Both the position numbers and the translations under genes were made by a program. Below, piece after piece: positions 1 through 32,119 of a DNA stretch of 32,119 nucleotides. Each line of letters opens with the position of its first letter. Position 1 is the stretch's first letter. The stretch is from an uncultured Clostridia bacterium (lineage in GTDB: Bacteria > Bacillota > Clostridia > Christensenellales > Aristaeellaceae): assembly GCA_944362695.1 (NCBI GenBank), contig CALVTQ010000091.1, positions 1 to 32,119 of the forward strand, read 5' to 3'. Below the pieces are notes generated by a model that saw only the letters and a program-made list of their open reading frames with translations, had not been told where the DNA came from and searched no databases.

Positions 1-1
1 C

Positions 2-649
2 TTTGAGACCGTGGATGACCTGGCAAACACAGATTTGGACAAGCTGACTGCCTTTCTGGATGAGAAGGGCAGAAACTTCGCTGATCCGGCTGCAAAAGCA
101 AAGGCCATTCGCAGTGCGGCCAGGGACTCCTACCGTCTTCCGGTTACCGTAAACAACTCTGTAAACCAGGCTATGGCGGTATCTATTGCCTCCATGCGGG
201 CTTTAGAGAAACAGGTCAAAGTATTGGACAAGGCTATTGAGCACCAGTTTGAGATTATCCCTAACACCCTGACCTCTATTCCCGGCATTGGCAAGGTCTA
301 CTCCGCCGGTATCATCGCTGAAATTGGTGATATCCACCGTTTCGGCTCTCAAGCCTCCGTTGCCAAGTTTGCCGGTCTTGTCTGGCACAAAAGCCAGTCC
401 GGCGACTTTGAGGCGGAACATTCTCGGATGATTAAATCTGGCAATCGTTATCTCCGCTACTACCTGCTGGAAGCCGCCAACTCTGTGAGAAGATGCGACC
501 CCGAGTTTCGGCGCTACTATGACCTCAAATTCAAAGAGGTCAACAAATTCCAGCACAAACGCGCACTCGCTTTAACTGCCAGAAAACTGGTCCGGTTGGT
601 TTTTCGACTGCTGAAAGACAACCGCCTGTATATCCCGCCGGAGGGCTGA
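2..649 (+). CDS. IS110-family transposase, C-terminal part (5' end outside window)
   Basis: The reading frame is open from base 2, so the gene starts before the window; a GTG at 11 is only an internal codon. The visible 216 residues hold the end of the DEDD-domain side, a helical linker, and the transposase_20 (IS116/IS110/IS902) C-terminal domain. Counting from the GTG, the helix-hairpin-helix-like stretch TSIPGIGKVYSAGIIAEIGD is at residues 88-107, the Ser-Gly pair that probably holds the catalytic serine is at 130-131, and the family hallmark KSGNRYLRYYLLEAA follows at 142-156. IS110 recombinases use a DEDD metal site plus this serine and, where studied, a guide (bridge) RNA encoded in a noncoding end. 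The intact C-terminus suggests a complete element, but the missing N-terminus prevents a call on activity. Confidence 0.9.
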   Translation, partial: FETVDDLANTDLDKLTAFLDEKGRNFADPAAKAKAIRSAARDSYRLPVTVNNSVNQAMAVSIASMRALEKQVKVLDKAIEHQFEIIPNTLTSIPGIGKVYSAGIIAEIGDIHRFGSQASVAKFAGLVWHKSQSGDFEAEHSRMIKSGNRYLRYYLLEAANSVRRCDPEFRRYYDLKFKEVNKFQHKRALALTARKLVRLVFRLLKDNRLYIPPEG

Positions 650-806
650 GCGAACCGTTTGCCGCTCTGGTGTTCATGCCCTGTTTCAAATTCTCTCAGG
701 GGCAGGGCTTACATTGGTGTTGCCTTTTTGCTTCTAACATCCTGCTTTGTGCACTGTTTTACTCAATTTTTTCTTGCATCACCCTCTTGACTTCATACCA
801 TTGGAC
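650..806. other. Noncoding 3' end of the IS, with hairpin-forming segments
   Basis: This holds no gene. Two inverted repeats are visible: GAGCG/CGCTC at 648-667, starting within the transposase stop region, and GCCCTG/CAGGGC at 678-708. In the IS1111 subgroup of IS110 elements the long noncoding end that encodes the bridge RNA lies downstream of the transposase, so this could be that end. In the IS110 subgroup it lies upstream instead. Which applies cannot be decided without the other end. Confidence 0.35.
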
Positions 807-1907
807 TTATCGCTCTAAACGCTCCATTTCGCAGGCGGCCTGCAAATAAGCGCCTGTTCCCTTCAAATCGTAGCTCACGACGTTCTCGCTGATGTAATAA
901 TCGAACGAACCGTCGCGGCCCGTGCGCCCGCCGAGCCCCGCGCCGCCGCAGCACTTGGCCAGAAACAGCGTGCCGTCGCGCATGCGTCCCACGAAATGCC
1001 GCTGCACAGCGCGGAAGCTCTCCTGCGCCGCCTCGCCCATATTCGCCGGGATCAGCCCCAGCCGCGCCGCCTTGAGGATGGCGCAGACGATCAGGCAGCT
1101 CGCCGACGACTCGGGATAGTTGCCCACGCGTTTCGGCTCGTCGAGCACCTGCATCCAGACGCCGTCCTCGCGGATCTCAAGCAGCCGCGCCGCCAGCGTC
1201 TCAAATTTCCGGCGCAGCGGCTCAAAGCACGGATGCTCGCGCGGCAAAAGCGCCAGCACGTCCGCCAGCGCCAGCGCATACCAGCCCACAGCCCTTCCCC
1301 ATGCATGCGGCGCGCGGCCCGTCTTCGGGTCGGCCCAAGGCTGGGCGCATGCGGCGTCCCACGCGTGATGCCAGAGGCCCGTGCGCGGCTCGAACGTCTT
1401 TTCAAACGCGAGCGTCAATTGCAGCGCAGCATCCCGCACGCCCGCATCGTCGCCCTCGCGCAGCGCGTATTCCGCATAGAACGGCGCGGCCATATGCAGC
1501 CCGTCGAGCCACATCTGCTGCGGATAGCATTGCTTATGCCAGAAGCCGCCCTGCGGCGTGCGCGGCTGCTCGCGAAGCTGACGGCGCAGCGTGTCCGCGG
1601 CCAGCTTGTACTTGCGCTCGCCCGTCAGCGCGTGCAGATACAGCAGCTGACGCCCGTTGCAGATGTAGTCAAGGTTGTAGCTTTCAAGCGTGTAGGTGCG
1701 GATCCCGCCGTCCTCGCCGACGAACGCGTCCATCGCGTCGCGGATGTACGCCAGATAACGCGCGTCGCCCGTCAGCGCATAGAGCGCCTCCATGCCGCGC
1801 CACATCACGCCGTAATCGTAATTCCACCGGTCGTCAAGCAGCCCATAGCGGTTCATGATGCTCCGGGCCATCGCCTCTGCGGAATGGGGCATGTATTCGC
1901 GGATCAT
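807..1907 (-). CDS. GH105 unsaturated rhamnogalacturonyl/glucuronyl hydrolase
   Basis: This 366-residue protein matches GH105 (YteR/YesR-like) in length and in its alpha/alpha-barrel motifs. These include MWRGMEALYALTGDARYL (35-52), GGFWHKQCYPQQMWLDGLHM (120-139) with the likely acid/base Asp135 in WLDG, WGRAVGWYALALADVL (203-218) and YPESSASCLIVCAILKAARL (264-283). The family removes the unsaturated uronic acid left at the non-reducing end by pectate or rhamnogalacturonan lyases, by hydrating the double bond. There is no signal peptide, so it is cytoplasmic. I chose the ATG at 1907 because it overlaps the upstream stop as ATGA; an upstream extension in the same frame lies wholly inside the neighbouring gene. 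It is the last gene of the operon and its C-terminus appears complete despite the IS element immediately after it. Confidence 0.88.
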   Translation of the reverse strand: MIREYMPHSAEAMARSIMNRYGLLDDRWNYDYGVMWRGMEALYALTGDARYLAYIRDAMDAFVGEDGGIRTYTLESYNLDYICNGRQLLYLHALTGERKYKLAADTLRRQLREQPRTPQGGFWHKQCYPQQMWLDGLHMAAPFYAEYALREGDDAGVRDAALQLTLAFEKTFEPRTGLWHHAWDAACAQPWADPKTGRAPHAWGRAVGWYALALADVLALLPREHPCFEPLRRKFETLAARLLEIREDGVWMQVLDEPKRVGNYPESSASCLIVCAILKAARLGLIPANMGEAAQESFRAVQRHFVGRMRDGTLFLAKCCGGAGLGGRTGRDGSFDYYISENVVSYDLKGTGAYLQAACEMERLER

Positions 1908-3520
1908 ACGCCCTCGCCCATCAGCCCGAGCGCAATCTGCGCCATGTGCACAGCGCCGGTGAAGCTCAGGTGCGTGTTGTCCTGCACGCCGTCGGGGTAG
2001 TTCGGGTGGCCCTCGTCCTGCCAGTTGAACCACGCCTTCGTCTGCTCCGGCGTCATCCCGGCGAGCACGGCGCCCACGGTCTTCTCCATATCCACGAGGC
2101 GCACGCCGCGATAGACGGCGAGGTCGCGCATGGCGTCGGGATACGCCCCGTGCGTCATCTTCAGCGCGCCGTTTTCGTCGTAATGCCTGCGCGGGATGGG
2201 CGTCAGCAGCACGGGCTCGGCCCCCTGCCTGCGCGCCGCGTCGATGTACATGCCCAGATATTCGGGATACGTCACGCGCGGATGCGTCGCGCGCCCGGCG
2301 TCCTCCTTCTCGTCGTTGTGCGCGAACTGGATGAGCAGCTTATCGCCCGGGCGCATGCACAGCTCGACGAAATTGAGCCGCTTCTCCGCGATAAACGACT
2401 TGCTCGAGTGGCCCGCGGCGGCGCAGTTCTCCACGAACACGCCGCGAACCAGCGCCTTGAGCGCCTGGCCCCAGCCGGTCATCGGCGCCTGATCCGGCGC
2501 ATAATCGCACATCGTCGAATCGCCGCACAGGAACCACGTCGGCGTGCGGCGCGTCGGGTCCCAGCCGTCGTATCCGCCGAGCACCTCGGCCACGGTGTAG
2601 AGCGCGGCCTCCTCATCGGTCATGCGCTTCTGATTGGGATGGCGGGTGGACTGATCCGCGCGCTCGCCCGTCGTGCCGTATTCGGCGTAACGCTCGGTCA
2701 CGGGCGAGCCGCCCTGCCAATCGGCGAAGCCCTGCGGGCTGACGCACGCGTCCATATCGCAGTTCAGGAACACCGTGCGCGCAAACGCACGCCACGGACG
2801 GCCCAGATAGCCCTCGCCGGGTGCACATTCGCCGGTCAGCCTGCACCGATGGAACACGAGGCCGTAGGGCGACTGCTCCGGCGTGTTGGCCGCGGTGTAC
2901 ATGCCGCCGCGCGCGTTCATGAACAGCGTGCAGCCCTCGAACCAGCAGCGATACGGCCCGAAGATGAAGTCCACGTCGCCCTGAATGTAGCAATTTTCAA
3001 AATACTGCCTGCCCAGCACGAGCGGACAGTCGCCCACGGAGATCACGCCGTCGGGGATCAGCCTGGGCAGCGCGTCCTTGGCGACCTTGGGCATCGTCGG
3101 GCCGCAGAACAGCGTGTCCTGCGAGGCGATCATGCGCACATTGCGCCACATGCCCCGGTCGCCCGCCGCATACACGGCCACAGCCTGACCGACCTTGCGC
3201 CCGTCGCCGGCGTCGTTGCGGATGGTGATGTTCTCCACCTCGACATTATTGCCGGTCACAAGGAACGTGTAGCTCAGGAACGTGCCCTTCGCGTTGCCGT
3301 TTTCATCGAGGTCCATGGCGCAGCCGCTGTGCGTGATGATCGTGCGGTCGCGCGCCTCGCCGATGATGCGCAGGTTGTCCTTGTTGACGATCACGCGCTC
3401 CTCGTATGTGTCCATGCGCACCAGCAGGATCGTCGGCGCACGGTTGCCCATCGGCACGGCGTCGATGGCCGCCTGAATGGATGTGAAATCTCCGGAACCG
3501 TCCTTGGCGATGATATACAT
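1904..3520 (-). CDS. Bifunctional pectin methylesterase (CE8) - SGNH acetylesterase (CE12-like) fusion
   Basis: Two catalytic domains lie in one 538-residue chain. Residues 1 to about 300 are a right-handed beta-helix pectin methylesterase: QDT at 134-136 supplies the acid Asp135, GDVDFIFG at 181-188 supplies the nucleophile Asp184, and LGRPW at 239-243 supplies the conserved Arg and Trp. After a linker, residues 328-538 are an SGNH/GDSL esterase with GDST (Ser335), AAAGHSSKSF (367-376), FAHND (Asn402) and DNTH (Asp514, His517), resembling rhamnogalacturonan acetylesterases. The protein should remove both methyl and acetyl esters from pectic oligosaccharides. No signal peptide is present, unlike classical secreted methylesterases, so de-esterification is predicted to be cytoplasmic. 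The start lies 6 bases after the preceding stop, and the 3' end overlaps the GH105 start by 4 bases. Exact acetyl substrate is not shown by the sequence. Confidence 0.88.
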   Translation of the reverse strand: MYIIAKDGSGDFTSIQAAIDAVPMGNRAPTILLVRMDTYEERVIVNKDNLRIIGEARDRTIITHSGCAMDLDENGNAKGTFLSYTFLVTGNNVEVENITIRNDAGDGRKVGQAVAVYAAGDRGMWRNVRMIASQDTLFCGPTMPKVAKDALPRLIPDGVISVGDCPLVLGRQYFENCYIQGDVDFIFGPYRCWFEGCTLFMNARGGMYTAANTPEQSPYGLVFHRCRLTGECAPGEGYLGRPWRAFARTVFLNCDMDACVSPQGFADWQGGSPVTERYAEYGTTGERADQSTRHPNQKRMTDEEAALYTVAEVLGGYDGWDPTRRTPTWFLCGDSTMCDYAPDQAPMTGWGQALKALVRGVFVENCAAAGHSSKSFIAEKRLNFVELCMRPGDKLLIQFAHNDEKEDAGRATHPRVTYPEYLGMYIDAARRQGAEPVLLTPIPRRHYDENGALKMTHGAYPDAMRDLAVYRGVRLVDMEKTVGAVLAGMTPEQTKAWFNWQDEGHPNYPDGVQDNTHLSFTGAVHMAQIALGLMGEGV

Positions 3521-3526
3521 GCTCGC

Positions 3527-4189
3527 TCACGCTCCCTGAATCAAATTTTGCTTCGCCAGACCGTCGGCAATCATGCGGGCATACGCCAGCGCGCCGGGAT
3601 GGCGGGTGTGCGTGTCGTCGGTCTGCCCGTCGGGGTAGTCCTGGAAGACGCCCTTCTCCACGTGCATATACAGCTTGGCGCTCTCCGCCTCGCCCAGCGC
3701 GCGCAGATGCGCCGTGCCCATGGCGTATACGTCGATCAGCGGCACGTTTTTCTGCATCGCCAGCAGCCGGATCGCATCGGGATACTCGTCGTGCGTCTCC
3801 AGCAGCTCGCCGCCCCGCCAGTAGCGCCTCGGAATCGGCGTCAGCAGCACGGGCGTCGCCCCCAGCAGGCGCGCGGTGTCCACGAATATGGACAGGTTCG
3901 CCATGAAGGACGTGTACGTGTCCGTGTGCCGCCAGACGAGGTCGCTCGTGTCGTTGTGCGTGAACTGGATGAGCAGCAGGTCGCCGGGCTGCATCCTGCC
4001 CTCGATCTCCTGCAGGCGTCCCTCGGACAGAAACGACTTCGTGCTCCTGCCGCCGACGGCCCTGTTCTCCACGCTCACGCCCGGCACGAGCTCCCCGAGC
4101 AGCTGACCCCAGCCCTCGATGGGCGCGCGCTCCAGCGCATACGTCGCGGCGGTCGAGTCGCCGCAGATCCAGATGGTCATGTGCTTCAT
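3527..4189 (-). CDS. SGNH-family acetylesterase (rhamnogalacturonan acetylesterase-like)
   Basis: This 220-residue cytoplasmic esterase has the SGNH blocks in order: GDST (Ser12), [13 protein letters not shown] (41-53), FTHND (Asn79) and DDTH (Asp191, His194). It closely resembles the C-terminal domain of the next protein in the operon; both share a VLLTPIPRR segment followed by a YPDA segment, so the two esterases are paralogues. CE12-type enzymes deacetylate galacturonic acid in the rhamnogalacturonan I backbone. The start at 4189 is chosen because ATGA overlaps the upstream stop; the longer in-frame extension encodes a low-complexity arginine/glycine sequence that is a shadow of the upstream gene. 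The second SGNH enzyme may take a different acetyl position or a different oligomer, but this is inference. Confidence 0.82.
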
Positions 4190-6432
4190 GCTCCCTTCGT
4201 CAATTCCATGCCTTCGGGCGTCACGCGGATGCAGTCCCCCGCCCCGTGCGCGATGCTTCGCCCGTCCCACAGGCGCAGCGTCCCCGCGCGGCCCGTGCGG
4301 ATATGCGCCGCATACGATTCGCCCGTCCATTCGATGTCCACGACATACCCGCCGCGAGCGCGCAGGCCCTTGACCCGGCCCGTCTTCCACGCGGGCGGCA
4401 GCGCAGGCAGCAGCCGGATAAAGCCCTCGTGGCTCTGCACAAGCATCTCGGCCATGGCCGCCGCCGCGCCGAAGTTGCCGTCGATCTGAAACGGCGGATG
4501 GTTGTCAAACAGATTGTCAAGCGTCGAGCGCTCCAGCAGCAGCCGGATGTTCTCGCCCGCCTTTTCCCCGTCGAGCAGGCGCGCCCAGAGGCACATGATC
4601 CACGCCCGGCTCCAGCCCGTATGCCCGCCGCCGTGCGCCAGGCGATGCTCAAGCGTCGCCCTCGCCGCCGCGAACCATTCCGCGTTCGCCGCCGTGATCT
4701 CGTTTGACGGATACAGCGCGAACAGATGGCTGATGTGCCTGTGGCCCGGCGCGCCCTCGCGGCAGTCCCGCAGCCACTCCTTCACGCGCCCGTCCTCGAC
4801 CTGCACGGGGTTCAGCTTCGCCTTCATGGCGCTCCACTGCGCCGTGTCCCGCCCGAGCGCCGCGCCGCACTCCTCCAGCGCGCTCATCAGCGCCCAGAGG
4901 ATCTGCCCGTCCATCGCCGCGCAGTCGGTCAGGATGCCGTTCTCGCCCTCCGGCGTGACATACACGTTCTCCGGGGACGACGACGGGCCGACGCTCAGCG
5001 TGCCGTCGGGCCGCTCGATGCACGTGTCGGCAAAGAAGCGCGCCGCGTCCTCCATCAGGTCGTAATATTCCGCCAAAAACGATGTGTCGCCGGTGAAGCG
5101 GTAATGCTCCGCGATGTGCAGCGACAGCCATGCCGCGCCCATCGGCCAATACGTCGCCGGAATGTACGTGTCCTGCGGCGCACAGTCGCCCCACAGATCC
5201 GTGTTGTGATGCGCCACCCAGCCGCGCGCGCCGTACATATCCGCAGCGACCTGCCTGCCATGGGGCTGCATGCGCCGCAGATGCTCAAACAGCGGCATGT
5301 GCATATCGGACAGGCCGCAGACCTCGGCGGGCCAGTAATTCATCTCGGTGTTGATGTTGATGGTGTATTTGCCGCCCCACGGCGGGTTGAAGTGGTCGTT
5401 CCACACGCCCTGCAAATTCGCCGGGAGCGAGCCGGGCCGCGAACACCCCGCCAGCAGATAGCGGCCGTAGGCGAACATCAGCGCCTCGAGCCCGTTGTCC
5501 TCCTGACCCTGCGCATAGCGGGCCAGCCGCGCATCCGTGGGCAGCTCGTCCGCGCCGCCGTAAAGCGTCAGCGTGCAGCGGTCCATGATCTCCCTGTGAT
5601 CCGCCACATGCGCGGCCTTCACCGCGTCATAGCCCGCCGCCTCCGCCGCGTCGAGCCTGCGCAGACATTCCGCGACGGGGTCGTCAAAGCGATACGTCGT
5701 CGCGCCCGCGAGGAAGATGTCCGCCCGCTCGCCTGTATGCAGCGTGCTGCCGACGACATGCACGCCCTCGCCCACAGCGCGGCAGACCGCCGCATACTGC
5801 ACGCCGCCGTCGCCGGACTGGCCGGTCAGCAGGATCGTGCGCGCGTCCACCCTGTCGATGCGGCCGACATACGCGCCCCTGCGCAGCACCACGCGCGCCG
5901 GGAAGCCCTCGTGCCGCATGGCGAACACCTGATGCGGCGCGGACAGGATGCTCTCGCGGCGGATGCGCTTCCCCTTGCGGACGTAGCCGACCGTGTGCAC
6001 GCCGTCGCGGATGTCCAGCTCGCGCCGGTAATCGCTGACCTCGCGCTCGTATCGCGTCATATCATGCCCGCGCAGATTGCTCAGGCCGTGCAGGCCCTCG
6101 GGCTTCTCGCCGTCCAGCTGCTGCAAAATCAGGTCGCAGAGCACCTCGTAGTGCCGCTCCGCATCGGGCGTGGCGGTCAGCGCCTCCTCGGCCAGCGCCT
6201 GCGCCTCGGCGATTCGGTCCTCGCCAAGCATCCGGCGGATCTCGGGGAGGGCTGCCTTTGCATCGGGGTTGACGCGGTCGCGGAAGCCGCCGTACCAGCA
6301 CGTGTCCTCGTTGAGGCTGATGCGCTCGAGCACCGTGCCGCCGAAGATCATCGCGCCCATGCGCCCGTTGCCCAGCGGCAGGGCGATGTTCCAGTCCTTC
6401 GCGGGCGCGTCATACCAAAGCCGCTCGCTCAC
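4186..6432 (-). CDS. GH95 family alpha-L-fucosidase / alpha-L-galactosidase
   Basis: The 748-residue sequence follows the GH95 plan. The N-terminal beta-sandwich starts with [15 protein letters not shown] (18-32) and [11 protein letters not shown] (39-49). The alpha/alpha barrel has [11 protein letters not shown] (336-346), [13 protein letters not shown] (358-370), whose Asn359 and Asn361 match the pair that activates water, then HHNTDLWG (408-415), [14 protein letters not shown] (563-576), GWSRAWI (606-612) and IDGNFG (650-655). GH95 inverting enzymes release terminal alpha-1,2-L-fucose, and some members prefer L-galactose. In a pectin operon the likely targets are fucosyl or galactosyl caps on rhamnogalacturonan or xyloglucan side chains. 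There is no signal peptide. The start is a GTG; its ribosome site GGAGGTG is made from the last codons of the preceding gene (Met-Glu-Val-stop), indicating tight translational coupling. Confidence 0.9.
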
Positions 6433-6435
6433 CGC

Positions 6436-7698
6436 TTACACCTCCATTCGCACGCTCTCGTCGATATCCAGCACGTCGCCGTGGACGCCCAGCACCTTCA
6501 CATCGCGCAGGCTGACGCCCACGGCATTGCGCAGGAAGAAGCCCGCACCCTGCATCCTCGGGCAGCCGTCCATCATCGCGGGCGTCCCGGCGGGGCCGTC
6601 CTGCGTCATCTCCACGACGATATCGCGCATCGTCACGCCCTCCACCGGCATTTCGGCCAGGCCATAGAAGAAGCCAGCGCTCGCGGTGCACTGCCTCGCC
6701 CGCACGCCCGTGATCGTCACGTCGCGCAGCATGGGCGTGTCCTCGCCGACCGGATAGGGCGCCTTGTCCCATACGCGGCGCAGCTTGCCGTCGCGGCCGC
6801 AGAAGTAATACATGTTGAATACGAACGGGCACATGACCTTCTCCATGATCAGGTCGGAGAGGTAGATGCCCTCCACCCTGCCGCCGCGTCCCCGGCGCGT
6901 CTTGAGGCGGATGCCCCTGTCGGTCTCGTAGAACACGCAGCTGCTCACGACGACATTGCGGATGTCGCCGCTCATCTCACTGCCCAGCACCACGCCGCCG
7001 TGGCCGTGCAGGAAATGGCAGTTGGTGATGATGATGCGCTGGCTCGCCCGGCGGTTCGGCGTGTCCTCCGTGCCGGACTTGATGGCGATGCAGTCGTCGC
7101 CCACGTCGATGGTGCAGTCGCTGATGCGCACATCCTCGCAGGCGTCCGGGTCGATGCCGTCGGTGTTGGGCGAATCGGCGGGATTCTTGATGTTCAGGCC
7201 GCGGATCACCACGTTGCGGCAGCGCAGCGGATGCACCGTCCACGCCGGGGAATTGGTCAGCGTCACGTTCTCGAGCACCACGTGCTCGCAGTCCGCGAAG
7301 CACACGAGATAGGGCCGGGGATATTCCGTGCAGCCCCGCTCGCGGATCTGCTTCCACCAATACGCGCCCTGCCCGTCCACCGTGCCATAGCCCGTGACGG
7401 TCACGTTCTTCGCGTTCTCCGCGTAGATGCAGGACTGATGCATCTTGCCCGCGATGCCCTCGAATTCCAGGTCGATCAGCGGGAACGCCGCCTCGTCCTG
7501 ATGAAAGCGCAGCACTGCGCCGGATTCGATGTTCAGCGTCATGTTGTCATACAGGCGGATCGAGCCGGTCGGGTACACGCCCGCCGGGACGTCCAGCACG
7601 CCGCCGCCCTGCGCGCGGATATCGCCGATGGCGCGGATGAAGGCCTGCGTCCAGTCCGCGCCGTCTTTGGCATAGGCCGCATAATTGAGTATGTTCAT
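6436..7698 (-). CDS. GH28 polygalacturonase / exo-acting pectin hydrolase
   Basis: A 420-residue right-handed beta-helix enzyme with all four GH28 signatures: SPNTDGID (176-183) with Asp180, GDDCIAIKSG (200-209) with Asp201 and Asp202, LHGHGGVVLGSE (230-241) with His233, and RLK (264-266). GH28 enzymes hydrolyse alpha-1,4-galacturonan or the galacturonosyl-rhamnose linkages of rhamnogalacturonan by inversion. The N-terminus (MNILNYAAYAKDGADWTQAF) has the usual family start without a signal peptide, so the enzyme is predicted to act on imported oligosaccharides, most likely as an exo-enzyme. The ATG at 7698 is preceded by AGGGAGAT at suitable spacing; the upstream extension runs into the binding-protein gene. 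It begins 16 bases after the binding-protein stop. Confidence 0.9.
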   Translation of the reverse strand: MNILNYAAYAKDGADWTQAFIRAIGDIRAQGGGVLDVPAGVYPTGSIRLYDNMTLNIESGAVLRFHQDEAAFPLIDLEFEGIAGKMHQSCIYAENAKNVTVTGYGTVDGQGAYWWKQIRERGCTEYPRPYLVCFADCEHVVLENVTLTNSPAWTVHPLRCRNVVIRGLNIKNPADSPNTDGIDPDACEDVRISDCTIDVGDDCIAIKSGTEDTPNRRASQRIIITNCHFLHGHGGVVLGSEMSGDIRNVVVSSCVFYETDRGIRLKTRRGRGGRVEGIYLSDLIMEKVMCPFVFNMYYFCGRDGKLRRVWDKAPYPVGEDTPMLRDVTITGVRARQCTASAGFFYGLAEMPVEGVTMRDIVVEMTQDGPAGTPAMMDGCPRMQGAGFFLRNAVGVSLRDVKVLGVHGDVLDIDESVRMEV

Positions 7699-7714
7699 CG
7701 CATTGATCTCCCTG

Positions 7715-9250
7715 TCATTGTTTTTGCTGATATGCCGCGTAGGCTTGCCGGTAGATCTCCAGCGCCTCGCCCACGCCCATGCGCTCGAGCTGCGCCGCGA
7801 ACAGGTCAAAGCTGCTCAGCGGCTCCTCGCCCGTAATGAATTTGAGCTCCATCTCCGTCAGATACGGCTGCACATCGTCCATCACGCCGTCGCAGAACGC
7901 CTTGTCCTCCACGTCCAATGCGATCCCCGGCGGATAGACCAGCGCGGTCGATGCGTCCGCCCACGTCCGCTCGGCGATGAGCTGTTCCTCGGGATAGCTC
8001 GCCAGCACGACGGTCTCTCCGTCGTATTTGGGGAAGGCCGCGTGGCCGACGGCGTATTCATACAGCCGCAGCCAGCCCTTCTCCGGGTCGGTCGTCAGCG
8101 CCAGCTCGGTCAGCCTGCGCTCGCCGTCCACCCATTCAAAGCTCTCGCCCTCGATGCCCCATGTCAGCAGCTCGCTGCCCTTTTCGGAATACATGTAGTC
8201 GATCAGCTTCACAGCCGCCTCGGGGTTCTCGCAGGCGGAGGTGATGACCGTCACGATGGTCGCCATGTTGCTGGCCACGTCCTCGCGCGGGGTGTAGCGC
8301 GTTCCGTTCTCGGCGCGCAGCCACGGCACGGCCTGCAGGCTCGCGGCCTCGGATGTGTTCTCCTGAAGCGTCGGCAGGTAATACCGCCACGCGTTGTCCA
8401 GACCCGCGAACGCGCCGGTCAGGTCATTGACGATGTTCTCGGTCTTCCACGGATCGGAATGGATGAAGCAGTTGCTGCCCAGCAGCCCCTCCTCGTACCA
8501 CTTGTGCATCGTCTCCAGATACGCCTTGTATTCCATTTCCATCGGGCCGAAGACGACCTCGCCCTGCGCGTTGATGCAGAAATTATCCAGCACGCCGAAC
8601 GCGGGCAGGAAATACGGCAGGCCCCAGCCGTCGAAGGGAATCTCGTCCTGAAAGCCGTTGCCGTTGGGGTCGCGCGTCTTGAACGCCGTGAGCACCTCGT
8701 ACCACTCGTCGATCGTGTTGGGCGCGGACAGGCCCAGCTTGCTGAGCCAGTCGTCGCGGATGATCAGCCCGCAATACGACTTGCGGCCGATCTCCTCGAT
8801 CGTCTCCATCGGGTTGATCGACGGGAAGTAGTAGATCCGTCCCCCGGCCGTCTCCACCTGCCTGCGAAGCTCCGGGCGGCGTTCATACAGCGCAGTGAGC
8901 GTCGGCGCGTGCTGCGCGATCAGGTCGGTCAAGTCCAGAATCGTCCCCTCCTGATACATCCTGTCGATGGCGGAGGAGTGCTGCCACATGATGACGTCGG
9001 GCAGCTTGCCGGAGGCCACCATCATCTTGAAGGCGTCCTCGCTGTCGTTCGGGGGACAGATGAAGTTCACATCGACGCCGGTCGCGTCCTCGATGGCGGC
9101 AATCCCCTTGAGCTCGTTGTAGAGCGACTCGTCCTCTGCGCGCAGATACCATGTGATCTGCGGCCTGCCCGCCTGCTCCTCCCGTGTGCAGCCGGCAAGC
9201 ACAGCCAGCAGCGCCAGCACAATCCCGATCGCCGCTATCCGTTTTTTCAC
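7715..9250 (-). CDS. Extracellular solute-binding lipoprotein, AlgQ/LplA-like, first gene of pectin operon
   Basis: This 511-residue ABC-importer binding protein has a lipoprotein signal: basic N-terminus, hydrophobic core and lipobox LAGC with Cys21. Residues 194-203 (DPNGNGFQDE) match the calcium-binding loop known from the alginate-binding protein AlgQ2 and shared with LplA/YtcQ relatives. It is a paralogue of the next gene upstream: both have a PD(V/I)I.WQH motif, the TIDEWYEVLT segment before the calcium loop, and KFITGEEPL near the C-terminus. Location at the head of the GH28-GH95-esterase-GH105 operon implies that it captures pectic oligosaccharides. The start is a GTG preceded by AAAGGGGA. 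No permease of its own is adjacent, so it must share the pair at 11267-13121 or one encoded elsewhere. Confidence 0.88.
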   Translation of the reverse strand: MKKRIAAIGIVLALLAVLAGCTREEQAGRPQITWYLRAEDESLYNELKGIAAIEDATGVDVNFICPPNDSEDAFKMMVASGKLPDVIMWQHSSAIDRMYQEGTILDLTDLIAQHAPTLTALYERRPELRRQVETAGGRIYYFPSINPMETIEEIGRKSYCGLIIRDDWLSKLGLSAPNTIDEWYEVLTAFKTRDPNGNGFQDEIPFDGWGLPYFLPAFGVLDNFCINAQGEVVFGPMEMEYKAYLETMHKWYEEGLLGSNCFIHSDPWKTENIVNDLTGAFAGLDNAWRYYLPTLQENTSEAASLQAVPWLRAENGTRYTPREDVASNMATIVTVITSACENPEAAVKLIDYMYSEKGSELLTWGIEGESFEWVDGERRLTELALTTDPEKGWLRLYEYAVGHAAFPKYDGETVVLASYPEEQLIAERTWADASTALVYPPGIALDVEDKAFCDGVMDDVQPYLTEMELKFITGEEPLSSFDLFAAQLERMGVGEALEIYRQAYAAYQQKQ

Positions 9251-9286
9251 CGCAAACCGTCCCCTTTCGTTTTCTGTGATGCTTTG

Positions 9287-9295
9287 ATTATACCA
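9287..9295 (-). promoter_or_regulatory. Extended -10 promoter element for the pectin operon
   Basis: On the minus strand a perfect TATAAT lies at 9292-9287 with an upstream TG at the extended position (TGGTATAAT). At 17 bases further upstream only a weak TTTTCC stands in for a -35. It lies between the terminator of the preceding gene and the GTG start at 9250, so it probably drives the operon that reads down to 807. The weak -35 suggests a need for an activator. Confidence 0.6.
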
Positions 9296-9336
9296 TGGCT
9301 CCCGCCTGAGGAAAATGCCGAATTGCCGCTTTTGGC

Positions 9337-9368
9337 AAAAACGGGGACGCCGGTCGCCCGACGTCCCC
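9337..9368 (-). terminator. Intrinsic terminator after the 539-residue binding protein
   Basis: On the minus strand GGGGACGTCGG and CCGGCGTCCCC form an 11-bp stem (one G.U pair) closed by a GCGA tetraloop of the GNRA type. The stem is followed by G and then five T. It lies 32 bases past the stop of the gene at 9401 and separates it from the pectin operon. Confidence 0.88.
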
Positions 9369-9400
9369 TTGGCTTTCGCCGCGAAAACTATTCCGTTAAA

Positions 9401-11020
9401 TTAGTTGCCGCGGGCGTTGAAGTTGTCGTAAGCCTGCTGATACAGCTCGATCAGCTTCTCGATGCCCATCTTCTGGAGGGTCTCCATGTAGGTATCGTAG
9501 TTGGTCAGCGGCTCCTCACCGGTGATGAACTTGTAGGTCATCTCGGAGATATAGGTGCCCATGTTCTCGATCTCGGCGACTTCCTTCTGCGCGTCGGTGC
9601 TCAGAACGATCGCGTTCGGGTACTCCAGCGCGTTGCTGGCCTGCGCCCACAGCATCGCGGAGTTCACGTAGCGCTCCTCACGGGTGGCGGCCAGGTAGTC
9701 GGCAGCGCCCCAGCGCGGGAAGGACACGTGGCTCATCGCATAGCGATACTTGTTGGCGAACGCGCCATCGTAGAAGTTCTCGGTCATCTGGTTGGCCCAC
9801 TCAGTCTCGTGCTTCACGCCGTTCTCATCGACGGTGTAGGTGCCGTGGCCGCCGGTCCACTCGGGGTTGATCGGGTCGCCCTCGATGGTGCCCCAGGTGG
9901 TGCAGTTGGTGCCTTCCTCGGTGTACATGGTGTCGATCAGGCGGGCAGCAGCCTCAACGTTCTGGCAGTCCACGCTGATGACGGCGCAGTAGCGGTCGCC
10001 GTAGCCCATGCCGTAGTCGTCGGCATAGATGTTGCCGTTGGCGTCCTTCGGCCACTGAACGGCCACGAAGTCCGCGTTCGGGTTCTTCTCCTGCACCTGC
10101 GGCAGACGCTGCTCCCAATAGTTGGACAGGCCCTTCCAGGAGCCGGCGAGGTCAGCATAGATGTTGGGGTCGGAGGAGTCGGCCGGAGCGCCGGTCTCGT
10201 CCGCGAAGACGTTCTGGATCAGGCCCTCGGCGTACCACTTGTTCATGGTCTCCAGGAAAGCCTTGTAGTTCTCGGTGTACTGGCCGTAGCCGACCTTGCC
10301 GGTCTCGGGGTTGATGTACACGCCGTTCTGGATGTCGAAGGCGGGCATGAACAGGTTCAGGCCAGCGGAGCCGGCGTCGAACGGGATCTCATCCTGCACG
10401 CCGTTGCCGTTCGGGTCGCCCTCCTTGAAGAGCGTGAGAACCTCATACCACTCGTCGATGGTCGTGGGGACCTCGGCGCCGACGTTGTCCAGCCAGTCCT
10501 GACGCATCATCAGGCCCCACCAGGTCACGGCAACCTTCTCCAGGTCGCTGTTGAGCGGGTTGATGACGGTGAAGTACAGGTAGCGGCCCTCGTCGTCCAT
10601 GAGGGTCTTGGCCACGTGCGGGTTCTCCTCAAGCAGCTTCTTGTAGTTGGGCATGTACTTGTCGATGACGTCGTTCAGCTCGATGATGATGCCGTCCGCG
10701 TACATCTGGGACACGCCGCCGGTGTAGTCGTTGTTGTGCTGCCACTGGATGATGTCCGGATAGTTGCCGCTGGCCATCATCGACAGGTACTGGGTGTTGA
10801 TCTCATCGCCGGAGCCGCAGATAACGGTCCAGTCGATATTGACGCCGGCCATCTGCTGAATCTTCAGCATGCCGACCAGACCCGGATAGATGTAGGGTTC
10901 GTACTCGGCGGTGCCGCCGCGGACCAGATAGGTCACGGTCGGGGTCTCCTCCGCCATGGCGGGCGCGACCAGCGTGAAGAGCATGGACAGCGCCAGCAGG
11001 GTTGCCAGGATCTTTTTCAT
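9401..11020 (-). CDS. Extracellular solute-binding protein, AlgQ/LplA-like, secreted form
   Basis: A 539-residue binding protein with a signal peptide ending VAPAMA before Glu24 and no lipobox cysteine, so it looks like a signal peptidase I substrate. Residues 202-211 (DPNGNGVQDE) form the AlgQ2-like calcium loop. It is clearly homologous to the lipoprotein at 7715, but they differ enough to suggest different ligands. The ATG at 11020 has a textbook AAAGGAGGT 8 bases upstream; an in-frame ATG 42 bases earlier lacks such a site and would spoil the signal peptide. The gene has its own consensus promoter and a strong terminator, so it is probably the most highly expressed gene in the region. It follows a permease pair (11267-13121), its most likely transport partner. 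Confidence 0.87.
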   Translation of the reverse strand: MKKILATLLALSMLFTLVAPAMAEETPTVTYLVRGGTAEYEPYIYPGLVGMLKIQQMAGVNIDWTVICGSGDEINTQYLSMMASGNYPDIIQWQHNNDYTGGVSQMYADGIIIELNDVIDKYMPNYKKLLEENPHVAKTLMDDEGRYLYFTVINPLNSDLEKVAVTWWGLMMRQDWLDNVGAEVPTTIDEWYEVLTLFKEGDPNGNGVQDEIPFDAGSAGLNLFMPAFDIQNGVYINPETGKVGYGQYTENYKAFLETMNKWYAEGLIQNVFADETGAPADSSDPNIYADLAGSWKGLSNYWEQRLPQVQEKNPNADFVAVQWPKDANGNIYADDYGMGYGDRYCAVISVDCQNVEAAARLIDTMYTEEGTNCTTWGTIEGDPINPEWTGGHGTYTVDENGVKHETEWANQMTENFYDGAFANKYRYAMSHVSFPRWGAADYLAATREERYVNSAMLWAQASNALEYPNAIVLSTDAQKEVAEIENMGTYISEMTYKFITGEEPLTNYDTYMETLQKMGIEKLIELYQQAYDNFNARGN

Positions 11021-11134
11021 GGGGGTTACCTCCTTTTTGAATTGGGTGTCGATATCGTTCAACGGCTTCCGCCGCCAAAACCGGGGTGATTCCGCGGGAT
11101 TTCCGCGCGCGTTTTTATTCGTGTAACCAGCACA

Positions 11135-11163
11135 ATTATAACCTATTATTTCCTGTTTGTAAA
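11135..11163 (-). promoter_or_regulatory. Near-consensus sigma-A-type promoter for the 539-residue binding protein
   Basis: On the minus strand, TTTACA (11163-11158) and TATAAT (11140-11135) are separated by exactly 17 bases. This leaves a transcribed leader of roughly 110 bases before the ATG at 11020, which could hold additional control. Confidence 0.85.
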
Positions 11164-11176
11164 GGGGGAATTTTCT

Positions 11177-11195
11177 AATTATTCTTAAAATAATT
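11177..11195. repeat. AT-rich inverted repeat upstream of the 11163 promoter
   Basis: AATTATT and AATAATT flank a 5-base loop. It lies 14 bases upstream of the -35 element. There is no GC-rich stem or T run suited to termination on the minus strand, so it is more likely a protein-binding site or a weak structure at the end of the permease transcript. Confidence 0.4.
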
Positions 11196-11225
11196 CAGCA
11201 ATTTCATACACAGGAAATATAACGT

Positions 11226-11247
11226 ACATATGTTGTATAACTATACA
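11226..11247. repeat. Two adjacent small palindromes after the permease gene
   Basis: ACATATGT (11226-11233) is directly followed by TGTATAACTATACA (11234-11247), an inverted repeat of 6+2+6 bases. Both sit between the permease stop at 11267 and the strong binding-protein promoter. They could be operator half-sites; no known consensus is matched. Confidence 0.35.
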
Positions 11248-11266
11248 CACATTTTGCATTCACATC

Positions 11267-12223
11267 TTACATGCCCGTCAGGCCGCTGCGCTCGACGCCC
11301 TCCATGAAGCGCTTCTGCAGGAACAGATACATGATCAGGATCGGCAGGATGCACAGGAACGTCGCCGCCATGAGCATGGCCTCGTTGAAGATCAGGCCCT
11401 CGATATCGTTCTTCTGGATCATGGTGAAGTTCTCCTTGCTCAGCTCCGCGAAGAGCGAAGGCAGGCGGTTGGGGAGCATCTTCAGCCACACGTCCGTCAC
11501 GTAGATGCCCGGCTCGAAGTAGTCGTTCCAGTGCCACACGAGCGAGAGCACCGTGCACACCAGCAGCGAGGACTGGCTCATCGGCAGCATGATGCGCAGA
11601 TACGTGCGGATCGGGCCGCAGCCGTCCACGCGCGCCGCCTCCTCCATCTCGTGCGGCAGGCCCATGAAGAACTGCCTGAACAGGAAGATGAAGAAGCCGC
11701 CGTTCAGACCGAAGCCGAAGAACGTGGGCACCAGCAGCGGCAGATACAGCGGGCTGTTGACCCAGCCCCAGTTGGAGTACTGCATGTACTGCGGGATGAT
11801 AATCGTCTGCACCGGCACGATCATCGAGAGGATGACCAGCCCAAAGAGCAGCCCGCGGCCGCGGAACTTATAGCGCGCAAAGGCATAGCCCGTCGCCGCG
11901 CAGGCGAACACGTGGCCCAGCGTGGCGATGACCGCGACCTTGATGCTGTTCCAGACGTACGTGCCGAACTGCAATTTGCGGAAGGCGATGGAGTAGTTGC
12001 TCCACGTCAGCTCCGAGGGAATCCACTTGACCGTGATGTTGATGAGGTCATCATCCGTCATCAGCGACTGCGTGATCATCTTGATGAAGGGATACAGGAA
12101 CACGAAGGACAGCGTCGCCAGCAGGAAATAGAACGCGGCGCGCAGGATGCCGTCGCGGATGCGGCGCACCCAGAAGGTCTTGCCCTTCTGACGGGGCATC
12201 TTCTTTGCTTTTGCTTTAGCCAT
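11267..12223 (-). CDS. Carbohydrate ABC transporter permease (MalG-type, CUT1), second pair
   Basis: A 318-residue integral membrane protein with a basic N-terminal tail, about six hydrophobic helices starting near residues 29-48, and the ATPase-contacting EAA loop EMEEAARVDGCGPIRTYLRI at 192-211. The C-terminal part carries an unusual insertion around residues 250-275, after WHWNDYFEPG, compared with the other MalG-type permeases in the window. It starts 7 bases after its MalF-type partner stops, behind an AAAGGAG site. It is the last gene of the eight-gene block; no obvious terminator follows, so some transcription may continue into the binding-protein gene at 11020. Confidence 0.88.
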   Translation of the reverse strand: MAKAKAKKMPRQKGKTFWVRRIRDGILRAAFYFLLATLSFVFLYPFIKMITQSLMTDDDLINITVKWIPSELTWSNYSIAFRKLQFGTYVWNSIKVAVIATLGHVFACAATGYAFARYKFRGRGLLFGLVILSMIVPVQTIIIPQYMQYSNWGWVNSPLYLPLLVPTFFGFGLNGGFFIFLFRQFFMGLPHEMEEAARVDGCGPIRTYLRIMLPMSQSSLLVCTVLSLVWHWNDYFEPGIYVTDVWLKMLPNRLPSLFAELSKENFTMIQKNDIEGLIFNEAMLMAATFLCILPILIMYLFLQKRFMEGVERSGLTGM

Positions 12224-12230
12224 TGTGCGC

Positions 12231-13121
12231 TCACTCCTTTCCGCCGGAGACGTACACGAACCGGCGCATCACGCCGATGGTGATGATGCACAGCAGGAAG
12301 GCGAATGCGAAATACACCCAGCCCATCGCCGCGCCGTGGGCAAACTGCTGCGGGTTGCCGAAGCTCTGCTTGTAGATGTAATCGACGATCGGGTTCGTCG
12401 CGTCGGTGAAGAAGTTGACGATGGTGTAGACCATGTTCATCAGGATCACCGGCGTGATCATCGGCAGCGTGATCTTCCAGAACATCTCCCACTCGGTCGC
12501 GCCGTCCACGCGGGCGGCCTCATACAGCGAGGAGGAAATGCCCTGCAGACCGGCCAGGAACAGCACGATCTGCACGCCCGACTTCCAGAGCACCACGGTG
12601 ATGCGGTCGAGCACGCCTTGCAGGAACTCCGTCAGGTTGTGGCCCAGCAGGTCGGCGATCAGCTCCGGCACCACAATGCCCGTCGTGATCGTCGTGCCGT
12701 CCGCGCCCATGCCCAGCATCTGCTTCATGACGTAGCCCGCGCCCAGCAGGACCGGGATGAAGAACGCCGCGCGGAAGAAGCCGCGGCCCTTCATCGGGCG
12801 GTTGATCAGAATCGCGATGACCAGCGAGAACACCAGACAGATCGGCGTGTTGAGCAGCGTATCCGTCACGGTCTGCAGGAACATCGGGATAAAGTTGATG
12901 TCGTAGAAGAAGATGTAGCGATAGTTTTCCAGCCCGACCCAGTCCATCACGAAGCCCTTGAGCTTGACGATGTCCGAGAAGGACAGCTGCATCGAGATCA
13001 GAATCGGCCGCAGGAAGAACAGGAACAGACCGATCAGCCAGGGGATCAGGAAGATGTATGCCTCCAGCGAGCGCTTCTTTTCCATGCTCATGCGGCGCTT
13101 CTTCTTGGCTTTCCCGCTCAT
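12231..13121 (-). CDS. Sugar ABC transporter permease (MalF-type, CUT1), second pair
   Basis: A 296-residue permease with a first membrane helix at about residues 20-38, a large loop between helices around residues 135-165, and the EAA motif SLYEAARVDGATEWEMFWKI at 198-217. It overlaps the preceding DUF5696-type gene by ATGA and is followed by its MalG-type partner, so the two are co-translated. It is only distantly similar to the MalF-type protein at 18341 in the same block, whose loop reads YEAGRVDG. The two pairs are therefore not a recent duplication. Substrate cannot be read from the sequence; the context suggests a pectic or related plant glycan. Confidence 0.88.
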   Translation of the reverse strand: MSGKAKKKRRMSMEKKRSLEAYIFLIPWLIGLFLFFLRPILISMQLSFSDIVKLKGFVMDWVGLENYRYIFFYDINFIPMFLQTVTDTLLNTPICLVFSLVIAILINRPMKGRGFFRAAFFIPVLLGAGYVMKQMLGMGADGTTITTGIVVPELIADLLGHNLTEFLQGVLDRITVVLWKSGVQIVLFLAGLQGISSSLYEAARVDGATEWEMFWKITLPMITPVILMNMVYTIVNFFTDATNPIVDYIYKQSFGNPQQFAHGAAMGWVYFAFAFLLCIITIGVMRRFVYVSGGKE

Positions 13122-15355
13122 TTGCTCCCCTCCTTAACCACCAGATAGTCCATGCCGGGCACGGTGTGGCCGTCAGCCTCCACGCTGTCCTGGCTGTAAT
13201 TGACATACACCGCCGTGCCGTTGTCGTATCGCACGCGATACACGTCGGGCGCGATCTGCTCGTGCGCGGTGATCATCGCCGTGCGCAGCTCGGAGAGCTC
13301 GCCCTCGCCGAATTCCCTGGCGACCTGCGCCACCTCATCGAGCCATGCGGTGTATTCCGCCGTGAACAGGCTCTGATATTCGGTGTACATCAGCGCCTCG
13401 GTGCTGCCCCACGTCAGCTCGAAGTAGGGCATGTAGCCCAGCTCCACCCAGCGCAGCATCTCGCGCTGCAGGTCGCTGGAGAGGTTGCCCGGCTCGCCGG
13501 TGTAGCTGCGCAGGCCATGCATGGCGATCTGGAAGAACGGCACGGCCTTCGTCGTGAACTGATAGCCGCTCGCCTCATAGGGCACGCGGGTGAACAGCTG
13601 CACATACGGCGCCGCCCAGATCGCGCCGCCCTCCACGCTGGCCGAGCCGAAGGTCTCCTTCGCGTCGGCGAGCATCTGCTTGTAGACCTCAAGCGTCTGC
13701 TCGGTGGTGTAGTAGTGGCCGCGGTTGTAGTTGAAGGGGATGAACTGTCCCATGCGCTCAAAGCGCATGCCGCCGAGGCCGAGATTGCCGCCCGCCTTGA
13801 CGAAGGCGTCGTATTTCTCGCGCGTGACCTCGGGGCTGAGGATGAACGTCGTCTCCTCCGGGTCGGTCAGGATGGCGTAGCTGGAGAGATACACCACGTC
13901 GTTGCGCTTGGAGTAGTTGCGGGAATCGGCGTTGGCCTCGATGAAGTTCGCCGTAACCGACAGGGTCGAGCCCATGTCCGCCGCCTTCTTCGCCAGCGCG
14001 GCGAGATCGTCGTTGCTGCCGATCGCGCCGTCCACAGGCAGGCGGTCCGGGAACATGCCGTATCCGCCCTTGGCCCAGCCCTTGAGCGACACCTGCGCGC
14101 CGCCGATGCCCGCCGCCTCGAGCGCATCGAGGATGCCGCCCGCCTGCTCGAGCGTCGTGACGGTGCGCTGCGTGTCAAACAGCAGGCCCTTCTCCGGCGC
14201 GCTCATGAACAGGTCGAGCGCCACGGACTGCTCCGCGATATCCGGCTCGAGGCCGTTTTTCATCAGATACTTGCGATAGGCCACGGCCATGTCGCTGTAA
14301 CTGTCCTCGCCCGCGGGCAGGAACATGAGGCGGATGGAGTAATCCGTCTCCATCGCGTTCGGGTCGTAGGTCTTGATCGAGCGGGTCGTCACGCGCAGGT
14401 CGTCAAAGCCCCTGCGATATTGCAGGTTGGCGAACACGTTGCTCACCGCCACGATCTTGTTGGAGGAGTTGACCGATATGCGCGCCGTCTGTGCGCCGTC
14501 CTCCACGACGGCCAGCATCGCGTTGCCCGCGATGGACACGCCGTACACCGGCATGAACACCTCCGGGTCCTCCTGATCGAAGAAGTCGAGCATGCTCTGC
14601 GCCTTCTCCGTGTTGCCGTATACGCTGAAGAGCTGCGTCAGCTCGCGGTAGTGGGCGTAATCCTTGAATTCGAGGATCGCGCCGGAGCCGTCGGGATACA
14701 GCAGGAAGCCGTCGGCGTTGTCCGAGCCGGAGCACAGATACGGCAGCATGTCGATCGAGACGATCGAGAACTCGCCGTAGGCGTTGATCGAACTGTACGG
14801 CACGCGCACCACGACGTCCTCGCCGTCGAGCACGACCTCCACCGACAGGGAAATCTGCGTGTTGCCCAGATCGTAATCAAGGCGCACGCCGTTTTCGATC
14901 AGCTCATAGGCCGTGGTCAGGTTCTTCTCGTTGAGCAGCACGGCGTTCGTGATCGAGCCGGCGCCCTTTTCAAGGTTGGTCACGTTGATGGTCAGAAGCG
15001 AGTTGGCCTTCTTGGCGTTCAGGCCCGCGAGCTTGCCGGTGAACGTCGGGTCGTTCATCGACGAGGACCACGTCACGCCGCTGGCCTTGTCCACCACGCT
15101 GAAGCCGCAGCTGTCCGCCGCCAGCAGCAGCGCCAGACGGTCGTTTTCGGCGATGGGCAGGTATCCCTGCTCCGTCAGCGCGGCGATGGCCGCATCCGGC
15201 GCGGGGACAGCGGTCGCTTCGCCGGCCGTCGCTTCCATGGGAATGGCTTCTTCGGCGGCAGCCGTTTCCACCGGCGCGGAGGCTTCCTCCCCCAGCGCCA
15301 CACCGCACAGGCTCAGCAGCAGCACGAGGCACAGGACGATCCATTTTTTCATCAT
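13118..15355 (-). CDS. Secreted DUF5696-like protein, glycoside-hydrolase-like architecture
   Basis: A 745-residue exported protein. Residues 1-22 form a signal peptide (cleavage near ALG/EE), followed by an Ala/Glu/Pro-rich linker (24-58), a beta-rich region (about 65-370) and then an alternating alpha/beta region (about 375-690) that looks like a TIM barrel. The barrel region includes GGAQVSLKGWAKGGYGMFPD (418-437), GSTLSVTANFIEANADSRNY (462-481) and YFELTWGSTEALMYTEY (644-660). A short beta-rich tail ends the protein. I recognise it as resembling the DUF5696 family of Bacillota, seen beside sugar permeases; no enzymatic activity is established that I know of. A beta-sandwich ahead of a barrel is the plan of several retaining and inverting glycosidase families, so a secreted or cell-surface glycan-active enzyme is my inference. 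It overlaps the following permease by 4 bases and lies 15 bases after the YIP1-like gene. Confidence 0.65.
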   Translation of the reverse strand: MMKKWIVLCLVLLLSLCGVALGEEASAPVETAAAEEAIPMEATAGEATAVPAPDAAIAALTEQGYLPIAENDRLALLLAADSCGFSVVDKASGVTWSSSMNDPTFTGKLAGLNAKKANSLLTINVTNLEKGAGSITNAVLLNEKNLTTAYELIENGVRLDYDLGNTQISLSVEVVLDGEDVVVRVPYSSINAYGEFSIVSIDMLPYLCSGSDNADGFLLYPDGSGAILEFKDYAHYRELTQLFSVYGNTEKAQSMLDFFDQEDPEVFMPVYGVSIAGNAMLAVVEDGAQTARISVNSSNKIVAVSNVFANLQYRRGFDDLRVTTRSIKTYDPNAMETDYSIRLMFLPAGEDSYSDMAVAYRKYLMKNGLEPDIAEQSVALDLFMSAPEKGLLFDTQRTVTTLEQAGGILDALEAAGIGGAQVSLKGWAKGGYGMFPDRLPVDGAIGSNDDLAALAKKAADMGSTLSVTANFIEANADSRNYSKRNDVVYLSSYAILTDPEETTFILSPEVTREKYDAFVKAGGNLGLGGMRFERMGQFIPFNYNRGHYYTTEQTLEVYKQMLADAKETFGSASVEGGAIWAAPYVQLFTRVPYEASGYQFTTKAVPFFQIAMHGLRSYTGEPGNLSSDLQREMLRWVELGYMPYFELTWGSTEALMYTEYQSLFTAEYTAWLDEVAQVAREFGEGELSELRTAMITAHEQIAPDVYRVRYDNGTAVYVNYSQDSVEADGHTVPGMDYLVVKEGSK

Positions 15356-15370
15356 CTTCTACCTCCTGCG

Positions 15371-15994
15371 TCAGTCGATGCGGTAGATGATCTCAAAGTA
15401 CATCTCGCGCACCATGCCCACGAACTGCGAGCTGATGGTGAACAGCAGGATGACCATTGCCCAGATCATCACCATGGTGAACAGGGAAAGGCCGATGAGC
15501 AGCACCGTTTTTCCCATTGAATAGCCGTTCATTTCCTTGAGCGCTAAAATCATCAAGAGGACAACCCAGCCCAGTATGATGATCTCCAGCGCCGTGAACA
15601 GGCCGATCTGGCTGTTTTCCATGATGCGGGAGGCCAGCGTCAGGATCGGTGTGAACACGATATACGGCACGAGCGCGTAGGACGAGAACAGCAGCGTCTC
15701 GTAAAACAGCGTCTCGCCGTCCAGGATGGTCGTCATCATGTAGGACGCCAGAACCCAGGTCAGCACCGGGACGAACAGCTTGCCGCACTCCAGCAGCAGA
15801 TTCGCCTTGCGCACGGTCACCGCCGCCAGCGGGTAATGCGTGCCGTAGATGGACAGGATGCGCACGGCGAGGGCCAGCAGCAGGAGCACCGCGATGGTCG
15901 TCCAGCTGCGCTTCTCCCCGCGCTGCTTTTTAATGTACTCGGTCACGACGACGGGATGATACAGCGTCATCAGGCACAGCTTCAAGCTTTTCAT
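15371..15994 (-). CDS. YIP1-like multipass membrane protein
   Basis: A 207-residue integral membrane protein with about five hydrophobic segments (near residues 33-50, 70-90, 103-121, 132-150 and 160-186) and no signal peptide. The N-terminal PVVVTEYIKKQRGEKRSW segment ahead of the helices and the overall size fit the bacterial YIP1/YIPF (DUF1282-like) group. Molecular function is unknown; such genes recur next to DUF5696 and sugar permease genes. The start overlaps the stop of the NHL/TPR protein as ATGA. Its position between the NHL/TPR and DUF5696-type genes suggests that the three proteins work together at the membrane. Confidence 0.6.
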   Translation of the reverse strand: MKSLKLCLMTLYHPVVVTEYIKKQRGEKRSWTTIAVLLLLALAVRILSIYGTHYPLAAVTVRKANLLLECGKLFVPVLTWVLASYMMTTILDGETLFYETLLFSSYALVPYIVFTPILTLASRIMENSQIGLFTALEIIILGWVVLLMILALKEMNGYSMGKTVLLIGLSLFTMVMIWAMVILLFTISSQFVGMVREMYFEIIYRID

Positions 15995-17424
15995 CCTTTA
16001 AGCCCCCTTCCCATCTCCACGTCGTCGGCCCACTCGTCCGCCTTGCGCTTGAGCAGGGACAGCAGCTTGATCAGCAGGAACATCCCCACAAAGACGGCAA
16101 AGACGACGGGCACGAAGTACTGCCGGAACATCTCGTGCCGGTATTCGGTGAACGCCTCGGAGTAGCCGTCCTTGTCCCCCGCCAGATAGTAGGAGTGGAG
16201 CGATTCCTCCCAGCGCTCCTGCTTGGCCATGACCTTGGCCACGCCCTGATGCGCCAGTGAGTAGTTGCTGTCGATGTCAAGCGCCTGCTCCCAGTAGCCC
16301 AACGCCTCCTGGTAGCGGCCCTCGCCGTGGAGCGTCACGGCCTCGTGGATCAGATGGATGAAATGCGTGGGCTTGAAGACCGTGATCGAGCCGGTGTTGT
16401 AGTCAAGCACGTACAGGTAGCCCTGACTGTCATGGTCGATGGACACGGGAATCTGGAACAGGCCGCCCACCGTGCCGATGCCGCCGAATGTGCAGAGCAG
16501 ATTGCCCTCCTGATCGTATTGATAGATCAGGCCGCTGATGCGGTCGACGACGGTGATGATGCCGTTGTCCTCGACGGTGATGTCCGCGAGCGTCGGCTCG
16601 AGCGGCTCGCCCTCCTCGTCGGTGAGCGTGAAGCCGTATTTCTGCTCCTCGTAGGTGTTGTTGCCCACGGAGTTGAGCTTGCGGATCTGCGCGGTATCCT
16701 TATTCGAAAGGATGCCGTAGATCATGTTGTCCGAGCCGATGTAGAAGTTGGAGTAGCTCGCCGGCTCCTGCTTGACCGTGCGCTCCACCTGCGACTTGGT
16801 GCCGAACATGCGGATGAGCATGCGCGAGAGCGAGAAGCCGACGTCGTCCGCGCCCAGATAGCCGCGGAAGTTGTTGCCCTCGTCGATGGCCAGAAGGTTC
16901 GCGCCCTTGAGCGCGTAGATGTAGCCCGTGTTGGCCACGAAGATCTTCTGCACGTCGAAGGTAAAGTTGTTTTCAAGCAGCGCCGAATCGGGCTTGAAGT
17001 ACGCCTTGCGGTCGGTGCGGTCCGCGTTGAGGGTCGCCAGACGCAGATTGCCCGTGTCGGCGATCCACAGCGAGCCGTCGTCCCCGACGTACACGCCGCG
17101 CGGCATCTTCAGGTCCTGCCCGCAGGCGGATGTGATCTCCTCGAGCACCACGCCCTCGCGGTCCATCACAAGGACGCGGTTGTTCTCCGTGTCGGCGACG
17201 TAGAGCAGGTCGTCCGGGCCGACGAAGATGTCCTCGGGATGGTTCATGAAGCCGTATTCGTTCAGGTTTTTGAATGTGGTATACACCTCATACGCCGCCG
17301 GAATCGGGATGTAATTCTCATCCTCGTCGGCAACGAAGGCGTCCACGCCGACCACCGCATACGCAGGGGAGCAGGCGCAAAGCAGCACGACAAGCGTCAG
17401 GAGCAGCGCCAGAAAACGTTTCAT
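15991..17424 (-). CDS. Membrane-anchored NHL-repeat beta-propeller protein with TPR segment
   Basis: A 477-residue exported protein. A signal sequence at 1-23 contains LCAC at 15-18, which could be a lipobox, as well as an AYA signal peptidase I site. Residues 60-350 hold NHL-type propeller repeats, clearest in MNHPEDIFVGPDDLLYVADT (60-79), RGVYVGDDGSLWIADTGNLR (109-128) and the stretch ending YLYVLDYNTGSITVF (337-351). Residues about 363-430 form a tetratricopeptide-like helical pair (GRYQEALGYWEQALDIDSNY). A single membrane helix at about 436-456 precedes a short basic cytoplasmic tail. The propeller and TPR should therefore face outside, like a receptor or scaffold. It follows the first permease pair by 14 bases and overlaps the YIP1-like gene. 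A scaffold for the importer or a glycan sensor are both possible. Confidence 0.65.
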   Translation of the reverse strand: MKRFLALLLTLVVLLCACSPAYAVVGVDAFVADEDENYIPIPAAYEVYTTFKNLNEYGFMNHPEDIFVGPDDLLYVADTENNRVLVMDREGVVLEEITSACGQDLKMPRGVYVGDDGSLWIADTGNLRLATLNADRTDRKAYFKPDSALLENNFTFDVQKIFVANTGYIYALKGANLLAIDEGNNFRGYLGADDVGFSLSRMLIRMFGTKSQVERTVKQEPASYSNFYIGSDNMIYGILSNKDTAQIRKLNSVGNNTYEEQKYGFTLTDEEGEPLEPTLADITVEDNGIITVVDRISGLIYQYDQEGNLLCTFGGIGTVGGLFQIPVSIDHDSQGYLYVLDYNTGSITVFKPTHFIHLIHEAVTLHGEGRYQEALGYWEQALDIDSNYSLAHQGVAKVMAKQERWEESLHSYYLAGDKDGYSEAFTEYRHEMFRQYFVPVVFAVFVGMFLLIKLLSLLKRKADEWADDVEMGRGLKG

Positions 17425-17438
17425 CGCTCAATCCCCCC

Positions 17439-18320
17439 TTACGACTTGATGCCCGAGTAGGACATGGTCTCCATGACCTTGCCGCGCATGAACGCGAACA
17501 CCAGAATGGCCGGCAGCGTCGTCAGGAACGTCGCCGCGCCGACAGCGCCGGAGCGCGCCACCACGCCCGCGCCGCCCGAGAGCGTCTGCAGCGCCAGCGG
17601 CAGCGTCTTGAGCGCGTTGGACTGGATGAAGATCAGCGGAGAGAAGTAATCGTTCCAGTTGTTGACGAAGGAGAACACCGCCAGCGTCGTCCACGCCGGC
17701 TGGAGCAGCGGCATGGCGATCGTCCAGAAGATGCGAAGCTCCTTCGCGCCGTCGATGCGCGCCGCCTCCAGGATGGAGTCCGGCAGCTGCTCGCAGAACT
17801 GCTTGACCAGGAAGAAGTTATACGCGACGGCGATTTTGGGGATGATCAGCGCCAGATACGTGTTGACCAGGCCCAGAGAGTTGACGACCAGATAGTTCGG
17901 AATCTGCGTGACATGCACGGAGAAGGACAGCGCCGCCACGACGATGCCGAAGATGATGTTCGAGCCGGCGGGCTTATGCTTGACCAGACCGTACGCGCCC
18001 AGACAGCACACGATGATCGACGCCACGCACGTCACCACCGTGGTGAACACGCTGTTGAAGATGTAGCGCGTAAACGGCACCGTGGAGGAGGACAGCGAGG
18101 TCAGCAGGTCCGAGAAGTTGCGCAGCGTCGGTTTCTGCACGATCAGCCGCGGCGGATACAGATACAATTCGTCCAGCGGCATCAGCGAGCGGCACACCAT
18201 CGCAAACAGCGGCAGACCGCAGAACACCACCATCATCGCCAGGAAGAGATAGAGCATGATCTTGGAGAAGGTCAGCTTCCTCAGACGAAAGCGCCTTCTT
18301 TTCACCTTGACAGCTACCAT
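17439..18320 (-). CDS. Carbohydrate ABC transporter permease (MalG-type, CUT1), first pair
   Basis: A 293-residue permease with an Arg/Lys-rich N-terminus, a first helix at about residues 21-42, and the EAA loop SILEAARIDGAKELRIFWTI at 182-201. The C-terminal part after NNWNDYFSPLIF carries a Gly/Ala-rich SGGAGVVARSGAVGAATFLT stretch before the last helix. It is encoded 20 bases after its MalF-type partner behind a GGGAGG site. Together they should form the pore used by the large binding protein encoded first in the operon. Confidence 0.9.
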   Translation of the reverse strand: MVAVKVKRRRFRLRKLTFSKIMLYLFLAMMVVFCGLPLFAMVCRSLMPLDELYLYPPRLIVQKPTLRNFSDLLTSLSSSTVPFTRYIFNSVFTTVVTCVASIIVCCLGAYGLVKHKPAGSNIIFGIVVAALSFSVHVTQIPNYLVVNSLGLVNTYLALIIPKIAVAYNFFLVKQFCEQLPDSILEAARIDGAKELRIFWTIAMPLLQPAWTTLAVFSFVNNWNDYFSPLIFIQSNALKTLPLALQTLSGGAGVVARSGAVGAATFLTTLPAILVFAFMRGKVMETMSYSGIKS

Positions 18321-18340
18321 TTGGATTCACGCCTCCCTTC

Positions 18341-19261
18341 TCAGGTGTCGTCCCGGAACATGCGCATGCACAGACGTCCCAGGAAGAATGTGATCAGGAA
18401 CAGCACCATGGCCACCGCCGAGGCATAACCCATGTTGAAGCGGGTGAATGCGTAGTCGTACAGATGGGCGACGATGGTGTGGGCCGCGTAGTTCGGGCTG
18501 GGCATGCCGGCCACGGCCGTCGCCACGTCGAACACGGCGAACGCGCCCACGATGGAGTTGATCGCGCCGAAGAGCATCTGCGGCTTCATCAGCGGGATCG
18601 TGATCAGGCGGAGCTCCTGCCACTTGTTCTTGATGCCGTCCACCCTGCCGGCCTCATACATCGACGGGTCGATGTTCTGGAAGCCCGCAAGGAAGGACAG
18701 GAAGCCGTTGCCCATGGACATCCAGACCGTGATGATCATGATGACCGGCAGGACGAAATCGGCATCCTTCGTCCAGAGGATGGGCTCCATGATGATGCCC
18801 AGCCGCAGGAGCAGGTTGTTGATGTAGCCGTAGCGGTCGCCGGAGAACAGGATCAGCCAGATCGTGGACATCGCCACGCCGCTGGTCAGGGACGGGGCGT
18901 AGAACGCGAGCGAGAAGAAGCCGCGTCCCCGCTTGACCAGCGTGATGATCCACGCCATGATGAAGGAGGCGAAGTAGCCCAGCGGGCCGGTCACCACCGC
19001 CAGCAGCAGCGTGTTCTGCAGCGAGATCAGGAATACGTCGTCGTCCAGAATCAACTGGGCGTAGTTGGACAGGCCAACGAAGTCCGGCTTCTGGATCATG
19101 TTGTAATTGGTCAGCGAGTAATACATCGCCACTGCCACCGGAACGATGACAAACACGGCGAACAGAACGAGGAAGGGCATCAGGAACGCATAGCCGACAG
19201 CATTTTTCTTCAGCCAGGCTTTCATGCCTTTCTTCGCCTTCTTTTGCGCGATGGCGGTCAC
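18341..19261 (-). CDS. Sugar ABC transporter permease (MalF-type, CUT1), first pair
   Basis: A 306-residue permease: basic amphipathic N-terminus, first helix about residues 23-48, and an EAA-type loop SMYEAGRVDGIKNKWQELRL at 200-219. The second alanine of the usual EAA is glycine here. The start is a GTG at 19261 with AAGGAGG 8 bases upstream; this ribosome site overlaps the region just after the preceding stop (gap 16 bases). It is adjacent to, and presumably works with, the binding protein at 19278 and the permease at 17439. Confidence 0.9.
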   Translation of the reverse strand: MTAIAQKKAKKGMKAWLKKNAVGYAFLMPFLVLFAVFVIVPVAVAMYYSLTNYNMIQKPDFVGLSNYAQLILDDDVFLISLQNTLLLAVVTGPLGYFASFIMAWIITLVKRGRGFFSLAFYAPSLTSGVAMSTIWLILFSGDRYGYINNLLLRLGIIMEPILWTKDADFVLPVIMIITVWMSMGNGFLSFLAGFQNIDPSMYEAGRVDGIKNKWQELRLITIPLMKPQMLFGAINSIVGAFAVFDVATAVAGMPSPNYAAHTIVAHLYDYAFTRFNMGYASAVAMVLFLITFFLGRLCMRMFRDDT

Positions 19262-19277
19262 GGGCTACGCCTCCTTT

Positions 19278-22181
19278 TTATTCGATGCCAAATTCCGCAC
19301 GTTTGTTCTCGAGTTCCTTGTTGATATCCTTGACGGCCTTCTCCAGCGTGTCGCGCACGTTCTTGTTGCTGACGACGACGCTGTTCCATGCGTTGATGAT
19401 GTGACGGCCCGTGAAGTAGCCGCCCGGGACGATCATCTGCTCGCGGGCCTCCTCCATCTGCGCCTTGATGATCTGCGCATGATGCTGATCCCACGGCAGG
19501 GAGAAGAAGGCGTTGACGTTGGCGGTGTTCCAGCGGGCGCCCGCGCCGAGGATGGCCTCAAGCTCGCGGCCATAGCGCGTCTGCGTCTCCTCGCTCATCC
19601 ACCACTTGAGGAACTCCCATGCGGCCTCCTGCTTGTCGCTCTGGCTGAGGATGACGCCGGCGGTCGCGGCCGTCGTGCCGACTGCGTGGCTGACGGTGCC
19701 GTCCGGCTGCTCCGTGCCGGGCACGGGGGCGATCGACCAGCGGCCATAGAGCTCGGGCGCGCTGGTGAGCAGCTGCAGGTAGGTCGCGTAGTTGCTCACG
19801 CCGATGGGCATCGTGCCGGTGCGGATGCGGGTGAAGAAGTTGCTCTCCGCGTCGATGCCGTAGTTGGCGTACATGTCCGTCCAGAACTTGAACGCCTTGT
19901 ATGCCTCCGGGGTGTCAAGCGCCGAGGCCGCGCCGTCGCTGACGTAGTAGTCGCCGCCCATCTGCAGCAGCAGCAGCGTGAAGCCGCGCAGCGCGCCGGG
20001 CGAGTTGGAGGACACGGACGTATCCACCGGCAGCGAGAAGGCCATGTTGTTCTCGTACAGGCGCGGCAGAACCTTCTGATACAGGTCCGTCCATGTCTGG
20101 GGCAGCTCGACGCCCAGCTCCTGCAGGATGTCCTGACGGTAGATCATGACGGTGAAGTCCATGGTCTCCGGCAGGGCGTAGACGCCGCCCTGGAAGGTGT
20201 AGGGCACGAGGCTGGAGTCGTAGAACTGGCTCGCCACCTCGTCAAAGTCCTCGAACTGCGTCAGGTCCACGACGGCCTCGCGGAATGCAAACTCGCCGGG
20301 CAGGTTGTAGTCCACCGACAGCGCCACATCCGGGGCCGTGCCGGAGGTCACCGACAGCAGGATGGTGTTGACCGAGCCGGTCGCCAGCTGGCCCGAGGGC
20401 AGCACGTGGAGGTTAACCACGATGCCGGTCTTGGGTGTGAAGTCCTCGTCGGCCAGCTCCTTGAGGATCTCGCCCCACTCCGTGCCGCGTCCGATCCAGA
20501 CGTCCAGCACGACCCTCTCCTTCGCTTCCTCGCCGTCCTCGTCGACGATCAGGCCGACGGAATCGTAGTCCTTATAGAAGGAAGCGATAAAGTTTTCGAA
20601 CGTGACGCCCATGCGCTGCCAGAAGGTCGAGGTCGCGATCTCCACCTGCGTCTGCGGGCTGTGCACGATCACGTAGTCCACGGCGAGCGGGCATTTTTCC
20701 ATGGTGGAAATGTACGTGCCGAGGTTGCTCTGCGCGTTGTCCATGTCGCTGAGCGCGCGCGGGATGCGGTCCACATCCTCCGCGAAGAAGTTCAGCTGGT
20801 CGATGATCTGGCGGTAGTTGTTCTCCATGGAGGTCGTCTCGTTGGAGATATCCGCCAGCAGATCCGCGCTCTCCTGCAGGCGTCCGGCCAGATACAGCAG
20901 CTGGTCGGCCAGGCCCGGCATGGTGCGGTACAGGTCGTATTCGTAGTTGTAGTCGGGCTCCGTGCCGGTGATCTTGACGATCTCGCGCTGCACCTCGCCC
21001 AGGTACGCGGTGTCCTTCTCCGTGCGGGTCATGATCTCGCCGATCGGGCCGAGCTTGACGGACATCTCGAGCGTGTGCTTACCCTTGGTCAGGTAGAACT
21101 GGAAGGGCTCGCCGTCCGCGCCGTGCAGCGTCTCGGCATACCATCTGTTGCTGTACGGGAAGGCGTACAGGCGCAGCTCGTCAAACGGAACCTCGCCGTC
21201 GATCGTGATCCGGCGGTAGGCGGGCATGCCCGCGTCGTTGTCCTGAAGCACCTTGAGCGTCAGGGAATACAGGCCGTCCTCCGGCACCTCAAAGTCCCAC
21301 GCGACGGCCGCGTTGCCAAGGCGCCAGCGCCAGCCGCCCACCACGTTGAGCACGCGGTTTGCGCCGGAGCGCGGCTCGGTCATCGGGTCTGCGTCGGATT
21401 CGCGGCGGATGACGTTCTCGCTGCGCCAGGTGGAATCCTCGCCCTGGAACTTGATCTGCACATCCGCGCCCACGGGCTTGTAGCCCTTCGCCTCGTACTC
21501 CGCGGCCACCTGCTCGTATGTCGGATAGACCGCCGGGGCGACGAGGACCAGCGTGCCAAGGGTCACGGGCTGGTCGACGTATTCCAGGCAGATCTCGTGC
21601 GTGCCCTCCGTCAGGTAGAAGCGGAAGGGGTCCACGTAGATGCCCTGGCCGTCCACGGCACGCACCGTCTGCCAAAGGCGGATCTCGGCCTGCTTGGGCC
21701 AGACCTCGTCGCCGATGGAGTTGATGCGCACATCGCCGCTCTCCTCGAAGCGGCGGTAGAAGCACAGGTTGTTCGCCTCATCGAACGGGAGCGCCCCGTC
21801 GATGGTCAGCTTGCGCTGGATCTTGGCCTCGTTGCCGTCTTGGGCAAAGTAGGTCACCTCCAGCTCGTAGAGTCCTGTTGCGGGGACATCCACCGTCCAT
21901 GTGACGGTGCTCTCCCCATCGCCCAGCACGAGCGCCTCAGCAGCGCCCTCCACCTGGGTTGCCAACGCCGCGTCTCCGGTCAGGGCTGCGGCAGAGGGCA
22001 GAAGTTCCAGTCGCGTGCCTTCGGGCGCCATGGGATAGGCCGCATAGGCCTCCAGAGCCTCGTCATAGCCGATGGCCGTTTCATTCTGAAAAGAATAATA
22101 ATCCGACCATTCCTCTCCCAGGGCAGGACATACAAAGCACATGCACGCCAGAACAAAGGCCAGCAGCGCGTTCCGCTTCAC
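19278..22181 (-). CDS. Large solute-binding protein with duplicated N-terminal carbohydrate-binding-like modules
   Basis: A 967-residue protein, about twice the usual size of a binding protein. After a signal peptide (1-22, no clear lipobox) come two related beta-sandwich modules, at about 45-215 and 240-385. Their repeated pattern is VPATGLYELEV..KLTIDGALPFDE (99-134) against VPEDGLYSLTL..RITIDGEVPFDE (299-334), each followed by an FYLT(E/K)G(T/K)H segment (188-195 and 362-369). A helical spacer spans about 415-495, and a CUT1-type binding domain about 555-960, with GGVYALPETMDFTVMIYRQD at 665-684 and a W.FLKWWMS segment at 855-863. The sandwich modules look like galactose-binding-fold carbohydrate modules. 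The GTG at 22181 is chosen because AAAGGAGG precedes it and it starts a proper signal peptide; the longer frame upstream has neither. It is the first gene of the eight-gene block, divergent from the AraC-type regulator. Confidence 0.82.
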   Translation of the reverse strand: MKRNALLAFVLACMCFVCPALGEEWSDYYSFQNETAIGYDEALEAYAAYPMAPEGTRLELLPSAAALTGDAALATQVEGAAEALVLGDGESTVTWTVDVPATGLYELEVTYFAQDGNEAKIQRKLTIDGALPFDEANNLCFYRRFEESGDVRINSIGDEVWPKQAEIRLWQTVRAVDGQGIYVDPFRFYLTEGTHEICLEYVDQPVTLGTLVLVAPAVYPTYEQVAAEYEAKGYKPVGADVQIKFQGEDSTWRSENVIRRESDADPMTEPRSGANRVLNVVGGWRWRLGNAAVAWDFEVPEDGLYSLTLKVLQDNDAGMPAYRRITIDGEVPFDELRLYAFPYSNRWYAETLHGADGEPFQFYLTKGKHTLEMSVKLGPIGEIMTRTEKDTAYLGEVQREIVKITGTEPDYNYEYDLYRTMPGLADQLLYLAGRLQESADLLADISNETTSMENNYRQIIDQLNFFAEDVDRIPRALSDMDNAQSNLGTYISTMEKCPLAVDYVIVHSPQTQVEIATSTFWQRMGVTFENFIASFYKDYDSVGLIVDEDGEEAKERVVLDVWIGRGTEWGEILKELADEDFTPKTGIVVNLHVLPSGQLATGSVNTILLSVTSGTAPDVALSVDYNLPGEFAFREAVVDLTQFEDFDEVASQFYDSSLVPYTFQGGVYALPETMDFTVMIYRQDILQELGVELPQTWTDLYQKVLPRLYENNMAFSLPVDTSVSSNSPGALRGFTLLLLQMGGDYYVSDGAASALDTPEAYKAFKFWTDMYANYGIDAESNFFTRIRTGTMPIGVSNYATYLQLLTSAPELYGRWSIAPVPGTEQPDGTVSHAVGTTAATAGVILSQSDKQEAAWEFLKWWMSEETQTRYGRELEAILGAGARWNTANVNAFFSLPWDQHHAQIIKAQMEEAREQMIVPGGYFTGRHIINAWNSVVVSNKNVRDTLEKAVKDINKELENKRAEFGIE

Positions 22182-22237
22182 AGGAGCGCCTCCTTTCAGG
22201 GTAAACCTTTTTTTCGGGCAAATTGCATGCCCAGACA

Positions 22238-22261
22238 GGGACAGCCGTCCCACGGCGTCCC
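22238..22261 (-). other. Hairpin in the leader of the large binding-protein transcript
   Basis: On the minus strand GGGAC...GTCCC encloses CCGT...ACGG, about 60 bases upstream of the GTG start. No T run follows, so it is not an ordinary terminator. It may stabilise the mRNA or affect initiation. Confidence 0.4.
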
Positions 22262-22274
22262 TTCGCTGTCTATC

Positions 22275-22303
22275 ATTTTGCCACACACAAACCTTACTGG
22301 CAA
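22275..22303 (-). promoter_or_regulatory. Possible promoter for the eight-gene importer block
   Basis: On the minus strand TTGCCA (22303-22298) and CAAAAT (22280-22275) are 17 bases apart. The -10 matches TATAAT at only four of six positions, which fits a promoter that needs an activator. It is about 95 bases upstream of the GTG start. Confidence 0.4.
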
Positions 22304-22308
22304 TCTTC

Positions 22309-22322
22309 AAAAAACGTTTTTT
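22309..22322. repeat. Perfect 14-bp palindrome AAAAAACGTTTTTT, candidate operator
   Basis: The palindrome is centred on CG and lies just upstream of the candidate -35 of the importer block. LacI/GalR-family operators are CG-centred palindromes, and AAAACGTTTT resembles them; the protein that binds is unknown. The intrinsic bend of the A/T tracts is an alternative role. Confidence 0.45.
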
Positions 22323-22425
22323 CGCGCCTTCATCCTCCCATTTTTCCAGTATCACCAAGAAAGCAGCTTGAAAATTGTAGATTCGTCGGATAAAAATATG
22401 CCGTTTTTACTTTCTTTGCCGCTTC

Positions 22426-22454
22426 TTGCACAAAATCTCCTTCTGTGCTATACT
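22426..22454 (+). promoter_or_regulatory. Promoter of the AraC-type regulator gene
   Basis: TTGCAC (22426-22431) and TATACT (22449-22454) are separated by 17 bases, 42 bases upstream of the chosen ATG. A second TATAAT at 22460-22465 overlaps the start region but has no matching -35. Confidence 0.75.
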
Positions 22455-22495
22455 TGGCGTATAATACGTCAGATGTTCCTTTGGGGAGGATGTCC

Positions 22496-24652
22496 ATGCT
22501 CTTTCGGCGTTCCAGAACATACTATAAATATTTATTGTCATATATCGCAGTGCTGCTGATGGCCGTGCTGATCCTGCTCGTCTTCTCTCAGGCGTTCTTC
22601 GTCACCTCCCTGCGCGAGAACCTCCAGCAGGCCCACCGCAGCCGACTGCTTCAGACCACCCAGCAGCTCGACAGGGACATCGAGCAGCTCTACACCATCG
22701 ACTACCAGCTCTCGACCGTCAATCAGAATTTCTTTTCTTATTACTTGGAGAACCCCAGCCCCCTTCGTGATCTGCGCCTTGTCAACGAACTGCGCAGCCT
22801 TCTGGCCTCCTCGCTGATGATCGACGAGCTGGCTCTCGTCCCCGCCGGAGACGGACAGGTGTATACCTCCACCGCCGTGTATGGCAAGCATCTCTTCTTT
22901 GACAGCATCTTTTCCTTCGACGGCGATTTATACGATACCGGCGCGATTTCCGCCCTGCAGAACAGGACCGTCCTGCCCGCCCGCCGCCAGGGCAGCGACC
23001 AGCGCTATCTCGCCTTCTTCAATACGCCCTCCGTGTTCTCCCGCCTTCAGGACACCGTCCTGATCTTTTTCGTGCGCGAGGATCACTTTCTGGAGCACCT
23101 CTCCCCGCTGGACAACCCCGGCCAGCAGGGCGCCGTCCTGGACGCCGAAGGCCGGGTCGTGGCCTCCACGCTGTCCCTCGCCGCATCGCCGACGGGCGAC
23201 CGGATCACCTCCGGCGGGGTCGAATATCTCGTTGAGCGCGTGCCGTCCGCCGTCATCGACTGGACTTATGTCTTCCTTCTGCCCGCCGCCGAGATGCTCG
23301 CGCCGCTTTTCCGCGCGCAGGTCACGGTGATGGTGCTGCTGCTGACGCTGCTGGCCGCCGGCGCGCTGGTCATCCACATGGCCATGCGCCTCAATTACCG
23401 CCCCATTCAGGCGCTGACCGAGTCCCTGGGCCGCAGCGGCAGCGACGATCTCGAGTCGCTCAAGGAGGCCATCGATTCCCTCTCCGCGCAGAACGCCCAC
23501 ATGCAGGCGCAGCTCATGAGCTCCCCCGACGGGCAGGCGCTCAAGGACGCGCTGCTCTTCTCGCTGCTCAAGGGCGGCTTCTCCTCCTTCGAGGCATACA
23601 ACCGCGAGGCCGCCGCGCTGGGCATGACCTTCTCAAAGCCGCGCTATCGCGTGCTGATGCTCCGCCTGTTCAATCAGGCCGAGACGCCCATCCCGCGCAA
23701 GACGCTCTCCGACATCCTCGCCGGCGCGCTCGGCGACGACTTCACGTGGTATTTCCGCGACCTGTTCGAGCAGTCGATGTATGTCTGCCTCGTCGGCCTC
23801 CAGGAGGGGCAGGAGGACGAGCTGACCGCGCGCTGCCGCGCCATGCTCGATGCCTGCGCCCAGCAGCACGCCCTCTCCTTCTCCATCGGCGCGTCCAATT
23901 GCTATGACGGCATCGCCTCCCTGTCCGCCGCCTGCTTCGAGGCGACGCAGGCCGTGCGCGAGCACTTCATCCGCGGACAGAATCAGTTCATCGCCTACGA
24001 CGAGCTCAGCCGCACGCTCAACGTCCAGACGAATTACCTCTCCATCCTCTCCGCCCTGCCCGAGCAGACGCCCAAGCAGCAGATGCAGACCGTGCGCGAT
24101 TTCGTCGGGACCCTCAAGGCCGACCGCGTCCCCGCGCTGCTCGCCAAGAGCTACTGCAACTCCGTCGTGCAGGTTCTGCTGACCCATGCCGCCCATCCCG
24201 TGAACATGAGCGACCTGTTCACCTTCACCTATCTGCGCACGGCCGACGACTACCTCGCCTTCATGCTCCACTTGCTTGACACCGAGCCCGAGCCTCTGCC
24301 CGCGCCCGAGACGAGCGCCGACATCCCCGTCAGCGACCTGCTGGCGCGCATATACGCCGTCATCGCGCAGAGCTACGACAGCTGCAACTTCTCCATACAG
24401 GATGCCGCTGAGAAGCTCTCGCTGTCCTCGAGCTATCTGGGCCAGTATTTCAAGCAGCAGACCGGCGAGACGCTCACCGGCTACGTCGCCCAGCTGCGCG
24501 TGCGCAAGGCGTGCACCCTGCTGCAATCGACCTCCATGCCCCTTCAGATGGTCTCCGAGTCGGTCGGCTACTACAATCAGAACAGCTTCATCCGCCGCTT
24601 CAAGCAGATCACCGGCGTGACCCCCGGCGAATACCGCAAGGCGAACCAGTGA
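22496..24652 (+). CDS. Membrane-bound AraC-family transcriptional regulator with extracellular sensor (YesN-like)
   Basis: A 718-residue regulator. A membrane helix at about 12-34 is followed by an extracellular region to about 275 that looks like a Cache-type sensor, a second helix at about 277-300, a helical and GGDEF-remnant-like middle, and a C-terminal AraC double helix-turn-helix at about 614-715. The C-terminus has FSIQDAAEKLSLSSSYLGQY for the first HTH and MVSESVGYYNQNSFIRRFKQ for the second. Such proteins sense extracellular sugars or binding-protein complexes and activate neighbouring transport operons. The ATG at 22496 has GGGGAGG with 6 bases of spacing; the ATG 6 bases earlier abuts the ribosome site. 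It is divergent from the large binding-protein operon, its most likely target. Confidence 0.88.
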   Translation: MLFRRSRTYYKYLLSYIAVLLMAVLILLVFSQAFFVTSLRENLQQAHRSRLLQTTQQLDRDIEQLYTIDYQLSTVNQNFFSYYLENPSPLRDLRLVNELRSLLASSLMIDELALVPAGDGQVYTSTAVYGKHLFFDSIFSFDGDLYDTGAISALQNRTVLPARRQGSDQRYLAFFNTPSVFSRLQDTVLIFFVREDHFLEHLSPLDNPGQQGAVLDAEGRVVASTLSLAASPTGDRITSGGVEYLVERVPSAVIDWTYVFLLPAAEMLAPLFRAQVTVMVLLLTLLAAGALVIHMAMRLNYRPIQALTESLGRSGSDDLESLKEAIDSLSAQNAHMQAQLMSSPDGQALKDALLFSLLKGGFSSFEAYNREAAALGMTFSKPRYRVLMLRLFNQAETPIPRKTLSDILAGALGDDFTWYFRDLFEQSMYVCLVGLQEGQEDELTARCRAMLDACAQQHALSFSIGASNCYDGIASLSAACFEATQAVREHFIRGQNQFIAYDELSRTLNVQTNYLSILSALPEQTPKQQMQTVRDFVGTLKADRVPALLAKSYCNSVVQVLLTHAAHPVNMSDLFTFTYLRTADDYLAFMLHLLDTEPEPLPAPETSADIPVSDLLARIYAVIAQSYDSCNFSIQDAAEKLSLSSSYLGQYFKQQTGETLTGYVAQLRVRKACTLLQSTSMPLQMVSESVGYYNQNSFIRRFKQITGVTPGEYRKANQ

Positions 24653-24793
24653 GCGCGCGGGCTTTCCCCGGCAAGCGGACAATCAAACATACGGCCTCCT
24701 GCTGCAGAACAGAGCGGAATGTGGCAGGGGGCTGCTGCATGCCGGGCGATTCAAAAAATCCGCAAACCCGCATTATATATTTATTCCCCGATT

Positions 24794-24894
24794 TAACGTT
24801 CGGAAAATTTACCTAACTCAAATTAAACCGCACCGGAGGGCAGGCGAGGAGCCCGCGGCACGGCGTTTGGCTGCATGCAATAATACGAACGTTA
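24794..24894. repeat. Inverted repeat TAACGTTCG / CGAACGTTA, candidate operator pair
   Basis: The 9-base arms at 24794-24802 and 24886-24894 are exact reverse complements separated by 83 bases, and each contains the palindrome AACGTT. They lie upstream of the LacI-type promoter. A tetrameric LacI-type repressor could loop between two such sites for autoregulation; this is inference. Confidence 0.4.
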
Positions 24895-24931
24895 TTTCTT
24901 TCGCTTCCTATATAAATCGGTGACGGTCAAT

Positions 24932-24960
24932 TTGACATCCTTTCAAATCCTTGGTATGAT
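24932..24960 (+). promoter_or_regulatory. Consensus promoter of the LacI-type regulator gene
   Basis: TTGACA (24932-24937), a 17-base spacer and TATGAT (24955-24960), with TG in the extended -10 position. It is 56 bases upstream of the ATG. Confidence 0.85.
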
Positions 24961-25016
24961 ATACGCGATCATTCAGCATTTCGCAAAACGACAACAGCGT
25001 CAAGGAAGGATTTATT

Positions 25017-26006
25017 ATGGCCAAAGCAGTCCGCATGGCGGACATCGCGCAAAAATTGGGCATCAGCATCGTCTCCGTCTCCAAGGGGCTCTCGGGCAAG
25101 GACGGCGTCAGCGAGGAGATGCGCGCAAAGATTCTGGAGACGGCCCAGCAGATGGGCTATATTCCCCCGTCGTCCTCCGCGCCCAAGGTCGAGGGCGGGG
25201 AGAACATCGGCATCATCGTCGCCGATCGCTTCTTCAACGACAGCACGTTCTATTCCAAGCTCTACCGTGAGCTGCTCACATGCAGCGCGCGCCAGGGCTT
25301 TTCGGTGCTGATGGAGCTCGTGGAGCCCACCGCCGAGTTTTCGTGCAGTCTGCCCTCCTTTCTGACGTCCCGCAAGGTCGACGGCGTCATCTTCATGGGC
25401 GAAATCAGCCGCCACTATCTGCGCGCGGCCTCCGCGACGGGCGTGCCGTACATGCTTCTGGATTTCTATGATTACGATATGGATGCATGCTCCGTGCTCT
25501 CGGACAACGTGGACGGCGGCTATACGCTGTGCAAGCATCTGCTGGACACCGGGCGCACGAAGATCGGCTTCGTCGGCTCCATCACGGCGACGACCTCCAT
25601 CATGGACAGATACCTGGGCTACTGCAAGGCGCTTCTGATGGCCGGCATCGCGCCGCGCCGCGAATGGCGCATCGAGGACCGCGACGAGGAGGGTCTGTAT
25701 CTCCCCTTCGCGCTGCCCGAGGAGATGCCCGAGGCGTTCATCTGCTCCTGTGACGAGGTCGCATACAGGCTGGTGGAATACCTGCAGAGCCAGGGCTACC
25801 GCGTGCCGGAGGACGTCGCCGTCGCCGGTTACGACGACTTCCGCTACTCGCTGATGAGCCGTCCGCAGCTCACCAGCTACCGCGTCAACATCCAGTCGAT
25901 GGCCGAAACCGTGGTCTCCGGCCTGCGCAGAAAGATGAACGGCAAGCGTTCCGTCGCTCCCCGCGCCATCATACCGGGAACATTTGTTCGCAGAGAATCA
26001 ACCTGA
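25017..26006 (+). CDS. LacI/GalR-family transcriptional regulator of the manno-oligosaccharide locus
   Basis: A 329-residue protein with the LacI helix-turn-helix at residues 5-30 (MADIAQKLGISIVSVSKGLS) and hinge helix region to about 55. The periplasmic-binding-type effector domain follows, with IGIIVADRF at 64-72, DGVIFMG at 121-127, KIGFVGS at 186-192 and DVAVAGYDDFRYS near residue 270. The ribosome site AAGGAAGG precedes the ATG. A strong terminator follows the gene, so it is transcribed alone. It sits upstream of a mannan-type transport and phosphorolysis operon in the same orientation and probably represses it until a manno-oligosaccharide or its product binds; this is inferred from context. 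Confidence 0.9.
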   Translation: MAKAVRMADIAQKLGISIVSVSKGLSGKDGVSEEMRAKILETAQQMGYIPPSSSAPKVEGGENIGIIVADRFFNDSTFYSKLYRELLTCSARQGFSVLMELVEPTAEFSCSLPSFLTSRKVDGVIFMGEISRHYLRAASATGVPYMLLDFYDYDMDACSVLSDNVDGGYTLCKHLLDTGRTKIGFVGSITATTSIMDRYLGYCKALLMAGIAPRREWRIEDRDEEGLYLPFALPEEMPEAFICSCDEVAYRLVEYLQSQGYRVPEDVAVAGYDDFRYSLMSRPQLTSYRVNIQSMAETVVSGLRRKMNGKRSVAPRAIIPGTFVRREST

Positions 26007-26018
26007 ACCTCTTAATTA

Positions 26019-26034
26019 AATTAAATATTTAATT
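26019..26034. repeat. Perfect 16-bp AT palindrome after the LacI-type gene
   Basis: AATTAAATATTTAATT is self-complementary and lies between the stop codon and the terminator. Its purely AT composition makes chance plausible. Confidence 0.3.
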
Positions 26035-26037
26035 CAA

Positions 26038-26072
26038 AACACCGCTTAAAAACGATTTAGGCGGTGTTTTTT
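26038..26072 (+). terminator. Intrinsic terminator of the LacI-type gene
   Basis: AACACCGCTTAAA and TTTAGGCGGTGTT form a 13-bp stem (one G.U pair) with a 5-base AACGA loop, running directly into six consecutive T. It lies about 30 bases past the stop codon. Confidence 0.92.
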
Positions 26073-26168
26073 GTGCTATTTGTCAGACGTATACAAGCTA
26101 AACCCGTCAGAACGAAACTAAAATTGATGATAAATGAAAATAATTCAATGAAAATTTTAAGCATACAA

Positions 26169-26197
26169 TTGACTTAAATTTATTCGGGTTGTATATT
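26169..26197 (+). promoter_or_regulatory. Promoter of the manno-oligosaccharide transport operon
   Basis: TTGACT (26169-26174), exactly 17 bases, then TATATT (26192-26197), in a strongly AT-rich stretch 72 bases upstream of the binding-protein ATG. Confidence 0.82.
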
Positions 26198-26213
26198 TTT
26201 CTTAAAGCTGTTG

Positions 26214-26255
26214 AGCAAAATTAAACTAAATAATTTGCTTAACGAAATAACGAAA
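26214..26255. repeat. Imperfect inverted repeat and 8-bp tandem repeat in the leader, candidate regulatory site
   Basis: AGCAAAATTA (26214-26223) and TAATTTGCT (26231-26239) pair except for one bulged A. Immediately after, TAACGAAA occurs twice in tandem (26240-26247 and 26248-26255) and abuts the AAGGAGG ribosome site. The position just downstream of the promoter suits an operator or a leader structure that affects ribosome access. Confidence 0.4.
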
Positions 26256-26269
26256 AGGAGGACCCCACC

Positions 26270-27623
26270 ATGAAAAAGAAGATCGCTCTGTTCCTGGCGC
26301 TCACCCTCGCGGCTGTGATGCTGTGCTGCGGCGCGCTGGCCGAGCAGACCCTCCCCACGATCGACCAGATCAAGCTGGGCGAGGACTACCAGGACGTCAC
26401 CGCGTCCATCAAGATCCTGACCAACCGCACCGACATCGTGGACACCACGTATGCCGAGTATGCCAAGCAGTTCATGGAGCTCTATCCGAACATCACCATC
26501 ACCTATGAGGCCGTGACCGACTACGAGCAGATACGAGCAGAGCCTGCCCCTGCGCCTGTCCAACCCGGCGGGCGACTGGGGCGACATCTGCTTCATCCCC
26601 TCCACCGTGACCAAGGCCGACCTGTCCCAGTACTTCATCCCGATGGGCAGCTTCGACACGCTTAATCCCATCTACAACTTCATCCCGGACAAGACCTATG
26701 ACGGCGTCGTGTACGGCATCCCGAACGGCGGCAACGCGGACGGCATCGCCTACAACAAGCGCATCTGGGCCGAGGCCGGCGTGACCGAGACCCCGGCGAC
26801 CCCGGAAGAGTTCCTGGCCGCCCTGCAGAAGATCAAGGACAACACCGACGCCATCCCGCTGTACACCAACTTCGCCGCGGGCTGGACGATGGGCGCGTGG
26901 GATGCCTACATCTGGGGCAGCGCGACCGGCGATCCGGACTTCCACAGCAACATCCCGCACATGAAGGACCCGTTCTCCAAGCGCGATGACATGACCGGCC
27001 CGTACGCCGTGTACTACGTGCTCTACGAGTCCGTCGTGCGCAACCTGATCGAGGAAGACCCGATGTCCACCGACTGGGAGTCCTCCAAGGGCCGCATCAA
27101 CAACGGCGAGATCGCGACGATGGTGCTGGGCTCCTGGTCTGTGCAGCAGTTCAAGGATGCCGGCCCGAACCCGGACGACATCTCCTACATGCCCTTCCCG
27201 ATCACCGTGGACGGCAAGCGCTATTCCGGCGCGGGCGGCAACTACGCCTACGGCATCAACGCCAAGGCTTCCTATGAGAACCAGATCGCTTCCATGCTGT
27301 ATGTGAAGTGGCTGCTGGACGAGTCCCCGATCTTCGTGGACGAGGGCTGCATCCCGGCGCGCAAGGACGGCGAGATGCCGGCGTTCCTGGCCGACTTCGC
27401 GGGCGTCGAGCTCGTGTCCAACAACCCGGCTCCGGCCGGCGAGGAGGACCTGTTTGACAAGGTCAACCAGGAGTCCGAGGTTGGTCTGAACAGCAACGAC
27501 TACCCGGATATGAAGATCCTCGAGGATGCGATGATGGGCGTCTCTCTGGACGACATCATGGCCGAGTGGAACGAGAAGTGGTCCGACGCGCAGGAGAGGC
27601 TCGGCGTCGACGTGACCATGTAA
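26270..27623 (+). pseudogene. CUT1 solute-binding protein for manno-oligosaccharides, frameshifted by a 10-bp duplication
   Basis: The first frame (26270 to the stop at 26665) gives a signal peptide ending GALA/EQ and a normal N-terminal binding domain up to about residue 87 (YEAVTDYEQ), then switches to nonsense. The third frame continues the protein from LPLRLSNPAGDWGD to the stop at 27623. An exact 10-base tandem duplication sits at the junction. Removing one copy restores one 447-residue frame with DYEQSLPLRLSN across the join, and the total length then divides exactly by three. The intact protein would be a standard extracellular binding protein (typical segments GVVYGIPNGGNADGIAYNKR and EIATMVLGSWSVQQFKDAG). 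The ribosome site AAGGAGG and a good promoter remain. As written the product is a short truncated protein, so import through the following permeases may be lost. Confidence 0.88.
26522..26541 (+). repeat. Exact 10-bp tandem duplication causing the frameshift
   Basis: TACGAGCAGA is present twice in direct succession (26522-26531 and 26532-26541). Ten bases is not a multiple of three, which shifts the frame by one. Slipped-strand mispairing would create or remove it. Confidence 0.95.
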
Positions 27624-27676
27624 TCCTTCCGCAGACTGACATTTGACCGTTTCCCGCGGGGCTGTCCGGCTTCTCC

Positions 27677-27720
27677 TGTGACCGGGCAGTCCCGCACCCC
27701 CGACCGGGCAGCCGGTCACA
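27677..27720 (+). repeat. Long-armed inverted repeat between binding-protein and permease genes
   Basis: TGTGACCGG (27677-27685) and CCGGTCACA (27712-27720) are exact complements around a 26-base loop. GACCGGGCAG also occurs twice as a direct repeat inside it. No T run follows. It may protect the 3' end of the binding-protein mRNA from decay. Confidence 0.5.
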
Positions 27721-27770
27721 CAAAAGCAATGGACTGACTGAGGGTTTTCCCCTCGCCTTATCGTCCACGC

Positions 27771-27808
27771 GGGGCAGCTGTCTCGGGCGGCTGCCCTCTT
27801 CTTTTTAT
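27771..27808 (+). terminator. Terminator or attenuator between binding-protein and permease genes
   Basis: GGGCAGC (27772-27778) and GCTGCCC (27790-27796) form a 7-bp GC-rich stem followed by TCTTCTTTTT. Partial termination here would give more binding protein than permease, a common arrangement in CUT1 operons. No separate promoter is obvious before 27853, so read-through must supply the permeases. Confidence 0.7.
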
Positions 27809-27813
27809 TATCA

Positions 27814-27837
27814 GACGGACAAAAGCTGCTGTCCGTC
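27814..27837 (+). other. Hairpin immediately upstream of the permease ribosome site
   Basis: GACGGAC and GTCCGTC form a perfect 7-bp stem with a 10-base loop, ending directly before AAAAGGAGG. It does not cover the ribosome site and may act as a processing or stability element, or as a clamp on permease translation. Confidence 0.5.
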
Positions 27838-27852
27838 AAAAGGAGGTCCGCT

Positions 27853-28860
27853 ATGAGCCAAGCCAAGGCATCGGCGCCCGCTCCGCGCAAATCGCTGCGC
27901 GCGTGGATACTGGCCGACAATGTGCAGCGCAAGCTCGTCATGATTACCTTCATGGCCGCGCCTCTGCTGCTTCTGTTCCTCTTTACGTATTTCCCCTTTG
28001 CCAAGATGGTGCAGTTCAGCTTCTACAAGCGCACCTATCTTGATCCCGGCTACTATGTCGGCTGGGAGAACTATATCGACGTCTTCTCGCGCAAGGAGAT
28101 CTTCGGCTCCCTCTGGGTGTCCGTCTACTACATGGGCGGCTCCATCGTGCAGCTCTCCCTGTCGCTGTTCTTTGCGTCGCTGATGGTCTTCAAGGTCAAG
28201 GGCGAGGGCATCTACAAGGCCTGCATGTTCTTCCCGTACCTGATCTCCGGCATCGCCATCGGCTTCATCTTCAAGTTCTTCTATGCCCGCGGCTACGTTC
28301 TGGATACCATCCTGCATATGTTCGGTATCCCGATGGAGGACATGCCCTTCTGGCTGCGCGACATGAAGATCAACAACATCTGTCTGGTGGCCACATCGGT
28401 CTGGCGCTACACCGGTCAGCAGATGGTCCTGTTCCTGGGCGCGATGATGTCCATCAACTCGGATCTGTACGAGGCCGCCGATCTGGACGGCGCCAACAAG
28501 TGGCAGCAGTTCCGCTACATCATCATCCCCTCCATCAAGACCATCATCACCCTGAACCTGATCCTCTCCTTCTCCGGTTCTCTGTCCGCCTTCGAGCCGC
28601 CGTACGTCATCACCAACGGCATGTTCGGCACGGGCACCTACTTCGTCACGATGAACCGCATCGCCTATGAGGATCAGAAGGTCGGCCTCGCCTGCGCGAT
28701 GGCTGTCGTGCTGCTGATTATCATCATCATCTGCACCGTCGTGGAGAAGGTGCTCATGGCCTGGCTCTTCCGCGACAAGTACGAAGTCGCCGCCAAGAAG
28801 GCGGACAAGGCCGCCAAGAAGGCCAAGGCTGCCGCTGCGAAAGGGGGCGCGAAGGCATGA
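27853..28860 (+). CDS. Sugar ABC transporter permease (MalF-type, CUT1), manno-oligosaccharide operon
   Basis: A 335-residue permease with the first helix at about residues 29-50, an EAA loop SDLYEAADLDGANKWQQFRY at 203-222, a last helix at about 280-300, and a Lys/Ala-rich C-terminal tail (313-335: repeated AAKKA/KAA units) that is longer than usual. The EAA motif reads ADLDG in place of the more common ARVDG. AGGAGG precedes the ATG by 7 bases and the 3' end overlaps the partner gene as ATGA. Context with a LacI-type regulator, AGE epimerase and GH130 phosphorylase indicates import of beta-1,4-manno-oligosaccharides. Confidence 0.9.
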   Translation: MSQAKASAPAPRKSLRAWILADNVQRKLVMITFMAAPLLLLFLFTYFPFAKMVQFSFYKRTYLDPGYYVGWENYIDVFSRKEIFGSLWVSVYYMGGSIVQLSLSLFFASLMVFKVKGEGIYKACMFFPYLISGIAIGFIFKFFYARGYVLDTILHMFGIPMEDMPFWLRDMKINNICLVATSVWRYTGQQMVLFLGAMMSINSDLYEAADLDGANKWQQFRYIIIPSIKTIITLNLILSFSGSLSAFEPPYVITNGMFGTGTYFVTMNRIAYEDQKVGLACAMAVVLLIIIIICTVVEKVLMAWLFRDKYEVAAKKADKAAKKAKAAAAKGGAKA

Positions 28861-29720
28861 GTGAGCTGCGTGCCAAGCTGGACGCGAAAAAGCCCAGCAC
28901 GATATTCTTCAATTTCTTCAAGTACTTCGCCGTCATCTTTGCCTCTCTCGTGTGCCTTGTGCCTATCGTGGTCTGCGTGTTCACCGCATTTAAGACCGTC
29001 GATGAGTACAACGCGACCAACGTTCTGACGATGCCTCAGTCCTTCCTGTATCTGGAGAACTTCAAGGTCGCCTTCACCCGCGCCAACATGCTGCGCGGCT
29101 TCTGCAACACGGGCATCGTGCTGGTGTTCGTGCTCGCGCTGTCCATCATGATCTCCGCGATGCTGGCCTATATCCTCAACCGCTTCAAGTTCTTCGGCAA
29201 CGGCATCATCCGCAACCTGTTCACCTTCGCCTCGCTTCTGCCGGGCATCGCCATGCAGGTCACGGTCTATCAGATCATGTATACGCTGGGCCTGATCAAC
29301 CATCTGTACGGCTACATCATCGTGCTCTGCGGTACGGACGTCATCTCGATTTACATCTTCCTTCAGTTCTTCGAGAACCTGTCCCGCTCGCTTGACGAGG
29401 CGGCGATCCTGGACGGATGCACCTACTTCGGCGTGTTCTTCAAGATCCTCTTCCCGCTGCTCAAGCCGGCGATCGTCACCTCCATGCTACTCAAGGGCGT
29501 GAGCGTGTACAACGAGTACTACATGTCCAACCTCTATCTGCAGCTCCCGGAGCTCAAGACGATCTCCACCTCGCTGTATACCTTCACCGGCCCGTACGGC
29601 AGCCAGTATAACTACATCTGCGCAGGCGTTCTGATCACCATCCTGCCGATCCTGATCCTGTTCCTGTTCTTCCAGAAGCAGGTTTACAGCGGCATGGCTG
29701 CGGGCGCCGTCAAGGACTAA
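28857..29720 (+). CDS. Carbohydrate ABC transporter permease (MalG-type, CUT1), manno-oligosaccharide operon
   Basis: A 287-residue permease with a first helix at about residues 23-44, the EAA loop RSLDEAAILDGCTYFGVFFK at 177-196, and a final helix at about 255-272. The loop reads EAAILDG, a less common variant shared in style with its MalF-type partner (EAADLDG). It overlaps that partner by 4 bases and is followed by a hairpin terminator, so it ends this transcription unit. No ATPase gene follows. Confidence 0.9.
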   Translation: MSELRAKLDAKKPSTIFFNFFKYFAVIFASLVCLVPIVVCVFTAFKTVDEYNATNVLTMPQSFLYLENFKVAFTRANMLRGFCNTGIVLVFVLALSIMISAMLAYILNRFKFFGNGIIRNLFTFASLLPGIAMQVTVYQIMYTLGLINHLYGYIIVLCGTDVISIYIFLQFFENLSRSLDEAAILDGCTYFGVFFKILFPLLKPAIVTSMLLKGVSVYNEYYMSNLYLQLPELKTISTSLYTFTGPYGSQYNYICAGVLITILPILILFLFFQKQVYSGMAAGAVKD

Positions 29721-29736
29721 GCCCTCTCTCTTATCA

Positions 29737-29795
29737 CCGTGCGCCGCGCCCTGCGGGAATGGCCTCGTGGGGTACGGCGCACGGACTTCCTTTTT
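29737..29795 (+). terminator. Probable terminator of the permease operon
   Basis: CCGTGCGCCG (29737-29746) and CGGCGCACGG (29775-29784) form a perfect 10-bp stem. The loop is long (28 bases) and six bases separate the stem from TTTTT (29791-29795), so efficiency may be less than full. Confidence 0.65.
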
Positions 29796-30030
29796 ATGGC
29801 TGCCGGAATGTGCCGGTTGTGCTCTGCGCACCGGCGATGCGGCTATCCCTTCATCTTCTATGCGGCATGTTCCGCCGTCTTCCATCGCATATTCCGCTGC
29901 CCGCTCTGTATGCCACAGGACGGGCTGCATCCGTTTTGCAGCTTTTCCGCCAAACAGACGGCAATCCCCCGCGAGCCGCAAATTTCGCGGCCGAAGGCGC
30001 GGACATTATGACGCATCCTGTCTAAAATGC

Positions 30031-30059
30031 TTGACGCCATGCACGGCAAAATGTATAAT
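30031..30059 (+). promoter_or_regulatory. Promoter of the epimerase-phosphorylase operon
   Basis: TTGACG (30031-30036), 17 bases, then a perfect TATAAT (30054-30059), about 127 bases upstream of the epimerase ATG. The catabolic enzymes can therefore be transcribed separately from the transporter. Confidence 0.88.
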
Positions 30060-30065
30060 ATCATT

Positions 30066-30079
30066 GGTTAATGGTTAAC
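30066..30079. repeat. Heptamer direct repeat at the epimerase transcription start, candidate operator
   Basis: GGTTAAT is followed directly by GGTTAAC, placing the repeat at or just after the expected start site, where a repressor would block transcription. The second unit contains the palindrome GTTAAC. Confidence 0.35.
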
Positions 30080-30185
30080 TGACGGTGAAGTTATAAAGCC
30101 GGGGCGCGGGCGGCCTGCAATGGAGCGCACAGCCCGATTCCATTCCGTCCAAACCGAAATTTGCCGTTGATTGGAGGCACAACAC

Positions 30186-31385
30186 ATGATGAGCAACCCG
30201 TCATTCGCTGCCATGCGGCAGGAGATCGAGGCGCATCTGCGCGATACGATCCTGCCGTTCTGGAAGTCCCTGCGCGACGACGAACACGGCGGCTACGTCA
30301 GCTTCGTCGGCTACGACCTCGCGCGCGATCCGCAGGGTGAGCGCGGCTGCATCCTCAACAGCCGCATCCTCTGGTTCTTCTCGCAGGCGGTCATCACGCT
30401 GGGCGACAAGTCCCTTCTGCCCTACGCCGAGCACGCCTACAAGGCGCTGCAGAGCATGACCGACCCGGTCAACGGCGGCGTGTATTGGTCGATGCACGCG
30501 GACGGCACGGTTCTGGATTCCACGAAGCACACCTACAATCAGGCGTTCGCGATCTACGCGCTCTCCTATTACGCCAAGGCCAGCGGCGACAAGACCGCCC
30601 TTGACCGCGCGTTCGATCTGTTTGACATCATCGAGACCAAGTGCCGCGACGAGGGCGGCTACCTCGAGGCGTTCACGGCGGACTTCCGCCCCGAGAGCAA
30701 CGAGAAGCTCAGCGAGAACGGCGTCATGGCGACCCGCACGATGAACACGCTGCTGCACGTGCTCGAGGCGTACACGGGCCTGTACGACGTGACCCGCGAT
30801 GCCCGCGTGGGCGACGCGCTGCGCTTTGCGCTGGATATCTTCGAGAAGCACATGTATAACCCCGTGCTGCGCCGTCAGGAGGTCTTCTTCGACCACGAAT
30901 ACAACACGCTGATCGACCTGCACTCCTTCGGCCACGACATCGAGACGAGCTGGCTGGCCGACAGGACGCTCGAGATCCTCGGCGACGACGAACTCACCGC
31001 CCGCCTGCGCCCGATTCTCATGACGCTCGCCAATCAGACGTACAAGGTCGCGTTCGATCCGGTCAAGGGCTTCGCCAACGAGTGCGAGCGCGGCGTGGTC
31101 AATCAGTCGCGCATCTGGTGGGTGCAGGCCGAGGCGCTCGTCGGCTTCCTCAATGCGTATGAAAAGACCGGCGAGGCGCGCTACCTCGACGCGGCGCTTT
31201 CGCAGTGGAGCACCATCAAGCGCATCATCATCGACCCGCGTCCCGGCTCCGAGTGGTTCTGGTGTACGGACGCGGACGGCGTCCCCAACGCGGATAAACC
31301 CATCGTCGAACCCTGGAAATGCCCCTATCATAATGGAAGAATGGCCTTCGAGGTCATCGAAAGGAGCAAACATGCGCACGTATGA
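30186..31385 (+). CDS. AGE-family disaccharide 2-epimerase (cellobiose/mannobiose 2-epimerase)
   Basis: A 399-residue alpha/alpha-barrel enzyme of the N-acylglucosamine 2-epimerase superfamily. The three histidines that define cellobiose 2-epimerases are present: His191 in [11 protein letters not shown] (187-197), His250 in [12 protein letters not shown] (246-257) and His382 in [10 protein letters not shown] (377-386). The enzyme inverts C2 of the reducing-end sugar, converting mannobiose to mannosylglucose or cellobiose to glucosylmannose. The GH130 phosphorylase encoded next uses mannosylglucose, so mannobiose is the likely physiological substrate. There is no signal peptide, so it acts in the cytoplasm. 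Two ATG codons are adjacent (30186 and 30189); the first has GGAGG 8 bases upstream. The 3' end overlaps the next gene by 14 bases. Confidence 0.88.
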
Positions 31386-32119
31386 GCAGATTCAGGCGCA
31401 GTATGAGGCCCTGATCAACAAGGAAAACCACATCGACGAGCGTTACGCCAACGGCATCTACGACCGTTGGGCCAACCCGGTGCTCACCCGCGAGCACGTC
31501 CCGCCGTTCTGGTGCTACGACCCGAACCCGGAGACCAACCCGTATATGATGCAGCGCATGGGCGTGAACGCCGCGTTCAACTCCGGCGCGCTGATGGTGG
31601 ACGGCAAGTTCACCCTCGTGGCCCGCATGGAGGGCGCCGACCGCAAGAGCTTCTTCGCCGTCGCCCAGAGCGACAAGGGCACCGAGGGCTTCCGCTTCTG
31701 GGATTACCCGGTGCTGCTGCCGGACACCTGCCCGCAGGAGACCAACGTCTACGACATGCGCCTGACGCAGCATGAGGACGGCTGGATCTATGGCGTGTTC
31801 TGCTCCGAGAGCAAGGACACCACCACCGGCGATCTCTCCGCCGCTGTCGCCGCCGCCGGCATCGTGCGCACCAAGGACCTCAAGACCTGGGAGCGCCTGC
31901 CCAACCTGCGCACGCTCCACTCCCCGCAGCAGCGCAATGTCGCGCTCCATCCGGAGTTTGTGGACGGCAAGTACGCCTTCTATACCCGCCCGATGGACGA
32001 CTTCATCGACACCGGCAGCGGCGGCGGCATCGGCTTCGGCCTGTGCGATGACATCACCAACGCCGTCATCGACGAGGAGCGCATGACCTCCATCCGCCGC
32101 TATCACACCATCACCGAGG
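31372..32119 (+). CDS. GH130 4-O-beta-D-mannosyl-D-glucose phosphorylase, N-terminal part
   Basis: The frame is open from ATG 31372 to the window end: 249 residues of a family that is usually about 390 long. The GH130 subfamily 1 signature is clear: [16 protein letters not shown] (35-50), [17 protein letters not shown] (84-100), ETNVYDMR (123-130) with the probable acid Asp128, and [16 protein letters not shown] followed by [11 protein letters not shown] around residues 195-222. These enzymes phosphorolyse mannosyl-beta-1,4-glucose to mannose-1-phosphate and glucose. Its ribosome site AAAGGAG lies inside the last codons of the epimerase gene, which ends 14 bases after this gene starts, so the two are translationally coupled. 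Cytoplasmic. Confidence 0.92.

Follow-up and report, generated by a model that had tools for sequence, protein, structure and literature searches.

The described systems closest to the locus analyzed here are the CUT1 oligosaccharide importers, such as AlgQ/AlgM1-AlgM2, SugA-SugB and MalFG. In polysaccharide utilization loci of the SusC/SusD type, substrate-specific enzymes surround a conserved capture-and-transport core. We analyzed a 32,119-nucleotide stretch of DNA from an uncultured Clostridia bacterium (the window), and a block of eight genes within it appears to encode a conserved apparatus at the cell surface that captures plant-sugar chains and passes them to two membrane importers. 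As in the CUT1 systems, all four permeases of the block match solved ones and contain EAA loops. However, the block has two permease pairs, a solute-binding protein of 967 residues with extra domains, and three additional proteins between the pairs, with no ATPase gene in the window. Like the SusC/SusD loci, it appears to be a conserved capture-and-transport core amid substrate-specific enzymes, but it uses ABC permeases; none of the 28 window ORFs scanned gave a SusC/SusD-type Pfam match, i.e., neither a TonB-dependent SusC nor a SusD lipoprotein was found. The features are as follows:

22445..24652, plus strand: divergent AraC-type regulator, beside the block
19278..22181, minus strand: SBP1, a 967-aa secreted binding protein with weak CBM35-like regions, a coiled-coil-like stretch and a C-terminal CUT1-type solute-binding domain
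18341..19261, minus strand: MalF1, CUT1 permease of pair 1, EAA loop EAGRVDG
17439..18320, minus strand: MalG1, CUT1 permease of pair 1, EAA loop EAARIDG
15991..17424, minus strand: NHL/TPR protein, with a signal-like N-terminus, NHL propeller, TPR-like helices and C-terminal membrane helix
15371..15994, minus strand: YIP1, a membrane protein with five segments, in many relatives part of a single chain with the NHL/TPR protein
13118..15355, minus strand: DUF5696, a secreted protein of predicted GH129-type fold, without the GH129 nucleophile
12231..13121, minus strand: MalF2, CUT1 permease of pair 2, EAA loop EAARVDG, best solved relative AlgM1
11267..12223, minus strand: MalG2, CUT1 permease of pair 2, EAA loop EAARVDG
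11135..11163, minus strand: promoter-like site TTTACA-17-TATAAT before SBP2a, an 11/12 consensus match only
9401..11062, minus strand: SBP2a, AlgQ-like solute-binding protein that may form a separate transcription unit
9343..9368, minus strand: terminator-like hairpin after SBP2a, a consensus match only
7715..9250, minus strand: SBP2b, AlgQ-like solute-binding protein with a lipoprotein-like N-terminus
807..7809, minus strand, as the block: genes for pectin-type enzymes (GH28, GH95, GDSL esterase, pectinesterase/GDSL, GH88)

The eight ORFs of the block all lie on the minus strand between 11267 and 22181, in the order SBP1, MalF1, MalG1, NHL/TPR, YIP1, DUF5696, MalF2, MalG2, with spacings computed from the ORF coordinates of 16, 20, 14, -4, 15, -4 and 7 bases. 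An earlier note on this DNA had described a tightly packed block in which two permease pairs surround an NHL/TPR-YIP1-DUF5696 trio, and the ORFs, spacings and Pfam matches bear out this layout. It required one correction, i.e., the addition of two further solute-binding proteins downstream, also encoded on the minus strand (11062-9401 and 9250-7715). The three trio proteins matched no PADLOC model at E 0.001, and an anti-phage defence system was rejected. No RNA element exceeded the Rfam gathering scores.

BPD_transp_1 was above the Pfam cut-off in all four permeases, and both pairs consist, as in CUT1 systems, of two such proteins with EAA loops. When a simple pattern was applied to relatives, the loop was found in 119/119 MalF1, 119/119 MalG1, 94/124 MalF2 and 127/127 MalG2 rows; the 30 MalF2 rows lacking it count against the explanation that we favor. 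That pair 2 is a decayed duplicate was not supported, the loops being kept in all four window permeases. Binding proteins adjoin both pairs, SBP1 preceding pair 1, and SBP2a and SBP2b following pair 2. We found OB_MalK matches only outside the window, where the same genome has three MalK-type ATPase domains, all on other contigs. We propose that the ATPase for these permeases comes from elsewhere in the genome, the MalK matches being putative candidates.

For SBP1 we preferred a 967-aa reading, beginning at a GTG codon at 22181, to the 1026-aa ORF start assigned mechanically, because AAAGGAGG lies immediately 5' of the GTG and the resulting N-terminus is signal-like. Residues 567-867 match SBP_bac_1 (Pfam, E 3e-28), and profile positions 563-871 match Lin1841 (E 1.4e-23). 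Residues 75-121 gave a Golvesin_C/CBM_35 match below the Pfam cut-off, while the profile at positions 303-398 matches the CBM35 part of the cycloisomaltooligosaccharide glucanotransferase 5x7g (E 1.6e-6). Both SBP2a and SBP2b match AlgQ1/AlgQ2, a further likeness to the CUT1 importers.

The exact eight-gene order was present in 83 of 141 loci, and variants of it also occurred. The earlier note had named rare association of the trio with the permeases as an objection to its reading, and this objection was not borne out: among loci selected through either DUF5696 or the large binding protein, 134 of 137 had the whole trio (56/57 and 78/80 in the two sets). Of the three exceptions, one is a weak DUF5696 relative that stands alone, and two are contigs 7.2 and 3.8 kb long. 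MalF2 came immediately after DUF5696 in 50/56 and 73/77 trio loci, with a median gap of -3 bases; MalG1 came immediately before NHL in 34/56 and 70/77. In a survey of 398 genomes that scored the best two or three candidates per genome, all 37 with DUF5696 also had the NHL/TPR protein and SBP1. These genomes are not independent samples (the NHL protein is carried by 21 genera), and two locus pairs are identical between the two sets. Chance, or descent within a single lineage, as the source of the eight-gene order was rejected given the conserved order and the co-occurrence of the trio across loci.

The binding proteins differ in how far they are conserved. Median pairwise identity in set 2 was 0.40 for SBP1 (62 rows) versus 0.18 for SBP2 (51 rows), and in 28 set 1 loci, which were not fetched by SBP1, 0.40 versus 0.22. 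Variable binding proteins were near the cassette in 97/141 loci, a binding protein being the neighbor after MalG2 in 30/87 and before SBP1 in 52/91. The SBP1-MalF1-MalG1 unit was also present without the trio in five genomes of one family (within the 15-20 kb read). One of these units adjoins genes that, judged from their sequences, look like housekeeping genes. The two permease pairs of the earlier note do bracket the trio, as it stated, but they need not share one binding protein, because variable binding proteins are often found close to the cassette and the SBP1-pair 1 unit can occur without the trio.

Other neighbors included varied GH5, GH10, GH26, GH113, GH43 and GH28 enzymes. Glycosidases are not beside every copy: 4 of 10 flank proteins matched no Pfam family, and glycosidases were a minority among 105 flank proteins sampled. 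Because copies adjoin enzymes for different plant polysaccharides, the second binding protein and the enzymes would allow the substrate to be predicted once the core is known.

We consider it a plausible but tentative reading, somewhat short of evenly balanced, that the block is a constant capture-and-import core for glycans, with two importers on a scaffold, a non-cutting DUF5696 and an exchangeable SBP2. SBP1 would catch glycan chains at the surface through its CBM-like modules. The NHL/TPR protein, anchored by YIP1 as well as by its own membrane helix, would be a scaffold keeping the binding proteins and DUF5696 beside both permease pairs in a physical complex. DUF5696, as a glycosidase descendant without the usual catalytic pair, would bind or present the chain rather than cut it. 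Hand-over to pair 1 would be from SBP1 and to pair 2 probably from the neighboring, variable SBP2, with the ATPase supplied from elsewhere in the genome. The substrate would be set by the variable SBP2s and the enzymes, and here would be pectin fragments. A broader proposal seems possible but doubtful, i.e., that this is a separate glycan-uptake machine common to Bacillota, Chloroflexota and Dictyoglomus, in which one complex would unite a membrane-anchored scaffold (NHL propeller, TPR and YIP1), two CUT1 importers arranged around it, a catalytically retired DUF5696 presenting the glycan, and a universal giant binding protein with an exchangeable second one.

The window DUF5696 protein matches PF18952 over the whole model (E 3e-146; 488.7 bits versus a cut-off of 25.6; profile positions 3-612 of 612), has one N-terminal and one interior hydrophobic stretch in a simple hydropathy scan, and is predicted to have a GH129-type fold over its whole length, comprising an N-terminal beta domain, a TIM barrel and a C-terminal beta domain. 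GH129 enzymes have a conserved nucleophile Asp (D435 in NagBb) and an acid/base Glu, presumably E478 in NagBb. Unlike the GH129/GH101 alpha-glycosidases (NagBb, ZgGH129/DagB, EngBF), DUF5696 does not conserve this pair: in the window copy the nucleophile position is R534 or F538, according to which of two alignments is used, and the acid/base column holds E575. Among 58 rows of the family, D/E occupied the nucleophile column in 28 or 14 (according to the alignment used), the acid/base column in 25, and both columns in 11 or 7, versus 4/4 GH129 relatives that keep both residues.

An alternative is that DUF5696 is an active exo-alpha-glycosidase with a relocated active site, the cassette trimming side chains at the surface, pairs 1 and 2 importing two kinds of product, and NHL-YIP1 acting as an anchor. 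The whole-length fold is consistent with this, and most family members retain a group of polar residues (D542 in 47, R551 in 53, D602 in 49 and E638 in 57 of 58 rows). Moreover, the GH129-like DagB is described as active although only Asp435 of the two catalytic residues of NagBb is conserved in DagB homologues (PMC5698469), so by analogy a glycoside hydrolase fold with an altered active site may still be an enzyme. However, few rows are acidic in both catalytic columns, and D542, R551 and D602 have been lost together in 5/5 rows of the window clade; we regard this alternative as unlikely. The "surface machine" of the earlier note, which included possible cleavage, fits the parts as to capture, scaffolding and uptake, but cleavage is doubtful for the window copy despite the GH129-type fold, because its nucleophile position is Arg or Phe and the pair is not conserved in the family.

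The scaffold role in the capture-and-import reading would fall to the NHL/TPR protein, with YIP1 helping to hold it in the membrane. The NHL/TPR protein matches NHL (E 9e-16), with TPR matches below the Pfam cut-off, and YIP1 matches PF04893 (E 2.6e-9; 37.6 bits versus a cut-off of 28.6). A simple hydropathy scan found one N-terminal and one C-terminal hydrophobic segment in the NHL/TPR protein, and five in YIP1. The two were fused in 48/132 rows, with at least nine state changes on starred branches; fusion indicates only that they belong together. The trio could instead be a sensor. By analogy with the NHL ectodomain of PknD, the propeller would read the load of glycan or of binding protein on the outside, and YIP1 would pass the state to permeases or regulators. 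PknD is a secreted NHL propeller receptor, and its ectodomain was among the structural matches to a predicted model of a fused NHL/TPR relative; the block's propeller is likewise on a membrane helix, and AraC-type genes are frequent neighbors (10 of 105 sampled flank proteins) as well as adjoining the window cassette. However, TRIM-type NHL domains match the model at least as well as PknD, and therefore the NHL fold does not single out sensing. The block protein also differs from PknD: TPR-like helices separate its propeller from the membrane, it is frequently fused to YIP1 in relatives, and Pfam, which recognized no cytoplasmic signaling domain in the window NHL/TPR and YIP1 proteins, found no kinase domain. 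We judge a sensor quite improbable.

Eukaryotic YIP1 families act in membrane traffic. NHL-YIP1 and DUF5696 might accordingly serve assembly or quality control of the permeases, or their lipid environment, rather than glycan handling, the link to sugar loci being inherited synteny. Pair 1 and SBP1 can indeed occur without the trio, once beside housekeeping-looking genes, but the cassette parts travel together on contigs of Bacillota, Chloroflexota and Dictyoglomus while their neighbors change, and the DUF5696 fold is of a secreted sugar hydrolase type. This makes the assembly role, in our view, very improbable.

If correct, the capture-and-import reading would assign a function to DUF5696, a bacterial branch of YIP1 and a family of binding proteins of ~970 aa, and would be a model for how bacteria without SusC/SusD keep polysaccharide fragments at the membrane. 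A literature search on the name DUF5696 found no published function, and papers on YIP1 or NHL repeats with ABC permeases, judged by title and start of abstract, included none on this system. A paper on C. bescii regulons lists transporters of unassigned function (PMC8579813); the term YIP1 is absent from its main text.

The gap between the block and SBP2a is 204 bases, measured to a mechanically assigned TTG start of SBP2a, and contains the promoter-like match. The consensus scan that gave this site and the hairpin found 10 promoter-like sites versus 4.2 expected, and 22 terminator-like sites versus 10 expected.

The window is a single contig from a draft genome of 2.93 Mb that is 83% complete. 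As the earlier note had claimed, its cassette is tightly packed, with gaps or overlaps of 20 bases or less between all eight ORFs. The names of all eight proteins were backed by Pfam, with the TPR matches falling below the cut-off. The first gene, for the 967-aa binding protein SBP1, starts with GTG at 22181, preceded by AAAGGAGG. The two genes next after MalG2 on the minus strand both encode binding proteins (SBP2a and SBP2b).

22181 to 11267, minus strand: eight-ORF block, SBP1, MalF1, MalG1, NHL/TPR, YIP1, DUF5696, MalF2, MalG2
11062-9401, minus strand: binding protein SBP2a; best solved match 5xs8 (E 1.7e-31), AlgQ1/AlgQ2 at ~1e-22
9250-7715, minus strand: binding protein SBP2b; solved match 5xs8 (E 2.1e-45), AlgQ2 at 1e-38

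A promoter-like site precedes the gene at 11062-9401 and a terminator-like hairpin follows it; judging from these sequence features, this gene may form its own transcription unit. Beyond the two binding proteins lie GH28, GH95, GDSL, pectinesterase and GH88 genes, a pectin-type set.

Gene order was read at 141 loci in two sets, between which L087/L148 and L091/L175 are identical. Set 1 (61 loci) comprised the window and 60 regions surrounding matches to the DUF5696 model, in related genomes and in genomes from across the phylum. The matches were hand-picked from those listed, in descending order of strength, with five weaker ones added; the set includes four GH129-type proteins (L077, L078, L079 and L080) and one lone weak DUF5696 relative (L076). 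Set 2, an uneven sample that is mostly Paenibacillus, was the best 80 of at least 577 candidate stretches encoding some SBP1 relative, found by an SBP1-alignment search of genome contigs. The complete trio (NHL/TPR, YIP1 and DUF5696) was present at 56 of the 57 DUF5696 loci of set 1, from which the profiles were built. The same profiles recovered it at 77/80 loci of set 2, a count that rises to 78/80 because tblastn located DUF5696 in place in L137, which they had missed; the other two misses are the 7.2-kb contig L146 and the 3.8-kb contig L188. Using a simple gene caller that loses some permeases, we found the exact eight-gene order at 83/141 loci, the trio with MalF2-MalG2 (pair 2) alone at 11/141, and the trio and pair 2 followed by SBP1 and MalF1-MalG1 (pair 1) at 6/141.

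The four GH129-type proteins come from the window's genus and order and are closely related to NagBb of B. bifidum (E 1.5e-217). For the three scanned by Pfam DUF5696 was the top match, so that the DUF5696 model overreaches into GH129.

Co-occurrence was scored in 398 genomes drawn from the window's phylum, recognised as Bacillota by loci nearly identical to those of named Paenibacillus. Among these, DUF5696 was found at E < 1e-100 in 37 (the window genome counted, and nine further genomes with weak partial matches only dropped), the NHL/TPR protein at E < 1e-30 in 38, and SBP1 at E < 1e-80 in 45, or 40 after removal of five where the match (~300 bits) was confined to the C-terminal half, an ordinary SBP. 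All 37 DUF5696 genomes were also in the NHL/TPR and SBP1 sets. The sole extra NHL genome (G302) holds a 284-aa fragment, and the three extra SBP1 genomes carry SBP1 on contigs of 3.1-4.3 kb. The Fisher value for co-occurrence, 2e-51, is descriptive only, because the genomes are related. The cassette also lies on contigs of Chloroflexota and Dictyoglomus draft genomes in set 2 (L122, L135, L136 and L184), where binning errors are possible. In L117 (12920-17088) it adjoins Omp85/POTRA and weakly S55-peptidase-like genes, and a lineage with an outer membrane therefore seems to carry it as well.

SBP1-MalF1-MalG1 occurred without the trio in five genomes of one family (15-20 kb read): L201 in G121, L215 in G160, L205 in G194, L204 in G224 and L207 in G299. 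The same genomes hold trio-pair 2 modules or full cassettes elsewhere (for G299, from contig C161 matches only), which points to a shared unit and to modules that can be repeated. The neighbours in L205, judged from sequence starts alone, look housekeeping, apparently an M42-type peptidase gene and shikimate-pathway genes. The window genome has two further cassettes (L061 and L062, on contigs C124 and C24), one with a 921-aa NHL ORF and the other with an NHL-YIP1 fusion.

At the 62 complete loci of set 2, median pairwise identity was 0.40 for SBP1, 0.36 for NHL and 0.29 for DUF5696; the two permeases of pair 1 stood at 0.53 and 0.50, those of pair 2 at 0.40 and 0.41, and the 40 separate YIP1 proteins at 0.30. 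By contrast, the neighbouring SBP2 reached only 0.18 (51 loci), a comparison biased toward SBP1, which had fetched this set. In set 1, the medians over 28 loci were 0.40 for SBP1 and 0.22 for SBP2. An SBP2 lay near the cassette at 37/61 loci of set 1 and 60/80 of set 2. By Pfam, 30 of 87 genes after MalG2 were SBP_bac_1, with GH5 (9), GH10 (6), GH26 (5) and GH113 (2) also represented (the tally takes in 85 of 88 such genes and both binding proteins of the window, three cassette SBP1s being excluded). Before SBP1, SBP_bac_1 accounted for 52/91 (one long ORF of 92 excluded). A random 105 of the 428 other flanking proteins, tallied for the 25 commonest families only, included AraC-type regulators (10), response regulators (6), GH43 (5) and GH38 (3). 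From the SBP1 and SBP2 identities and the varied neighbour families, we conclude that a conserved core is combined with exchangeable binding proteins and enzymes.

The mechanism that we propose is inferred in everything beyond co-occurrence, anatomy and predicted fold: capture would fall to SBP1, holding to NHL-YIP1, presentation to DUF5696 and uptake to the two importers, which would be powered by an ATPase encoded elsewhere. The window genome has three OB_MalK matches, none of them inside the window. The literature searched, with most subscription journals outside its scope, contained no mention of "DUF5696" and no description of this gene system. The parts belong to known families, but their assembly matches none of the systems described in the literature searched.

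Elsewhere in the window (27853-31385, plus strand), a LacI-type regulator is followed by the pair of a third ABC importer and by a gene resembling cellobiose-2-epimerase (match to NF041848 of 293 bits, below that model's cut-off), an arrangement that suggests a second, non-pectin locus. SBP models match this importer's binding protein (26607-27623, plus strand) only from position 56 or 104, and a 131-aa ORF lies upstream in a different frame; the region 26270-27623 perhaps contains a frameshift, real or assembly-made. At the contig edge (2-649, plus strand) there is a fragment of an IS110-type transposase.
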